Position numbers and translations under genes: made by a program
Part shown: piece after piece, positions 1 through 64,000 of the stretch
Numbering within the stretch: position 1 is the first letter of the stretch
How the letters are laid out: every line of letters begins with the position of its first letter
Origin: Phycisphaerae bacterium
GTDB taxonomy: Bacteria; Planctomycetota; Phycisphaerae; UBA1845; JAFGLZ01
Reading direction: 5' to 3'
Assembly (NCBI GenBank): GCA_016927755.1
Contig: JAFGLZ010000241.1
Span: forward strand, 62,001-126,000
DNA: 64,000 nucleotides
The notes under the pieces: model-generated
Told to the model about the DNA's origin: nothing
Databases searched by the model: none
The model's input: only the letters and a program-made list of their open reading frames with translations

Positions 1-1
1 G

Positions 2-1123
2 CGGATGTTCGGCGGGCATAAGCTGGGGCCTCTGAACCCGGAGGGATTCCGCCGGTTCGTCGAGATGGTCCATCGCCGAGGCATGAAACTCATCGTGTAT
101 GCCTCAAGCGGCTTTTTCGAGCGGACCGATCCGGATTCTCGCGATGAGTGGGCCCGGCAACAGGATCTCGTGGAGATCTGCTTTCGCTACGCCCGATGCT
201 CGCCAGCCAGCGCGGGGTGGCGAGCGTATCTGTTGCCGCGGCTGACGCGGATCCTGGACGAGTACGGCGTGGACGGACTGTACAACGACCTCGGCTACAT
301 TCCGCTGGCGGGCAACCCACGTCCCGCGACCAAAGACGAGGTGCTCGCGTTCGAGGAGCGAAATGACTGTGACGGCGCGCTGACGGACCTGCTGGCGCTG
401 ATCTACGCCGAGGTCAAGCGTCGCGGTGGGGTGGTGAAACTGCACTACAGCGCGACGAACTGCCCGCGGACGTCGATGAAGGTGTACGACTACCTGTGGG
501 TGGGTGAGTCGGTTGGGAACGTGGACGAGCTGCGAGAGGCGGTGAAGAACCACGCGCCGTACGTCGTTCCGTGCCTGGACATGAGTCGGGCACGGATCGA
601 GCGAGAGGACGACTTGTACCTGCACGCGATCCCTTACATGCAGTTTCCGCTGCTGCTGGCGGGTCGACCGTTTACGGGCGAGCGGGCGGTGATACCGGGC
701 GTGAAGTATCCGGACGAGAAGCGCTGTTTCTGGACGCGACACTGCCGGGCGATTTGGAGGCAATATCAGGCCCATCCAGATGGGCCACACAGCTACGGTT
801 GGTGGGATTCATGCCCGGGTCGGCCGGAAGCCAAGCCCACGCATGCGCTTTGGCTCAAGCGATACCTCCCGCTCGTGGAGGAGGGGACCTGGGCCTGGCT
901 TGAGATCGGGGACAGCGACCTGTTCAAGGGAGCGCTGCCGGCGGGCGTCGTGGCGTCGGCATTTGCGAATCGCGACCTCTTCCTGGTTCTCGCGAATTAC
1001 GGCAGCTCATCCGTGACGGTTCAGACCTCCGATGCGTTTGTGGCGGTGGAGGCGAAAGGGGCTGCTGCGAGCACGCAGTGGAAGCTGGGGCCACGATCGC
1101 TCGCGATCCTGAGCCGGTGCTGA
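2..1123 (+). CDS. TIM-barrel glycoside hydrolase-like protein, 5' truncated by window edge
   Basis: Open frame continues to the left edge; (beta/alpha)-barrel-like motifs (HRRGMKLIVYASSGFF, DEYGVDGLYNDLGY, KLHYSATNCP). Confidence 0.6.
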   Translation, partial: RMFGGHKLGPLNPEGFRRFVEMVHRRGMKLIVYASSGFFERTDPDSRDEWARQQDLVEICFRYARCSPASAGWRAYLLPRLTRILDEYGVDGLYNDLGYIPLAGNPRPATKDEVLAFEERNDCDGALTDLLALIYAEVKRRGGVVKLHYSATNCPRTSMKVYDYLWVGESVGNVDELREAVKNHAPYVVPCLDMSRARIEREDDLYLHAIPYMQFPLLLAGRPFTGERAVIPGVKYPDEKRCFWTRHCRAIWRQYQAHPDGPHSYGWWDSCPGRPEAKPTHALWLKRYLPLVEEGTWAWLEIGDSDLFKGALPAGVVASAFANRDLFLVLANYGSSSVTVQTSDAFVAVEAKGAAASTQWKLGPRSLAILSRC

Positions 1124-1130
1124 CGCGCTC

Positions 1131-2981
1131 TCACGCGGGCTCAAGGCAGTCCATTGCCACGCCGCCCTCGCTGTTCGCGGGCAACGGCCAGCGGAGGGCG
1201 GTGAGGGCCGTCGGCAGGACGTCGGAGATCCTGAGGGGGTAGCGTCGTTCGTATCCGGGGCGGACGCCGGGTCCGGCGAGGAAGCACATGGCGGTCTCGC
1301 TGCCGCGACCGAGGCGTGCCGTGGGCTCGCAGGAGCCGTGATCGCCGAGATAGGGGCCCTGCGCGTCGGTGACGGCTTGGCCATCCGGTGTGGGCTGGAC
1401 GCTTCGGAAGACGCTGTATCCGGGCTGACAATAGAAGCGGATGTCGCCGTCGGTGGGCGCGCCCAGGCCATAGAAGGCGCCGTCTTCTCCGCGAAACACA
1501 TGGGTCATGACGTGCTTGCCGGTCAGCGGGTCCTTCCAGTCTCGCAGGGCGGCGATGACCTCATCTCTCGCGCGTTCGTATTCCGCGCCACGTTCGACGA
1601 TTCCATCGGGGTCGCAGCACTTCTTGTTGATCCAGATCTGCGAGAAGGGGTGTGCGACGGCGCATGTCTTGGACCAATCGATCTCGATCTTGCGGCCTTC
1701 GGTAGCGCTGTGCTTCGTGGCGAGGAATCCGTTGTCGGCGAGGTAGTTGTTGACGTTGACGCTTCGCCGCGAGGGCATGAGTCCGTGGTCGGAGAGGACC
1801 GCGAGGAGGGTGTCGTCATCGACGGCGTCGAGCACGATTCCGACCATCTCGTCGGCGATGCGAAGGATGGACTGATGGATTCGCTCGTAGTAGTCGAAGG
1901 TGTCAGGCTGGAAGAGCGGGCTGTCGGGATCGATCCTTTGAAAGAAGAAGTGGTAGAACTTGTCGAAGGCATGCCACTTGCTGAAGACGGCGGCGTAGCC
2001 CATCCGTTGGGTCAACTCGACTGCGGCACGAGCCTGCCAGACGGCCTGCTGGCGGAACTCGTCCATGAGGCCGTCAGGGTCGATCCATCCGGTGAGCAGG
2101 GCCGAGATGTTCAATGGCTCGGTATATGGTCCGAGCTTCTTGCGAAGACCGGCGGTCAAATCCGTCGGGTCGCCAAAGGCGTCTCTGAGTTGTAACGCCC
2201 CGACGTAGAGGGCAAGCCGTCGGGCGGCGGTCTCGACGACGGTGGGGCGGACGCGAAACTCGCATGCTACCTCGCGGTCTTCCCAGTGCCCTGAACACTC
2301 GATCCAGGGGGTCCACTGTCCTGCGGAGATCTCGGGCAACGTCCGGCCGGTGTCTGAGCAGGTGATGCGGACTCGGTTGCCTTCGATGAGCTCGAGGCCG
2401 AGGGTCAGCCAGGGGGAGTCGAGCTCGTCCAAGGGGCCGACGGCGATTGTTACGCGTCCGGCTTGGTCGACGGGAAGGAGCTCATGCTCGGCCCAGCGGT
2501 AGGGGTCAGCGGGGGTTACACGGTTGCTGAAGAGTCCTCGTGATCGGCAGACGGTCGTGTAGGGGGCGGACTCGCCGGGTGCGCCGTGTCCGCCGATAGC
2601 GGCGTGATGGCGGTCGCTGCGCGGACGTCCGTGGGGGTAGCTGATCGTGGCGGATCGGCGGCCATGGCGGGCGAGTGTCTCCCAGAGCGTTTCAGCGGCG
2701 CACTCTGGGCGTTGGAAGGCGTCGATGTAATCGGTGTAAGGCGAGCCGATGCGGTGCAGGGCGAACTCGCTGATTCCGGTGGTCCACGGTAGGGCGCCTG
2801 TCGAGACGTGGGCCCAGTTCCCGGGGGTCACGCCGGAGGGGTGCGGCAGCACCTTGGCGAAGACGCCTCGGGCGGCAAGGCGCGCGAAGTTCGGCAGGGC
2901 GCCGGAGGCCATGCCCTCGGCGACGAGGTAGGGTATGGCGCCATCCTGGCCAAGTACGATCAGCTTTCCGGTGTGGGTCAT
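1131..2981 (-). CDS. Alkaline phosphatase superfamily / type I phosphodiesterase-nucleotide pyrophosphatase family protein
   Basis: 616 aa; metal-site style motifs (GQDGAIPYLVAEGMASGALPNFARLAARGV, LSDHGLMPSRRSVNVNNYLADNGFL, GDHGS). Confidence 0.75.
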   Translation of the reverse strand: MTHTGKLIVLGQDGAIPYLVAEGMASGALPNFARLAARGVFAKVLPHPSGVTPGNWAHVSTGALPWTTGISEFALHRIGSPYTDYIDAFQRPECAAETLWETLARHGRRSATISYPHGRPRSDRHHAAIGGHGAPGESAPYTTVCRSRGLFSNRVTPADPYRWAEHELLPVDQAGRVTIAVGPLDELDSPWLTLGLELIEGNRVRITCSDTGRTLPEISAGQWTPWIECSGHWEDREVACEFRVRPTVVETAARRLALYVGALQLRDAFGDPTDLTAGLRKKLGPYTEPLNISALLTGWIDPDGLMDEFRQQAVWQARAAVELTQRMGYAAVFSKWHAFDKFYHFFFQRIDPDSPLFQPDTFDYYERIHQSILRIADEMVGIVLDAVDDDTLLAVLSDHGLMPSRRSVNVNNYLADNGFLATKHSATEGRKIEIDWSKTCAVAHPFSQIWINKKCCDPDGIVERGAEYERARDEVIAALRDWKDPLTGKHVMTHVFRGEDGAFYGLGAPTDGDIRFYCQPGYSVFRSVQPTPDGQAVTDAQGPYLGDHGSCEPTARLGRGSETAMCFLAGPGVRPGYERRYPLRISDVLPTALTALRWPLPANSEGGVAMDCLEPA

Positions 2982-3002
2982 GATCTATCCCAGGTTGTCA
3001 TG

Positions 3003-3488
3003 TCACAGTTGCAGGTAGTATCGCTGAAAGCCAATGATGGGCTTGAAGCCCGCACGCTCGTACATCTTACGCGCGGGGGCGTGTCCATCGTTGAGAGCGG
3101 TCTGGACCTCGGCGGTGCTCATGCCGCGTCGGCGAAGCTCATCGAGGATGAACTCGATCTGGCGGGGGCCGTATCCCTGGCCGCGAACGTCGGGATGCAC
3201 GCCGTTGTGGCCGATCTCGCCGATTCCGGTTGCGGTGTCGACGTGGAGGCAGCAGAAGGCGAGGACGCGTCCATCGACCTCGGTGACGAAGCTGTTGGCC
3301 GGTTCGGCGAACAGCTCCTGGCGGACCTCGGCCGTCTTGTGCTCCTGCCAGGGCTTTCCGCCGATGAGGCGGTCGTATGTCCGCTCGCGGAGGCAGGCCA
3401 GCCCGATGCTCCAGATTCGTCGGATGATGTCGTCGACGGCCGGCCAGTCTTCCGGGCGGATGGGTCGGATGTTTCCGTGCTGGGTCAT
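3003..3488 (-). CDS. GNAT family N-acetyltransferase
   Basis: 161 aa; GNAT core (VHPDVRGQGYGPRQIEFILDELRRRGMSTAEVQTALNDGHAPARKMYERAGF). Confidence 0.85.
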   Translation of the reverse strand: MTQHGNIRPIRPEDWPAVDDIIRRIWSIGLACLRERTYDRLIGGKPWQEHKTAEVRQELFAEPANSFVTEVDGRVLAFCCLHVDTATGIGEIGHNGVHPDVRGQGYGPRQIEFILDELRRRGMSTAEVQTALNDGHAPARKMYERAGFKPIIGFQRYYLQL

Positions 3489-3557
3489 GTACGGACTACC
3501 TGTCGACCGCGGCAGAGGGTTTGGGCAGACCGCCGGGGGGGCGGTGCCGTCCTCGCC

Positions 3558-6383
3558 CTACTGTTTCCAGAAGGACTGTCCCTTGACGGCGATCTCGGCG
3601 ATGTCGTCGAGGTTGCCGGAGGCCACGACGGGCTTGCCCTTGTCGTCGAAGCGGAGTTCGACGTAGTCGGTCAGCTTCTTGAGACGAACCGTGACGTCCC
3701 CGACGGCAAGGGCTGCGCCTCGGCAGATCGCGATCCGGTCGATCTTTCCGTCCGGTGACGTCCGGACGACGCAGAGATCGCCGTCGTACTTCAGATTCCA
3801 CGCCTTCTGGATCAGTTCGGCGCCCATCGCCCATGCGGGACGGAGGCCGGCGGCGTTCTCGACGTCCGCGGCGACGATGAGGTCCCGGCGACCATTGTTG
3901 AGCTGGAGTTCCACTGCGACGTTGTTGTCCGGATACGCCTTGCCGGAGGCATCCTCCAGGGGGAGTCGGCGTATGCGGGCGAGGTTGGGGGTTTTCTCAT
4001 ACGGCTCGATGACGGCGAGGAAGGTCGAGGCGAGGGGGGCCTTTTCGGCGGCGCGTCGGATCATGATTCTGGGGATCCAGGCCTCCTGGGTGGAATCGAA
4101 GATGCCCTGCATGACCCATGCCTCGGCGGTGGATGCGGCCGCGTCGTTGGTGAGGTCGGTGTATCGGAGATGGACCTGGGCGTCCTTTGGCAGGTAGCCG
4201 TAGCGGTCTTCGATGGCCCAGTCGACGCTCCATCCCGGTTTTGCGGCGCGGTCGCACTGGAAGTTCCGCATGAGCGTGGCGTGGCCGTAGGGTTCGCCCG
4301 GTTGGAGCGAGAGCCCCGTGGGTGTGATCTTGCCGAAGTGGCTGTGGACAAACTTGGCGTGGTCCGTGCCGCCGACGACGCGAAAGACGTCGAAGACGTA
4401 GAAGTCGTTGTCGGAGAGGTCGACGGACAGGACGGTGCGCTCGTACTGTTTTCCGCCGATGAGGGCGGGATCGGAGGCGCGGATGGCTCGGAACTGCTTG
4501 CCGTCGGCCCAGAGGGTCGTTCGACCGGCGGAGACGGCCTGCGAGTTGCCGTCGACGACTACGGTGTTGTGGGATGCGGTCATGACATACCAGCCGAACT
4601 TCTCACCGCCCCAACCGCCGAATTGGACGGGGGGGTAGCCAAAGTCGGGCATGAGGTCGAGCCCCTTGGCGAAGAGGCCAAGGTTCATGCCGTCGCGATG
4701 GGCATGGCTTCCTCCGGCGTCGTAGTCGAGCCACACGGCACGGGCGTGGTTGCCCTGGCCCGAGCGGAGGACCGCGATGCGCCATTCCTGCTTGTTGACG
4801 CCGTCGAGCTTGGGGGTGGGTCCTTCGCGTTGAATGACCTGGGCGACGCGTTTCTGAAAAGCCTGCGCGTCAGTGGCCAGGATGTCGTAGGGAAGCCCGT
4901 CGAGTTTGTTGTCGTTGGCGTGATAGAGGACCTGAACGAACGCCGGATCGTTCGTGAGCTCGTAGAGCTTCCAGAAGAAGGTGAAACTGGAGGGCTGGAG
5001 GGAGCCGGGGCGGTCGAAGCTCGTGCCCGCATAGTGCGTTACTTGGCCCGCGAAATACCCTGAGTCGCCGGACTGCGGGTAGTACTTGCCGAGGCACCAC
5101 GTGTCGATGTGGAACCGGAAGGCTCGATGTAGGCGGGGGTGGCGGCTGTAAACGTCGGCCAGGAAGCCGGGCTCGAGTCTGGAGAGGCGGCCGAGGAATT
5201 CCGCCAGGGACCTTGGGCCGATGGTGGTGTAGCCGGCCAGGCCCTTCTCACCGGTCATTCCGTCAACGCGGGTCGCCTTCGTGACGATACCGTCGATGAG
5301 GGCGTGGATCTCCTTGCGGTTCTTGGGCCAGGCGAGGACGGCCTGGATGACGGTCAGCGCGACGTCGGTTCTAGGGTAGTTCGAGAGGATCTTGTCGCGG
5401 TGCTGGATGGTGTCCCGTAGGATGCAATCCTCAATATTGCGCTGGATGTCGGCGAAGGTGGCCTTTGGATTGGGGAGCTTGTACTGCTCGGCCTTGCTGG
5501 CCAAGAACTGGACGAGGAACTTGTCTGTTCTGATGGCGTCGAAGATCTGGTCGTAGGCGAGGGCCAGGAGTCGGACCTCCTCGCAGGCGTCGTGCCAGGT
5601 GGAGACGTATCCGCGATCGCCTCGGCGCTCGTAGACCCATCCCTGCTTGTGAAAGTCGTGCGTCGGGTAGAGGTCGGCCACGCGGTCGAGGAGGATGCCC
5701 GCGCGGTGGGCGTAGCCCTCGTCACCGGTGACGACGTAAGCCTGGGCGAGCTTGACGACGCCGTCGACGATGGCTTGCTTCCACTGGCCGTAGATCAGGT
5801 AGGTTCCGATGAACCGCCAGCGATTCTTGCCCTCGACGTATCCATTGCCGTCGTCGACGCCGAAGAGATGCTTGGGGTCGGCGGCGTCGGGGTGCTTTGC
5901 GCTAACCAGGAGGGATCGATCGGCCTTCTTCGGGTCGAATGCGCCGTGATCGTCGAGGCCGGACTTGTAGAACTTGGCGAAGTCATTGGTTGGGAAGAGC
6001 TGGCCGCAGTGAGGGCAACGGACCTTCCAGGGGCGATTGAGGGCGTCGATCTCCCAGTTGTACATCGGGACGCGTTTCTTGCAGGCGGGGCAGAAGCCGC
6101 TGGACCAGACCATCCAGGAGCGGTCGATGGTGCTGGCGAACATGAGATCCCAAAGCTCGTCGTGGGTGTACTTCATCCAGGGTTCGGCGGCGCGGATGAT
6201 GTCCTTGCGGACTGCTTGGGCCCAGTCGTACTTCTTAGCGTTGGCCCGGGCGTTGGCGATTAACTCGGCGGGGAACAGGGCGCTGGCCTCCTTTGACGGG
6301 GGCCGGCTGGTCGAGGAGGAATCGGCGAGGAGATGCGTGCAGAGACAGAAGGTGGCCAAGACCACGGTCCAGAAGGCGTTCAT
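3558..6383 (-). CDS. Secreted heparinase II/III-family polysaccharide lyase-like protein with N-terminal CxxC...CxxC module
   Basis: ORF 3558..6578; likely start is the internal ATG at 6383 followed by a signal peptide (MNAFWTVVLATFCLCTHLLA); heparinase II/III-like region (WLDYDAGGSHAHRDGMNLGLFAKGLDLMPDFGYP, SHNTVVVDGNSQ). Confidence 0.75.
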   Translation of the reverse strand: MNAFWTVVLATFCLCTHLLADSSSTSRPPSKEASALFPAELIANARANAKKYDWAQAVRKDIIRAAEPWMKYTHDELWDLMFASTIDRSWMVWSSGFCPACKKRVPMYNWEIDALNRPWKVRCPHCGQLFPTNDFAKFYKSGLDDHGAFDPKKADRSLLVSAKHPDAADPKHLFGVDDGNGYVEGKNRWRFIGTYLIYGQWKQAIVDGVVKLAQAYVVTGDEGYAHRAGILLDRVADLYPTHDFHKQGWVYERRGDRGYVSTWHDACEEVRLLALAYDQIFDAIRTDKFLVQFLASKAEQYKLPNPKATFADIQRNIEDCILRDTIQHRDKILSNYPRTDVALTVIQAVLAWPKNRKEIHALIDGIVTKATRVDGMTGEKGLAGYTTIGPRSLAEFLGRLSRLEPGFLADVYSRHPRLHRAFRFHIDTWCLGKYYPQSGDSGYFAGQVTHYAGTSFDRPGSLQPSSFTFFWKLYELTNDPAFVQVLYHANDNKLDGLPYDILATDAQAFQKRVAQVIQREGPTPKLDGVNKQEWRIAVLRSGQGNHARAVWLDYDAGGSHAHRDGMNLGLFAKGLDLMPDFGYPPVQFGGWGGEKFGWYVMTASHNTVVVDGNSQAVSAGRTTLWADGKQFRAIRASDPALIGGKQYERTVLSVDLSDNDFYVFDVFRVVGGTDHAKFVHSHFGKITPTGLSLQPGEPYGHATLMRNFQCDRAAKPGWSVDWAIEDRYGYLPKDAQVHLRYTDLTNDAAASTAEAWVMQGIFDSTQEAWIPRIMIRRAAEKAPLASTFLAVIEPYEKTPNLARIRRLPLEDASGKAYPDNNVAVELQLNNGRRDLIVAADVENAAGLRPAWAMGAELIQKAWNLKYDGDLCVVRTSPDGKIDRIAICRGAALAVGDVTVRLKKLTDYVELRFDDKGKPVVASGNLDDIAEIAVKGQSFWKQ

Positions 6384-6580
6384 CCGTGAGACCTCCCAAT
6401 ACGTCGGGCACCGGGGCAGCAGACGGTGCGGCTCGATCGCCGCGTGCCCAAGAGTATCCGCCACCGGAGCGAACCGATCAAGCGTGATTAGCCAGGCGTG
6501 CGGGCCGCATGGCTGCGTCCGGTGACACCGCGCTTGACGCGGCAGCATGACGACGGTGTAGTAGTGGCCCGAAACCACCC

Positions 6581-7453
6581 ATGTTCAAGCGACGTGATCT
6601 GACAGGCTGGCTGTTCGCATCCCCAATCCTCATCGGACTGGTCGTGTTTACGATCTATCCGTTCATCGCATCACTGTATCTGAGCTTCTGCGACTACGAC
6701 ATCTTTACGCCGCCGCGGTGGGTCGGGCTGACGAACTACGTCACGCTTTTCACGGAGGATCCGCTGTTCTGGAAGTCGCTTCAGAACGTGCTGTACTACA
6801 CGGCTTTCGCGGTACCGCTGAGTATCGTGTTTGGCGTGGTTCTGGCGCTTCTGCTGGACGCCAACATCCGGGGATTGAGCGTCTATCGGACGATCTTCTT
6901 CTTGCCGTCCATCGTGCCGATCGTGGCGAGCAGCGTTCTGTGGCTGTGGCTGCTGAACCCGAAGATCGGGCTCGTGAACCTGATGCTGAAGACGGTCGGG
7001 GTGGAGGGGCCCGGGTGGCTGAACGACCCGGATTGGTCGAAGCCGTCGCTGATCATCATGGCGGTGTGGGGCGTCGGGCATTTCATGATCATCTATCTGG
7101 CGGGGCTGAAGGATATTCCTGTATCGCTGTATGAGGCGTCGATGGTGGACGGGGCGAGCGCGTGGCAGCGGGTTCGGCACATCACGCTTCCGATGCTGAC
7201 GCCGGTGATCTTCTTTCACCTGGTGATGGGGCTGATCGCCTCGTTTCAGTACTTCACGCAGGCCTTCGTGATGACGGCGGGGGGGCCGTTGGATTCGACG
7301 CTCTTCTATGCGCTTCATCTCTTCTTCGAGGCGTTCGCGTATCTCAAGATGGGATATGCGTCGGCGATGGCGTGGGTGTTGTTTCTGATCGTGGTGTGCG
7401 TGACGGCGCTGGTTTTCAGGAGCCAGGGCCGGTGGGTGCACTATGGGCGGTGA
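6581..7453 (+). CDS. Carbohydrate ABC transporter permease (MalF/UgpA type)
   Basis: 290 aa, multiple TM; EAA-type loop YEASMVDGASAWQRVRHITLPMLTPV. Confidence 0.9.
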   Translation: MFKRRDLTGWLFASPILIGLVVFTIYPFIASLYLSFCDYDIFTPPRWVGLTNYVTLFTEDPLFWKSLQNVLYYTAFAVPLSIVFGVVLALLLDANIRGLSVYRTIFFLPSIVPIVASSVLWLWLLNPKIGLVNLMLKTVGVEGPGWLNDPDWSKPSLIIMAVWGVGHFMIIYLAGLKDIPVSLYEASMVDGASAWQRVRHITLPMLTPVIFFHLVMGLIASFQYFTQAFVMTAGGPLDSTLFYALHLFFEAFAYLKMGYASAMAWVLFLIVVCVTALVFRSQGRWVHYGR

Positions 7454-8870
7454 CATGCTCGACGGATCGGCGAAGACGGGGCGCGTGCTTCGCGGGGTTC
7501 AGGTGATCGCCGCGATGGCGGCGACGGTCTTCGTTGGCTGGCTGTTCGTGGCGTATTCGGCTCCTAGTCGGCAGACGTATCCGGAGCGCGAGAAGGTCGT
7601 GTTCTGGCATATGTGGACGAGCAACTGGGCGGACGTGATCAACCAGATCGTGGATCGGTACAACCGGAGCCAAGACCGGTATGAGGTGGTGCCGCTGATT
7701 ATCACCGGTGGCGGGGCGGTTCAGGGAGGGGCGGTGGGGGCGGATCTGAAGACGATGATCGCGGCGGCGGGGGGAGATCCTCCAGACTGCATGGGTCAGT
7801 GGGAGATGGTGATTCCGGCGTGGGCGGAACGGGGGGTGCTGACGCCGCTGGACACGCTGATGAAGCCCGGTGAGTGGGAGGACCTGAAGAAGCGGCTGTA
7901 CCCGGCGGTGCTGAACATCGGGTTGTACAAGGGCCACTTCTACGGCCTGTCGACGGGGATGAACACGTGGGCGATGTACTACCGTCCGAGTCACTTCATC
8001 AAGGCGGGTCTGGATCCGAACCGATTCCCGACGACGCTGGAGGAGCTGGACGAGGTCGCGGACAAGCTCTACACGTACGATGACGAGGGGAACATCTCGC
8101 GGATCGGCTTCGCGCCGGAGTGGCTGAATCAGTGGATCGCGGTGTTTGGGGGGAGCCTGTACGACTATGGCAAGTCGGAGCTGACCATCACGAATCCGCG
8201 AAACGTCGACGCGCTGCAGTACATCGTGAGTTACAGCAACCGATACACGTTCGACGCGCTGCTCAAGTTCAAGAGCGGCTTGCCGAGCACGTTCGCGGCG
8301 AGTTGGCCGTTCATCAGCGGGGCGTTCTCGATTTGCGTGGACGGGCAGTGGCGGATCGAGCAGTTGCGGCAGTACGCTCCGGAGCTGGACTACAAGACGG
8401 CGCCGATTCCTCCGCCGAAGGGCGGCAAGAAGCTGGCGTGCTGGTCGAACGGCAACTTCATGATCGTTCCGACGGAGGCGAAGAACAAGGCGGGGGCGAT
8501 GGACTTCATCCGCTTCTGGTCGGGGATGGACGACCCGGTTCGGGCGGCGGAGTTCTACACATGGGGCGGATGGCTGCCGATCGTGCCGGAGATTGCACGG
8601 GCGCCGGTCTACCAGGCGTACCTGAAGAAGTACCCGGAGTTCCGTACGTTCGTGGAGGTGATGGCGTCGCCCAACGTGCAGGTCACGCCGCCGACGCCGG
8701 TGCAGGCGTTCCTGAATCAGCGGCTGGGCTGGGTCGAGGATGCGGCTTGCCGAGGGGTGCTGACGCCGCAGGCAGCGTTGGAGCAGTTGGACAGGGATGT
8801 CCGGCGGGAATTGAAGAATATGCGGTTGCCGGGACGCTCGGTTTCGGGCGATTCACGCGCGGAGAAGTGA
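7443..8870 (+). CDS. Extracellular sugar-binding protein of ABC transporter, apparently N-terminally membrane anchored
   Basis: 475 aa; SBP family 1 features (WHMWTSNWADVINQIVDRYNRSQDRYEVV); N-terminal TM VIAAMAATVFVGWLFVAYSAP without a lipobox Cys; overlaps upstream permease. Confidence 0.85.
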   Translation: MGGDMLDGSAKTGRVLRGVQVIAAMAATVFVGWLFVAYSAPSRQTYPEREKVVFWHMWTSNWADVINQIVDRYNRSQDRYEVVPLIITGGGAVQGGAVGADLKTMIAAAGGDPPDCMGQWEMVIPAWAERGVLTPLDTLMKPGEWEDLKKRLYPAVLNIGLYKGHFYGLSTGMNTWAMYYRPSHFIKAGLDPNRFPTTLEELDEVADKLYTYDDEGNISRIGFAPEWLNQWIAVFGGSLYDYGKSELTITNPRNVDALQYIVSYSNRYTFDALLKFKSGLPSTFAASWPFISGAFSICVDGQWRIEQLRQYAPELDYKTAPIPPPKGGKKLACWSNGNFMIVPTEAKNKAGAMDFIRFWSGMDDPVRAAEFYTWGGWLPIVPEIARAPVYQAYLKKYPEFRTFVEVMASPNVQVTPPTPVQAFLNQRLGWVEDAACRGVLTPQAALEQLDRDVRRELKNMRLPGRSVSGDSRAEK

Positions 8871-9727
8871 TGCAGCGGTTGCCCTGGTATTCGAGACTCG
8901 CGGTCCATGCGGTGCTCATCGCGCTGGCTGTGCCGTTCACGCTGCCGCTCGTGTGGATGGTGAGCACGAGCTTGAAGGGCAAGGAGCAGGTATTCGCGAG
9001 GGAGGTCCACACGTCGGTGTCGGGTTTGGCGAAGGAGCTGTGGCCGAGCCCGATTCGATTGAGGAACTACTCGGAGGGGCTCCAGTACGTGCCATTCCCG
9101 CTGTATCTCCGGAACACGCTGTTGTTGTGCTTCCTGAACGTGCTGGGAGCGGTGGCGTCGAGCGCGATCGCGGCGTACGCGTTCGCGAAGCTGGAATGGC
9201 GGGGTCGCAGCGTGGTGTTCGGGATCGTGATCGCCACGATGATCCTTCCGAACGAGGTTAGGCTGATACCGACATTCGCTCTGTTCAGGTGGCTGGGCTG
9301 GTATGGGACGTACCTGCCGCTGTTCATTCCGGCGTTTTTCGGGAACGCGTTCTACATCTTTTTACTGAGGCAGTTCTTCCGGACGATCCCGGACGAGATG
9401 TGCGACGCAGCGCGGATCGACGGTTGCAGCGAGTGGGGGATTCTGTGGCGGATGGTGCTGCCGCTGGGCAAGCCGGCGCTGGCAACGTGCGCGTTGTTTC
9501 AGTTCCTCTACACGTGGAACGACTTCAACGGTCCGCTGATCTACCTGACCGACCAGAGCAAGTACACGCTGGCATACGGTTTGCAGCAGTTCCTGGGCGC
9601 GTTCGGCAGCGAGTGGGCCCTATTGATGGCGGCAACCACGGTCTTCACGGTGCCGATCATCATCCTGTTCTTCCTGGCGCAGCGGACGTTCATCCAGGGC
9701 ATCGCCACGACGGGGGCGAAGGGGTAG
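8870..9727 (+). CDS. Carbohydrate ABC transporter permease (MalG/UgpE type)
   Basis: In-frame ATG at 8870 inside ORF 8120..9727, TGATG overlap with the SBP stop; EAA loop DAARIDGCSEWGILWRMVLPLGKPAL. Confidence 0.9.
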   Translation: MQRLPWYSRLAVHAVLIALAVPFTLPLVWMVSTSLKGKEQVFAREVHTSVSGLAKELWPSPIRLRNYSEGLQYVPFPLYLRNTLLLCFLNVLGAVASSAIAAYAFAKLEWRGRSVVFGIVIATMILPNEVRLIPTFALFRWLGWYGTYLPLFIPAFFGNAFYIFLLRQFFRTIPDEMCDAARIDGCSEWGILWRMVLPLGKPALATCALFQFLYTWNDFNGPLIYLTDQSKYTLAYGLQQFLGAFGSEWALLMAATTVFTVPIIILFFLAQRTFIQGIATTGAKG

Positions 9728-9761
9728 TCCGCTTCGCCCCCGGTTGGGGCGCGGCATTCCC

Positions 9762-12572
9762 TTAGCGACGGCGCCGCCTGCGCCGTTTCATGCCTCCCAT
9801 CAGGCAGCACGTGATCAGCAGCAAGATGGACGGCGGCGCGGCGCCGCAACACGCGGCCGACGGCACTTCCTGTCCCGTTGTGTCCGAGGGATCCTTGTTG
9901 GGATTGGCACCGGCACCGGCGGGACCGTCCGTGATCACGGGCTTGACGTCGCTGCGATCGGTGGTGAACTCGAGCGTTTCGGTCTGACCCTCGGCGATCG
10001 TGCTCGAGTAGTCGTACAGGTCGAAGGTGCCTTGGGCGCCGTTGTCGATCCAGATCTGGACGCGGTAGCTGCCGGAGCCCACGCCGGTGACGATCAGCTT
10101 GAAGGTCTCGGTCATCTGGTCAAAGGGGACGATGATCTGCTCTTCGAGGAAGACGCGATCATTCGGGTCGTTGGAGCGTGTCATGGGCGTGTTGGGCGCG
10201 ATGTAGACGCCGCCCGGCACCTCCCAGACGCTTCCGCCGCCCTTGACGGGCTCGACGTCATCGGTCTCGGTGATGGTTCGCAGGTCGAGCGGGTTCAGCG
10301 GGCCGGCCGCTCCGAGCCGTCGTCCTTGTGCGTCGACGTAGAGCGTCGTCACCGGCGAGTGCAGGACGATGTGCAGGTTGGTGCCGTTGTTGATGATGTT
10401 CTGCGCCTCGCTGGTGTCCCGCGCCCAGCGCTTGTACAACTGCCACAGCCCCGAGTCCACGGGGTCGCCGGTACCGTTCGGGTCCAGGTCGTACATGTCC
10501 TTGTTGAGCTGGCCGGTCGCGTAGTACGTCTTCATCTCCAGATAGGTGCTGACGACCGAGCCGTTCTGGAAGTAGAAGCCGGGGTATCCGGTGTCCGTGA
10601 CCGGCACGTTGCCGTTCCGCATGTCGTAGTACAGGTCGAACCAGTGCCACGTGCCGGCGTACCAGACCTGACACGCGGCGTGCTGGGTCCAAGTCGGACT
10701 GCCGCCGAAGATGCCTTGGGCATGTCGGAGGGCGTTGTTGACCTCTCGTGCGGGCAGTCCGATCGTCCTGGCGAACGAGCCCATGAGCTGCGCCTGACCG
10801 ACTGAGGACATCGGGGGCAGCTGCGCGCCGTTCTTGAGCCAGGTCGACGCCGTGGTGGTCCGAGATACCGCGCCATCCTGCTGGCTGGTCAACTTGGACG
10901 CGAGATACTTGGCGAGGTTCTCGACCGCGACGCTCGGATTATCCGGGGTATTGGCGTCGTCGCCCTCGCCGCGGATCGCCTTTAGCGCGACGTACCGGAC
11001 GTGCGTGCTTTTGTAGTACGGCACGGGATCGCTGCCGAGCGCATCGGCCATGTTCGGGTCGGTGCTTCCGTAGCGGTAATAGTTCGCCTCGTCGCCGGAC
11101 GGCGCCGGATCGCCCGTCAGTTGTCCGGCCTGGGCGGCGTAGTTGGGGAACTCAATCGCCTTCCCGTTGAGCGTTCCGAACAGTTGAAGGAGTCGCTGCT
11201 CGCCGTTGTGCTTGTACTCGGCGTCGAAGAAGCGATGATTCGCCAGGTTGATCTTACCGGGGAGGTACGCAACGACCTTGGTATAGATCTGCTGATGGTC
11301 CTCGTCGGCGACCTTTGCCTTGGCGAGTACGTCAATTTCACCCGTAACGTCCGCGCGAATCACGCCGTTGACAAGCGTCTCCGACTGATTCAGCCCTACC
11401 TCCATCTCGAGCGAATCGGCGGTGAAGAACTGCTGCGGTGACAGGACGAGCGTGATCTTCTCGTCAAGGTGCTTGATGAACTTGAAGCGGAAGCTCAGTT
11501 GCTCCCCGGGATTAATCTGATCCTCCGACTCCTCGAGCGAGACACTGACCAGCGTGATGACCTTCACCCCGCTGACGGTCTCGGTCGCCAGACCTGCCGT
11601 CACGTCCTCGGGCGTGCCGGACTGGCTGCAGGTTCCCTCGGCGCCCAAGGCGAACGTCGCCGTGGTTTCCTCCTTCATCTTGTATTCGTACTCGATCTCG
11701 GCGGAGGTCCCGGCAGGCAGGCTCGCGACGGACGCGGGGCTGGGCCCGCTGACGATCTCGACGCTGTTGTCCGGCGCGATGATCCGAGGCACGTTCTGGC
11801 CGTAGGCGAGCGGCTTGACGTCGGTCAGCTCGTATTGCCCGTTGTTGATCAGCTTCAGCTTCAGGGTGAAGGGCTCGTCGACCGCGACGTCGTCGGGCTC
11901 GGCAAGCAGCTCTGCCTTGAGCGATGGCCCGCCCTTGAGGGCGACGTTGGTAACCGCCGCGTCCGTCCAGCCGAGGTAGCCGATGTTTCCCGAATAGGTG
12001 GCATAGATCTTCTTCCATTTGTCCCAGGCGTACATCGGGAAGTCGGTGCTGTTCGGATCCCTCACCTTCAGCTTCACGGTGAAGGTGGTTCCCGCGCCGA
12101 AGCGAGGCGGCGCGGCAGCGGGGGGCGGTACGGCGCTTGGAGTGCTGCCGGCGGGGGCGGTATGCGGCGGCGGGGCCTCCCACGTAATCGAGTTCGTGTC
12201 GGGGGTGACGTTCGGGCCCGCCGCGCTGGAGTAGTAGTCCACGACGTCAACGGCATCGTTGAGTTGGGTCCAGTCGATGGTCACGCGATCGGTGCCGGAT
12301 GCCTTGTAGATACCTGCGTCTACCCACGTCCAGGAGGGAGCTCCGACGCCGCCTTCCTGGGCGGTTGCCGTGATGACGAAGGTGTCGCCCGGCCTGATCT
12401 CGCTCGTGTCTGAAGAGACCTGGCCCCAGACCTCGCCCCACCACTCGGCGTCGTCGTCGCTGGGCCGGGGGTCTAACGCCGACGCCGGGGCGGCAAGACT
12501 CACCGCGATGAGAATGGTCGCAAGTTCGCGGGGGCCTCGACGGGATCGTGGGGTCACTGTGATAGAGATCAT
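9762..12572 (-). CDS. Secreted transglutaminase-fold protein with C-terminal Cys-Cys/hydrophobic/poly-Arg tail
   Basis: About 936 aa from ATG at 12572; transglutaminase-core-like SSVGQAQLMGSFARTIGLPAREV ... HAACQVWYAGTWHWFDLYYD; C-terminus SAACCGAAPPSILLLITCCLMGGMKRRRRRRR. Confidence 0.7.
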   Translation of the reverse strand: MISITVTPRSRRGPRELATILIAVSLAAPASALDPRPSDDDAEWWGEVWGQVSSDTSEIRPGDTFVITATAQEGGVGAPSWTWVDAGIYKASGTDRVTIDWTQLNDAVDVVDYYSSAAGPNVTPDTNSITWEAPPPHTAPAGSTPSAVPPPAAAPPRFGAGTTFTVKLKVRDPNSTDFPMYAWDKWKKIYATYSGNIGYLGWTDAAVTNVALKGGPSLKAELLAEPDDVAVDEPFTLKLKLINNGQYELTDVKPLAYGQNVPRIIAPDNSVEIVSGPSPASVASLPAGTSAEIEYEYKMKEETTATFALGAEGTCSQSGTPEDVTAGLATETVSGVKVITLVSVSLEESEDQINPGEQLSFRFKFIKHLDEKITLVLSPQQFFTADSLEMEVGLNQSETLVNGVIRADVTGEIDVLAKAKVADEDHQQIYTKVVAYLPGKINLANHRFFDAEYKHNGEQRLLQLFGTLNGKAIEFPNYAAQAGQLTGDPAPSGDEANYYRYGSTDPNMADALGSDPVPYYKSTHVRYVALKAIRGEGDDANTPDNPSVAVENLAKYLASKLTSQQDGAVSRTTTASTWLKNGAQLPPMSSVGQAQLMGSFARTIGLPAREVNNALRHAQGIFGGSPTWTQHAACQVWYAGTWHWFDLYYDMRNGNVPVTDTGYPGFYFQNGSVVSTYLEMKTYYATGQLNKDMYDLDPNGTGDPVDSGLWQLYKRWARDTSEAQNIINNGTNLHIVLHSPVTTLYVDAQGRRLGAAGPLNPLDLRTITETDDVEPVKGGGSVWEVPGGVYIAPNTPMTRSNDPNDRVFLEEQIIVPFDQMTETFKLIVTGVGSGSYRVQIWIDNGAQGTFDLYDYSSTIAEGQTETLEFTTDRSDVKPVITDGPAGAGANPNKDPSDTTGQEVPSAACCGAAPPSILLLITCCLMGGMKRRRRRRR

Positions 12573-12744
12573 CGAATGCTCCTTCATGGTGGACAACGGA
12601 GGTTAGGATTTCACTGGTGGACATCGGTTCGCGTGCAAAGGTTTGTGACATCTTCGGGAAATGAACAGGGAAACCCCGTCGCACGCTGCCGCTGGGGACA
12701 GTCCGTTGCTGAAAGGGGTCGTGTTGCCGTCTGGGGGTCTCGGC

Positions 12745-12880
12745 TCGAATCGCTCTTCCCCCTAAGCCATCGAGTAGAGCCTGAAAGGCTGCCTTTCCTC
12801 GGGATTCGCGAGGGGTTGCCTCCCAACCGGAGTCCCGAATGCCCGGACCCCTGAGCTTCTCGGGCACAGCCTTCCATAGG
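12745..12880 (-). promoter_or_regulatory. Structured 5' leader (candidate cis-regulatory RNA) of the transglutaminase-fold gene
   Basis: On the minus strand: GCCCG...CGGGC; TCGGGA...TCCCGA enclosing GGTTG-GGAGG-CAACC; GAAAGG-CAG-CCTTTC; GCTCT...AGAGC; located just downstream of a predicted promoter. Class not recognised. Confidence 0.45.
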
Positions 12881-12893
12881 AGGTACTAATCCA

Positions 12894-12922
12894 AAAGTAG
12901 CAAAGACACATATTCATGTCAA
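12894..12922 (-). promoter_or_regulatory. Sigma70-like promoter for the 9762..12572 gene
   Basis: Minus strand TTGACA-N17-TACTTT. Confidence 0.6.
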
Positions 12923-13234
12923 GCACATCTTGTTCCTTTCTTCTTGCAGACGAGCACTTTGCGGCGGAAGAGGGGCCCGGCTGTGGAGGAATGGTGCGTT
13001 TGCGCTTCCGGTTCGTGTTACGGGCGCGGGAGAGCGTCGTTGCGACGGTCCGAGCCGGAATCTGCAACCGGCGATTCGGTTTCCGCGCGGAGCCCTGTTG
13101 ATTCCTGTTCGCGGATGTCGATTCCTGTCGGCTTGCCCGGCGCGGGATTTGCGGACGGTGCATGACCTGCTAACCTGCCGCAGGACACCTACCAAGTTCC
13201 TCGGTATCGCGCAATTCTGGTGTAAGGAGAACGA

Positions 13235-14563
13235 ATGATGCTGTTGCGACTCGCTCAAATGGGAACACTGTTGCTGGCCGTGGCTACCTTCGGTTGTCAG
13301 GGGCCGAAGTGGACGATCCAGCAGTCGGTCACGCCGGATCCGGTGCAGTACGGTGCCGAGTACACTGCCACGTGTAAGGTGGGGGGGGACCTGAAGAAGG
13401 TCGACCATGTGAAGGTCCAGATCCAGGGGGCGCCGGGCGAGGAGGCCGTAGTCCTGCGTGATGACGGGAAGCAGGGCGACCAGAAGGCGGGCGACGGGGT
13501 GTTTACGCTGACGGAGAAGCCTCCAGTGGAAGCGGTGCGGGGCAAGTACGATCTGGAGTTCATCGCGTGTGACGCCGAGGGCAATCCCGTCATGGTGCCC
13601 TCGTTCAGGGTTCTCGATGAGAAGGGGGAGGTGCTGAAGGAGGTCGGGGCCCCGGCGGAGAAGGGGAAAGAGTCCGCGATGCTGCCGCTGTCGACGATGT
13701 GCAGCATCATGCTGGAGAAGTGGGAAGTCCAGGTCGTGGTGAGCCCGAATCCCCTCCTGATCGGCAAGAAGTTCAAGGCGACGTGCAAGGTTAGCGGCGA
13801 TTTGTCGAAGGTGGGCAGCGTGAGTGCGGTACCCGTCGTCGCCTCGGAGGGTGTGGATCTGCACGATGACGGTCAGAACGGTGACGAGACGGCCGGTGAC
13901 GGCGTCTTCACGATCGCAGGGGTGTTGCCTGACGTTATCGAGGCCGAGGATTATGACATCGAGTTCATCGTGTACGACAAGCAGAACGAGATGATCTCGG
14001 TGCCGTATTTCGCGGTCTTGGACAAGAGCGGCGCGGTCGTCAAGGAAGTCACGGCCAAGGCGGAAGCAGGCAAGGCGGCCAAGGCGGTCGATCTCGTGGC
14101 ACCGATCACGGTGACGGCCAAGCGGCCTGCGCCGGAGAAGAAGGTCGCCAAGTGGAGCGTCCAGTACAGCGCCAAGCCGGATCCGATCAAGATCGGCAAG
14201 AAGTTCGAGGTTCGCTGTAAGTTGACGGGCGACTTGTCGAAGATCGGCTGGGTCAGCGCGGTGCCGATCGTGGCGCCCGAGTTCAGCATGGAGCTGAAGG
14301 ACGACGGCAAGGCGGGTGACGCAAAGGCGGGCGACGGCATCTTCACGATCGTCAGTACGCCTCCAGGCGAGGCCGAACCAGGCCAGTACGAGATCGAGTG
14401 CATTGTGTACGACAAGAACGGCGATCCGCTGCAGGTGCCGAGCTTCACGATCCTGGACAAGGACGGCAAGACGGTGCTGAAGGAGATCTTGCCGAAGTCT
14501 GAGGGCGGGAAGAAGGCGGCGACGGTCGAGGCCTCTTCAATCATTACGGTCAATCTGGAATAG
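13235..14563 (+). CDS. Lipoprotein-like protein with three tandem ~130-aa DDGxxGDxxAGDGVFT domains
   Basis: 442 aa; signal sequence ending in FGC; three internal repeats aligned by eye; AAGGAG upstream of the start. Confidence 0.7.
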   Translation: MMLLRLAQMGTLLLAVATFGCQGPKWTIQQSVTPDPVQYGAEYTATCKVGGDLKKVDHVKVQIQGAPGEEAVVLRDDGKQGDQKAGDGVFTLTEKPPVEAVRGKYDLEFIACDAEGNPVMVPSFRVLDEKGEVLKEVGAPAEKGKESAMLPLSTMCSIMLEKWEVQVVVSPNPLLIGKKFKATCKVSGDLSKVGSVSAVPVVASEGVDLHDDGQNGDETAGDGVFTIAGVLPDVIEAEDYDIEFIVYDKQNEMISVPYFAVLDKSGAVVKEVTAKAEAGKAAKAVDLVAPITVTAKRPAPEKKVAKWSVQYSAKPDPIKIGKKFEVRCKLTGDLSKIGWVSAVPIVAPEFSMELKDDGKAGDAKAGDGIFTIVSTPPGEAEPGQYEIECIVYDKNGDPLQVPSFTILDKDGKTVLKEILPKSEGGKKAATVEASSIITVNLE

Positions 14564-14688
14564 GCGCGTACCGGTTCGGCGCGTCGGGGTTGAGGCGCTC
14601 GGAGATGAGATCGGGCTCCCGCCCCTGTCGCGGCGGGTCCGTGGCTTGGGGTTCAGGCGTTGTCCTTGCGGGCGCTTCGGGTTTGGAT

Positions 14689-14717
14689 TTGACGTGAGGG
14701 GCGAAGTGGGCTACCTT
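14689..14717 (+). promoter_or_regulatory. Possible sigma70-like promoter for 14787..15269
   Basis: TTGACG-N17-TACCTT. Confidence 0.35.
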
Positions 14718-14786
14718 GCACGTCCTGTCTATCCGCGAACGTGGGATTTCGCGGGCACGTTCTAGCTGAAGTGAGGAGAGATACTG

Positions 14787-15269
14787 ATGTTAGCAAAGCT
14801 AAGTCGAGTGGGAGTGTTGTTGGTGGCGTTGGCGGCCTTCGGTTGTGAGCAGCCCGTGAAGTGGACGATCCAGCAGAAGATCGATCCGGATCCGGTGAAG
14901 ATCGGCAAGCCGTTCACGGCCTCGTGCAAGGTTACTGGCGAGTTAGAGAAGGTCGGCTGGGTCAGTTCGGTGCCTATCGTGGCTCCTGAGTTCACGATGG
15001 AGTTGAAGGACGACGGCAAGGAAGGCGACGCCAAGGCCGGCGACGGCGTTTACAGCGTCAAGGGAACCCCTCCCGGCGAGGCCGAGCCCGGCATGTATGA
15101 GATCGAGTTCGTGGTGTACGACAAGAACGGCGATCCGCTGCAGGTGCCGTGCTTCACCGTCCTCGACAAGGACGGCAAGGTCGTGAAAGAGGTGACTCCG
15201 AAGGAAGAAGGCGGCAAAAAGGCAGCGACGGTGGAGTTTTCGTCGATCATTACCGTCAACCTCGAGTAG
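14787..15269 (+). CDS. Single-domain paralogue of the preceding repeat lipoprotein
   Basis: 160 aa; near-identical stretches to the third domain of the upstream gene (PIVAPEF-MELKDDGK-GDAKAGDG, VYDKNGDPLQVP, GGKKAATVE-SSIITVNLE). Confidence 0.75.
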   Translation: MLAKLSRVGVLLVALAAFGCEQPVKWTIQQKIDPDPVKIGKPFTASCKVTGELEKVGWVSSVPIVAPEFTMELKDDGKEGDAKAGDGVYSVKGTPPGEAEPGMYEIEFVVYDKNGDPLQVPCFTVLDKDGKVVKEVTPKEEGGKKAATVEFSSIITVNLE

Positions 15270-15296
15270 GGCGGTGTTTTCCCTGAGTCGTGCCAG

Positions 15297-15330
15297 CGGC
15301 AGGACGGGCCGCCCGCGGCCCGCGCTGCCG
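15297..15330 (+). terminator. Strong GC hairpin, terminator-like but without a U-tract
   Basis: CGGCAG-GA-CGGGCCG-CCCG-CGGCCCG-CG-CTGCCG between the lipoprotein gene and purH. Confidence 0.4.
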
Positions 15331-15376
15331 GTATGGATAGGATTTAGATCGTACTTGTGGTGGGAGTCTTTGTTGC

Positions 15377-17026
15377 ATGGGCAGTGTGAGGCCAAAGACC
15401 GCGCTCATTAGCGTGTTTGACAAGACGGGCATCGCCGAGTTCGCCCGCAGCCTCTCTGAGGAGTTCGGCATTCGGATCATCAGTAGTGGGGGCACCGCCA
15501 AGGTCCTGGCCGAGGCGGGGATCGAGGTGCAGGACGTCAAGGATCTGACGGGGACGCCGGCGATGCTTGGGCATCGGGTGGTGACTCTGCATCCGAAGGT
15601 CCACGGCGGGATCCTGGCGATCCGGGACGACGCCGAGCACCAAGCGGACATGGGCACGTACGGCATCACGCCGATCGACGTGGTGGTCACGGGCCTGTAT
15701 CCGTTCGAGCAGGCGATCGCGAAGCCGGACTGTACGTTCGAGCAGGCGATCGAGATGATCGATATCGGCGGGCCGGCGCTGGTCCGCGCGGCTGCCAAGA
15801 ACCACAAGTACGTCGCCATTCTTACGCAGCGGGAGCATCAGCAGCTCGTTCTGGAGGAGCTGCGAAGAGAGGGTGGGATCAGTGATGCGACCCGCCTGTC
15901 GCTGGCGCGCCAGGCATTTGAGCTGACCTGCGGTTACGACACCGCGGTTAGCAGCTACTTCCAGAAGCAGGAGGGCCTGAAGTGGCCGGACGTGATGACA
16001 ATCGGCTGCCGCAAGGTCCATGAATGCAAGTACGGCGAGAATCCGCACCAGCCTGGGGCGGTCTACTCCCTGCCGCGGCACCAGAGCGAACCGTCGCTCG
16101 TTCGCGCGACGTTGCCGGGCGGGAACCCGATGTCGTTCAACAACTACGTGGACGCCGAGTCGGCGTTCCAGTACATGCGTGACCTGCATAGGCTCGGCGG
16201 CGGGAAGCCGTGCGTAAGCTGGATCAAGCACACCAACCCGTGTGGTGCGGCGATCGCGGACACGGCGGCGGAGGCGTACCGCCTGGCGTATCTCGGCGAT
16301 CCGATCGCCGCGGCGGGCGGCATCATCGCGATGAATTTCCCAATCACCGCCGAGATCGCCCGGATGGCGATGAACACGTACCAAAGCTGGGGCAAGGCGG
16401 CGGGGGCGGCGTTCTTCAAGCTGGACGTCTGGGTGGCGCCTTCGTTTGACGACGCCGCGCTCAAGATCATCACGACGCCCACTGAGAAGCGGAAGTGGGG
16501 GGCGAGCTGCCGACTGGTGGCGGTGGGCGACGTGAGCGGACCGGCCGACGAGACGGAGTTGGATGTCAAGAAGATCGCGGGGGGAATGCTGATTCAGGCC
16601 CGAGACCTTATCGGGCTGAACGAGCCGGACTGGAAGGTGGTTACGAAGCGCAAGCCCACCGAGGCGGAGATGGTGGGGCTGCGATTTGCGTGGTTGACGG
16701 CCAAGCACACCAAGAGCAATACGATCATCGTTGCGCGAGGTCAGAAGCTTCTGGGCACGGGCGCGGGTCAGATGTCGCGGGTGATGTCGGCCAAGATCGC
16801 GGTCGAGCTGGCGACGGAGCACGGTCACTTGGTCGAGGACAAGCAATTCGTTGCGGCCTCGGACGCGATGTTTCCGGTGCCGGACGGCCCGACGTGGCTG
16901 ATGGAGGCCGGGGCCACGGCCATCATTCAGCCGGGCGGGAGCAACCGAGACGCCGACGTCATCGCCGCTGCCGACGAACGGAATGTGGCGATGGTCCTGA
17001 CGGGCATGCGGCATTTCAAGCACTAG
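15377..17026 (+). CDS. purH: Bifunctional phosphoribosylaminoimidazolecarboxamide formyltransferase/IMP cyclohydrolase
   Basis: 549 aa; ALISVFDKTGIAEFARSL, ISSGGTAKVL, HPKVHGGILA, IDIGGPALVRAAAKN, KHTNPCGAA, C-terminal GMRHFKH. Confidence 0.95.
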   Translation: MGSVRPKTALISVFDKTGIAEFARSLSEEFGIRIISSGGTAKVLAEAGIEVQDVKDLTGTPAMLGHRVVTLHPKVHGGILAIRDDAEHQADMGTYGITPIDVVVTGLYPFEQAIAKPDCTFEQAIEMIDIGGPALVRAAAKNHKYVAILTQREHQQLVLEELRREGGISDATRLSLARQAFELTCGYDTAVSSYFQKQEGLKWPDVMTIGCRKVHECKYGENPHQPGAVYSLPRHQSEPSLVRATLPGGNPMSFNNYVDAESAFQYMRDLHRLGGGKPCVSWIKHTNPCGAAIADTAAEAYRLAYLGDPIAAAGGIIAMNFPITAEIARMAMNTYQSWGKAAGAAFFKLDVWVAPSFDDAALKIITTPTEKRKWGASCRLVAVGDVSGPADETELDVKKIAGGMLIQARDLIGLNEPDWKVVTKRKPTEAEMVGLRFAWLTAKHTKSNTIIVARGQKLLGTGAGQMSRVMSAKIAVELATEHGHLVEDKQFVAASDAMFPVPDGPTWLMEAGATAIIQPGGSNRDADVIAAADERNVAMVLTGMRHFKH

Positions 17027-17057
17027 CAGAGGCGCAGAGGGGCAAGGGAAGTCTGCG

Positions 17058-17918
17058 ATGCGTCTAGCGAAGCCGCAGACGCCACGTGTCGTTCTTGTCG
17101 GCCTCATCCTCTGCCTTAGCTACGATTCACTTCTCGCTGCCGAGCGATCCGGCAAGAGCTGGCCGGTCGGTGAGGTGCATTTCCGATCATGTGGCGACGG
17201 TGATTACGCCGCGTACGTGCCCAGGGGCATTCGGCGTCCGATTCGCGCCTTGGTGATTGTGCACGGTTCAATTGGGGAGAAGGAAACGGCGATCAACCTG
17301 GCGGAGAAGTTCATCAAGCGATGGACGGACGTTGCCGAGCGTGAAGGCGTCGTCCTCGTCGCCCCGGGGTTCGATCGGGCGAGGTTCGGGGGGTACCGAC
17401 AGCTCAAGGGCAAGCAGATTGGCGCCGACGAGTTCGTGTTTCGGATTCTCGAGCAGCTCGGGGGGGACCTGGGGGGTATGGACCGGCGGATGTATCTCTA
17501 TGGGCATTCGGCGGGTGGGCAGTGCGCGAATCGATTCGTCGTAACCCATCCGGAGAGAGTGTGTGCCGCAGTCATCAGCGCGGCGGGCAACTACGCGTAT
17601 CCGAACGACGCGGTCCGGTGGCCTTACGGACGCAAGGACAGCCCGAATCCACAAGGGTTCATCGAAGCCGCCACGCTTCCGGTGACCGTCGTCGTGGGAT
17701 CGAAGGACGTGGTGCCGGAGGGGATGGGCGGGAAGCTGCAGAAGGGCGAGAATCGCCTGGAGAGGGCCCGACACTGGGTCGAGAGCATGTGCGAGTTGGC
17801 GAGGAAGCACAGCAAGAGACCCCGGATTTCGCTCCACATCGTTGACGGGGTCGGGCACAATAGCAGCAAGTTGACACCAGCCTGTAAAGAGTCGCTGTTT
17901 ATGGGGCGAGGCCGTTGA
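17058..17918 (+). CDS. Secreted alpha/beta-hydrolase (esterase/depolymerase-like)
   Basis: 286 aa; GHSAGGQCANRF nucleophile elbow, PVTVVVGSKD, VDGVGHNS; N-terminal signal-like segment. Confidence 0.75.
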   Translation: MRLAKPQTPRVVLVGLILCLSYDSLLAAERSGKSWPVGEVHFRSCGDGDYAAYVPRGIRRPIRALVIVHGSIGEKETAINLAEKFIKRWTDVAEREGVVLVAPGFDRARFGGYRQLKGKQIGADEFVFRILEQLGGDLGGMDRRMYLYGHSAGGQCANRFVVTHPERVCAAVISAAGNYAYPNDAVRWPYGRKDSPNPQGFIEAATLPVTVVVGSKDVVPEGMGGKLQKGENRLERARHWVESMCELARKHSKRPRISLHIVDGVGHNSSKLTPACKESLFMGRGR

Positions 17919-17946
17919 GGCGGGCCGTCCCGTGCAGGGAGAATAC

Positions 17947-18855
17947 ATGCCGAGCAGAGGAATCGACCCTCCGCCGATGGAAGATGTGGGCCGTCTCGTG
18001 GACTGGGCCTTGGTCGAGGACGGGGATGGTCTGGACATCACGAGCGAGGTGGCGGTTCCATCGAACGAGAGCGGCGACTACGTACTGATCGCGCGCGAGG
18101 CGGGGGTCTTCGCGGGTCGGATCGTGCTTGATGTGTTTGCGGCGCGGTTTGGCGATCGTGGGGTCATCATCCAGGCAGAGGCACAGGACGGCCAGACGTT
18201 CGATGGTGGGGAGCGTCTTGCAGTTCTGTCGGGATCGCGACGGGACATCCTTCGACTGGAGCGGCCGCTGTTGAACTTTCTACAGCGGTTATGCGGCGTG
18301 GCGAGCATCACGCATCGGTTCGTCGACGAGGTCGCCGGGACAGAGGCCAGGATTCTAGACACGCGGAAGACGATTCCGGGATGGCGACAGCTCGACAAGT
18401 ACGCAGTTCGCTGCGGGGGCGGCATGAATCATCGCATGGGGCTGCACGACGCCGTACTGGTCAAAGACAATCACCTGATCGGCGTACCCACGGAAGGACT
18501 GACACAACTCACGAGGGACCTGGTCAGGCGAGCGCGACGGGCCGAGCCTCGGCCGGATTTCGTCGAGATCGAGGTCGACTCGCTTGCGCAACTGCGGGAG
18601 GTCCTGACGGCGGGTGGTCCGCCTGGCGGGGCGGATCGGGTCCTCCTGGACAACTTCAGCGTTCGGCACTTGCGGGAGGCAGTGGAAATGCGTGACGCCG
18701 GTCCGGGTGCGGCGGTGAAGCTGGAAGCCAGCGGGAGCGTTGCGTTGAGATCGGTTCGTGCCATCGCCGAGACGGGGGTGGATTTCATCTCGGTCGGGGC
18801 GCTGACGCATTCGGCTCCGTGCCTGGATCTGGCGCTCGACGTCGAATCGTCTTGA
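17947..18855 (+). CDS. nadC: Nicotinate-nucleotide pyrophosphorylase (carboxylating)
   Basis: EDGDGLDITSE, LNFLQRLCGVASITHRFV, ILDTRKTIPGWRQLDKYAVRCGGGMNHRMGLHDAVLVKDNH; ATG at 17947 preceded by GGGAG (ORF opens at 17932). Confidence 0.93.
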   Translation: MPSRGIDPPPMEDVGRLVDWALVEDGDGLDITSEVAVPSNESGDYVLIAREAGVFAGRIVLDVFAARFGDRGVIIQAEAQDGQTFDGGERLAVLSGSRRDILRLERPLLNFLQRLCGVASITHRFVDEVAGTEARILDTRKTIPGWRQLDKYAVRCGGGMNHRMGLHDAVLVKDNHLIGVPTEGLTQLTRDLVRRARRAEPRPDFVEIEVDSLAQLREVLTAGGPPGGADRVLLDNFSVRHLREAVEMRDAGPGAAVKLEASGSVALRSVRAIAETGVDFISVGALTHSAPCLDLALDVESS

Positions 18856-18879
18856 GGCGAGAAGCGGGGCGCATCCGTC

Positions 18880-19130
18880 GGAGACGTGATGGTCGAGGCG
18901 AGTTTCGCCCTGGGTGGTCGCTGGTGTCGTGGACGCTGCCGCCGCTGTTGAGTAACATCGCTCTGCACCAGCTCGACATGGAACTGAAGGCCCGAGGGCA
19001 TCGGTTCGTGCGATATGCCGACGACTTCCAGGTATTCAAGACGACATGGCGAGCGGCGTATCGTGTGATGGACCGGTTGGTACAGTTCCTGGAGAAACGG
19101 ATGCACCTGACGGTGCACCGTGATGAGCCG
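18880..19130 (+). pseudogene. Truncated, frameshifted group II intron-type reverse transcriptase fragment
   Basis: PPLLSNIALHQLDMELKARGHRFVRYADDFQVFKTTWRAAYRVMDRLVQFLEKRMHLTVHRDE matches the RT YADD region; a GDVMVEASFA-like segment just upstream lies in a different frame; no N-terminal RT or maturase domains present. Confidence 0.8.
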
Positions 19131-19162
19131 GGAAAGACGGCGCCAACGCTGCCGCGGGCCGC

Positions 19163-19675
19163 TCACAACTTGGCGAGCAATTGTCTCAGGTAGCCCTTTA
19201 TCACGGCGGGGGGGATGCTGGTCAGGGCCTCGGGCGGCGGGGATTGGCTCAGCAGGCGCTTGGCCTTGCTGGCGACTTCGTCCTGACGCCCGACGAGGGA
19301 GGCGGCGATGCTCTCGCAGTCCGCGATCTGACCGTCGCTCATGCCTCTGACGTATCGCACGAGCATGGCGGTCACTCCTTCCGTCTTGCCGGTCGGTTCC
19401 GGCGCGGTGGGGGGGCTCCCCAGGCCGGTGTCGGAGATGTCCACCGTTCCGTCCAGGATGCGGCGCTCGATGGCCCTGTCCTGGGCGTGTCGACGGCGCG
19501 CCCGTTCCTCCTCGTCCTCGTCGACGGGGGCCAGGTCGATTTCCGGGATCTCGTCCTCGGGAGGTCCCGCGTAGACCTTCTGGCCGCAGTTGGAGCATTC
19601 CACCCAGTGCTCCTCGCGATCCGTGGGCGCCGCCATCTTCTGACCGCAACGAGTGCAACGGAGTATCGTCGCCAT
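19163..19675 (-). CDS. Hypothetical protein with N-terminal double-CxxC zinc ribbon
   Basis: 170 aa; ILRCTRCGQKMAAPTDREEHWVECSNCGQKVYAGPP. Confidence 0.65.
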   Translation of the reverse strand: MATILRCTRCGQKMAAPTDREEHWVECSNCGQKVYAGPPEDEIPEIDLAPVDEDEEERARRRHAQDRAIERRILDGTVDISDTGLGSPPTAPEPTGKTEGVTAMLVRYVRGMSDGQIADCESIAASLVGRQDEVASKAKRLLSQSPPPEALTSIPPAVIKGYLRQLLAKL

Positions 19676-19709
19676 GACACGGCTCCTCCGCGGCTACGAC
19701 TGTTGAGCG

Positions 19710-21062
19710 TTACCGTCGATGCGTTGTCTCTCGCTCGCCGGCTCCCTCGCGTCGGCGAGCACGGAACAGCAGTCGGATCGGGATCTCCTTGAAGGGGAGA
19801 TGTTCCCGCATGCGATTCAGAAGGAACCGCCGGTACCCTTCGTCGATCAGGGACGGGTTGTTCACGAACAGGACGAGGGTCGGCGGGAGGATGCCCACCT
19901 GCGTGGCGTAGTAGATCCTGGGCGGCTTGGCGCCTCGCTTGGACGACGGACCCCGCACGTCCAATGCGTGCCGAAGGGCCTCGTTGAGCCGGCCCGTTCC
20001 GACGCGCATCAGCGACTGATTGAAGAGCGACTGGGCCACGTCGATGGTGGCTTGAACGTTCTTGGTCTTCTTGGCGGTGACGAACGTGATCGGGGCGTAG
20101 CGGAGCTCGGGCAGTACCTTGTCGAGGTACTCGCCGTAGTCCTCGCTGGAGGCTCGCCCCTTTGCCAGGTCCCACTTGTTGATGACCACCACGACGGGCT
20201 TGTCGTACTCGGCGATGTAGGCGCCCAACTTCTTGTCGACCTGGCTGACCGGTTCCGTCGCGTCGATCAGGAACAGCACGACGTCCGCTCGCCGGATGGA
20301 CCATGTCGCCCGGCTGTAGCTGTAGAACTCGACGTCGCTCGAGATCTTGCTCTTCTTTCGGACGCCGGCCGTGTCGATGGCCACGAACGACCTTCCGTCG
20401 ATCTCGAACTGGACGTCGATTGCGTCGCGCGTGGTGCCCGGGACCTCGCTGACGATCACTCGCTCCTGACCGGCCAGGGCGTTGACGAAGGTGCTCTTGC
20501 CGACGTTCCGCCGCCCGACCAGGGCGATTCTCATCACCGGCTCGGACGGACGGTCCCCGCCGGCCGATCGAGCGCTCTCGAGGATCCGCTGGATGAGCTC
20601 GTCCCGCCCTCGACCGTGCTTGGCCGAGACGCACATCGGCTCACCGAAGCCCAGCGAGTAGAACTCGGCGGACGCCGTCTCGTGCTTCTCCGTGTCGGCC
20701 TTGTTGGCCACCAGGACCACGTCCAGCTCGAAGCGCCGAAGGAGCTGGGCGACCTCCTTGTCCAGCGGCGCGACCCCCGCGCGGACGTCGACGACGAACA
20801 GCACCAGGCTGGCCTGGCTCACGGCGTACATGATCTGCTGCTCGACGTGTTCGGTCAGTTGGTCGCTGTCCTCGATGCCATAGCCGCCGGTGTCCACGAG
20901 CTCGAAATAGGTCTCATCGATCTCACAGATCGCGCTGACGCGGTCGCGGGTCACGCCCGCGGTGGGGTCGACGATCGAGATCAACCTGCCCGCCAGTGAG
21001 TTGAGCAGCGAGCTCTTGCCCACGTTCGGACGACCCACGATGGCTACAACGGGAAGCGCCAT
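19710..21062 (-). CDS. der: Ribosome biogenesis GTPase Der (EngA), two G domains
   Basis: Two GxxxxGKS P-loops (GRPNVGKSSLLN; GRRNVGKSTFVN), DTGGYG, DTAGVRKKSK, NKWDL, C-terminal KH-like domain. Confidence 0.95.
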   Translation of the reverse strand: MALPVVAIVGRPNVGKSSLLNSLAGRLISIVDPTAGVTRDRVSAICEIDETYFELVDTGGYGIEDSDQLTEHVEQQIMYAVSQASLVLFVVDVRAGVAPLDKEVAQLLRRFELDVVLVANKADTEKHETASAEFYSLGFGEPMCVSAKHGRGRDELIQRILESARSAGGDRPSEPVMRIALVGRRNVGKSTFVNALAGQERVIVSEVPGTTRDAIDVQFEIDGRSFVAIDTAGVRKKSKISSDVEFYSYSRATWSIRRADVVLFLIDATEPVSQVDKKLGAYIAEYDKPVVVVINKWDLAKGRASSEDYGEYLDKVLPELRYAPITFVTAKKTKNVQATIDVAQSLFNQSLMRVGTGRLNEALRHALDVRGPSSKRGAKPPRIYYATQVGILPPTLVLFVNNPSLIDEGYRRFLLNRMREHLPFKEIPIRLLFRARRREGAGERETTHRR

Positions 21063-21183
21063 AACGCCCACCATTGTAGCAGGAGGCGTGAGGAAGTACG
21101 AAGAGGCAAGGAAGAAGAGGCAAGTGTGAACCGCTGACGCGTCAGGCGAGAGGTCCGGACGCTCTCTGCCGGGGGGATCGTGC

Positions 21184-22779
21184 CTAGAGGGTCGGCACCA
21201 GATTGAATTCCAACCTCGGGGCGCCGGTCAGCTCGGTCCTTGTCTTGAGCCAGCGCCGGAGGGCCTCGTGGGTTATCGGAACGTTGCCGAGACTGGCCAG
21301 TTCCAGGGCGGAGGCTCCGTTGGCGAGGTATGCGGCTTGGGTCAGGCTCCCGCCGGCGGCCAGGCCCAGGGAGATCGCGGCCAGCAGTGCGTCGCCGCAA
21401 CCGAGTCGGTCGGTCGTCCGATGCGCCAGGCTGGGCAGGTGCTCGCTGCGGAGGCGCCCGGCCCACTGACGCGAGGCGCGATCCTGGCTTGGCCGATCGA
21501 ACAGGACGAGCCCGTCCTTGCCGAGCGTGACGCAAAGGTGGCGTGTCTGGGTCTTCTGCATGACGTTGTAGGCCACGTGGCTCAGGCCGCTGTCGAAGTC
21601 GTGGATCGAGGCCCGGAGCTCTCGCTCCGTCGGGCATAGCAGGTCGACGTTCTCCATGGCCACCAGGTCGGCCCGGTGCCCGCTCACGTCGCCGGTGATG
21701 ATGGCCTGGCCGCGGCGGAGCTCTCCCATGACCAGCTTCAACAAGGCGCCGCTGATCATGCCGTAGCCGAAGTCACAGAAGATGACGGCGTCGGCGCGGA
21801 GACCTTGATCGATGATAGCCTGCGCGGCCCGCCGTAGCGAGACCGAGTCGAGGGGTTCGGCCTTTCCCTCCTCCACCTTGAAGAGCTTGCTCTCCTCGAC
21901 GAGATACCGCGTCTTCTGGACGATCGTTTGACGGCAGTCAAGCAGCATGCCGTCGATGTCTTCCTCGACGAAGGTTTGCTTGACGTGCTCACTGACGTCG
22001 TCGCGCCCGATCGCGCTGACGATCAGGGGGACCCCGCCGAGCGCCGCGACGTGTCGCGCGACGATGGCGGCTCCGCCCACGTAGCACTGCTCGTCGAGCT
22101 TGGCCAGCGACATCATCGGCGACTCGCTGGCCACGTCGATCGCGTCGCACAGGACGTATCGATCGAGCACGACGTCGCCGACGACCACGACGCGCTTGCC
22201 GGCCATCCGTCCGAGCAGCCGTTCGCTGCTTTCGGCGTCGAGATCGTGCCGGCGGCAGATGGCCCGCAGGCGGTGCCACTGAAGCTCGGCCTCATGGCCG
22301 ATCAGGTCGATCAACTGCGTGCTGGAGAAGACGACCTCGCCGCTCGAGAAGACCACGCGTCCGCCGTATCGCTCGACGATCTCGCGTTCGGCGACGAATC
22401 CGGGCGAGGTGCTCGACTGGTACTCGCGTCCCTTGACGTACAGGTCGGGTCGGACGTGCTCGAGGACGTTGCAGGACGTCGGGTTGGCGTCGATGGTCAC
22501 GTAGTCGACGAACTCCAGGGCGGCCAGGTTCTCGGCGCGGAGCTCCTCGGGAATGTGGGGGCGGGTCGGGCCCTTGTCGATGCAGGCATCGCCGGTGATG
22601 CTGACGACGAGGACGTCGCCCTGCTCCTTGGCGAACCGGAGGTATCGGATGTGGCCCGGGTGCACGATGTCGAAGCAGCCGTGGCATTGGACGATGACCT
22701 TGCCCGCCTTGCGGAGACTAGCGACGGTCTGCACCAGCGACGGCAGGTCCAGGATCTTGGGGCTAACGCGTTCGGGCAT
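21184..22779 (-). CDS. Bifunctional HldE/RfaE-like heptose-phosphate adenylyltransferase/kinase with swapped domain order
   Basis: 531 aa; N-terminal nucleotidyltransferase (GCFDIVHPGHIRYLRFAKEQGD) then PfkB/ribokinase domain (VVVVGDVVLDRY, YVGGAAIVARHVAALGG, DRLGCGDALLAA). Confidence 0.8.
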   Translation of the reverse strand: MPERVSPKILDLPSLVQTVASLRKAGKVIVQCHGCFDIVHPGHIRYLRFAKEQGDVLVVSITGDACIDKGPTRPHIPEELRAENLAALEFVDYVTIDANPTSCNVLEHVRPDLYVKGREYQSSTSPGFVAEREIVERYGGRVVFSSGEVVFSSTQLIDLIGHEAELQWHRLRAICRRHDLDAESSERLLGRMAGKRVVVVGDVVLDRYVLCDAIDVASESPMMSLAKLDEQCYVGGAAIVARHVAALGGVPLIVSAIGRDDVSEHVKQTFVEEDIDGMLLDCRQTIVQKTRYLVEESKLFKVEEGKAEPLDSVSLRRAAQAIIDQGLRADAVIFCDFGYGMISGALLKLVMGELRRGQAIITGDVSGHRADLVAMENVDLLCPTERELRASIHDFDSGLSHVAYNVMQKTQTRHLCVTLGKDGLVLFDRPSQDRASRQWAGRLRSEHLPSLAHRTTDRLGCGDALLAAISLGLAAGGSLTQAAYLANGASALELASLGNVPITHEALRRWLKTRTELTGAPRLEFNLVPTL

Positions 22780-22991
22780 AAGGGTTCCGCTGAAAGTAGC
22801 TACCGGCGCACACCGAGTCCCTGAATTAGTTATCGGTCACTCGACGGGCGGACCTGAATCACTTCCGCGCGTCGCGGCGGCGTAATTATGCCATTGCGGC
22901 GACTTAATGTTCGTACTTAGCGATCGGGCATGGTGCCCGTTGCGGGTTTGGCGGGGTGGGGGCAAGACCAGGGAAGGCGGAGTGTCTCGGG

Positions 22992-23129
22992 CTAGGGGGT
23001 CTTGCCGAGGAACGGGCAGATGATGTAATCCACGACGAAGGAGCCGACCGTGTCGCCGCAGGCTCCCAGGCCGAAGGCACAGCACACGCCCATGAACGAG
23101 AGGAACAACCAGCTATAGAAGCGTCGCAT
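22992..23129 (-). CDS. Small (45 aa) lipoprotein-like peptide
   Basis: Read by hand, not in ORF track: MRRFYSWLFLSFMGVCCAFGLGACGDTVGSFVVDYIICPFLGKTP; GGAG about 8 nt upstream; third positions almost all G/C; lipobox-like LGAC. Confidence 0.6.
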   Translation of the reverse strand: MRRFYSWLFLSFMGVCCAFGLGACGDTVGSFVVDYIICPFLGKTP

Positions 23130-23272
23130 CGCTGCGTCTCCACGATCAGGATCGGACCGCCGTCTCGCCGACAGTTACGGCCGGCGGGACGGGTCGCAAC
23201 GGGCTCCGTCCTCGTGACGGCGTTGTGGGTAGGTTACCCGGGCGCCGCGTGCAACACAACCACCCCGGGGCC

Positions 23273-24439
23273 TTACACCTTGGCCGCTCCCTGGCGGACG
23301 CACTTGGTCAGCGCCTCGGTGATTCGCTGGAAGTGCTCCTCGGTGTGATAGGCGTGCGGGGCGAGTCGCAGCTTCCCAGCGCGGACGGTCGCGATGACGG
23401 AGTCCTTCTTGAGTCGCTCGGCCAGATCGTCCGAGTCGATCTCCGGGTGCGTGAGGGCGACGATGCCCGACCATTCGTCGTCCGCTCGGCTGCTGTGGAT
23501 CGTGAACCCCAGGTCGGCAACGACGGCGGCGAGTCGGTCCGTGGCCTTGTGGATCTCCTGCTCCACTCGCTCGCGACCGAACGCTTGGACGACCTCGAGG
23601 GCGGCACGCGCGCCAGCGATTCCGGGGAAATTGACCATGGCGTTCTCGAACCGCCGGGCGTCGCCGAGCAGCTCGAACCGGTAGTCGAGGTAGTTGCTGG
23701 CGTCGACGACCGAGTTGGCACCGACCCAGGTGAACTCGAGCTTATCTCTCAGCTCGGGCGTCGTATAGAAGAGGGCGACGCCCGTCGGCCCGCAGAGCCA
23801 CTTCTGACAACCCGTGGATAGCGCGTCGATGTGGTCTGTCTGGACGTCGATCGGGAAGACGCCGAATGACTGGATCGCATCGACCAGGAAGATCACCCCT
23901 GCCTGTTTGCAGACCGCGCCGAGCCTCGTCAGGTCGTGCCGGTAGCCCGAGGCAAATTGCACGTGCGAGACGGTGAGGAGCCGCGTCCGGTCGGTGATCT
24001 TCTCGGCGTAGGCCTCCACGGGAATGCGTCCCTGCTCGTCGGGATGGATCCAGACGATCTCGACCCCCCGGGCCTCCTGCTGTGCCCACCAGGGGTAGAC
24101 GTTGGCCGGGTACTCCTTGCTGCCGACGATGACCTGATCGCCCGGCCGCCACCGCAGCCCATGCGCGATCAGATTGATGCCGTGCGTCGTGTTCGGCGTA
24201 ACCGCCAAGTCGCTCGGGGCGGCGTTGAGCAGCGATCCGGCCAGGAGCTTGAGTTCCTTGATGTTGCCCACCCAGTCGCAAAGGTGCATGGCGGCATTCT
24301 CCTGGACGTCCTGGACGAACGCCTGCATCGCCTCGGCTACGGGTCGGCTCATCGGGCTGACGCCGGAGTGTGCCACCCATACGAGCGGTTCCAGTGCGGA
24401 GAAGAGCTCCTGGTACTCCGCATGGTCAATCGACTTCAT
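23273..24439 (-). CDS. Aminotransferase class V-fold PLP-dependent enzyme
   Basis: 388 aa; NTTHGINLIAHGLRWRPGDQVIVGSKEYPANVYPW, VDAIQSFGVFPIDV, STGCQKWLCGPTGVALFY. Confidence 0.9.
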   Translation of the reverse strand: MKSIDHAEYQELFSALEPLVWVAHSGVSPMSRPVAEAMQAFVQDVQENAAMHLCDWVGNIKELKLLAGSLLNAAPSDLAVTPNTTHGINLIAHGLRWRPGDQVIVGSKEYPANVYPWWAQQEARGVEIVWIHPDEQGRIPVEAYAEKITDRTRLLTVSHVQFASGYRHDLTRLGAVCKQAGVIFLVDAIQSFGVFPIDVQTDHIDALSTGCQKWLCGPTGVALFYTTPELRDKLEFTWVGANSVVDASNYLDYRFELLGDARRFENAMVNFPGIAGARAALEVVQAFGRERVEQEIHKATDRLAAVVADLGFTIHSSRADDEWSGIVALTHPEIDSDDLAERLKKDSVIATVRAGKLRLAPHAYHTEEHFQRITEALTKCVRQGAAKV

Positions 24440-24793
24440 CGGTTCCTCCTGTCTCTGATGCCGCCTTCGGATCGGACGGGCCCCGCCAGGGCCGGCCCGC
24501 GCCGGCGGGCTTCAGGATCACATGCAATGGTATGGGGCGTAAGGCTTGGCGCTTGTCCGTCATCGCGGTCTTCGTCGCGGGCGCCGTCGAGATTGTCACG
24601 GTGCCGCCTCTGCCCATTCCGGCGACGGTTCCCCCCTCGGCGCAATGCTCCTTGCTTCAGGAAGGGCGGTGACTAAACTAACCCCCGTGCTCGGCCGGCC
24701 AAAGCCACCTTGTGCCCTTGGTCGGCGGCACGGGACTCGTGGCAGTTTAGCATGGACCGACCCTCCAGGGGTACCCCAGCAGGGAGCCAAGGA

Positions 24794-25768
24794 ATGGGCG
24801 AACCGACGCATCGCGAACGTTTCACTATGGCCCTCAATGGCAAGCAGCCGCCCGGGCTGGTGCCGCACTTCGAGCTGGTCTTCTACCTGACCATGGAGGC
24901 CTTCGGGAAGGTCCATCCGTCCCACCGCCATTTCCACCAGTGGGATCAGATGTCCAAGGCGGAGAAGCGGGCCCAGCTCGAGGACGCCGCTCGCGTGTAC
25001 CTGATGACAGCCGAACGGTATGGGCACTCGGCCATCTTTCTCCACGGGGCGGGCAGCGGCGGCGAGGAGCATGAGGAGGAGTTCATCAACCTGGTCGACG
25101 AGTTGGGGGGCGGGCAGTATTTCCTGATGATCCACGGCGACGCGACGTACAGCATCCCCAACGGGACCGAGATGATGGCCTGGTGCGGGCGGATCGCCGA
25201 CGACCCTCAGGGCCTCAAGGACGAGGCGCGGCGGATGGTGGATGACGCGATCGCCCGGGCCGAGCGGCTGAAGAAGAATACGGCCCTCGACGGGTTCGCG
25301 ATGTGCGCGGACTACTGCCTGAACGACGGACCCTTTCTCTCGCCGGGCATGTTCGCGGAGTTCGTCACGCCGTATCTGAAGCAGCTCTGTGGGGCGTATC
25401 GCGAGATGGGCCTTTACGCCATCAAACACACCGACGGGAACATCATGCCCATCGTCGAGGACTTGGTGGACGCTGGGCCGCACGCACTGCACTCGCTCGA
25501 CCCCCAGGGCGGCGTGGACATCGCTGAGATCAAGCGGCGCTTCGGCGACCGGCTCTGTCTGATCGGCAACGTGAACTGCGGTCTGTTGGACACGGGGACG
25601 GAGGCCCAGTGCGTCGAGTCGGCCCGGTACTGTCTCGAGCACGGGATGCCCGGGGGGGGCTACATCTTCAGCACGAGCAACTGCGTGTACACCGGAATGG
25701 ACCTGAAGCGGTACGAGTTGATCCTGGACGTCTGGCGCCGGGAGGGCAACTACGATCGGCAGGGCTGA
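24794..25768 (+). CDS. Uroporphyrinogen decarboxylase (URO-D) family protein
   Basis: HRERFTMALNGKQPPGLVPHFE, KHTDGNIMPIVEDLVDAGPHALHSLDPQGGVDIAEIKRRFGDRLCLIGNVNC; start at 24794 preceded by GGGAGCCAAGGA. Confidence 0.85.
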   Translation: MGEPTHRERFTMALNGKQPPGLVPHFELVFYLTMEAFGKVHPSHRHFHQWDQMSKAEKRAQLEDAARVYLMTAERYGHSAIFLHGAGSGGEEHEEEFINLVDELGGGQYFLMIHGDATYSIPNGTEMMAWCGRIADDPQGLKDEARRMVDDAIARAERLKKNTALDGFAMCADYCLNDGPFLSPGMFAEFVTPYLKQLCGAYREMGLYAIKHTDGNIMPIVEDLVDAGPHALHSLDPQGGVDIAEIKRRFGDRLCLIGNVNCGLLDTGTEAQCVESARYCLEHGMPGGGYIFSTSNCVYTGMDLKRYELILDVWRREGNYDRQG

Positions 25769-25900
25769 GCGTCCGATATTCACGCCGTCGGCGGGGCCCG
25801 AGGGCTCCTTCGAGCATGGGGGGATCTTCCGGCCTGATTTTGGCTGGATTGGCGGTTCCGCGGCGCTATGCTCTTAGAAACGCAAGAGGAGGAGGGAAGA

Positions 25901-26290
25901 ATGCCCCAGCAGCCGCTTGGCACCGACGCGGGAATGTCGCCGCTTGGCCCGGACGCCGCCACCCCGACACGATACACGCCGATCGAGTTCGAGGAGATCT
26001 ATCAACGCATGGTCGCCGACGAGCTGGCACGGGGCCCGCTGCCGTATCGCCGTCGGCGGAAGCTGATGCGCTACGCGACACAGATCGGCATCAAGCCGTT
26101 CAGGGCAAGCCTGCTGATCGCCGAGGCCCAGCGTCAGGCCGGTCACGTGGACGATCCGGAACTGCAACACCCCGACCCCATCACGCCCCTCGTTCATCCC
26201 GAGCGATGGCCGATCTGGTTTAAGCTGACGGCGGCGATGATCGTGGCTACGCTTGTCGACCTGATGATCATTCGCGCTGTCGGGTGGTAA
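25901..26290 (+). CDS. Hypothetical protein with C-terminal transmembrane segment
   Basis: SD GGAGGGAAGA before ATG at 25901; C-terminal WFKLTAAMIVATLVDLMIIRAVGW. Confidence 0.55.
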   Translation: MPQQPLGTDAGMSPLGPDAATPTRYTPIEFEEIYQRMVADELARGPLPYRRRRKLMRYATQIGIKPFRASLLIAEAQRQAGHVDDPELQHPDPITPLVHPERWPIWFKLTAAMIVATLVDLMIIRAVGW

Positions 26291-26300
26291 TCGCCGAGAC

Positions 26301-27014
26301 TCAGCGTTTGACGAACGCGCCCACGAGCGCTTCATGAGGCTGTCCGTTACGAACGGAGTGCCGGGTCGCGATCGCGCCCTCGAGTACCATGCCGGCTTCG
26401 CTCATCACGGAGACGAGCTCATCTCGGTCGAGTCGACACTTGTTCTCGCCTGGCTTGGCGGCGTAGATGAACCGCTGCCCGGCGACGCGTCGCGTGTCGG
26501 GCGGGAGCGTCTGAGTGGACCACTGGGTCACGAATACCCGCCCGGACGGACGGAGGACGCGATGCGTCTCGGTGAGTCCGGCGCGGAGCTCCGCGTCGGT
26601 ATCCGCCTGGATGTAGATGCCCACGGCCACGACCAGATCGAACGACTCGCTTGCCAGCGGCAGGACGTTGAACTCTCCGAGGATTACTTTGGGCGGGGTC
26701 TTGGCTACCGAGGAGAGTCCTGACAGACGTTGCCGAGTATGCCGGACCATGGCCGTCGAGAGGTCCATGGCGCATACGTCGCAGCCTCGGCGAACCAGGG
26801 CCTCGCTGTTTCTGCCTCCCGCGCATCCGAGATCGAGCACGCGGATCGGTCTGTCCTGATAATGCTCGGATAGCAGGGCGAGCAACTTGTCGTCGGGCTC
26901 CAGATCGGCGAACCACTTGACCGTATCGGCATCTTCCCAGAATGGCGGATCGTTCGGCATGGCATCCACGACGGTAGCATGGGCCGGCTCGGTTTCAAGT
27001 GGTTGCGTCTCCAA
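26301..27014 (-). CDS. Class I SAM-dependent methyltransferase
   Basis: 237 aa; RVLDLGCAGGRNSEALVRRGCDVCAMDLS, FNVLPLASESFDLVVAVGIY. Confidence 0.88.
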   Translation of the reverse strand: METQPLETEPAHATVVDAMPNDPPFWEDADTVKWFADLEPDDKLLALLSEHYQDRPIRVLDLGCAGGRNSEALVRRGCDVCAMDLSTAMVRHTRQRLSGLSSVAKTPPKVILGEFNVLPLASESFDLVVAVGIYIQADTDAELRAGLTETHRVLRPSGRVFVTQWSTQTLPPDTRRVAGQRFIYAAKPGENKCRLDRDELVSVMSEAGMVLEGAIATRHSVRNGQPHEALVGAFVKR

Positions 27015-27069
27015 GGGTGACGGCGGCGTTGTCGGCTTCGTGTTGGCCGACTATGCTGCAGGCCCTTTC

Positions 27070-30000
27070 ATGTCACGGAGGTCCGAGGCCATGACGGCAG
27101 CGATGGCGTATCTGGCGCTGATGTGCGGCGCGACGGATGGCGGGATTATCGACGTCCAATGCGCGCCGACCGGCGTCTTTGACGTCAAGGTAGACGGGCG
27201 GACGGTGATGCGGGGCGAGTTGAGCTGCCACGGGCCGCAGTGGCAGGGCGTGGACCAGACCGAGGCGAGGGACCTCACGGGTCCGGAGGCGGGGCGGGTC
27301 AGCGGCGCGATGGCCATGCCCCCCGGCAACAAAGGTTTGTGGCGGTTCGACGAGACGGTGCGACAGGTCGAGGGCGGCAATCAGATCGACTACGCCGTGA
27401 CGTTCGAGCAGGACAACGAGATCAAGCTACAGGCCCTGACGCTGCGTCTGCCGGAGGAGGTCTTCGCGGGGCGGTCGGTCACGTTCTTCCCGGCCGAGTC
27501 GCGGATCGAGCTGCCGCGCGCCAAGAGCGGCTTGCGCTCGGAGCATTTCGGCTGGGCGGCGGCTGTCGAGCTTGATTCGCATCGCGTGCTCCTGATCCGA
27601 ACCGATCAGGCCACGCTGCTGAGCCTCATGGACTACCGGCAGTGGAACGGCAAGGGCTTCGGCCTCAACATCAGGATGGTCGGCGAGGGCAAGGTTCCAG
27701 CCGGGGCGTCGACGCGGCGGAGGATCACGCTCTCTGTCGTCTCGCCGTCGGAGGCCAAGCGAGTGTCCGCCCGGTGGTGGCCCGACTTCGACCGGACTCA
27801 GCCGAGCCTGCTGTTGGACGCCAACGGTCGCGTGTGGATGCGCGATCGGCAGCGGGACTACGTCACGGGCGTCATCGAGCCGCAAGGGATCCATTGGGCC
27901 TACAGCTCGCAGGACGAGATGGTCGGCTGGAGCGATGACTGGGAGGGCGGTCAGACGATCACGGGTACGATTCCGGTTCGTGGTCCCGGGGGGACGTCGT
28001 TGTGGTTTCGCCAGACGGCGCGAGCGAGAGAGGATGGGGTGGATCTGGCGTATGCGTTTCGATTTCCGCGAGACTGTCGGCTCAACACGTATCAGGTGAC
28101 GTGGGCGCTTCGCACGGAGGCATTCCTGGGGCGGCAGATCATCCTGACCGAGCCGCTGCCGGTGACGACAAGCGCTTCGCGTCCCACATCGTCGCCCCGT
28201 GTTGCGACGTCTCAGCGAGCGCTCGTGATCGGGCTCGACCCGCCGGAGAAGCCCGACGTCGGGACGTTCACCGTGAGTCGGGTCACGGTGGCGCCGGGGC
28301 ATCCGCTCGGCTTCGTCCTCGAGTTGGATCGTCCGACCAAGCTGTTCGTCGAGGACCGGCGCGCGGAGGACGGCCAGGAATACATGCTGAAGATCCACTC
28401 TGTGAGGGACAAGGAAGGCACGGAGGTGAGGGCGGGTGCGTCTTGGGAGGTGGGGGTCCGCGTTCGGCCGAACCGGAGGCATCAGATCGTCCTGGATGAC
28501 GCGGCGTTCGCCCACCGGACGGACACGTCGGATTGGATTCCGTTCACGCTGCCGTGGGACACGACGGCGGTGGACCTGTCGTTCCTGAACGCCGGGCCAG
28601 CGGGTCGACACGGGTTCCTACAGGTTCGGGACGATCGGTTCGTCTTCGCCGACGGGACGCCGGGGCGTTTCTGGGGCACGTGCTTCACGGCCGAGCAGAA
28701 CCTTCCGCCGCACCGAGACGCCGAGGTGACGGCACGCCGGCTTGCGAGATACGGCGCGAACATGGTGCGGATTCATCAGGCCGACGCGGGATACGCCGGC
28801 GACAACCTGTTTCGCAAAGGGCGCAAACACAATCGCACGCGCTCGCTCGATCCGAAGATGATGGACCGGCTGGACTACTTGATCGCGCAGCTCGAGGCGA
28901 ATGGGATCTACGTGTACTTCGACTTGCTGAGCACGCGGACGTTCGACGCGTCAGACGGCGTGGCCTCGGCGGAGAAGCTGGACCTCGGGGGCAAGCCGTA
29001 CACGAACTTCGACGAGCACTTGATCGCGCTCCAGGAGGAGTTCGCCCGCCAGTTCCTGACGCACGTGAATCCCTACACCAAGCTGGCCTACAAGGACGAC
29101 CCGGGCGTGGCGATGGTCGCCCTGGTCAACGAGAACGACGTCTTCAGCAGGGAGATCAAGATCGAGCCCTACCGCACCGCGTTCGAGGATCGCTACCGTG
29201 CGTGGGCGGGACTGCGGGAGGTCGACCTTCCGGACGGGACGGTCGATCTGCGTCACATGACGCCCCGGCTCATGGAGTACCTCATTGAGGTCCAGCGGTC
29301 GTACAACGAGCGGATGATGCGTTTCCTGCGGTCCTTGGGCGTGCGCGTTCCGATCACGGGATCGAACTGGACGGCAAACGCGGGTCTGGTTCGCGCGCTG
29401 GGGCCGGTCGACTTCACGGACAGCCACGCCTACTGGGATCACTGCTGGGACAACTACACGCGGATCCGCAACCGCGTGATGGTGCTCAGTCGACGGACGA
29501 TCTTCGGGCAGCTCGCCTTTCAGCGCGTATGCGACAAGCCGTTCTTTTGCAGCGAGTGGGGCCAGCCGTGGCCGAACGAGTTTCGCTCGGAGATGCCGCT
29601 GTCCGTGGCGTCGGTCACGGGGCTGCAGGGCTGGGACGGGGCGTTGATCTACACGTACGCGCATTACTCGGACCCGAACGTTGACTGCCTGTCCGGCCCG
29701 TTCGACACACTGAACGATCCCACGCTATTCGGGTTGTTCTATCACGCCGCGCTGATCGTCCGGCGAGCGGACGTGTCGGTTGCGAAGGGGCGGCTGGCCG
29801 TGCGGATTCCGGAGAAGGAGATCTTCGCGGAGAAGCCCGCCTGGCCGGGTAAATGCCCTGCCTATGACGTGGCCGCTGAGCGGAGCGTCGTGGCCACGGC
29901 GGCCGACGGCGAGGTCCCGAGCGGGTGGCGCACGATTCCGTGCAGGAAGTCGCTGCTCGGTCCGACGGAACATGTGATCGTCAGCGATACCGGTGAGTAC

Positions 30001-30468
30001 CGGCGGGACTGGGAGACGGGCGTTGCGCGTCTGGACACGCCTCGGACGCAGGCTGCCTGGGGGTTCCTCGGTCGAGTGAAAGGGCCGATCGTGCTGGGCG
30101 ACGTCGAGCTGCGGGTGACGTCGCCGTTCGCGGCGGTGGCGGTCAGCTCGCTCGCGGACTCGCCGATCGCCACGAGCGATCGCCTGCTCGTTACGGCGGT
30201 GGCCCGCGCCGAGAACACGGGCATGGTGTACGACCTGTTCCACACGCGGCGGATCGCGGCGGGGCACGGGCCGATACTCATCGAGCCGGTGCGGGGGCGG
30301 GTGTCGATACGCACGTCTCGGAATGACCTTCGTGTGCGAGGCCTGGATCCGCGGGGCCGCGAGACGATTGAGCTGCCGGTTCGGAGAGAGGGAGATCGTG
30401 TGTCGTTCGAGATCGGTCCGGGGGCAAGGACGATGTACTACGAGATCAGAGCGGGTGGTTTACGTTGA
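27070..30468 (+). CDS. Very large secreted glycoside hydrolase-like protein (GH5/clan A-like barrel within a multidomain protein)
   Basis: About 1132 aa from ATG at 27070; LARYGANMVRIHQADAGYAGDNLF, NGIYVYFDLLSTR, YKDDPGVAMVALVNENDVF, CSEWGQPWPNEFRSEMPLSVASVTGLQGWDGALIYTY. Confidence 0.7.
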   Translation: MSRRSEAMTAAMAYLALMCGATDGGIIDVQCAPTGVFDVKVDGRTVMRGELSCHGPQWQGVDQTEARDLTGPEAGRVSGAMAMPPGNKGLWRFDETVRQVEGGNQIDYAVTFEQDNEIKLQALTLRLPEEVFAGRSVTFFPAESRIELPRAKSGLRSEHFGWAAAVELDSHRVLLIRTDQATLLSLMDYRQWNGKGFGLNIRMVGEGKVPAGASTRRRITLSVVSPSEAKRVSARWWPDFDRTQPSLLLDANGRVWMRDRQRDYVTGVIEPQGIHWAYSSQDEMVGWSDDWEGGQTITGTIPVRGPGGTSLWFRQTARAREDGVDLAYAFRFPRDCRLNTYQVTWALRTEAFLGRQIILTEPLPVTTSASRPTSSPRVATSQRALVIGLDPPEKPDVGTFTVSRVTVAPGHPLGFVLELDRPTKLFVEDRRAEDGQEYMLKIHSVRDKEGTEVRAGASWEVGVRVRPNRRHQIVLDDAAFAHRTDTSDWIPFTLPWDTTAVDLSFLNAGPAGRHGFLQVRDDRFVFADGTPGRFWGTCFTAEQNLPPHRDAEVTARRLARYGANMVRIHQADAGYAGDNLFRKGRKHNRTRSLDPKMMDRLDYLIAQLEANGIYVYFDLLSTRTFDASDGVASAEKLDLGGKPYTNFDEHLIALQEEFARQFLTHVNPYTKLAYKDDPGVAMVALVNENDVFSREIKIEPYRTAFEDRYRAWAGLREVDLPDGTVDLRHMTPRLMEYLIEVQRSYNERMMRFLRSLGVRVPITGSNWTANAGLVRALGPVDFTDSHAYWDHCWDNYTRIRNRVMVLSRRTIFGQLAFQRVCDKPFFCSEWGQPWPNEFRSEMPLSVASVTGLQGWDGALIYTYAHYSDPNVDCLSGPFDTLNDPTLFGLFYHAALIVRRADVSVAKGRLAVRIPEKEIFAEKPAWPGKCPAYDVAAERSVVATAADGEVPSGWRTIPCRKSLLGPTEHVIVSDTGEYRRDWETGVARLDTPRTQAAWGFLGRVKGPIVLGDVELRVTSPFAAVAVSSLADSPIATSDRLLVTAVARAENTGMVYDLFHTRRIAAGHGPILIEPVRGRVSIRTSRNDLRVRGLDPRGRETIELPVRREGDRVSFEIGPGARTMYYEIRAGGLR

Positions 30469-30747
30469 TCGCCAGTCGGCTCCTGCCAGGAGGCCGGCGA
30501 CAGAGAGGTCCTCGTCGACGTCGGGCCAGTGGAGGCTGATGCCGCCCCCGCTGATCTCGTACCGCGCTCGCTGCTCCGAGGTAGCGCTTCGTAGCAGGGG
30601 AAACCAGACTACCGGCACGCAGATGACTCGCCCGTCCGTAAGCGTGACTCGCACCATTTCGTCCGCGAAATCAACGGACTTGGCCAAGGCCGTGGTGGGA
30701 ACGTAAGCTCGCTGGGATTCTGGGTTGTCACCAGCTTCAGCTCTCAT
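30460..30747 (-). CDS. DUF2442 domain-containing protein
   Basis: 95 aa; VDFADEMVRVTLTDGRVICVPVVWFPLLRSATSEQRARYEISGGGISLHWPDVDEDLSVAGLLAG. Confidence 0.85.
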   Translation of the reverse strand: MRAEAGDNPESQRAYVPTTALAKSVDFADEMVRVTLTDGRVICVPVVWFPLLRSATSEQRARYEISGGGISLHWPDVDEDLSVAGLLAGADWRST

Positions 30748-30804
30748 ACCGGTCTCCTGCTCGCTGCGATAGGATGGCTGACTACGGCCCCCGTCTTGTC
30801 ACCT

Positions 30805-32226
30805 CTACCCCGTGCTCCGGAGCGCCAGTCGCTTGAGCAGCAGCATGAGCAGGGCCCAGAGGTTGTCCTTGTCGGGCAGGTCGCGGACGACGCGGTAGGC
30901 GCGGCGGGGGCTGAGGAAGAAGCGGCGGACGGTTCGCTTGCGGATTCGGTTCAGCTCGGCGTCGGGCACGTCGGTGAGGTTGACGAACTCCTTGCTGAAG
31001 TAGTTCCGCTCGAATTGGCTGAGCACGGGCTTGCCGATCTCCTTGGCCCAATCGGCCAAGCCCGTTCCCTCGAACGGATTGACGACGAAGATGTTCGCCG
31101 TGTGCAGGTCGGAGTGGATGGCGAAATCGCTCGTGGCCAGCAGCTCGGCTCGGGTCTCCGTGGGGAAGCCCAGCATGAAGAAGCCGTGGCAGAAGATGCC
31201 GTGCTTGAGGGCCAGCGAGATGTTGTGGCGGATCCTCTCGAGGTTGATGTTCTTCTGGAGCTTGCGCTGCAGCCTGGGCGAGGCGGTCTCGACGGCGAAG
31301 GCCATGAAGACGACGCCGGCTCGCTTGGCCTTGACGAAGAACTCCTCGTCGAGGTGATCGCCCCGCACGCCGTTGGGGAACGTCAGGCGAAGCTTCATGC
31401 CGGACTCGACGATCATGTCGAAGATCCGCTTGGCTCGAGGCAGGTCGAGGTTGAAGATGTCGTCGATGATCTCGAAGTGGCGGATGCCGTACGTGTCGTG
31501 CAGCGCTCGGATTTCGGCCAGGACGTTCTCCGGGCTCCGCGTGCGGAAGCCCTTGCCGAAGACCTGATGGCAGTAGAGGCACTTGTAGGGGCACGATCGC
31601 GTGGTGAAGATCACCATGTAGTCGTTCGTGCCGCAGCGCGACATTCGGATGAACTTCTTGTAGACCGGCAGCGGGATGAGGTCCCAGGCGGGGAAGGGGA
31701 TGCTGTCGAGGTCGTCGATGTAGCGCGTGCGCGGGTTGATGCGAACCGCTCCATTCTCGCGGAAGGCCAGTCCGTCGATGCCGGCCACGTCGGGACGTCC
31801 GTTTGTGCCGGCTTCGCGCAGCACGCGAACCAGATCGTCGAACGTCAGTTCGCCCTCACCCGTTACGGCGTAGTCGATGTCGGCGTTCTCCATGACCCGC
31901 TGCGTGTAGGCCGAGGGATGCGGGCCGCCGACGACCACGGGCAGGTCGGCGCGGACGCTCTTGGCGATGCTCGCCACCCGGTCCATGCCGCTTGATTCGT
32001 AGGTCAGCGCGCTGATGCCGACGACGTGCGGGTCATAGGCGCGGATCGCCTCGGCCAGCCGACCGTAGGGCAACTGCTCGGCCGTCATATCCATGATGCG
32101 GACGTCGACGTCGCTCTGTCTGCGCACAAATGCTGCGAGGTACATGCACCCGAGCGGCGGCATCAGCGTCGGCTGCTCTTCGTTGCGCCGCGGCTTGATC
32201 AGCAGGATTCGATACGGTTCCGCCAT
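30805..32226 (-). CDS. B12-binding-domain/radical SAM protein (paralogue 1)
   Basis: B12-domain-like VGISALTYES, VVGGPHPSAY; radical SAM CPYKCLYC; ATG at 32226 gives MAEPYRILLIKP. Confidence 0.9.
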   Translation of the reverse strand: MAEPYRILLIKPRRNEEQPTLMPPLGCMYLAAFVRRQSDVDVRIMDMTAEQLPYGRLAEAIRAYDPHVVGISALTYESSGMDRVASIAKSVRADLPVVVGGPHPSAYTQRVMENADIDYAVTGEGELTFDDLVRVLREAGTNGRPDVAGIDGLAFRENGAVRINPRTRYIDDLDSIPFPAWDLIPLPVYKKFIRMSRCGTNDYMVIFTTRSCPYKCLYCHQVFGKGFRTRSPENVLAEIRALHDTYGIRHFEIIDDIFNLDLPRAKRIFDMIVESGMKLRLTFPNGVRGDHLDEEFFVKAKRAGVVFMAFAVETASPRLQRKLQKNINLERIRHNISLALKHGIFCHGFFMLGFPTETRAELLATSDFAIHSDLHTANIFVVNPFEGTGLADWAKEIGKPVLSQFERNYFSKEFVNLTDVPDAELNRIRKRTVRRFFLSPRRAYRVVRDLPDKDNLWALLMLLLKRLALRSTG

Positions 32227-32258
32227 TGCACCCATCCGGGTCGGATGTCTTACAGAGC

Positions 32259-33659
32259 CTACACCTTGAGTAGCAGCCGTTTGACCAGGATCGTCACGAG
32301 ATACGGCAACTGCGACTTGCACGGATAGTCTCTAACGATGGACCAGACACGAGACGGCTTCAGCCAGAAACGGATCAGCCCATTCCGCCGGATGCGGTCC
32401 AGCTCCTTGTCGGGCAGGTCGGTCAGGTTCGTGAACCCCTCGCTGAGGTAGTTGTTGTCGAACCGGCTGAAGACCGGCTTGCCCATCGACTCGGCGAGCT
32501 CGGCCATCTCGGTTCCCTCGTACGCGTTGACGATGAACAGGTGGGCCGCGTGGAGCTTCGATCGCACGGCGAAGTCCACCGTCGCCTGGATCTCCTCGCG
32601 GGTCTCGCTGGGGAAGCCCAGCATGAAGAAGCCGAGGCAGAAGATGCCGTGTTTGCGCGCCAGGACGATGTTCCTCTCGATCCGCTCGAGATTGATGTTC
32701 TTTCGGAGCATTTTCTGGAGCCGCGGCGTGGCCGTCTCCACCGCGAAGGCCATGAACACCACGCCTGCCCGTCGGGCCTTGACGAAGAACTCCTCGTCCA
32801 GCCGGTCACCCCGCACGCCGTTGGGGAACGTGAGCCGCAGCTTCATCCCGGAATCGGCGATCATGTCGAAGATCTGCTTGGCCCTCGGCAGGTCGAGGTT
32901 GAAGATGTCGTCGATGATCTCGAACTCGCGAACGCCGTACTGGTCGTGCAGCGAGCGGATCTCGGCCAGGACGTTCTCCGGAGAGCGTTTTCGCAGCCCC
33001 TTGCCGAACATCTTGTGGCAGTAAAGGCACTTGTAGGGGCACGCGCGGGTCGTGAACAGCACCATGTAGTCGCCCACGCCGCTGCGGCTCATCCGATCGA
33101 ATCGCTTGTACGCGGGAATGTCGATCAGGTCCCAGGCCGGGAAGGGCAGGGCGTCCAGGTCCTCGATGTAGCGTTGTCGCGGATTGATGCGGACGTTGCC
33201 GCCGTCTCGCCAGGCCAGCCCATCGATCTTCTCGACGGGGCCGCCGTTTCGCAGAGCGGCGCTGAGTTCGTCGGCGGTGACCTCGCCCTCGCCGATCACG
33301 GCGTAGTCGATATGGGTATCCTCCATGACCTGGGTGACGTACGCGGATGGGTGCGGGCCGCCCACGACCACCGGAAGGTCGGGGTGACGTTCCTTGATGA
33401 TGGCGGCGAGTTTGTGCATCCCGTCGGATTCGAACGTCAAGGCGCTGATGCCGACCCAGTCGGGCCGGAAGTCGCGAATCCGGTCGGGGACTTCTTCATA
33501 CCGAATCTTGGCGGGGGCCATGTCGATGATGCGGACGTCGACGTCGCCGCGCCGGCGCAGATATCCCGCCAGGTATGTCATGCCCAGCGGGGGCATGAGG
33601 GACATCGTGTCGTTGTTTCGATAGGGCCTGACGAGCAGGACCTTCTGCGACGCACTCAT
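32259..33659 (-). CDS. B12-binding-domain/radical SAM protein (paralogue 2)
   Basis: VGISALTFES, VVGGPHPSAY, CPYKCLYC; strongly similar to both neighbours. Confidence 0.9.
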   Translation of the reverse strand: MSASQKVLLVRPYRNNDTMSLMPPLGMTYLAGYLRRRGDVDVRIIDMAPAKIRYEEVPDRIRDFRPDWVGISALTFESDGMHKLAAIIKERHPDLPVVVGGPHPSAYVTQVMEDTHIDYAVIGEGEVTADELSAALRNGGPVEKIDGLAWRDGGNVRINPRQRYIEDLDALPFPAWDLIDIPAYKRFDRMSRSGVGDYMVLFTTRACPYKCLYCHKMFGKGLRKRSPENVLAEIRSLHDQYGVREFEIIDDIFNLDLPRAKQIFDMIADSGMKLRLTFPNGVRGDRLDEEFFVKARRAGVVFMAFAVETATPRLQKMLRKNINLERIERNIVLARKHGIFCLGFFMLGFPSETREEIQATVDFAVRSKLHAAHLFIVNAYEGTEMAELAESMGKPVFSRFDNNYLSEGFTNLTDLPDKELDRIRRNGLIRFWLKPSRVWSIVRDYPCKSQLPYLVTILVKRLLLKV

Positions 33660-33771
33660 GGGTCAACCCAGCTCACCTGTTGGATGGTTCCACGCTTGCC
33701 GTCCTTCACGGGCTAAGGCGCCGGCTCGCGGGAGGGCAGGCGACGATCGTGACGTTGCTGACTCCAGGACG

Positions 33772-35175
33772 CTATCCTCTCTGCATCAATCGCTTCACGA
33801 GAATCGAGAGCAGCACCGGGAACCGGTCTCGATCGGGGTAGTCTCTGAGAATGGCCCAGATGCGCGACGGCTTCAGCCAGAACCGCCGGATGCCACGGCT
33901 GCGGATCGCGGCCAGCTCCTTGTCACTTAGATCCGTGAGATTGTTGAAGCCGTGACTCATGTAGGTGTCCTCGAAGTCCGAGTGCACGCGCTTGCCGAGA
34001 TTCCTGGCGAGCGTGGCCAGCGCGGTTCCTTCATAGGCGTTGACGACGAACAGGTGCGCGGCGTGCAGGTCGGAGTCGACCGCGAAGTCCACGGTCCTCT
34101 GCAACTCCTCACGGGTTTCCGTAGGGAAACCGAGCATGAAGAAGCCCTGGCACAAGATCCCCGCCTTGCGGGCGAGCGAGATGTTCTTCTTGATCTTGTC
34201 GAGCTTGACGTTCTTCTTGAGCATCTTCTGGAGGCGCGGCGTGGCCGTCTCGACCGCGAACGCCATGAAGATGCATCCGGCCTGTCGCAGCTTCGTGATG
34301 AACTCCTCGTCCATGTGGTCGCCGCGGATGCCGTTGGGAAACGTGAATCGGATCTTCATCCCGGATTCTATGATCAAATCGCAGATTCGCTTGGCCCGTT
34401 CGAGGTCGCAGTTGAAGATGTCGTCGATGATCTCGAATTCTCGGATTCCGTAGTCGTCGTAGAGCTTTCGGATCTCCTCGAGAACGTTTTCCGGTGATCG
34501 CTTGCGGAACTTCTTGCCGAACAGACCGTGACAGTAGATGCACTTGAACGGGCAGGCCCGGGACGTGAAGAGCGCCATGAAGTCGCCGCGCCCGGTGTTG
34601 GACATCCGGACGAAGTTCTTGTATTTGCGGATCGGGATGAGGTCCCAGGCCGGGAAGGGCATGGCGTCCAGATCCTCGATAAACCGTGTCTGCGGATTGG
34701 CCTGGGTCCGCCCGTTCGTTCGGTAGACGAGCCGGTCAATGTCCTGGACCGGCTCGCCGTTGCGAATGGCGGTCACCAGTTCGTCAAACGCCAACTCGCC
34801 CTCCCCGATAATCAGGTAGTCGAAATTCGCGTCCCCCATGACCTTCTCGGGGTATGCGGAAGGGTGGGGGCCGCCGCCGACGACGACCGTGTCGGGGCCC
34901 AACCGCTTGGCGATCGCCGCGGTTCGGTGGAACCCTCGAGACTCCACCGTCAGGGCCGTCACTCCGACCATGTCAGGTTTGAAGGCCCGTATCTGGTCGG
35001 TCAGGCGGGCGTAGCTCATGTTCTTCGGCGTCATGTCGATGATGCGGAGTTCGATGCCGGGTTGTTGCTGCCTGAGATAGTTGGCGAGATACATAATCCC
35101 CAATGGGGGCTCTACCGCGTAGGGCACGATGTTCTGCCGTGGTTTGATCAATAGGATGCGGTAAGTCTTCGACAT
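33772..35175 (-). CDS. B12-binding-domain/radical SAM protein (paralogue 3)
   Basis: VGVTALTVES, VVGGGPHPSAY, CPFKCIYC; start MSKTYRILLIKPRQN at 35175. Confidence 0.9.
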   Translation of the reverse strand: MSKTYRILLIKPRQNIVPYAVEPPLGIMYLANYLRQQQPGIELRIIDMTPKNMSYARLTDQIRAFKPDMVGVTALTVESRGFHRTAAIAKRLGPDTVVVGGGPHPSAYPEKVMGDANFDYLIIGEGELAFDELVTAIRNGEPVQDIDRLVYRTNGRTQANPQTRFIEDLDAMPFPAWDLIPIRKYKNFVRMSNTGRGDFMALFTSRACPFKCIYCHGLFGKKFRKRSPENVLEEIRKLYDDYGIREFEIIDDIFNCDLERAKRICDLIIESGMKIRFTFPNGIRGDHMDEEFITKLRQAGCIFMAFAVETATPRLQKMLKKNVKLDKIKKNISLARKAGILCQGFFMLGFPTETREELQRTVDFAVDSDLHAAHLFVVNAYEGTALATLARNLGKRVHSDFEDTYMSHGFNNLTDLSDKELAAIRSRGIRRFWLKPSRIWAILRDYPDRDRFPVLLSILVKRLMQRG

Positions 35176-35366
35176 CAAGACGCGCTCCACAACATATTGC
35201 TTAACAAACCGATGCGAGGCTGGGTACAGGTTGCCTCATCCGAGGATGATTGAGGGGGATACACCCTTGTGCTGAGGACCCGCCCGCCCGGATTGTGTCT
35301 TCGTTGGCAGCCCCTCCGAAGTGTACGGCCGCGATCGTGCAAGGCCTGTGCGGCGTCAAAGTTCTC

Positions 35367-35396
35367 ATTATATCCCGTTCATCGGCTTGGCGGCAA
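35367..35396 (-). promoter_or_regulatory. Sigma70-like promoter upstream of paralogue 3
   Basis: Minus strand TTGCCG-N18-TATAAT in a locally AT-richer intergenic region. Confidence 0.55.
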
Positions 35397-35498
35397 CTCC
35401 AGGTTGACATTCTCAGCCTGTCAGCGATGGCATTTCCTGCGACGTAGCCACGGACATTAGACCTTATCCATGTCGTGTAATCCCTCCTCAGGGCCGGC

Positions 35499-36509
35499 TT
35501 ACTCTTTCGGTGCACGGAGCGGGGCCACGCTCGTCTCGAACTGTCGGCATCGCAGGCATCTTGCCGGCGGGCGGCCGTTCGTCATCCCCGACAGCATCTT
35601 TCGCATCGCGGGGCCGTTGACGATCTCGGGCATGTCCGTTTCCAGGACGTTCCCGACAATCAGCTCGGCGTTGGGATCGAAGCAGCACAGAGACACGTCG
35701 CCGCTGGTCAAGATGTTGAAGTTGCCTCGCCACATCTCCAGACACATGGTCGGCGGCTCGTCTCCGAACTCGTAGAAGCAGGGCGCGAACTTGAACTGGG
35801 AGATCAGCCCATCCCAGTACGCTCGAATCTTGGGCAGATGCTTGACGTTCTCAGGCGTTACGACACAGCTCGCTCGGATCTGCGTTTCCGGTCGCTTGAG
35901 TCTCTGGAACTCGCTCACGTTGGTGCGGATCTCGTCGAGGTCGGCGCCACGGATCTCGCGGCACGTCTCGGCGTCGGGCTCGATGCTGATATTGACCACG
36001 CTCACGGGCGATTCGGCGACCATCCGCAGACGCTCGCCGGATAGCTTGGTTCCGTTCGTGAAGATGAGAACCCGCCTGCCCTTTCGGTGGGCGTAATCGA
36101 TCATGTCCCCGAGGTTCGGATTGAGCAGCGGTTCTCCGACCAGCGAGAAGGTGACACTCTCGACCGTGCGTGGAAGATGATCGATCGCCCGGCGAAAGAC
36201 GTCCTCGCTCATCAGATGCGGGCGCTTGGCCTGAATCGCGCCGCTTCCCCAGCAGTATCGGCATCGGAGGTTGCAGCCGAAGACGGGTTCGATCAGGACG
36301 CTGACGAGTCCCCAGACGCGGGGGATCTTCAGCTTGTAGTAGACGACGTTCATGGCCGCTGTCGCGATGGTTCTCGGACGTCGGATTTTCTCGAAGATCC
36401 ACTCGCCCTGGTCCGGATTTCCGAACACGACGCGTGCGCCGAGACGGTAGGCCGCCAAGACCGAACGCTCCATCAGGTTAACGCGTTCCCGCTGCATCAG
36501 GGATCCCAT
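35499..36509 (-). CDS. Radical SAM/SPASM-type protein (A)
   Basis: EPVFGCNLRCRYCW; C-terminal Cys-rich CLEMWRGNFNILTSGDVSLCCFDP...CLRCRQFET. Confidence 0.88.
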   Translation of the reverse strand: MGSLMQRERVNLMERSVLAAYRLGARVVFGNPDQGEWIFEKIRRPRTIATAAMNVVYYKLKIPRVWGLVSVLIEPVFGCNLRCRYCWGSGAIQAKRPHLMSEDVFRRAIDHLPRTVESVTFSLVGEPLLNPNLGDMIDYAHRKGRRVLIFTNGTKLSGERLRMVAESPVSVVNISIEPDAETCREIRGADLDEIRTNVSEFQRLKRPETQIRASCVVTPENVKHLPKIRAYWDGLISQFKFAPCFYEFGDEPPTMCLEMWRGNFNILTSGDVSLCCFDPNAELIVGNVLETDMPEIVNGPAMRKMLSGMTNGRPPARCLRCRQFETSVAPLRAPKE

Positions 36510-36796
36510 GGGGATTGATCTAATCGCGGTGTCGCCGCCGCCGACGCACCGGCCCGATCACCGCGCGGCTTCCGAGAGACCGCAGAGGGCGAGCCGCGCT
36601 CGAACGTCCTCTATGCACGTATTCTAGGCGCGTTTGGATGCCGGGTCACGCTGATGGTGCGAGCACGAGGTCCGATCGCGGTGGCGAAGAGGAGTCGTGC
36701 AGGCCGAAGGCGCTTGTTAGCGGAATCTCGCGGACGGGGGCTACCGCGATCCTGGCGGGGCCGGCGGATGCGTGGTGGCGTTCATTGCGGGTTTAG

Positions 36797-36826
36797 TTGA
36801 CGCACGTGATTCGGGACGTCTAGAAT
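36797..36826 (+). promoter_or_regulatory. Sigma70-like promoter for the plus-strand radical SAM gene
   Basis: TTGACG-N18-TAGAAT. Confidence 0.6.
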
Positions 36827-36969
36827 GAGTGGGTAGGGTGGGATTGAGACGTCCACATCCTCAAGCACGTCTTTGGGAGAGAGGGGCCTCGACCCTCGCG
36901 ATGTTACGTGAACAGAGGGCCTCGCGAGGCGGGCTTGATTCATCCGTTCCGTCCGAAGAGGGTGCTCCA

Positions 36970-37977
36970 GTGCTGTCGTTCTACGTTAGGAAAGTGGCTT
37001 CAGTCATCAAGACCGCGGGGCCGATCTTCGCGCTTCGGGCCGCCAAGTACAAGGTTCTGTCGCGCCTGGGCGTCGCGCAGTTGATGAGCCTGTTCCTGTG
37101 CCCGTCCCATCGGTGCAACGCGAACTGCATCCACTGCTACGAGAAGTTCGCGGCAAATAAGGGCGCGGGACTCTCCACGGCAGAGGTCAAGGACGTTCTC
37201 GATCAGTTCAAGCGGCTCGGCGGGCTGGTGGTTCATCTCTGCAGCGGAGAGTTCCTGTTGCGAGAGGACCGTATGGAGATCATCCGGTACATCAGTGACA
37301 ACCACATGTACGCGAGCGTGACCTCGAACGGTTTGCTGCTGGACGACGCGTTGTTGGATGAGCTCAAGGACGCCGGGTTGAGGGAACTGGTGGTCTCGAT
37401 CGACAGCTCCGACGGGAGCCGGCATGACGAGTTCAGGGGCGTCAAGGGTTGTTTCGAGAAGGCGACGAACGGCCTGCGGCTTGCACGAGCCAAGAGGATC
37501 AACACCGCCGTTTGGACCTACGTGAGCAAGACCAACTTCGATGCGCTCGAAGGCGTGGTCAACCTCGGCAAGGAGCTTGGCGTGGAGTACACGTGGGTGT
37601 TCTTCCCGCTGCTCTCTGGTCACATGTTCGACAAGCCCGAGGAGAACCTGACATTCGAGGAGCGGGAAGCATTTCGTAGACAGTTCAACGGGCGACCCGA
37701 GGTCCGTCTGGAGTTCGCCAAGGAATCAGACATCTGTGTCGGGGGCGGATGGAACCACGTCTGTGTCATGCCGTCGGGCGACGTGACGTTCTGCCCTCCC
37801 GTTCCCTATTCCTACGGCAACATCCGATCGAGATCACTCAGGGCTTGTCTCAAGGACATCGTTCGGGACCACAAGCGGTTCTGCCGATCCAAGTGCACCG
37901 GCCAGTGCATCGTGAACTTCCCCGAGTACCGAGAGAACTGCAACGCCACCTTCATGTATGACCAGCAGTCGACGTAG
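36970..37977 (+). CDS. Radical SAM/SPASM-type protein (B)
   Basis: LCPSHRCNANCIHCYEKF; C-terminal CVGGGWNHVCVMPSGDVTFCPP...CRSKCTGQC; GTG at 36970 with GAGGG upstream preferred over the 36829 ORF start, which sits at the predicted -10 box. Confidence 0.82.
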   Translation: MLSFYVRKVASVIKTAGPIFALRAAKYKVLSRLGVAQLMSLFLCPSHRCNANCIHCYEKFAANKGAGLSTAEVKDVLDQFKRLGGLVVHLCSGEFLLREDRMEIIRYISDNHMYASVTSNGLLLDDALLDELKDAGLRELVVSIDSSDGSRHDEFRGVKGCFEKATNGLRLARAKRINTAVWTYVSKTNFDALEGVVNLGKELGVEYTWVFFPLLSGHMFDKPEENLTFEEREAFRRQFNGRPEVRLEFAKESDICVGGGWNHVCVMPSGDVTFCPPVPYSYGNIRSRSLRACLKDIVRDHKRFCRSKCTGQCIVNFPEYRENCNATFMYDQQST

Positions 37978-38114
37978 GTCGGTCCGCGCGGCGCTGTCGT
38001 TCGGACTCGCCATTCCCCGGTAGAAACACGTGCTACTGCCCCTCTGATCCTCGCCGCGAGCGGCGTTCTCAATCGAAACGGACTTCTCGATACGTGGGAA
38101 GTCCCAGCGAGCGG

Positions 38115-39107
38115 CTACCCTCGATGGGCCCGGGGTGAGGCGATCGTCGTCTGGAACTGTCGGCATCCTAGACATCGCTGCGGTACTTGGCCATTGATCA
38201 TTGCACCCAGGAGTTGCCGCATCTGCGCTCCGTTGGTCATGGCCGCCACGCCGGTTTCCCGAACATTGCCGATGACAAGCTCTGGTTCAGGGTCGAAGCA
38301 GCATAGCGTAACGTCCCCGCTGGTCAGCAGGTTGAAGTTGCCTCGCCACATCTCCAGGCAGGTGCTGATGTGCGGGATGTCGGTCTGGTAGAGACAAGGG
38401 GCGAATTTGAACTCCGAGACGATCCCGCTCCAGTACTCCCGGACTTGTGCGAGGCGATCGAGGTTGTTCTCCGTGATGACGCACGACGCCTTGATCTGGA
38501 GGCGGTCCGGTTTGACGCGTTTGAATTCGCGAACGTTCTCGCGGATCTGGTCGAGATCCACGCCACGGTTCTCTCGAGCCGTTTCCAGATCCGGTTCTAT
38601 GCTGATATTGACGACGTCGAGCTTCGACCCGGCCAGCATCGGCACTCGGTCACCGGTGAGTTTGGTGCCGTTTGTGTACATGATTGTCCTGCGTCCTGCC
38701 CTATGGGCATAGTCGATCATCTTGGCGATGTCGGGGTGCAGCAGGGGCTCGCCCATCAGGGAGAAGATGATGCTTTCGACGGTGGCCGGCAGCGAATCGA
38801 TTGCCGAGTGAAAGACCTCCCAATCCATCAGCCGCGGCCGGTTGTTGTGCGTCTCCGGCTCGCCCCACCAGCAGTACTTACATCGGAGATTGCAGCCGTA
38901 GACGGGCTCCACCTGTACGCTGATCGGGCTCCAAATCCGCGGATTCTTGAGCTTGAAGTAGGCGAGGTTCATGACCGCGGCCAGGATCGTCCGAGGATGC
39001 CGGATCCGTTCATAGATCCACTCGCCCTGGTCGCCGCCGCCGAGGAATGCGCGGGCACCCAGCCGGTACATTCTCTTCATGAACTGGTGATAGGCTGATT
39101 CGCTCAT
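38115..39107 (-). CDS. Radical SAM/SPASM-type protein (C), close paralogue of A
   Basis: EPVYGCNLRCKYCWWGEPETHNNRPRLMDWEVF; CLEMWRGNFNLLTSGDVTLCCFDPEPELVIGNV...CLGCRQFQT. Confidence 0.88.
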   Translation of the reverse strand: MSESAYHQFMKRMYRLGARAFLGGGDQGEWIYERIRHPRTILAAVMNLAYFKLKNPRIWSPISVQVEPVYGCNLRCKYCWWGEPETHNNRPRLMDWEVFHSAIDSLPATVESIIFSLMGEPLLHPDIAKMIDYAHRAGRRTIMYTNGTKLTGDRVPMLAGSKLDVVNISIEPDLETARENRGVDLDQIRENVREFKRVKPDRLQIKASCVITENNLDRLAQVREYWSGIVSEFKFAPCLYQTDIPHISTCLEMWRGNFNLLTSGDVTLCCFDPEPELVIGNVRETGVAAMTNGAQMRQLLGAMINGQVPQRCLGCRQFQTTIASPRAHRG

Positions 39108-39215
39108 CGGGCGCCTTCTCTCGCGGCTCCGTGAGCCGCATGCCGCTCACGCCAAACACCCTAATTGTAGGCCCTTGCCGGGCCCAGGTCACGCCGTCAA
39201 GGCGGTCTTGCAGTC

Positions 39216-41426
39216 TCATCGTCGGGCCGCGCTGCGCATCGCGCGAGCGGCAGGTGCCTCGATCGGTTCCAGATGTCCTCCGTCGACGTCGTCGCGTATG
39301 AACCGATAACCCTTCCTGCCCGAGAAGTGGCCGAGCACGCGGAGGTTCGTATTCGGTGGGAATCTTCGACTCATGTCATGATCCAGGTCCCGGGCGAAGA
39401 TGACGGGGTCATCCAACGTCGGCGAGTTCATCCAGAAGGCCGCGCCGTAGTAGTCCGGCAGGACTTGGCCGCCCTTGATGGAGCGATAGTGGGTCGATTC
39501 GACGAAGACGATCGCGTCGGTGCACTGCTCCTTATGGACGGCGTTTCGGACGGCCGGGTCGGTCGTCCAATAGGAATTGCCGTATTCCGCGACGAGATCC
39601 GGGACGAAGCCCACCAGGCATCCGAGGGTTGCCAGGCTGATCAGCGCCCATGTTCCAGCCTGGGCGTATCGCGCGGGGTGGCACAGGTGCCGCGCCTTCA
39701 TCCGACGCTGTAACGCGCGACGGAGCTTGCCGAGACCTAGCGCCACCAGCATCAGATACGCGGGCATTGCCGCCGCGTAGTAGCGCGGGCCGTAGCAGGA
39801 GTCGCCGAAATGGTAGAGGAGGTAGCCAATCGGCAGCGACGCCCCGACGGCGAGGATCAGCCTCGCCCGCCAGCGTCTCGCCGAGCACAGTCCGCCGATC
39901 AGCATGAGCAGCAACGTGCCCCGCGGCCAGCCCAGCAGCTTCCACGCGAGCGATTCCAGTTGCCGCGTCATCTTGGCGATGCCTCGCATCGGCGTGTGGT
40001 ATCGGCCGTGGTCTGGCCAGTACGGCATGCCGACGTCGTCGCCGAACCCCAATCGATCGGACGGCGCCCACTTGGCGTAGGCGGTTTCGAGGGCGTGACC
40101 GGTCAAGGCCTTGTTGTAAGCCAGCAAGGGTAAGACGCCGATGATCGCGCCGACCAGGAACGCTGGGATCATCGCAATGCCGGCGCGTCGCTGGATGATT
40201 CGGAGCAGGACGTAGACCGCATAGGGCACGGCCAGAAGCAGGGCGGTATAGGGCCGAAACCACGTGCCGCATCCCCACGCCAGGCCGGCGAGCAAGGCGT
40301 GATACCACCGGCCGGACGGACCGGTTCCCATCATCGCCAGCACGGCGAAAACGAGCAGGACCGTTACCGAGCCCGGGTGAGACATGTTCGAGGCGAACGT
40401 CAGCACCCAGAACGGGGAGACGACCGCCAACAGCACGGTCAGCCTGCCGACGCGATCGCCGAAGAGCCGATCGGCCAGCAGGAACAAGAGGACGATGGCC
40501 ACCGCGGACAGCAGGGGATGGATCACCCACGGCGCCCCGACCAGCACGCCCATCGCCAGCAGCACGGACGGACCGGGGAAGTATTTGCCGTACCAGCGAT
40601 CGCCGTCGATGACCACGTATTCGTAGTCGAAGGCTTCCGGCATCGGAGGGGCCGGGGCGCAGACCCGTCCGGCGGCGAGGTTCTTGGCCTGGAACAGAAA
40701 GGCGATTTCGTCTTGGACGTGAGGCATGTGGTCGAGCACGAAGTAGGCGAAGGCCCCGGAGAAGGCCACTGACAGGCCCGCACACGTCGCCAGAAGCCAC
40801 CGCTTCGGCACCTTCATGACGAACCATCGGGCGCGGGCCAGCGCACGGGGCGCTGCCAGGCCGATTGCCACGGCCACGCCGATCAGTCCACCCAGGCGGA
40901 TCGTGCCGTAGACAATGGCGGTTGTGTATTCCTTGATGCTCAACTCGATGATGTTTCGGGGGTAAGGCAGGAGTGGCAGCAAGGCCAGCAGGATCAGCCC
41001 GCCGCCGGCCCATCGAAACGCGAACCGAGCCTCGGCGGATCGAGGCTCGGCAGGGGGTTGGCTTCCATCGGCCAGCACGCATCGAGCGACGGACATGAGC
41101 AACAGCACGCCGATCGACCAGGGCAGCATCAGCGTCACGGGGATCGTCTGGTGGAGGTCCAAGCCTCGGGCGAGTTGTGGGGACAAGGCGGTGAGGATCA
41201 CCGGCCAGAGGAGCCGACCGACGGCCGTGCCGAAGTTCGCGCTGCCTCGACGCGACAATCCTCTGTCGAGTCGGGCACACGTCAGCCAGCACGCCGCCAG
41301 CAGGGCCGCCCAGGCCAGATGGCCTGCCCAACCGGGCAGGTCATCGATGGGGGCCATCTGATGACGGATTGCCAGCAGGGGCAGCCACACCAGAACGATA
41401 ATGATGAGATCGACGGCGAGCATCAC
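39216..41426 (-). CDS. Polytopic membrane glycosyltransferase-like protein (PMT/GT39-GT83-like)
   Basis: 736 aa with many TM segments; luminal-loop-like DHMPHVQDEIAFLFQAKNLAAGRV, YGKYFPGPS. Confidence 0.7.
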   Translation of the reverse strand: MMLAVDLIIIVLVWLPLLAIRHQMAPIDDLPGWAGHLAWAALLAACWLTCARLDRGLSRRGSANFGTAVGRLLWPVILTALSPQLARGLDLHQTIPVTLMLPWSIGVLLLMSVARCVLADGSQPPAEPRSAEARFAFRWAGGGLILLALLPLLPYPRNIIELSIKEYTTAIVYGTIRLGGLIGVAVAIGLAAPRALARARWFVMKVPKRWLLATCAGLSVAFSGAFAYFVLDHMPHVQDEIAFLFQAKNLAAGRVCAPAPPMPEAFDYEYVVIDGDRWYGKYFPGPSVLLAMGVLVGAPWVIHPLLSAVAIVLLFLLADRLFGDRVGRLTVLLAVVSPFWVLTFASNMSHPGSVTVLLVFAVLAMMGTGPSGRWYHALLAGLAWGCGTWFRPYTALLLAVPYAVYVLLRIIQRRAGIAMIPAFLVGAIIGVLPLLAYNKALTGHALETAYAKWAPSDRLGFGDDVGMPYWPDHGRYHTPMRGIAKMTRQLESLAWKLLGWPRGTLLLMLIGGLCSARRWRARLILAVGASLPIGYLLYHFGDSCYGPRYYAAAMPAYLMLVALGLGKLRRALQRRMKARHLCHPARYAQAGTWALISLATLGCLVGFVPDLVAEYGNSYWTTDPAVRNAVHKEQCTDAIVFVESTHYRSIKGGQVLPDYYGAAFWMNSPTLDDPVIFARDLDHDMSRRFPPNTNLRVLGHFSGRKGYRFIRDDVDGGHLEPIEAPAARAMRSAARR

Positions 41427-41487
41427 GGTTGCGGTCTCACTGGGTTCGTCTTGCCCTAATCCTGATCTCGATCTGGCGCACGGTTCG

Positions 41488-42510
41488 CTAGGCCATGGTC
41501 TCGAGCCGCCAGCGCGTTATCTCGTTGGCCAGAGGCTTGCCGCGCGCGAACCGAAGGATCTCGTCCACGGCGTACTGGCCCTGGCGGAATCGCCCGTTGT
41601 TTTTGTGACCGGCGATGTGGTTGGTCACGATCACGTTGGGCAGCGAGAAGAACGGATGGTCGTCCGGCGGCGGCTCGGGATCGGTCACGTCGATCATCGC
41701 GAAGAGCCGCCCCTTGGCGAGCTCGGCGGCCAGGGCTGCTTCATCGAGGTTCTGACCACGCGACGTGTTGATGAAGATCGCGTGATCCTTCATCATCCGG
41801 AACTCCGCCGCCCCCATCATGTGCCGGGTCGTCGGCAGGGCCGGCGCGCACAGGCTGACCATGTCGCTTCGGCGGAGGAGCGTCTCAAGGTCGACCTTCT
41901 CGGCGCCGAGTTCGGCCGCCTCGGCGTCCGTGACGTAGGGATCGTACAGGAGCGTGCGGACCTCAAAGCTCCGCAGGAGCTTGCAGAGCTCGCGTCCCAC
42001 GAGGCTGGCCGAGATGACGCCGACATCGATGTCGAACATTTCGATGACCTTCGCGCCCGACTCCTCCGCCAGTTCCTCGCTCCGTCGCGACCAGTGCCCC
42101 GCGCGGGTCAGAGGGGGAATCGTCCATCCTCGCTTGCCCGCCACGATGAGGAATCCCAGGATCATGTGCGCCACCCCGACGGCCAGGGCGTGATTGCAGC
42201 TTGCCAGCCGGACTCCGCGATCGAACAGTGCCTCATCGACCAGGTGGTGAACCGACCCGGCCGAGTGCATGACGAGCTTGAGACGCTTGGCCGCCTCGAG
42301 GATCGCGCCCTTGACGGGCGGAGAGCCCCAGCAGGTCAGCATGATATCCGCTCGGCTGAGCAGGTCTTCAGGCGGGACATCCTCGGTGCTCTTCATCGGC
42401 CCGCCGATCGGCCTCACCTCGGCTTCGAGGCGTTCGATGTCTTGCGGGCGGAAGCACGCCGAGAGCATCTCCTCGGTGAGCAGATAGCAGATCGTCGGCT
42501 TGTCGGGCAC
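41488..42510 (-). CDS. D-isomer-specific 2-hydroxyacid dehydrogenase family protein
   Basis: 340 aa; FDIDVGVISASLVGRELCKLL, HAIFINTSRGQNLDEAALAAEL, PNVIVTNHIAGHKNNG. Confidence 0.85.
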   Translation of the reverse strand: MPDKPTICYLLTEEMLSACFRPQDIERLEAEVRPIGGPMKSTEDVPPEDLLSRADIMLTCWGSPPVKGAILEAAKRLKLVMHSAGSVHHLVDEALFDRGVRLASCNHALAVGVAHMILGFLIVAGKRGWTIPPLTRAGHWSRRSEELAEESGAKVIEMFDIDVGVISASLVGRELCKLLRSFEVRTLLYDPYVTDAEAAELGAEKVDLETLLRRSDMVSLCAPALPTTRHMMGAAEFRMMKDHAIFINTSRGQNLDEAALAAELAKGRLFAMIDVTDPEPPPDDHPFFSLPNVIVTNHIAGHKNNGRFRQGQYAVDEILRFARGKPLANEITRWRLETMA

Positions 42511-42654
42511 GGCATGGTCTCCAGAGTGGTGCGCCGAACGGGACGCGATCCCGGAATGCGGGGATTATAGAAGGTGGGCGCCGAATGCTCCACTCGCCGC
42601 CAGCCGCGCCGGGACTCCAGATCGTTTGACATTCACCGGGGCCGGCGATAGTAG

Positions 42655-42866
42655 TGCCGTTTTCGGTGAGTGGGTTTCGCATCGCATTCGGGGTGGCATG
42701 GGTCAGCGCCGGACGGGCCCTCTGACATGGAACGAAACACGGGTCTGCGGAACGCCGCGATGATTCAGAACGGTGCATCCCGCTGACCCGTGGCTTGTTC
42801 AGTCGGACTGGTCCCCCTGTGCGGACCCATGCCACCCGCCACGAGACTGTCTAACCGAAAACGGCA
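42655..42866. repeat. Nested imperfect inverted-repeat element
   Basis: TGCCGTTTTCGGT (42655-42667) / ACCGAAAACGGCA (42854-42866); GGGTGGCATGGGTC (42691-42704) / GACCCATGCCACCC (42824-42837); CACGGGTC-T-GCGG (42738-42750) / CCGC-T-GACCCGTG (42780-42792). Confidence 0.7.
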
Positions 42867-42892
42867 TTAGTGCGGGACCGGCACCAGCGAGG

Positions 42893-43717
42893 ATGGGGAT
42901 GACCGCCGACCATTCGATTGACATCACCAAGGCCCTCAAGCAGGTCCTGGAGACCGAGGCCTTCCTGGGGGCGAAGTACGTCCCGGTCTCGCCCGGTCGG
43001 ATCGCGGAGATCCGGGCCGCGGGCGCCCGTGGGGTCACGGCGTCCGAGGGTGCCGCGGCGCGTCACGTCGAGAGCAGACCGACGGAGGGAACCGCCATTC
43101 GCATGAAAGAGAAGGCTGAAGCGCTTCGCAAGATCGATGAGGATGAGGTCCGCGGCTGCGTCAAGTGTCACCTGTCGGCGACGCGGACCCAGACCGTCTT
43201 CGGGCAGGGCGACTCGGACGCCCGGATCGTCTTTGTCGGCGAGGCCCCGGGATTCGAGGAGGATCGGCAGGGCGTGGCCTTCATCGGCAAGGCCGGGCAG
43301 CTCCTGACCGCGATGATCGAGAAGGGCATGGGGCTTAAACGCGAGGACGTCTTCATCTGCAACGTCCTCAAGTGTCGCCCGCCCAACAACCGCACCCCCT
43401 CCACGGACGAGATTGCCGCCTGTTCGCCTTACCTCTTCCGGCAATTGCAGCTCATCCAGCCGGAGGTGATCATCGCGCTCGGCGCCCCGGCCGCCCAGAC
43501 GTTGCTGGGCACCAAGGAGTCGATCGGGCGGCTCCGTGGGCGGTTCCATGACTTCTATCCCTCGGGCGCGGCGGGAATGGGTGATCCGGTGCCGCTCATG
43601 CCCACGTATCATCCGGCGTACCTGCTCCGGTCTCCGGGCGAGAAGCGCAAGGCCTGGGAGGACCTGAAGATGGTCATGGATCGGTTGGGGCTGCCCGTCC
43701 CGGGACAATACCGCTAG
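42893..43717 (+). CDS. Uracil-DNA glycosylase, type 4-like (Fe-S)
   Basis: GCVKCHLSATRTQTVFGQG, IVFVGEAPGFEEDRQGVAFIGKAGQLL, CNVLKCRPPNNRTP, MPTYHPAYLLR; start at 42893. Confidence 0.9.
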   Translation: MGMTADHSIDITKALKQVLETEAFLGAKYVPVSPGRIAEIRAAGARGVTASEGAAARHVESRPTEGTAIRMKEKAEALRKIDEDEVRGCVKCHLSATRTQTVFGQGDSDARIVFVGEAPGFEEDRQGVAFIGKAGQLLTAMIEKGMGLKREDVFICNVLKCRPPNNRTPSTDEIAACSPYLFRQLQLIQPEVIIALGAPAAQTLLGTKESIGRLRGRFHDFYPSGAAGMGDPVPLMPTYHPAYLLRSPGEKRKAWEDLKMVMDRLGLPVPGQYR

Positions 43718-43742
43718 CCCGAGGCGTGAGGAGGCCGTAGTG

Positions 43743-45986
43743 ATGAGATGCCTGCCATTGGCCGTTTTGTTGTCGGTGTTTGTCTGGTACCTGACGCCGT
43801 CGACGGTCACCGCGGACGAGCGAAAGACGCTCATCTTCGAGGTCGAGGATTACACGACGCCCAAGGACGCTTGGGAGACGAACAAGTTCTCCGAGACGAA
43901 GTGGAACCTGTGGAGCACCGACAAGGAGGCGGACAAGAAGTGGTCCGGCGGCGTCGTGCTCCAGTCCCCCCGGGTGTTGAAGGATCGCGACAAGCCCGAG
44001 GACGGGGCTCCTCCTCTGCATACGCACATTACGGGTATTCCGAAGGGGCGCTGGGACGTCTCTCTCGGGAACGTCGGGCGCGTGCTAGCCGTGTCGATGG
44101 ACGGCAAGCAGTGGCGGCCCGTTAGCGGACGGGACGCCTACTTGGGCGCCTTCGACATCGTCGGCGGCACGTTCGACGTGTGGGTCGACGATCGTTACGC
44201 GTCGCCGGCAAACGCCGGCTCGAGTTACTATGACTACCTGATCTTCGAGCCGCTGCGGCCACGGGTGGTCAGGCCGAAGGTTGCCGGGTGGGCCAAGCAG
44301 CGAGTGATCGAGCGTATCGACCGTGGCTTGGTCGCATTGCCGGTTGAGGGTGGCGTCTACGTTGGCTGGCGACTGCTCGCCTCGGACCCGAAGGATACCA
44401 CGTTCAACGTCTACCGATGCGCCGGCGGCTCTCAGCCGGTCAAGCTCAACGAAGAGCCAATCGGCAAGACGACGGATTTCGTGGATCGGAGCGCGCCGCG
44501 AGATGCGGCGCTGACCTACACCGTTCGCCCGATCGCCGACGGCAAGGAGGCTGGGCCCTCCTCACCGGGGACGGTGGCTCGCGACGCCAAGCCTGCCGGC
44601 TATGTGTCCATCAAGCTGAAGGGCGATCACACGTTCCAGAAGGTCGGCATCGCGGACCTCAACGGCGACGGCAAGTACGACTTCGTCCTCAAGCAGCCCA
44701 ACACGAACATCGATCCATGGATCAAGTACTACCATCCCAGCAAGGGCACGTACAAGATCGAGGCCTATCTCGGCGACGGCACGTTCCTCTGGCAGAACGA
44801 TCTCGGCTGGTCGATCGAGCAGGGGATCTGGTACTCGCCCTATCTGGTCTGGGACTTCGACGGCGACGGCAAGGCCGAGGTGGCCGTCAAGACCGGCCAG
44901 GGTGATCCTCGGGATCCCGACGGGCTGGTCACGTCCGGGCCCGAGTACCTGTCGATCAGGGACGGCATGACCGGCAAGGAGACCGCGCGCGTCGACTGGC
45001 CCTCGCGAGAAGGGTATCGCGGCGATCGCGCGCACGCGTACAACTACTACTGCCGCAACCAGCTCGGTGTGGCATACCTCGACGGCAAGACGCCTTGTCT
45101 GATCGTCGAGCGCGGCACTTACGGATTGATCAAGGTCGTCGCGTATCAGTACCGCGGCGGCAAGCTGAGCGAGCTGTGGCGATGGGACAACCGGCAGGAG
45201 GGGCGTAACTTCCGCGGGCAGGGCGCGCACTTCCTGCACTGCGTCGATATCGATGCCGACGGGCGGGACGAGGTGCTGATCGGCAGCGCCGTGATTGACG
45301 ACGACGGGGCTTCCTTGTGGACGACCGGGCTCGGCCATCCGGACCACTTCTACGTTGGCGACATCGACCCGTCGCGACCGGGGTTGGAGATCTACTACGG
45401 CATGGAAAGCCGGCAGCCCAAGAACGGGATGTGCCTGGTCGACGCCAGGACGGGCAAGCTCGTCTGGGGGCTCGGCGATCGGACCTTCCATATTCATGCC
45501 TCGGGCATGTGCGCGGACATCGATCCGAACCACCCGGGCATGGAATGCTACGGCGGCGAGGCCGCGAAGGCTCCTGAGGGGAAGAACCGCCGCTGGCTCT
45601 TCACCGCTCAGGGCGAACTGCTCGCCAGGGAGAAGACGTTCGACCACGGGTGTTCGATACGGACCGTCTACTGGGACGCCGATCCATACCGCGAGATGCT
45701 GCTCGGCAACAAGATCCAGAAGCACGGGGGCAAGACGTTGACCGAATCGATCGCCGGCGGCCATGCCGCCTGGGCCGACATCCTCGGCGACTGGCGCGAG
45801 GAGGTGATCACGTCCGTCGCGGGCGAGCTTCGGATCTACACGACGACGATCCCGGCGACCGATCGCCGCGTCTGCCTGATGCAGGACCCGATCCATCGTA
45901 TCGACGTGGCCCATCTGTCCATGGGCTATCCGCAGCCGCCGATGACGACTTTCTGTCCGTCGGCGACGGTGAGCGCATCGAGATAG
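43743..45986 (+). CDS. Rhamnogalacturonan lyase family (PL11-like)
   Basis: Signal peptide; IADLNGDGKYDFVLKQPNTNIDPW, YLVWDFDGDGKAEVAVKTGQGDPRDPDGLVTSGPEYLSIRDGMTGKE. Confidence 0.88.
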   Translation: MRCLPLAVLLSVFVWYLTPSTVTADERKTLIFEVEDYTTPKDAWETNKFSETKWNLWSTDKEADKKWSGGVVLQSPRVLKDRDKPEDGAPPLHTHITGIPKGRWDVSLGNVGRVLAVSMDGKQWRPVSGRDAYLGAFDIVGGTFDVWVDDRYASPANAGSSYYDYLIFEPLRPRVVRPKVAGWAKQRVIERIDRGLVALPVEGGVYVGWRLLASDPKDTTFNVYRCAGGSQPVKLNEEPIGKTTDFVDRSAPRDAALTYTVRPIADGKEAGPSSPGTVARDAKPAGYVSIKLKGDHTFQKVGIADLNGDGKYDFVLKQPNTNIDPWIKYYHPSKGTYKIEAYLGDGTFLWQNDLGWSIEQGIWYSPYLVWDFDGDGKAEVAVKTGQGDPRDPDGLVTSGPEYLSIRDGMTGKETARVDWPSREGYRGDRAHAYNYYCRNQLGVAYLDGKTPCLIVERGTYGLIKVVAYQYRGGKLSELWRWDNRQEGRNFRGQGAHFLHCVDIDADGRDEVLIGSAVIDDDGASLWTTGLGHPDHFYVGDIDPSRPGLEIYYGMESRQPKNGMCLVDARTGKLVWGLGDRTFHIHASGMCADIDPNHPGMECYGGEAAKAPEGKNRRWLFTAQGELLAREKTFDHGCSIRTVYWDADPYREMLLGNKIQKHGGKTLTESIAGGHAAWADILGDWREEVITSVAGELRIYTTTIPATDRRVCLMQDPIHRIDVAHLSMGYPQPPMTTFCPSATVSASR

Positions 45987-46005
45987 GAGCGGGGGGGGCT
46001 CAAGT

Positions 46006-46959
46006 CTATTGCCTTTGCGGCGGTCGCGACGCGCCGAGCAGTCCGCCGGACTTGAAGCTCGCCAGCCGGACCTCGTTCGTGTTGTTCGGTCGGGCTGCCT
46101 CGAAGTAGACGAAGACCTCATCGCCGACCGTCAGCCAGTGCGAGTATCGCCACGTGTGGTAGTCCCCGGGTGTCGTGCTCTTGAACACGGGCTTGTTCGG
46201 CGTCAGATCGATGAAGGTCTCGAGGTCCGGCGAGTATGCCAGTCCGGTGGCGATGTTGTAGACGGGGTCGCGCCACTCGATGTCCGAGCCTTCGTAGACG
46301 AACAGGTATCCCACCGCCATCGGCAGCACGCTGGCGGGACGTGTGTAGCAGTTGTGCCACCCTGCGTTCTCCAGCACCGTCCGGCCCGGCGCGGGTTGCC
46401 AGGCCTCGCCGTCTCCGCTGACGAAGTGATGGATACGCTCGATCCGGTCGCAGCCGATGACGAAGAGGTGCCATCGCTCGCCATCCCAGAACACCACGGG
46501 GTCCTTATAGCCGGTCACGTGGAAGAACCCGTCGTCAAGGTAGTTCGCCACGAGCACGGGCCTGGCCGTCGTCGGGTCGAAATCCGCCGGGTCGTCGGCG
46601 TCGTCGAACTTCAGGATGACCCATCCCCGCTCGAATCCGCTGCAACCGTAGAGCTTGAACTTGCCTGTCTTCGGATCTCGGACCAGCGCCGGACGCTCGA
46701 AGCCTGAGACCTTGGCGTCCTCGCGTCGGATCCGGTGGAACGGCTCGAACCGGCGGCCGTCGGTGCTCCTAAGGATGCGGATCTCGTAGCCCCTCAGCCC
46801 GCGTGGCGAGTCGCCCTCGCGCATCCGAGCGGCCAGGTAGAAGGTGCCGTTTTCCGTCAGCAATACGGACGGGGCACCGGCCCACCATTCGGGCGTGTCC
46901 TGATCCGGCTCCAGAATGACGTCGTAGTCGGCGGCGGCGGAAACGATTCGGTCGAACAT
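46006..46959 (-). CDS. Five-bladed beta-propeller glycosidase-like protein (GH43/32/130-like)
   Basis: 317 aa; ERPALVRDPKTGKFKLYGC, GYKDPVVFWDGERWHLFVIG. Confidence 0.7.
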   Translation of the reverse strand: MFDRIVSAAADYDVILEPDQDTPEWWAGAPSVLLTENGTFYLAARMREGDSPRGLRGYEIRILRSTDGRRFEPFHRIRREDAKVSGFERPALVRDPKTGKFKLYGCSGFERGWVILKFDDADDPADFDPTTARPVLVANYLDDGFFHVTGYKDPVVFWDGERWHLFVIGCDRIERIHHFVSGDGEAWQPAPGRTVLENAGWHNCYTRPASVLPMAVGYLFVYEGSDIEWRDPVYNIATGLAYSPDLETFIDLTPNKPVFKSTTPGDYHTWRYSHWLTVGDEVFVYFEAARPNNTNEVRLASFKSGGLLGASRPPQRQ

Positions 46960-47165
46960 CGTGTCGGGTCCTTTCGCGTGGCGGACGTGTCGTCGAACAG
47001 CGGGTTGTCAGGATAGCATCCGGCGGGATTCCTGCACAGCGCGAGGCGGGCCGGGTTGTCGGAAGCCGATGGGCTTCGCGTTCATCGAAGGTGACGGTAC
47101 ACTATCGGTGGCAGTGCACGCCTCTGGGGGCGGTGATTCCAAGCGACAAGACATCGGAGACGCAG

Positions 47166-48182
47166 ATGAGCGGCGGGATGAAGCGGCGGGATTTCCTCAG
47201 GCAGATTGGCGGCGGCGCGGCGACGCTGGGTCTGGGTGTGTTGTCGGCGCGGGCCGGGGAGGTCGTGGCGGGACAGGTCGCGAGCGCCCCTGCCGGTCTG
47301 GGGGGATTGACGATCAAGGACCTGCCGCGCCGAATGCTCGGACGGACCGGCGTCGAGGTCCCGCCCCTGTCGATCGGGCTGGCGCCGATGGGGCATGCAT
47401 TCTTCACGTCCGAGCGGTACGAGCCGGTGGCAAACGCCGCCATCGACGCCGGCCTGACGTACCTCGACATCGCGCCGATGTACGACGTGTCCGAGGAGCG
47501 GCTGGGCCCCGTCATGGCCAAGCGCCGCAAAGAGGTCTTTCTGGTCGGCAAGACGCACGCCACGACTCGGGATGGCGCACTTCAAATGATCGAGCAGAGC
47601 CTCCGCAAGATGCGGACCGACCATTTGGACGTGTGTCACCTGCACAACGTCGGCCGGTTCAAGACCGAGCAGGTGTTGGGCAAGGGCGGCATGCTCGATG
47701 GGCTTCAGGCGGCCAAGGATCGCGGCCTGATCCGCTTCATCGGGGCCAGCGGCCACCAGAATGGGAATCAGTTTCTTCCCGTGCTCGAGACCGGGCAGAT
47801 CGACGTCCTGATGGTCGCGATGAACTTCGTCGATCGGTACATCTACAACTTCGAGGAGCGCGTCCTGCCTACCGCCCGCAAGCACCAGATGGGCATCGTG
47901 GCGATGAAGGTCCTCGGCGGCGTGACCGGCGGGTGGGGCGGCTATCGAAAGGCCAACCCGGGCCAGTTGATCGGCAAGCACCATTCGCTGGCGATCCGTT
48001 ACGCGATGGAGATTCCGGGGGTGGACACGCTCGTCGTCGGGATCAAGTCGGTGGAGGAGCTTCGCCTGGCCGTACGGGCCGTCAGGGACTACAAGCCGCT
48101 GACGGAGGAGGAGAAGACGATGCTCTCCAAGGAAGGCCGGGCCCTGGCCGCCAAGTGGGGGAACCACTTCGGTCCTGTGTAG
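47166..48182 (+). CDS. Tat-exported aldo/keto reductase
   Basis: MSGGMKRRDFLRQIGGGAATLGLGVLSARAG; GLTYLDIAPMYDVSEERLGPVM, HLDVCHLHNVG. Confidence 0.85.
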   Translation: MSGGMKRRDFLRQIGGGAATLGLGVLSARAGEVVAGQVASAPAGLGGLTIKDLPRRMLGRTGVEVPPLSIGLAPMGHAFFTSERYEPVANAAIDAGLTYLDIAPMYDVSEERLGPVMAKRRKEVFLVGKTHATTRDGALQMIEQSLRKMRTDHLDVCHLHNVGRFKTEQVLGKGGMLDGLQAAKDRGLIRFIGASGHQNGNQFLPVLETGQIDVLMVAMNFVDRYIYNFEERVLPTARKHQMGIVAMKVLGGVTGGWGGYRKANPGQLIGKHHSLAIRYAMEIPGVDTLVVGIKSVEELRLAVRAVRDYKPLTEEEKTMLSKEGRALAAKWGNHFGPV

Positions 48183-48276
48183 GAATGGTTCGGCGGAGTG
48201 GACAGCGAGTTCTATCACAGCTAGGTCTGGCTGGTGGTGGTGTGGGTCGTCTGGCGGCGGGAATCGTCAGCGATGC

Positions 48277-49407
48277 CTACGACGAGGTCGCTGGGCGATT
48301 GGCCATCACTTCGTCAAAGCATCGCCTGATACGTCCTGCAACTCTGGGCCAAGTGTAGAAGCCTGCCACGATCTCGTGGCCTCGATCGCCGAAGTCCTTG
48401 CAGCGCGCTGGGTCGGAAAGAAGGCTGAGCAGCGCCGCTGCAAGACCCTCGACATCGCCTGGATCGACGGAGAAGCCGACGTCTTGCGAGACGAGTTCGG
48501 GCACATGCCCGACCGGTGCTCCGACGATCGGCAGGCGATAGTGAAGCGCTTCAAGGTAGACATTGCCGGCGCAGTCGACCCTCGATGGCATGCAGAAGAC
48601 GCTCGCTCGCCTGTAGTAGTGGTCCAGCTCTGCCAACGGCACCGGGCCCATCGTCGTGCAGTTCGGAACTCTGATTCGGGGCCTGACGCCGACGATCGTC
48701 AGCTTGGCATCGGGCATCTGCCGCAAGACCACCTCAAAAGCTCGCTCGAGTTCTGGCCCCCCCTTGCCTTCCCACAGGTGTCTTGCCACGAATAGGATTT
48801 CCCTTGATGCATAGTCTTCCACACGTCGGGGAGGCGAGTTGCCGGTGACATTCGCGCCGGCGCCCACATGTTCGGCCTTTGAGGGCTGGAACCCATACAG
48901 CTCGATCAAGGATCGCTCGACGTGTTTCGAACAGACGAATACTCTGTCCGCTCTCTCGTAAGTCTGGGCCTCAAGCTCTAGCCACCTTCCGGAAGGAAGT
49001 CTACGTTTGTCGAAGTGTGCATAGTATGTATTGGCGAGTGCGGTGTTATCTGTGAATATGAAAAAAGGTTTGCCGGGAAGACTGGCGTCGAAGAGGGTCT
49101 GGGTCTGAAAGACGCCATCGTAAGGGTACTGCCTCAGTGCATCGGCCGCAGTACGGCTGAACTCTTGGTACATCTTCGTCGAGGCCAGCGATCTCCCAGC
49201 GAGCTCCTTCTTGCTTCGAAAGATGGTCGGCCCATACTCCGCTAGAGTCCAGGGCACGAGGGCCAGAGTAGTTCGTCGAAAGGAGAGGATCTCTAGGAGG
49301 TCGATGACGTCGAGTTGATGCTCCGGAAAGGCATCTCGCATTGCCTCGACTAGGATCGTGTTGACATGCGATAATGTACCCATCTGGACGAAGGCAAAAC
49401 GTCCCAT
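48277..49407 (-). CDS. GT4-type glycosyltransferase
   Basis: ILFVARHLWEGKGGPELERAFEVVLRQMPDAKLTIVG; VFCMPSRVDCAGNVYLEALHYRLPIVGAPVGHVPELV; start MGRFAFVQ at 49407. Confidence 0.85.
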   Translation of the reverse strand: MGRFAFVQMGTLSHVNTILVEAMRDAFPEHQLDVIDLLEILSFRRTTLALVPWTLAEYGPTIFRSKKELAGRSLASTKMYQEFSRTAADALRQYPYDGVFQTQTLFDASLPGKPFFIFTDNTALANTYYAHFDKRRLPSGRWLELEAQTYERADRVFVCSKHVERSLIELYGFQPSKAEHVGAGANVTGNSPPRRVEDYASREILFVARHLWEGKGGPELERAFEVVLRQMPDAKLTIVGVRPRIRVPNCTTMGPVPLAELDHYYRRASVFCMPSRVDCAGNVYLEALHYRLPIVGAPVGHVPELVSQDVGFSVDPGDVEGLAAALLSLLSDPARCKDFGDRGHEIVAGFYTWPRVAGRIRRCFDEVMANRPATSS

Positions 49408-49513
49408 CCGTGCCTCCCTTGGCGCAGCTTCGCTCTGATCGAGCGTTCTCGAACCCCTTGAGGTTATCAGGCCCCTCGCGGACAGGCAAGAGGGGTGCAT
49501 CCCGAGAGGGTAC

Positions 49514-49534
49514 CCCGGCAGCCAGGCTGCCGGG
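49514..49534. other. Perfect 9-bp GC hairpin in a divergent intergenic region
   Basis: CCCGGCAGC-CAG-GCTGCCGGG followed by CCTTTC. Confidence 0.5.
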
Positions 49535-49678
49535 CCTTTCGTGGTCCACGGGAAGTTGACCTGAACAATGACCTCGAATTAGCATGCTTCCTGACGAGTG
49601 GGCTGCGGGCTGGGGAAGGTTCGTTGGGAGGATGAGATCGTGCTCCGTGTTGCTCCGCATTGCGGCGAAACGAACACG

Positions 49679-50941
49679 ATGACGCGGCGGCGTTTCCTGA
49701 GCGCCACTGGGACGGTGGCGTGCTTGGCCTCGACGGGGCGAGCCGGCACCAGCGCCGCCCTATCGACCGACGTTCGCGGCGCCAATGACCGGATCGGCGT
49801 CGGCCTCATCGGCTGCGGTGGGCGGGGCAACTCGCTGATGGCGAGCCTATTGAAGCTCCAGCAAACCGGCACGCCGGTCGAGATCGTCGCCGTGTGCGAC
49901 GTCTACCGACCCCGGCTGGACAAGGCCGCCAAGCAGTACAACGCAAAGTCTTACATGCGACATCAGGATCTGCTCGTTGATAAGCGGGTGGATGCCGTCT
50001 GCATCGCCACGCCGGACCACCATCATGCCCCGCAACTGCTCGATGCCGCCGAGGCCGGCAAGGATGCCTATTGCGAGAAGCCGCTGAGCCACTGGAGCCA
50101 GTTCGACCTGACCAAGCGCGCGGTCCAAGCCGTTAGGAAACGCGAGCGGATCGTCCAGGTCGGCACGCAATGCATGTCGGATTCCGCGTGGCATCAGGCA
50201 GCCGAACGGGTCAAAGCCGGCGACATCGGCAAGCCCATCCATGCCGAATGCGGGTATTTCCGTGTGGGTGACTGGGGTGAGCGGGGCATGCCCATCGACG
50301 ACGCCAACGCACGTCCCGGCAAGGACCTGCTCTGGGACGTGTTCCTGGGCGACCGCCCGAAGCGTCCCTTCGACGTCAGCCGCTTCTTCCGATGGCGGAT
50401 GTACGAGGACTACTCAGGAGGTCCCGTGACGGACCTGTATCCGCACGTCCTGACCCCCGTGGTCAACGTTTTGGGCGTCGGTATGCCGGGTGTCGCTGTC
50501 GCCACGGGCGGCAAGTTTCGCTATCAGGAGCGCGAGGTCCCCGATACGTTCAACATGATCTTGGACTATCCTGAGCAGCTCAGCATTGCGGTCCTGGGAA
50601 CGCAAGGAAACGACTATCCACCGAACGAGAAGCGCCGCGACGGCTTGCCCACGCCCGTCTTCAGGGGGTGGGAGGGCACGGTCGCGATCGAGGGCGGCGA
50701 GCTCGTCATTCTGCCCAACTCGGGCAGCAAGAAGTCCGCCAAACGCGTGCCCATTCAGCACGGGTCGAGCCAGGAGCGCTACTGGACGAACTTCCTGGAG
50801 TGTTGCCGAACGCGCCGCCGGCCCTGGGGGCACCTGGAATTGGCTTACCGCGTCCAGACGGCCCTGCAGATGGCGATGCTCGCGTTCCGCAACGGCAGGA
50901 CGGCGCGATTCGACGCGGCCAACGAGCGCATTGTCCTCTGA
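49679..50941 (+). CDS. Gfo/Idh/MocA family oxidoreductase with Tat signal
   Basis: MTRRRFLSATGTVACLASTGRAGTSAA; VGLIGCGGRGNSLM, CIATPDHHHAPQLLDAAEAGKDAYCEKPLSH. Confidence 0.92.
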   Translation: MTRRRFLSATGTVACLASTGRAGTSAALSTDVRGANDRIGVGLIGCGGRGNSLMASLLKLQQTGTPVEIVAVCDVYRPRLDKAAKQYNAKSYMRHQDLLVDKRVDAVCIATPDHHHAPQLLDAAEAGKDAYCEKPLSHWSQFDLTKRAVQAVRKRERIVQVGTQCMSDSAWHQAAERVKAGDIGKPIHAECGYFRVGDWGERGMPIDDANARPGKDLLWDVFLGDRPKRPFDVSRFFRWRMYEDYSGGPVTDLYPHVLTPVVNVLGVGMPGVAVATGGKFRYQEREVPDTFNMILDYPEQLSIAVLGTQGNDYPPNEKRRDGLPTPVFRGWEGTVAIEGGELVILPNSGSKKSAKRVPIQHGSSQERYWTNFLECCRTRRRPWGHLELAYRVQTALQMAMLAFRNGRTARFDAANERIVL

Positions 50942-51043
50942 AGCAGCGGGCCCTGGCTACTGATGGTGGGCCAGGGCCCTTGAGTGCTTCCTCGGACAAG
51001 CGGCCACGACACCTGCAAGTACGACAGCTTGGAGCCGAAGGTG

Positions 51044-53230
51044 ATGCGACGGAAGTGCAAGACAGGGATCATCGTGGCTTTGCTGACGTCTGTGGCGGTC
51101 GCGGAGACTCCGCCGCCCAATGCCGCCTTCTATGTCGCCCCCCACGGTAACGACGCCTGGTCCGGCAAGCTGCCGGCGCCCAGCGTCGACAAGACCAACG
51201 GCCCGTTCGCTACGCTCGCGCGGGCCCGAGACGCGATCCGGCCGCTGCTCCCCGAAATGAAGACCGACCTGATCGTCATGCTGCGGGGTGGGGCGTACTA
51301 CGTCGAGCAGACCGTCGTCTTCGGGCCGGAGGACTCAGGCCGCAACGGCAAGAAGGTCGTGTACACGAACTTCCCCGGAGAGCAGCCCCGTCTCATCGGC
51401 GGCAGGGCGATCACGGGTTGGCAGAAGCACGACGACAACGTGTATCGCGTCAAGCTCGACCCTGCCTGGAAGTTCCACCAACTCTTTGCCGGCGGCGTCA
51501 GGCAAACCAGCGCCCGTCACCCCGACGAGGGCTACCTCCGCGTGGCCCAGGGCGTCAAGGAGCACCCGAAGTCGCAGTTCGTCTACAAGAAGGGCGATCT
51601 CCCGGAGTGGAAGGACTGGCGCGGCGCGCAGGTCTACCTGTGGGCCGGTCACGATTGGTTCAGCAACGTCCTGCCGATCAAACAGGTCGACGCCAAGACC
51701 TGCACGATCTCCCTGGCCGTCCCGGCGCTGCAGGACGTCGTCAAGAACGAGGATCGCCGGTACTTCGTCCAGGGCGTCCGCGAGGCCCTGGACCGCGCGG
51801 GAGAGTTCTGGCGCGATCCGGAGACGGGCGACCTTTTCTTCTGGCCCGGTAAGTTACCCATCGAGTCCCTGGGCGTGGTCGCCCCGACCGTCACTCGGAT
51901 CCTCGCCGTCGTCGGGCCCAAGTGCGAAACGCCCGTGCACGACCTCGTGTTCCGCGGGCTCGACTTGGCGATCTCCAAGTTCGGCGACACCTTCGTCGAG
52001 ACTCAGGGCACCCACGGCCAGACCCCGTGGAACGAGCCGGCCAACAAGGAAGCCGCCGTCTATCTCGAGCACGCCGAGCGCTGCGCGGTCGAGTTCTGTG
52101 AGATCAGCAACGCCGGCTACAGCGGCATCAGTCTCGTCTGGCTCGGACGGCAGAATCGCATCTACGGCAACCACCTCCGTGACTGCGGCTTCCACGGCGT
52201 ATTGCTCAGCGGCTATCGCGCCGAGTTCGGCACCAAGATGGACCTGAACCGGGACAACGAAGTCTCCAACAACTGGATCCATCACTGCGGACGGTTGGTC
52301 GGCCAGGGCTCCGGCATCTTCGTCTGGGCCAGCGGGCACAACAAGCTCGAGCACAATCTGATCCACAACAGCCCGCGATACGGAATCTGCGTCAAGGGCC
52401 AGCGGTGGGGCGGCGAGTTCCCCAAGGCCATCGGCGCCGAGGCCATCAACTGGGACAACCACTGGGACTTCCTGCACTCCCGCGAGAATCTCATCGCGCA
52501 CAATGACGTCCACCACGTGAGCGAGGACTCCGAGGACAACGGATTCATCTCCTTCTGGGGCGTCGGCAAGGGCAACGTGGTGGACCACAACCTGATTCAC
52601 GACAGCCATCGAACGCTCGGCGGGCTGGGCATGGCCGTGTATCTCGACGACGCCGCCGACTACCTGACCGTGACCAACAACGTCATATACGGCATCGAGG
52701 GCGGATCGGTCCTGAGGCTGATCTTCGCCAAGGGCGTCCAGAATCGGATCGAGAACAACGTGCTGATCGGCGGGAAGCGAACCACATCCGGCATCGCTTC
52801 ATTCTTCATGGCCGGCGAGCGCGTGGACCATCACGTCTACCGCCGGAACATCATCTGTCTTCCCAACGGGGCGCCCGTCTACGAGTTCATGAACTGGACC
52901 GCCAATCGCGTTATTGAGTCGGACGACAACGTCTTCAACGTGCCCAACGGCAAGGTCCAGATGAAGGGCGCCCCACAGGGGGATACGTGGGAGCGGTGGA
53001 AGTCGCAGAACGGCGCCAAGCCGTTCGACGCCCACTCGATCTGTGGCGATCCGCTCTTCGTGGACGCGGCCAAGCACGATTACGGCTTGAAGCCGGAATC
53101 ACCGGCCCTCAAGCTGGGCATCAAATCGATAGACACCGCCGGCATCGGCCTGAGACCCGATTTCCCGAAGCGCTTCGGGGCGGAAGCAATCACGACCCGG
53201 CCGTCAACCAGGAAGACCGATGAACGTTGA
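51044..53230 (+). CDS. Secreted right-handed parallel beta-helix protein (GH141/PL-like candidate)
   Basis: Signal-like N-terminus; AAFYVAPHGNDAWSGKLPAP...GPFATLARARDAIR; beta-helix rungs (CEISNAGYSGISLVWLGRQNRIYGNHLRDCGFHGVLLSG). Confidence 0.78.
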   Translation: MRRKCKTGIIVALLTSVAVAETPPPNAAFYVAPHGNDAWSGKLPAPSVDKTNGPFATLARARDAIRPLLPEMKTDLIVMLRGGAYYVEQTVVFGPEDSGRNGKKVVYTNFPGEQPRLIGGRAITGWQKHDDNVYRVKLDPAWKFHQLFAGGVRQTSARHPDEGYLRVAQGVKEHPKSQFVYKKGDLPEWKDWRGAQVYLWAGHDWFSNVLPIKQVDAKTCTISLAVPALQDVVKNEDRRYFVQGVREALDRAGEFWRDPETGDLFFWPGKLPIESLGVVAPTVTRILAVVGPKCETPVHDLVFRGLDLAISKFGDTFVETQGTHGQTPWNEPANKEAAVYLEHAERCAVEFCEISNAGYSGISLVWLGRQNRIYGNHLRDCGFHGVLLSGYRAEFGTKMDLNRDNEVSNNWIHHCGRLVGQGSGIFVWASGHNKLEHNLIHNSPRYGICVKGQRWGGEFPKAIGAEAINWDNHWDFLHSRENLIAHNDVHHVSEDSEDNGFISFWGVGKGNVVDHNLIHDSHRTLGGLGMAVYLDDAADYLTVTNNVIYGIEGGSVLRLIFAKGVQNRIENNVLIGGKRTTSGIASFFMAGERVDHHVYRRNIICLPNGAPVYEFMNWTANRVIESDDNVFNVPNGKVQMKGAPQGDTWERWKSQNGAKPFDAHSICGDPLFVDAAKHDYGLKPESPALKLGIKSIDTAGIGLRPDFPKRFGAEAITTRPSTRKTDER

Positions 53231-54575
53231 TCCGAACATCACACCGGAGAGTCTGACCGAATCTCTCGAGCGCGTCGTTGGCCTCGCCGCCGCCAAGATC
53301 CGCGACCTCGATGCCGCGTGGGATCCCGGCAAAGGCGCGCCCGTGTTCACCGTCGGGGGCAAGTACACCGCTCGCGGCTGGACCGAGTGGACCCAGGGCT
53401 TCCAGTTCGGGATGCCGCTGCTCGTGTTCGACGCGGCCGACGACAAGGCCTTGCTCGAATTGGGCCGGCAGCGGACGATGGAGCGAATGGCCCCGCACGT
53501 GACCCACCGGGGCGTCCACGACCACGGCTTCAACAACGTTTCGACCTACGGCGCTCTGAGACGCTTGATGAAGGCCGGCCGCATCCCGCATGACGACTGG
53601 GAACTGACCACCTACGAGATGGCGCTCAAGTGCTCGGCCGCTGTTCAGGCCATGCGTTGGTCCAGCACGGCGTACGGGCACGGTTACGTCTGCTCCTTCA
53701 ACGGGCCGCACTCGCTGTTCTCCGACACGTTACGCTCGATGCGCGTTCTGTCGATTGGCCATGAGCTCGGTCACGTGCTGCAGTCCGAGCATGACGAGCG
53801 GATATCCCTGCTGGACCGCCTGATCCAGCACACGCGAACGACGGCGCGGTTCAACGTCTACTACGGCGAGGGCCGAGACGCGTACGACCGCCCGGGGCGG
53901 GTCGTGCACGAGTCGATCTTCAACATGAACGACGGACAGTATCGGTGCCCGTCGTCGCAGCAGGGGTTTAGCCCGTTCTCGACGTGGACTCGGGGTCACG
54001 CCTGGATTGTGTGCGGGGCCGCCGAGCAACTCGAATGGATCGCCGGTCGCCCGGAAGCGGAGTTCGAGCCCTTCGGCGGGAAGGCGGACGTCTTGCAGGT
54101 TCTCGAGCGGATGGCCCGCGCGACGGCCGACTTCTGCATCGATGGCCTAACCTCCTCCGACGGGATCACCTACTGGGACGACGGCGCGCCGGGCCTGGCG
54201 AGCATGCCGGATTGGCGCGACCGACGGGCCGAGCCCTTCAACGATCACGAGCCCGTCGACGCCAGCGCCTCGGCGATCGCCGCGCAGGGCCTGATCATCC
54301 TGGGGCGGTATCTCAAGGACGACCACTACACCAAAGCCGGGTTGACCGTCGTCAGGACGTTATGCAACGAGCCGTATCTTTCCACGGACGCTTCGCATCA
54401 GGGGCTGTTGCTCCATTCGGTCTATCACCGCCCCAACGGGTGGGATCACGTGCCGACAGGGCGGTCGGTGCCGTGCGGCGAGTCGTCGATGTGGGGCGAC
54501 TATCATCTGCTCGAGCTGGCGGTTCAGGTCCTCCGAATGTGCCGACGGGAGGCGCCATATCGTTTCTTCGGATAG
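53220..54575 (+). CDS. GH88-like unsaturated glucuronyl hydrolase family protein
   Basis: 451 aa; FQFGMPLLVFDAADDKALLELGR, FSPFSTWTRGHAWIVCGAAEQLEW, DGAPGLASMPDWRDRRAEPFNDHEPVDASASAIAAQGLI. Confidence 0.72.
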   Translation: MNVDPNITPESLTESLERVVGLAAAKIRDLDAAWDPGKGAPVFTVGGKYTARGWTEWTQGFQFGMPLLVFDAADDKALLELGRQRTMERMAPHVTHRGVHDHGFNNVSTYGALRRLMKAGRIPHDDWELTTYEMALKCSAAVQAMRWSSTAYGHGYVCSFNGPHSLFSDTLRSMRVLSIGHELGHVLQSEHDERISLLDRLIQHTRTTARFNVYYGEGRDAYDRPGRVVHESIFNMNDGQYRCPSSQQGFSPFSTWTRGHAWIVCGAAEQLEWIAGRPEAEFEPFGGKADVLQVLERMARATADFCIDGLTSSDGITYWDDGAPGLASMPDWRDRRAEPFNDHEPVDASASAIAAQGLIILGRYLKDDHYTKAGLTVVRTLCNEPYLSTDASHQGLLLHSVYHRPNGWDHVPTGRSVPCGESSMWGDYHLLELAVQVLRMCRREAPYRFFG

Positions 54576-54587
54576 AGGAGGACGGAC

Positions 54588-55040
54588 ATGCGGATCGCCG
54601 ACCTCAGCGCCATGCAAGGACGTCGGTACCCGGCGCGTCGATGGACGAGAAGCTTCGTGGGCCCGGGGCTGCCCATCGAGGCCAAGGGCTTCAGCATGGG
54701 CTATGTCGTGCTCGAGCCTAAGGGCGGGCAGGTGCCGTGGCACGATCACGAGCAGGAGGAGGTCTATGTCCTGCTCGAGGGCACCTTCGAGTTCTGCCTC
54801 GGCACCGAGCGCCGAATCCTCAGCGCGCCCCAAGCCGTGTACGTGACGTCGGGTGAGTTCCACCAGTTGACCAACATCGGCGACGAGCCGGCAACGATGA
54901 TCTACTGCTACGCGCCGGTAGGCGAGGTCGCTCACTGGCGCCAGGAGCTGTCGGGCGCGCTCCCCAAGGCGGGCCAAGACGCGCCGCCGCTGCCGGTGGG
55001 CGCGTGGCCGCAATGTACCGAGAAGCCGGCGGACGCTTAG
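54588..55040 (+). CDS. Cupin-domain protein (KdgF-like candidate)
   Basis: 150 aa; WHDHEQEEVYVLLEGTFEFCLGTERRILSAPQAVYVTSGEFHQLTN. Confidence 0.85.
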   Translation: MRIADLSAMQGRRYPARRWTRSFVGPGLPIEAKGFSMGYVVLEPKGGQVPWHDHEQEEVYVLLEGTFEFCLGTERRILSAPQAVYVTSGEFHQLTNIGDEPATMIYCYAPVGEVAHWRQELSGALPKAGQDAPPLPVGAWPQCTEKPADA

Positions 55041-55073
55041 CACGCACCTGAAGGCGAGCCGAAGGAGTCGACC

Positions 55074-56219
55074 ATGAGCACGCGCGTTGGCGTCATCATG
55101 AACGGGGTGACCGGTCGGATGGGGACCAACCAGCATCTCATCCGCTCGATCTGCGCGATCCGAGACCACGGCGGAGTGGTCGCTACCGGCCATCGGATCG
55201 TGCCCGAGCCGATGCTCGTCGGACGCAGCGGCGACCGGCTCAAGGCTCTCGCCGCGCACACTCGCGTCGAGAAGTGGTCGACCGACGTCGAGGCGGCTCT
55301 CGGCGATCCGGACTACCCCATCTACTTCGACGCCCAGACCACTGCTCAGAGATACCTGGCGGTCAGGGCGGCTATCGCCGCGGGAAAGCACATCTACTGC
55401 GAGAAGCCGGTCGCCCAGTCGTCGGCCGAGGGGGTGGAACTGCACCGACTGGCGAGCGAGGCGGGCGTCAAGAGCGGCGTCGTTCAGAACATGCTTTGGT
55501 TGCCGGGCCTGGTCAAGCTGAAGCGCCTGATCGACGACGGTTTCTTCGGGAAGATCCTCTCGGTCCGCGGCGAGTTCGGCTACTGGGTCTTTTCGGGTCA
55601 CAACGTCTCCGCCCAGCGCCCGAGCTGGAACTATCGCAAGGAAGACGGCGGCGGAATCATCCTCGACATGTTCTGCCATTTCAGCTACGTGCTCGAGAAC
55701 CTTTTCGGCGAGGTCGAGGCCGTCTCCTGCTTCGCCACGACCCACGTCCCCGAACGAATCGCCGAGTCGAATCGCCCCTACATGGCCACCGCGGAAGACG
55801 CCGCCTACGCCCTGTTCGAGCTGGAGGGCGGCATCGTCGCCCAGATCAACGCATCGTGGTGTACGCGCGTCCGGCGTGACGATCTCCTCACCCTCCACGT
55901 CGACGGCACGCAGGGCTCGGCCGTAGCGGGCCTGAGACGCTGCTGGGCCCAGCACGCCGGCGTGACGCCGAGGGTCGTGTGGAACCCCGATATCGAGAGC
56001 CCCCTGGACTACTTCGACGATTGGCAGGAAGTCCCCGGCACGCAGGACTATGACAACGCTTTCAGGGTCCAGTGGGAGCTGTTCCTCAGGCACGTCGTGC
56101 TCGACGAGCCGTTCCCCTGGACGCTCCTCCAGGGGGCGAAGAACGTCTTGCTCGCCGAGAAGGCCGCCGAGTCCTGGGAACAACGCGCGACCGTCGAGGT
56201 GCCCGATCTGGCCTCATAG
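55074..56219 (+). CDS. Gfo/Idh/MocA family oxidoreductase (no Tat signal)
   Basis: 381 aa; IAAGKHIYCEKPVAQSSAEGVELHRLASEAGVKSGVVQNMLWLPGL. Confidence 0.88.
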   Translation: MSTRVGVIMNGVTGRMGTNQHLIRSICAIRDHGGVVATGHRIVPEPMLVGRSGDRLKALAAHTRVEKWSTDVEAALGDPDYPIYFDAQTTAQRYLAVRAAIAAGKHIYCEKPVAQSSAEGVELHRLASEAGVKSGVVQNMLWLPGLVKLKRLIDDGFFGKILSVRGEFGYWVFSGHNVSAQRPSWNYRKEDGGGIILDMFCHFSYVLENLFGEVEAVSCFATTHVPERIAESNRPYMATAEDAAYALFELEGGIVAQINASWCTRVRRDDLLTLHVDGTQGSAVAGLRRCWAQHAGVTPRVVWNPDIESPLDYFDDWQEVPGTQDYDNAFRVQWELFLRHVVLDEPFPWTLLQGAKNVLLAEKAAESWEQRATVEVPDLAS

Positions 56220-56349
56220 GGGGCTACAACTTCTGCGCGGGCGCCGACGGCACACCCCGTCCGGCCTACTACCTCCTTCCGCTCCGCGCGTCGACCACGA
56301 CATCCTCGGCTCGATAGGCTAGATTACCTCCCAGGGATGAGGAGGAATC

Positions 56350-59300
56350 ATGATGCGCTTCCGATGGCTTGGCTTGTCGATGACCGTAATTGTGTCCTGG
56401 CACATGGCGGCCCACGTCCTCGCGGACGAGTCCACGCCCGACGGCTTCGGCCATCCCCCGCGCGAGTTCAGTTCGGTGCCCCTCTGGTCGTGGAACGGCC
56501 GGCTGGAGCCCGATCAGCTTCGCTGGCAGATCGACCAGATGGTGGATAAGGGCGTCTATGGCGGCTTCATGCACGCCAGGGCGGGCATCAACCTCGACAC
56601 CACCCCGTACTTTTCCGACGGTTGGTGGCGGGCAGTCGAGGCGTGCGTGGAGCACGGCGCGAAGGTCGGGTTCGCCACGTGGATCTACGACGAGGATAAG
56701 TGGCCCAGCGGCGCCGCCGGGGGGCGGACCATCAAGGCCAACCCGCAGCGCAATCGCAGAAAGGGTCTGCGACGGGTCGAGCTCCGCGTCTCCGGCCCCA
56801 AGGACGTCCCCATCCGCATCCCCGAGGCCAGATACGTCATTGCCGGCCGGCTGGCAACCAAGACGTCGATCGATCCCGACTCGCTCGTCGACGTCTCGAC
56901 CTACAACATCGGGCAGGGCAGGGCGGTGGATTCCGCCCCGACAAAGGACCTCCGTGTCGCCATCGTTACCCAGTGGGACCAGCAACTGCTCGCCGAGCAC
57001 TGCCAGGCCCTCGGCTGCAAGGTCAGCACGCTTCCCAAGAAACGGGCTCAGGAAATTCAGCTTGACGGCGTGGACGTGCTGATCTCGGAGATCGGCGCCG
57101 AGGGCGCCGGCCTGCCGAACGACAAGGTCCTTTCGTGGATCCGAAAGGGCGGTGGCTGCGTCGACTTCAGCCACAGCGAGCCGACCGCGCCGCTCTACGA
57201 TCTCGAGATGGTTGTCGAGCAGGACGCGGCCGGCCACGAGTGGCTCATGCCGGAACACCCCATCGCCTCGATTCCCAACCCGAATCCGGACGCTGCATAC
57301 TCCGGCCGACGTTGGTCCGATCAGTGGTGGCGCGGAGGCAAGGACTTCGACGCGTTCGATCACGTCCTGGCCGATCCGCGCCACAGCCCACCGGGCATCA
57401 CGATCCTCGCTCGCAAAGAGGGCAAGGGCCACGTGGTCTACTCCGGGGCGACACAGGCCTCGCGGGAGGGCGGCCGGTACGTCGAACTGCTGCAGAACAT
57501 CCTCGTCTACGCCTCGGGCCGATACGGGAAGACGGCCAAACGGCCCGCCGCCGCGCCACCCGAAAAGCCACCGTGGAAGTGCCCCGAGGGAGACTGGGTG
57601 CTTTTCGGTTTCATACCGCAGGTCGTCGACGACGGGATCAACTACCTCAACAAGCAGACGGTCCGCGATTTCATGGACATCACGCACGAGGCATACGCCC
57701 GCCGCGTCGGCAAGCACTTCGGAAAGACGATCCCCGGCGTGTTCTACGACGAGATCCACAACTCCGCCGTCCAGATCGTCTGGTGCGAGGGCTTCGCCGA
57801 ACGATTCAGGCAGATGAAGGGCTACGACCTGATCCCGCTGCTGCCGGCGCTCTCGGTCGACGTCGGCAGGAAGACGCCCAAGATCCGCTGCGACTACTAC
57901 GACGTCTACACGACCCTCTACGAGGAGGCATGGTTCAAGCAGCTCGCCGAGTGGTGCCAGGCCCGAAACCTCGACCTCACCGGCCACACGGTGGAGGAGC
58001 TCAGCGGGTACAGAACGCAAGGCAGCTACTTCCGGACCATCCGCCACATGCAGATCCCCGGCACGGACAACGAGGACTTCCGTTATCGCTGGCCCCGCTG
58101 GATCGATCCCTGGAAGCCGAAGCAACTCGCCAGCATCTCCCACCTCTACGGCTGGGACCGCGCCGGCGTCGAGGCCATGGGCGGCGCCGGCTGGGCCTTC
58201 ACGATGGATATGGCCCGGTACGGCTACAACCTCCTGGCCGCTTACGGAATCAACTTCTTCATGCCGCACCTGTTCCACTATGCCCAGGACAAGCCGACGA
58301 ACGTCGACGATTGGCCCAACAGTTGGTTCTTTAGAAACCCCTTCTGGAAGTACTTCAAGACGTTCGCCGACCACGGCAGCCGGCTGAGCTACATGCTCAC
58401 GGGCGGCACGCACGTCGCCGACGTGGCCGTGCTGTACCCGATCACGAACCTCTGGGCCGGCGATGGCGAGGGCACGACCCGAGACACGGTCGCGAGGCTC
58501 GCGGCCGGTCAGATCGACTGCGACGTCGTGGACCCCGACTCGCTGGTCCGCGCGAAGGTCGAGCAGGGGCGATTGTGCATCGGCAATCAGCGGTACCGCG
58601 TCCTGATCGTCCCCGGCGTTCGCTGCATGCGGCGCGATACCGCTGAGAAGGTCCGTGAGTTCGTGCGAGGCCGGGGGCTGCTTGTCGTGCATGGCCGCTG
58701 GCCGACCGATTCGCCCGACGAGGGCAGGGGGGATCCCACGATCTCGCGATTGTCCGCTGACCTCAAGGGGATTCGACCGTCCTCGCCCCGACAGACGGTC
58801 GAGTGGATCGGCAAGCACATCGACCGCGATGTGATCATCGGCGGCGAGCAGTCGGACACGCTCCGCTACCACCATGTCCGGCGCGGGGCCAAGGACGTCT
58901 ACTGGCTCGCAAACGACTCGCGAGAGAGACGGACGTGGCGAGTCAGCTTCCGCGCCACCGGCGCTGCCTCGTTGTGGCAGCCTGAGGATGGGTCCATCTG
59001 TCCGGTTGATCTGGTCGTGCGAACTGCCGGTCGGACCGAGTGCGATGTTCGCCTGGACGGTTGGCAGGGGGCCTTCATCGTCTTCGACTCGGCGGTCGAG
59101 AGACCGCCCGGCGGCGTTCGGATCACCTCGACCAACTTGCGGGACGCGCGGCTCGTTCGGAGGAGTGGTGCCGAAGTCACCGTCTCGGGACTGCTCGCCC
59201 CCGGCGCACGCAGCGCAAGCGTTGAGGCGACCGTCCACACCGACAAGGACCAGCGTTCCGCGAGCGGTTCTCTCGCCGCGGCGCCCGCCCCGGCGACGAT

Positions 59301-60648
59301 CGCGCTGGACAGACCATGGCGGTTTCTGCCTGTCGGCAATCTGTTGGACTACGAATGGAGGATCGATCTCGACCAGGCTGAGCTGGATCTCCCCGTGATG
59401 CGGATGCACTGGGAGCGCGGCGTGGACGGTCGGACGCTCGGGTGGCAGGGGCCCTCACACGACGACGTCCGATGGCGGAAGATCAAGGTCTTCGACGCTC
59501 TTCACGCCGCCGAGGGCGCCGACCGCTATCGCACGCGCTGGGAAGGGCGGTTCGTCTCCTTCTATGACTACGGCAATTTCAAGACTAGCATCGGCGGCAA
59601 GGGGCTCCGATGCCGAAAGCGCGTCAAGCTGCCCTCCGCGGCATCGAGCGGCTGGCTCGCTGTCGTGTGCGAAAGCCCGTTCACCGCGACCGTCGGCGGC
59701 AAGACGTACTCGGGAAACGTCGGGGGCCAGCCGCAGCGCTTCGAGTTGCCAGCGCACCCTTCCGGAGAGATGGAGATAGCGATCCGGGCCGACAACGCCC
59801 GCGCGATACTTGTCGAGGGGCGGCTTGCCACGGCCGACGGTCGAACGATCGAGATCTTCAGCGATCAGACGTGGGAGGCCTCCCTCAACGGCAAGGACTG
59901 GCAACCCGCCTGGGAATACGTCGCCCCGCCCGAGAAGCCCTTCGCCGAGCCGGACTATCCCGAGCAGGGGCCCGCGCCCAGCGTCGTCTGGTATCGGCAG
60001 GACCTGCCGCCGTGCGTCGTCGAGATCTACGAGCCGAAGATCGAGGGCCGATGGCAGGCCTGGGTCGATGGTCGAGAGCTGTCCTTCGAGAAGGGCCGCG
60101 CGACCGTGGCGGCAGCGTCCGGCGATCGCATGCTCGGGATCCGCGTGGATCTGGGGGAGAAGGGCCACGGACTGCTCGAGCCGATCCGGCTGATCAATCA
60201 GCCTGTCGAGAGGCCGCTGGGCTCCTGGACACGGGACCATCTGGCCTGGTACAGCGGACGCGCGATCTACGCCACGACGTTCCGCCTCGACGCGGGGCAC
60301 AAGCGAGGCGACATCCGACTGAGGCTGGATCTGGGGCAGGTCTGCTACTGTGCCGAGATCTGGCTGAACGGCAAGCTCGTCGGTACACGAATCTGGCCGC
60401 CCTATGAGCTGGACATCACGGATCGCGCGATCGAGGGCGAGAACCGACTCACCGTCGTCGTTGCGAATCTGCTGGCCAACCGGGAGCTATGGGACATCTT
60501 CGACGACGTCAAGGGCCAGGAGTGGGACCGAAAGTGGCACGACGGCAATATCCGCCGCGACGGGTGGAGTCTCGAGTCTGGGCTGCTTGGGCCGGTGACG
60601 GTCATCCCGTTGCGGAGGATTGAGCTTCCCCTGCGGCCGCACCCCTAG
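56350..60648 (+). CDS. Very large secreted glycosyl hydrolase (GH106-like alpha-L-rhamnosidase candidate)
   Basis: 1432 aa; PPREFSSVPLWSWNGRLEPDQLRWQIDQMVDKGVYGGFMHARAG, ATWIYDEDKWPSGAAGG; C-terminal galactose-binding/jelly-roll-like EIWLNGKLVGTRIWPPYELDIT. Confidence 0.78.
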   Translation: MMRFRWLGLSMTVIVSWHMAAHVLADESTPDGFGHPPREFSSVPLWSWNGRLEPDQLRWQIDQMVDKGVYGGFMHARAGINLDTTPYFSDGWWRAVEACVEHGAKVGFATWIYDEDKWPSGAAGGRTIKANPQRNRRKGLRRVELRVSGPKDVPIRIPEARYVIAGRLATKTSIDPDSLVDVSTYNIGQGRAVDSAPTKDLRVAIVTQWDQQLLAEHCQALGCKVSTLPKKRAQEIQLDGVDVLISEIGAEGAGLPNDKVLSWIRKGGGCVDFSHSEPTAPLYDLEMVVEQDAAGHEWLMPEHPIASIPNPNPDAAYSGRRWSDQWWRGGKDFDAFDHVLADPRHSPPGITILARKEGKGHVVYSGATQASREGGRYVELLQNILVYASGRYGKTAKRPAAAPPEKPPWKCPEGDWVLFGFIPQVVDDGINYLNKQTVRDFMDITHEAYARRVGKHFGKTIPGVFYDEIHNSAVQIVWCEGFAERFRQMKGYDLIPLLPALSVDVGRKTPKIRCDYYDVYTTLYEEAWFKQLAEWCQARNLDLTGHTVEELSGYRTQGSYFRTIRHMQIPGTDNEDFRYRWPRWIDPWKPKQLASISHLYGWDRAGVEAMGGAGWAFTMDMARYGYNLLAAYGINFFMPHLFHYAQDKPTNVDDWPNSWFFRNPFWKYFKTFADHGSRLSYMLTGGTHVADVAVLYPITNLWAGDGEGTTRDTVARLAAGQIDCDVVDPDSLVRAKVEQGRLCIGNQRYRVLIVPGVRCMRRDTAEKVREFVRGRGLLVVHGRWPTDSPDEGRGDPTISRLSADLKGIRPSSPRQTVEWIGKHIDRDVIIGGEQSDTLRYHHVRRGAKDVYWLANDSRERRTWRVSFRATGAASLWQPEDGSICPVDLVVRTAGRTECDVRLDGWQGAFIVFDSAVERPPGGVRITSTNLRDARLVRRSGAEVTVSGLLAPGARSASVEATVHTDKDQRSASGSLAAAPAPATIALDRPWRFLPVGNLLDYEWRIDLDQAELDLPVMRMHWERGVDGRTLGWQGPSHDDVRWRKIKVFDALHAAEGADRYRTRWEGRFVSFYDYGNFKTSIGGKGLRCRKRVKLPSAASSGWLAVVCESPFTATVGGKTYSGNVGGQPQRFELPAHPSGEMEIAIRADNARAILVEGRLATADGRTIEIFSDQTWEASLNGKDWQPAWEYVAPPEKPFAEPDYPEQGPAPSVVWYRQDLPPCVVEIYEPKIEGRWQAWVDGRELSFEKGRATVAAASGDRMLGIRVDLGEKGHGLLEPIRLINQPVERPLGSWTRDHLAWYSGRAIYATTFRLDAGHKRGDIRLRLDLGQVCYCAEIWLNGKLVGTRIWPPYELDITDRAIEGENRLTVVVANLLANRELWDIFDDVKGQEWDRKWHDGNIRRDGWSLESGLLGPVTVIPLRRIELPLRPHP

Positions 60649-60678
60649 CGCGGAGGGGGAAATGGACCAGGGGGGCAG

Positions 60679-61743
60679 CTACTTGGCCGGTCTGCTCGCC
60701 GGCGCCGCCGGCGGCGCCTTTCCCAGCTCCTTGAAGTACCGCAGGAAATCGGTGTCTGTGGTCAGGATGAGCTGCGTGTCCCGGCCGAGCGCCTCCCTGT
60801 ACACGTCTAGCGTCCGCACGAACGTGTAGAAGGGGCCCGCCTCCGTGATGGCCTTGGCGTACATTGTGATGATCTCGGCGTCCACCCGGCCGCGGATCTC
60901 GTTGGACTGCTGCTTGCCCTCGCCCTCGATCTTCTGCACCTCGGCCTTCGTGCGGTTGAGGATCTCCTGCTTCTCGCGCTGACCTTCGTTTTCGTACAAG
61001 GCGGCGATGGAGTCCATGAAGGCGATAAGTCGGTCGAACGCCGCCTCGCGGACCGTCGGTACGAAGTCGATCTGCGAGATCCCCACGTCGATCAGCTCGA
61101 TGCCGCGACCGCTGCTGCCGCCCTTGTCGCCCTCGCCCGTGTCCGAGGCGAGCCGGTGCATCGCGTCGTCCTTGATCTGCTGCAGGATCTTGGCGCGCCC
61201 GACGGCGATCTTCGCCTTGGCTTCGCGAGGCCGATCCTGAACCTGATCCGGCGCGACTTTGGTCAGCATCCGCTCGGGCGTGAACGAGTACGTCAGCGTC
61301 CGGTCCGTGCTACGGACGAGTTCCGTTAGGTCGTATTGCGTGATGACGTCCCGAACGGCCCCGCGGACGAACTCGCCCACGCGGCGATCGGCGTTTTCGA
61401 TCTCTCGCAGGCGCTGGACGAATGCCTTCGGTTCCTTGATCCGCCAGACCGCCCACGGCGTGACGTCCACCTTCTTGCCGTCCTTCGTGGGCAGATCGGG
61501 CAGCACGTGGCTTACGCCACCCCCCCAGAACTGACGCGTGCTCGGCAGCTTCCGAACGTGCTGAATCCAGGGGACCTTCAGGTACAGGCCCGGCTCGGTC
61601 CGCTCGGCCACGGGTTTGCCGAATTGCAGCACCACCGCCAACTCGCGCTGATCCACCACGTAGAACACGCCTCGGCCCAGCAGCACTACGACTACGAGCA
61701 AGATGACGGCAAGCGCTGTCCTTCGTCGCTGTCTCGGCGTCAT
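60679..61743 (-). CDS. hflC: HflC-like SPFH-domain protein
   Basis: 354 aa; GVFYVVDQRELAVVLQFGKPVAERTEPGLYLKVPWIQHVRKL; NRTKAEVQKIEGEGKQQSNEIRGRVDAE. Confidence 0.88.
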   Translation of the reverse strand: MTPRQRRRTALAVILLVVVVLLGRGVFYVVDQRELAVVLQFGKPVAERTEPGLYLKVPWIQHVRKLPSTRQFWGGGVSHVLPDLPTKDGKKVDVTPWAVWRIKEPKAFVQRLREIENADRRVGEFVRGAVRDVITQYDLTELVRSTDRTLTYSFTPERMLTKVAPDQVQDRPREAKAKIAVGRAKILQQIKDDAMHRLASDTGEGDKGGSSGRGIELIDVGISQIDFVPTVREAAFDRLIAFMDSIAALYENEGQREKQEILNRTKAEVQKIEGEGKQQSNEIRGRVDAEIITMYAKAITEAGPFYTFVRTLDVYREALGRDTQLILTTDTDFLRYFKELGKAPPAAPASRPAK

Positions 61744-62774
61744 GGCTTGCCTCCTTTCTTGGCCGGGGCGGCGGCAGGAAGGGGCGTCTTGCCCCCCAAC
61801 TGGAGGAGCGGCAGCATGCCCCGCAACTCCTGATCGACGATATACAGCGGCCCGGCGTTGCGGATGACCTCCTCCATCGCCTCGAGGTACAGCCGCTGAC
61901 GCGTCACCTCCGGCGCCTCCAGGTAGGCCTGGTATTTGGCCATCAGGGCCGTGATCTCGCCCTGGGCCTCGGCCTTACGGCGGGACGCATAGCCCTCGGC
62001 GTCACGGATCAGCCCGTCCCGGCTGGCCTGCGCCTGCGGGATCATCTGGTTCCGCTCTCGGTTCGCCTCGTTGACGAGTTTGTCGCGGAGCTGGATGGAT
62101 GCGTTCACCGTGTCGAACGCGGGCTTGACGCGTTCGGGCGGCGTGACCCGCTGCATCTGCAGGCCGGTGATCTGGATCCCGCAGTCGTAGCCGTCCAGCA
62201 TCGCCTGCGTGGCCTTGAGGGCCTCGAGCCCGACCTCCTCGCGCTTGCCCGTCAGGATCTCGTCGATCGAGTAGTCGCCGATCAGCCGGTGCATGACGCT
62301 CTGGGCGACGGCGTGGATCGTCTCCTCGATGTGGTCCGCGGAGATGCTGAAGAGGAACTTGTCCGGGGCGTCCACGCGCCACTGCACGGTCCATTCGACC
62401 ACCGCCGCGTTGAGATCCCCCGTGAGCATCAACGGCTCTTCCTGACGCTGCCGGGCCGATTGGCGGGTGAGCTTGGCCGTCTGCTCCTCCGGCGGGCGCT
62501 GCAGGGGCAGGCGTAGGCTGTGCTCCTCGATGCTCACGCGGATCGCCTCGTCCACCTCCGGGACCATGAAGTGCAGTCCCGGTTCGGCCACCGTGTGGAG
62601 CTTACCGAAGCGAAGGACGACCGCTCGCTCGTACGGTTGGACGGTATAGAACCCGTTCCACAGCAAATGGGCGAGGATATACAGTCCGATCAGAACGGGC
62701 AGCCACGTCAGGATCTTGCCCCAGGGCAGGTCCTGCAGATCGAACTGTTCCGGTTGGTACACGCGGCCAGGCAT
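61740..62774 (-). CDS. hflK: HflK-like SPFH-domain protein
   Basis: LLWNGFYTVQPYERAVVLRFGKLHTVAEPGLHFMVPEVDEAIRV; 4-nt ATGA overlap with hflC; start MPGRVYQPEQ at 62774. Confidence 0.88.
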   Translation of the reverse strand: MPGRVYQPEQFDLQDLPWGKILTWLPVLIGLYILAHLLWNGFYTVQPYERAVVLRFGKLHTVAEPGLHFMVPEVDEAIRVSIEEHSLRLPLQRPPEEQTAKLTRQSARQRQEEPLMLTGDLNAAVVEWTVQWRVDAPDKFLFSISADHIEETIHAVAQSVMHRLIGDYSIDEILTGKREEVGLEALKATQAMLDGYDCGIQITGLQMQRVTPPERVKPAFDTVNASIQLRDKLVNEANRERNQMIPQAQASRDGLIRDAEGYASRRKAEAQGEITALMAKYQAYLEAPEVTRQRLYLEAMEEVIRNAGPLYIVDQELRGMLPLLQLGGKTPLPAAAPAKKGGKP

Positions 62775-62995
62775 GCTGGGGTCCTCCCGACACTGCCGAT
62801 TGCGTTCGCGGATCTCACGCACTATAGCGCCCGCGACGCCCATCGGCAAGGTTGGAGCGTGCATGGCGGCACGGCCTCGTCACGAGGTCGCGCGTCTTCG
62901 TGGCCGCTGCCTTCCGCATTTCCTGTCGACAAGGCGCTGGACTCCGCTCCTCGTTCGTGGTGTCATTGCAGCCAGTATTCAACGGAGGAACCGCA

Positions 62996-64000
62996 ATGAC
63001 GGCGAGCGATGCGACTGACAGGGCAGTATGGCGTGGGCTGGCGGCGGCATGTGTGACGCTGGGCCTGATGGCCGGATCAGTGGCGGGTGCCGAGGGGGCC
63101 TCGGATCCCGCGGGTGAGACGCTCTACAACGGCATCCGCCTGCCGAAGCCGTGGCCGCCCAAGGACCGCGCGGTCAGCTACGATCCGATGACCTTGCCCT
63201 ATCTGGCCTCCCCGCCGGACGTGATCCCCATCGACGTCGGTCGTCAGTTGTTCGTCGACGACTTCCTCGTCGAGCAGCGGACGCTCGAGCGGACGCACTA
63301 CGAAGCGCCGTACTACCCCGAGAACCCCGTCGTCAAACCCGACCGTCCGTGGGAGATCAAGCCCGGACGCCAGGACTGCCCGACGGCCATGGTCTTTAGC
63401 GACGGGGTCTGGTACGACCCCGCCGATCGGCTCTTCAAGATGTGGTATATGGGCCGCTACGTCGTGACCACCTGCTACGCCACGAGCAAGGACGGCATCC
63501 ATTGGGACAAGCCCTCGCTCGACGTCGTCAAGGGAACGAACATCGTCGATGAAGGTGTCCGCGATTCCAGCACCGTCTGGCTCGACCTCTTCGAGAAGGA
63601 CGCCGCGAAACGCTACAAGATGTTCTACTACCCCCTCAAGTCGCAATACGACATCTTCTTCTCCGCCGACGGCATCCACTGGGGCAAGCCTGTGGGCAGC
63701 ACCGGCCCGACCGGCGATCGCGCCACCGTCTTCTACAACCCGTTCCGATCGCTCTGGGTCTACAGCATTCGCGACTACGCCCCCGGCAAGATCGGCCGAT
63801 GCCGTCGATACTGGGAATGCAAGGACCCCGTCGCCGGTTCGAAGTGGGCCAAGGGCGAGCCGGGATTCTGGGTCGGGGCCGATCGACTCGATCCCCGTCG
63901 CCCGGACCTCAAGGACGTGAAGCCCGAGCTCTACAACCTCGACTGCGTCGCCTACGAGAGCCTCATCATCGGGCTGTTCAGCATCTGGTACGGCCAGCCG
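62996..64000 (+). CDS. Secreted beta-propeller glycosidase-like protein, 3' truncated by window edge
   Basis: Read by hand (no stop, so absent from ORF track): MTASDATDRAVWRGLAAACVTLGLMAGSVAGAEGASDPAGETLYNGIRLPKPWPPKDRAVSYDPMTLPYLASPPDVIPIDVGRQLFVDDFLVEQRTLERTHYEAPYYPENPVVKP. Confidence 0.75.
   Translation, partial: MTASDATDRAVWRGLAAACVTLGLMAGSVAGAEGASDPAGETLYNGIRLPKPWPPKDRAVSYDPMTLPYLASPPDVIPIDVGRQLFVDDFLVEQRTLERTHYEAPYYPENPVVKPDRPWEIKPGRQDCPTAMVFSDGVWYDPADRLFKMWYMGRYVVTTCYATSKDGIHWDKPSLDVVKGTNIVDEGVRDSSTVWLDLFEKDAAKRYKMFYYPLKSQYDIFFSADGIHWGKPVGSTGPTGDRATVFYNPFRSLWVYSIRDYAPGKIGRCRRYWECKDPVAGSKWAKGEPGFWVGADRLDPRRPDLKDVKPELYNLDCVAYESLIIGLFSIWYGQP

Follow-up and report, generated by a model that had tools for sequence, protein, structure and literature searches.

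What does a bacterium make with six radical SAM enzymes encoded next to a polytopic glycosyltransferase? Such a set lies in a Phycisphaerae genome (GCA_016927755.1, contig JAFGLZ010000241.1), in the window analyzed here, a stretch of 64,000 nucleotides, and the initial annotation had read it as a dedicated pathway for an unusual lipid, glycan or cofactor. Gene calls and a Pfam search found all seven genes at 30805-41426, the six radical SAM genes within about 8.3 kb:

A, 30805..32226, minus strand: B12-binding/radical SAM protein, CPYKCLYC (PF02310 85.2 bits, PF04055 71.5 bits)
B, 32259..33659, minus strand: B12-binding/radical SAM protein, CPYKCLYC (PF02310 91.3 bits, PF04055 81.2 bits)
C, 33772..35175, minus strand: B12-binding/radical SAM protein, CPFKCIYC (PF02310 85.8 bits, PF04055 81.8 bits)
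D, 35499..36509, minus strand: radical SAM protein with twitch-type C-terminus (PF04055 66.9 bits, PF13186 40.9 bits)
E, 36970..37977, plus strand: radical SAM protein with Cys-rich, SPASM-like C-terminus (PF04055 79 bits)
F, 38115..39107, minus strand: twitch-type radical SAM protein, paralogue of D (PF04055 64.7 bits, PF13186 33.3 bits)
GT, 39216..41426, minus strand: polytopic GT-C-like glycosyltransferase, PMT_2 (PF13231 36.8 bits)
41488..42510, minus strand: 2-hydroxyacid dehydrogenase, membership in the set uncertain (PF02826 151 bits)

Against Pfam gathering cut-offs of 32.1 (B12-binding), 29.5 (Radical_SAM) and 26.1 bits (PMT_2), the scores of the seven genes exclude chance matches. 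A-C reach 85-91 bits for B12-binding and 71-82 bits for Radical_SAM, D-F reach 65-79 bits for Radical_SAM, and the CxxxCxxC motif is intact in all six. The three tandem B12-binding/radical SAM paralogues and the multi-TM GT39/GT83-like protein of the initial annotation are confirmed by these matches. Its three SPASM-type proteins are all radical SAM proteins, but PF13186 (SPASM) is passed only by the twitch-type D and F. The start of A is probably at 32226, as a longer ORF would overlap B, and for E an alternative upstream GTG start is possible at 36829. Because E is on the opposite strand the set is not one operon, and promoter-like sites (consensus matches only) precede C, D, E and F. A gap of 61 bp separates GT from the 2-hydroxyacid dehydrogenase gene, which has the same orientation. 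Base composition does not support recent acquisition: GC is lowest in E (0.593, z -2.1), but the GC3 of this gene is ordinary. None of the set's proteins scored above any curated NCBIfam cut-off, and none of the paralogues can be assigned by these profiles to a characterized pathway; the initial annotation had held that assignment of all of them would count against it.

A, B and C share 58-64% identity (A and B 64%, A and C 58%) and form their own clade in the tree (support 100/100). They have the domain order of class 1 cobalamin-dependent radical SAM enzymes, an N-terminal B12-binding domain followed by a radical SAM domain with CX3CX2C, and the three radical SAM cysteines are invariant across 21 aligned sequences. 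The DxHxxG motif is absent from B and C, as His-off cobalamin binding expects; the DPHVVG of A is coincidental and aligns elsewhere (PDMVG in C). These features place A-C in class 1 as predicted His-off binders. The AF2 model of C (pLDDT 89.6) resembles AprD4 and TsrM in fold. AprD4, a B12-fold diol dehydratase, is a solved relative of C (phmmer E-value 4.5e-23) and matches its fold over the full length (TM 0.74/0.76), although the AprD4 profile gives A-C 64-94 bits, far below its cut-off of 500. GenK, GenD1 and AprD4 have the same domain order as A-C, and sugar-type substrates are plausible, but where these enzymes belong to aminoglycoside clusters, A-C occur as a tandem trio of paralogues, with the B12-binding domain intact, next to a GT-C gene. 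Among the best named NCBIfam matches to A-C are HpnJ, BchE and Sden_1168 (124-179 bits, cut-offs 481-578; the top score is 179 bits against 575). These share the B12-binding plus radical SAM architecture, but the window set has no hopanoid, bacteriochlorophyll or phosphonate genes. With all scores far under the curated cut-offs, A-C are not equivalogs of HpnJ, BchE, Sden_1168, AprD4, ApyD or TIGR04072. Membership in the viperin-type defense proteins was rejected, as the pVip matches (47-61 bits) reflect the shared radical SAM core only. A genome-contig scan with C as query returned solely a 23% relative in Catenovulum.

D and F are 59% identical and, with a 47% copy elsewhere in the same genome (G000:C143), form their own clade (100/100). 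The seven-cysteine SPASM motif is CX9-15GX4C-gap-CX2CX5CX3C-gap-C (PMC6231123). Only its first four cysteines are present in D and F, as CX13GX4C-gap-CX2C (256-275 and 318-321 in D, 250-269 and 312-315 in F), and we therefore class both as twitch-type; one auxiliary Fe-S cluster is expected from this pattern. Cysteines 256, 275, 276, 318 and 321 (D numbering) are invariant in an alignment of 17 relatives. In a fold search with the model of D (pLDDT 86.8, N-terminus all-helical) BtrN was a leading match (TMt 0.72), and DesII was also among the nearest solved relatives; the peptide enzymes SuiB and anSME matched as strongly as the sugar enzymes, SkfB matched as well, and the search gave no distinction between sugar and peptide substrates. 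BtrN, a twitch-domain radical SAM dehydrogenase, resembles D and F in the cysteine pattern and the single expected auxiliary cluster, but identity is about 16-18% and D and F have an extra helical N-terminus.

The tail of E, from residue 303, contains eight cysteines; neither a PF13186 match nor the CX2CX5CX3C of the seven-cysteine motif was found in this protein. Its nearest solved relative is BlsE, a cytosylglucuronate decarboxylase (E-value 2.7e-14). The closest relatives of E (29-33%) are three tandem copies at one locus (L159), with two GT4 genes, a sugar-nucleotide epimerase, a methyltransferase and a Wzt O-polysaccharide exporter as neighbors. More distant relatives (in f85, f40 and f106) have a common conserved neighborhood of their own, unlike that of the closest ones.

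The GT protein has about 12 hydrophobic/TM segments and an acidic motif (in DHMPHVQDEIAFLFQAK) in its first large loop, and with PMT_2 above the cut-off it belongs to the GT-C type. Its QDE motif is conserved with a 54% paralogue in the same genome (G000:C168), which has SSF transporters, a fucosidase and an isomerase as neighbors and no radical SAM gene nearby.

We compared these genes with other genomes. The initial annotation had held that failure of the genes to co-occur in relatives would speak against it; the exact set was indeed found in 0/347 class and 0/394 phylum genomes, a sample that includes no genome of the same family. Literature searches in an open-access collection turned up no report of a cluster of this kind. 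Outside the genome, the closest B12 relative (42%, locus L109) lies inside a polysaccharide cluster that encodes Wzz, a tyrosine-kinase-like AAA_31, a Wzx-type flippase, a Wzy/O-antigen ligase and a methyltransferase; two radical SAM/SPASM genes and another two B12-radical SAM genes are part of it too. A conserved cluster of the phylum (L069 and other loci, n=20) contains relatives of D and F that are about 30% identical over their full length. It has a second radical SAM gene in 20/20, a third in 19/20, a GT9 in 16/20 (contig ends cut the remaining four stretches short) and a polytopic TPR-type GT-C in 15/20. Like the window set, this cluster combines a polytopic transferase with three neighboring radical SAM genes of the auxiliary-cluster type, and its first radical SAM protein is of the same broad family as D and F, with invariant cysteines. 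It differs in having no B12-radical SAM gene, and its GT9 and GT-C are without counterparts in the window; the set, which has no GT9, is not a member of this cluster, homology of GT to the TPR GT-C was rejected (hhalign probability 0.1%), and a long branch separates D and F from the conserved family in the tree.

Within the same genome, A-C-like paralogues (33-37%) are paired with PMT_2 at two loci, C137 and C274, and C274 also has a DegT aminotransferase and YfhO; at C4 a more distant paralogue is paired with GT2 and PMT_2. PMT_2 occurs within 5 kb of 4/23 B12-radical SAM loci against 1.1 expected (binomial p 0.024), a weak test that loses significance at 10 kb (p 0.056). B12 relatives at 31-40% from 16 other loci have, when pooled, ordinary neighborhoods without glycan enrichment among the commonest families, and the glycan argument therefore rests on the nearest relatives.

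On balance we consider it somewhat probable that the set modifies a sugar destined for a glycan or glycolipid of the cell surface. Of the three products first proposed, the comparative evidence favors the glycan over the lipid and the cofactor, because relatives of each enzyme type sit in glycan neighborhoods, enzymes of sugars or aminocyclitols are among the solved proteins closest to C (AprD4), E (BlsE) and D (BtrN and DesII), and same-genome paralogues of A-C pair with PMT_2. GenK and GenD1, cobalamin-dependent radical SAM enzymes that C-methylate aminoglycoside sugars (PMC4340712), give a precedent for sugar C-methylation. Counted against this reading are the ordinary neighborhoods of the distant B12 relatives, the GT paralogue without a radical SAM neighbor, the absence of sugar-nucleotide genes, a flippase and a GT9 from the set, the long branch of D and F, the lack of homology between GT and the conserved cluster's GT-C, the peptide-enzyme fold matches of D and the weakness of the co-location test.

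We infer that the seven genes serve one pathway with a sugar as substrate. The cytosolic radical SAM enzymes would act on a sugar borne by a nucleotide or polyprenyl phosphate. In A, B and C, methylcobalamin and a 5'-deoxyadenosyl radical may serve to methylate unactivated carbons or to rearrange them in another way, and each copy probably has a position or step of its own. D and F, which would carry one auxiliary cluster each, might catalyze BtrN-like two-electron reactions, either alcohol dehydrogenation or epimerization, and E a SPASM-like step, e.g., decarboxylation or deoxygenation. Once complete, the sugar would be passed by the 12-TM GT-C from the lipid that carries it to an acceptor beyond the cytoplasmic membrane. 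More tentatively, it is possible that planctomycete radical SAM banks build multiply C-methylated, deoxygenated or oxidized lipid-carried sugars, which a GT-C then transfers to surface glycans, and that the window set is the B12-using version of a wider, undescribed three-radical-SAM and glycosyltransferase module in many families of the phylum. If so, radical C-H functionalization, known mainly from antibiotics and cofactors, would extend to bacterial surface glycans; three parallel cobalamin-dependent enzymes would act on one substrate, probably with different regiospecificity, which would help glycan chemistry and the prediction of envelope structures in uncultured planctomycetes.

It is unlikely that the genes are instead chance neighbors from a lineage-specific radical SAM expansion (A-C, D/F and an unrelated E), with GT as an independent envelope enzyme. 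The lack of the exact set in other sampled genomes, the two strands, the promoter-like sites and the GT paralogue that stands alone agree with this, and with 28 above-cut-off B12-binding and 52 PMT_2 matches in the genome such neighbors would not be rare. However, six radical SAM genes with tandem or near-tandem duplication (A-B-C, D/F) are hard to obtain by chance when PF13186 matches only 12 times genome-wide, and L109 holds a similar mix of B12-radical SAM and SPASM genes in one biosynthetic cluster.

A membrane lipid pathway, in which A-C modify a lipid tail or hopanoid-type head group and GT glycosylates the lipid, appears quite improbable. HpnJ and the ladderane-associated TIGR04072 are among the better NCBIfam matches to A-C, and the terminal segments of A-C, D, E and F are basic and weakly amphipathic and could contact membranes. 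The scores are, however, far under the cut-offs (HpnJ 124-156 against 577.6 bits, TIGR04072 103-132 against 360), the annotated immediate neighbors include no gene of fatty acid, squalene, hopene cyclase or ladderane type, and the nearest relatives adjoin polysaccharide genes. Likeness to HpnJ does not separate lipid-tail from sugar chemistry, as formation of the cyclitol ether head group on hopanoids itself depends on HpnJ (PMC5462960).

It is very unlikely that the twitch/SPASM-like enzymes modify a RiPP or other peptide and that A-C act as C-methyltransferases on peptides. The fold matches of D to SuiB, SkfB and anSME and the weak matches of A-C to ApyD (139-156 bits against 750) and rSAM_ocin_1 point that way, but the gaps between the genes hold no plausible precursor ORF, the sole sizeable RBS-led small ORF beside the set (30460-30747, 95 aa) encodes a DUF2442 protein, the N-terminal helices of the D model are not a winged-helix recognition element, and the set has no peptidase or peptide exporter; here the initial annotation, which saw no support for a RiPP, was right. 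Finally, tetrapyrrole or metallo-cofactor maturation is highly improbable: E resembles the heme-pathway radical SAM enzymes AhbD and NirJ, D and F resemble tungsten-cofactor maturases, the matches of E to AhbD (125 bits) and of D and F to TIGR04317 (72-74 bits) are the best NCBIfam matches of these proteins, and BchE is among the best of A-C (149-164 bits), but the cut-offs are 500, 380 and 481 bits, respectively, the set has no tetrapyrrole or oxidoreductase genes, and a URO-D-like gene (24710-25768), of which only the C-terminal part matches, lies outside it.

Gene calls and domain matches confirmed the seven genes proposed in the initial annotation, six for radical SAM proteins and one for a membrane glycosyltransferase (GT), within 30805–41426 of the window.

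Features of the gene set (A–F and the window GT) and its flanks, in window positions
21184–22779, (-): HldE-like fusion, cytidylyltransferase-like domain N-terminal, PfkB kinase C-terminal
27091–30468, (+): 1125-aa protein flanking the set, no Pfam match at E <= 0.001
30460–30747, (-): DUF2442 protein of 95 aa with an RBS-like sequence, downstream of A
30805–35175, (-): A, B and C, tandem genes for B12-binding and radical SAM proteins
35499–36509, (-): D, radical SAM protein with a short auxiliary-cluster domain
36970 (or 36829)–37977, (+): E, radical SAM protein, on the strand opposite to the rest of the set
38115–39107, (-): F, radical SAM protein with a short auxiliary-cluster domain
39216–41426, (-): PMT_2 glycosyltransferase-like polytopic protein, last gene of the set
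43740–45986, (+): family 11 rhamnogalacturonan lyase, near the set
46006–46959, (-): 317-aa protein flanking the set, no Pfam match at E <= 0.001

The domains of the HldE-like fusion are arranged in the opposite order to those of the E. coli protein, and family 11 rhamnogalacturonan lyases are typical in the degradation of plant polysaccharide. E is divergently transcribed relative to D, and promoter-like sites (consensus matches only) are found upstream of C, D, E and F, so that the set is likely split into several transcription units. Pairwise identities are 58–64% among A, B and C, and 59% between D and F. In a maximum-likelihood tree A–C form a separate clade (support 100/100), and D and F form a second exclusive clade with a 47% copy on contig C143, interrupted by the contig end; both groups therefore look like expansions inside the lineage itself. 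The genome (9.25 Mb in 274 contigs, with the window on contig C41) is 98.7% complete and 7.5% contaminated. The organism was taken to be a planctomycete in the initial annotation, and PF07596 gave a weak result on this point. With contamination estimated at this level an individual contig could, with low probability, be foreign, but the gene composition of the set is uniform with that of the flanking genes.

The radical SAM motifs are intact in all six proteins, and the B12-binding folds of A–C are without the DxHxxG ligand motif. No protein of the set reached an NCBIfam cut-off. The best scores of A–C were for Sden_1168 (165–179 bits, cut-off 575), BchE (149–164, cut-off 481), ApyD (139–156, cut-off 750) and HpnJ (124–156, cut-off 578); the top score of E was 125 bits (AhbD, cut-off 500) and that of D and F 72–74 bits (TIGR04317, cut-off 380). 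Judged by these profiles, the six radical SAM genes fall in no curated family. The model of C (pLDDT 89.6) matches the folds of TsrM, AprD4, MgmA, TokK, OxsB and CysS; AprD4 with paromamine is its best length-balanced fold match (TM 0.74/0.76) and AprD4 is also its top PDB sequence match (E 4.5e-23). The closest solved relative of E is BlsE, a cytosylglucuronate decarboxylase (E 2.7e-14), and the model of D (pLDDT 86.8) is matched about equally by DesII, SuiB, BtrN and anSME. Sugars or aminocyclitols are the substrates of several of these solved matches.

The SPASM domain motif is CX9-15GX4C-gap-CX2CX5CX3C-gap-C (PMC6231123), and the twitch domain is a shortened version of it that has a single auxiliary cluster (PMC6231123, PMC9012708). 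D carries CX13GX4C at 256–275 and CLRC at 318–321, F repeats this pattern at 250–269 and 312–315, and in both the remainder of the SPASM motif is missing; one auxiliary-cluster site is predicted for each from these cysteines. The cysteines are unchanged in an alignment of 17 relatives. By this pattern D and F are twitch-type radical SAM proteins, as is BtrN. E has CX13GX4C plus additional cysteines, and neither a SPASM match (Pfam search) nor CX2CX5CX3C (cysteine pattern scan) was found in it. For the three "radical SAM/SPASM-type proteins" described initially, the radical SAM assignment and the C-terminal cysteines of D, E and F stand, but the SPASM label does not.

A search of 100 same-order genomes found no D orthologue (best identity 29%), and neither did one of 347 other genomes of the class, where C had nothing above 33% identity at E <= 1e-80. 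In other genomes of the phylum, identities were at most 42% for C and 33% for D (394 genomes) and 35% for E (389 genomes). Co-occurrence in relatives, put forward initially as a check, was not seen: the full set was absent from all genomes sampled at order, class and phylum level, all from other families. The parts are each of a known kind; within the genomes sampled, their combination appears new.

The evidence best supports a glycan pathway, a reading held with moderate confidence. Where a "lipid, glycan or cofactor" had been proposed, the neighbourhoods of the nearest relatives favour the glycan. The nearest relative of C (42%, locus L109) belongs to a cluster encoding Wzz, AAA_31, a Wzx-type flippase, Wzy/O-antigen ligase and a methyltransferase, and also containing two radical SAM/SPASM genes and two more B12-radical SAM genes. 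The nearest relatives of E include three tandem copies (locus L159) adjoining two GT4 genes, a GDP-mannose dehydratase-like epimerase, a methyltransferase and Wzt. Relatives of D lie in a cluster conserved in several families, with a second radical SAM gene in 20/20 loci, a third in 19/20, GT9 in 16/20 (the other four lie on early-ending stretches) and a TPR-type polytopic GT-C in 15/20. On two contigs of the genome itself, C137 and C274, A–C-like paralogues adjoin PMT_2 proteins; a more distant B12-radical SAM paralogue, on C4, adjoins GT2 and PMT_2. Of the 23 B12-radical SAM loci, 4 have a PMT_2 within 5 kb where 1.1 would be expected (p 0.024), but significance is lost at 10 kb (p 0.056).

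Several findings do not fit a glycan pathway. The 54% paralogue of the window GT (locus L134, contig C168) has no radical SAM genes near, homology between the window GT and the TPR-type GT-C is not detectable, and the set holds no sugar-nucleotide, flippase or GT9 genes. The pooled neighbours of 16 B12 relatives (31–40% identity) gave no glycan enrichment among the 25 commonest Pfam families listed.

The predicted fold of D cannot by itself tell a sugar from a peptide substrate. A peptide product is unlikely, as no precursor ORF was found in the gaps of the set, the 95-aa neighbour is a DUF2442 protein and the D model is without a recognition element; the initial view that a RiPP is not supported agrees with this.

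In a glycan pathway, the soluble enzymes would modify a sugar on a nucleotide or polyprenyl carrier: A–C by cobalamin-dependent chemistry, e.g., C-methylation, for which GenK and GenD1 are precedents (PMC4340712), D and F by BtrN-like dehydrogenation, and E by a SPASM-like step, with sugar transfer by the GT-C as the putative last step. HpnJ, among the better named matches of A–C though below cut-off, is required for making the hopanoid cyclitol ether head group (PMC5462960), and by this analogy lipid-linked sugar chemistry is plausible for the set.

The genome has 28 above-cut-off B12-binding domain matches, nearly all in ORFs of radical-SAM length. No match to CobS (PF02654) was found in this 98.7% complete assembly, which, given the many B12-binding domains, suggests dependence on cobalamin import. 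PMT_2 membrane glycosyltransferases form a large inventory (52 above-cut-off matches). B12-radical SAM loci on C274, C137, C84, C4 and C268 lie beside PMT_2, GT2, LPG_synthase_TM, methyltransferase or DegT genes, and the L134 paralogue of the window GT is flanked by SSF transporters, an alpha-L-fucosidase and a fucose/arabinose isomerase-like gene.

The cluster of three radical SAM genes, GT9 and TPR-type GT-C (L069:9142-15728 and other loci of L062–L081, in several families of the phylum) had no description in the literature searched. This module, conserved in families other than that of the window, may be the finding of wider scope. Two large secreted Big_5-type proteins are often encoded upstream of it, and a carbamoyltransferase sometimes near.
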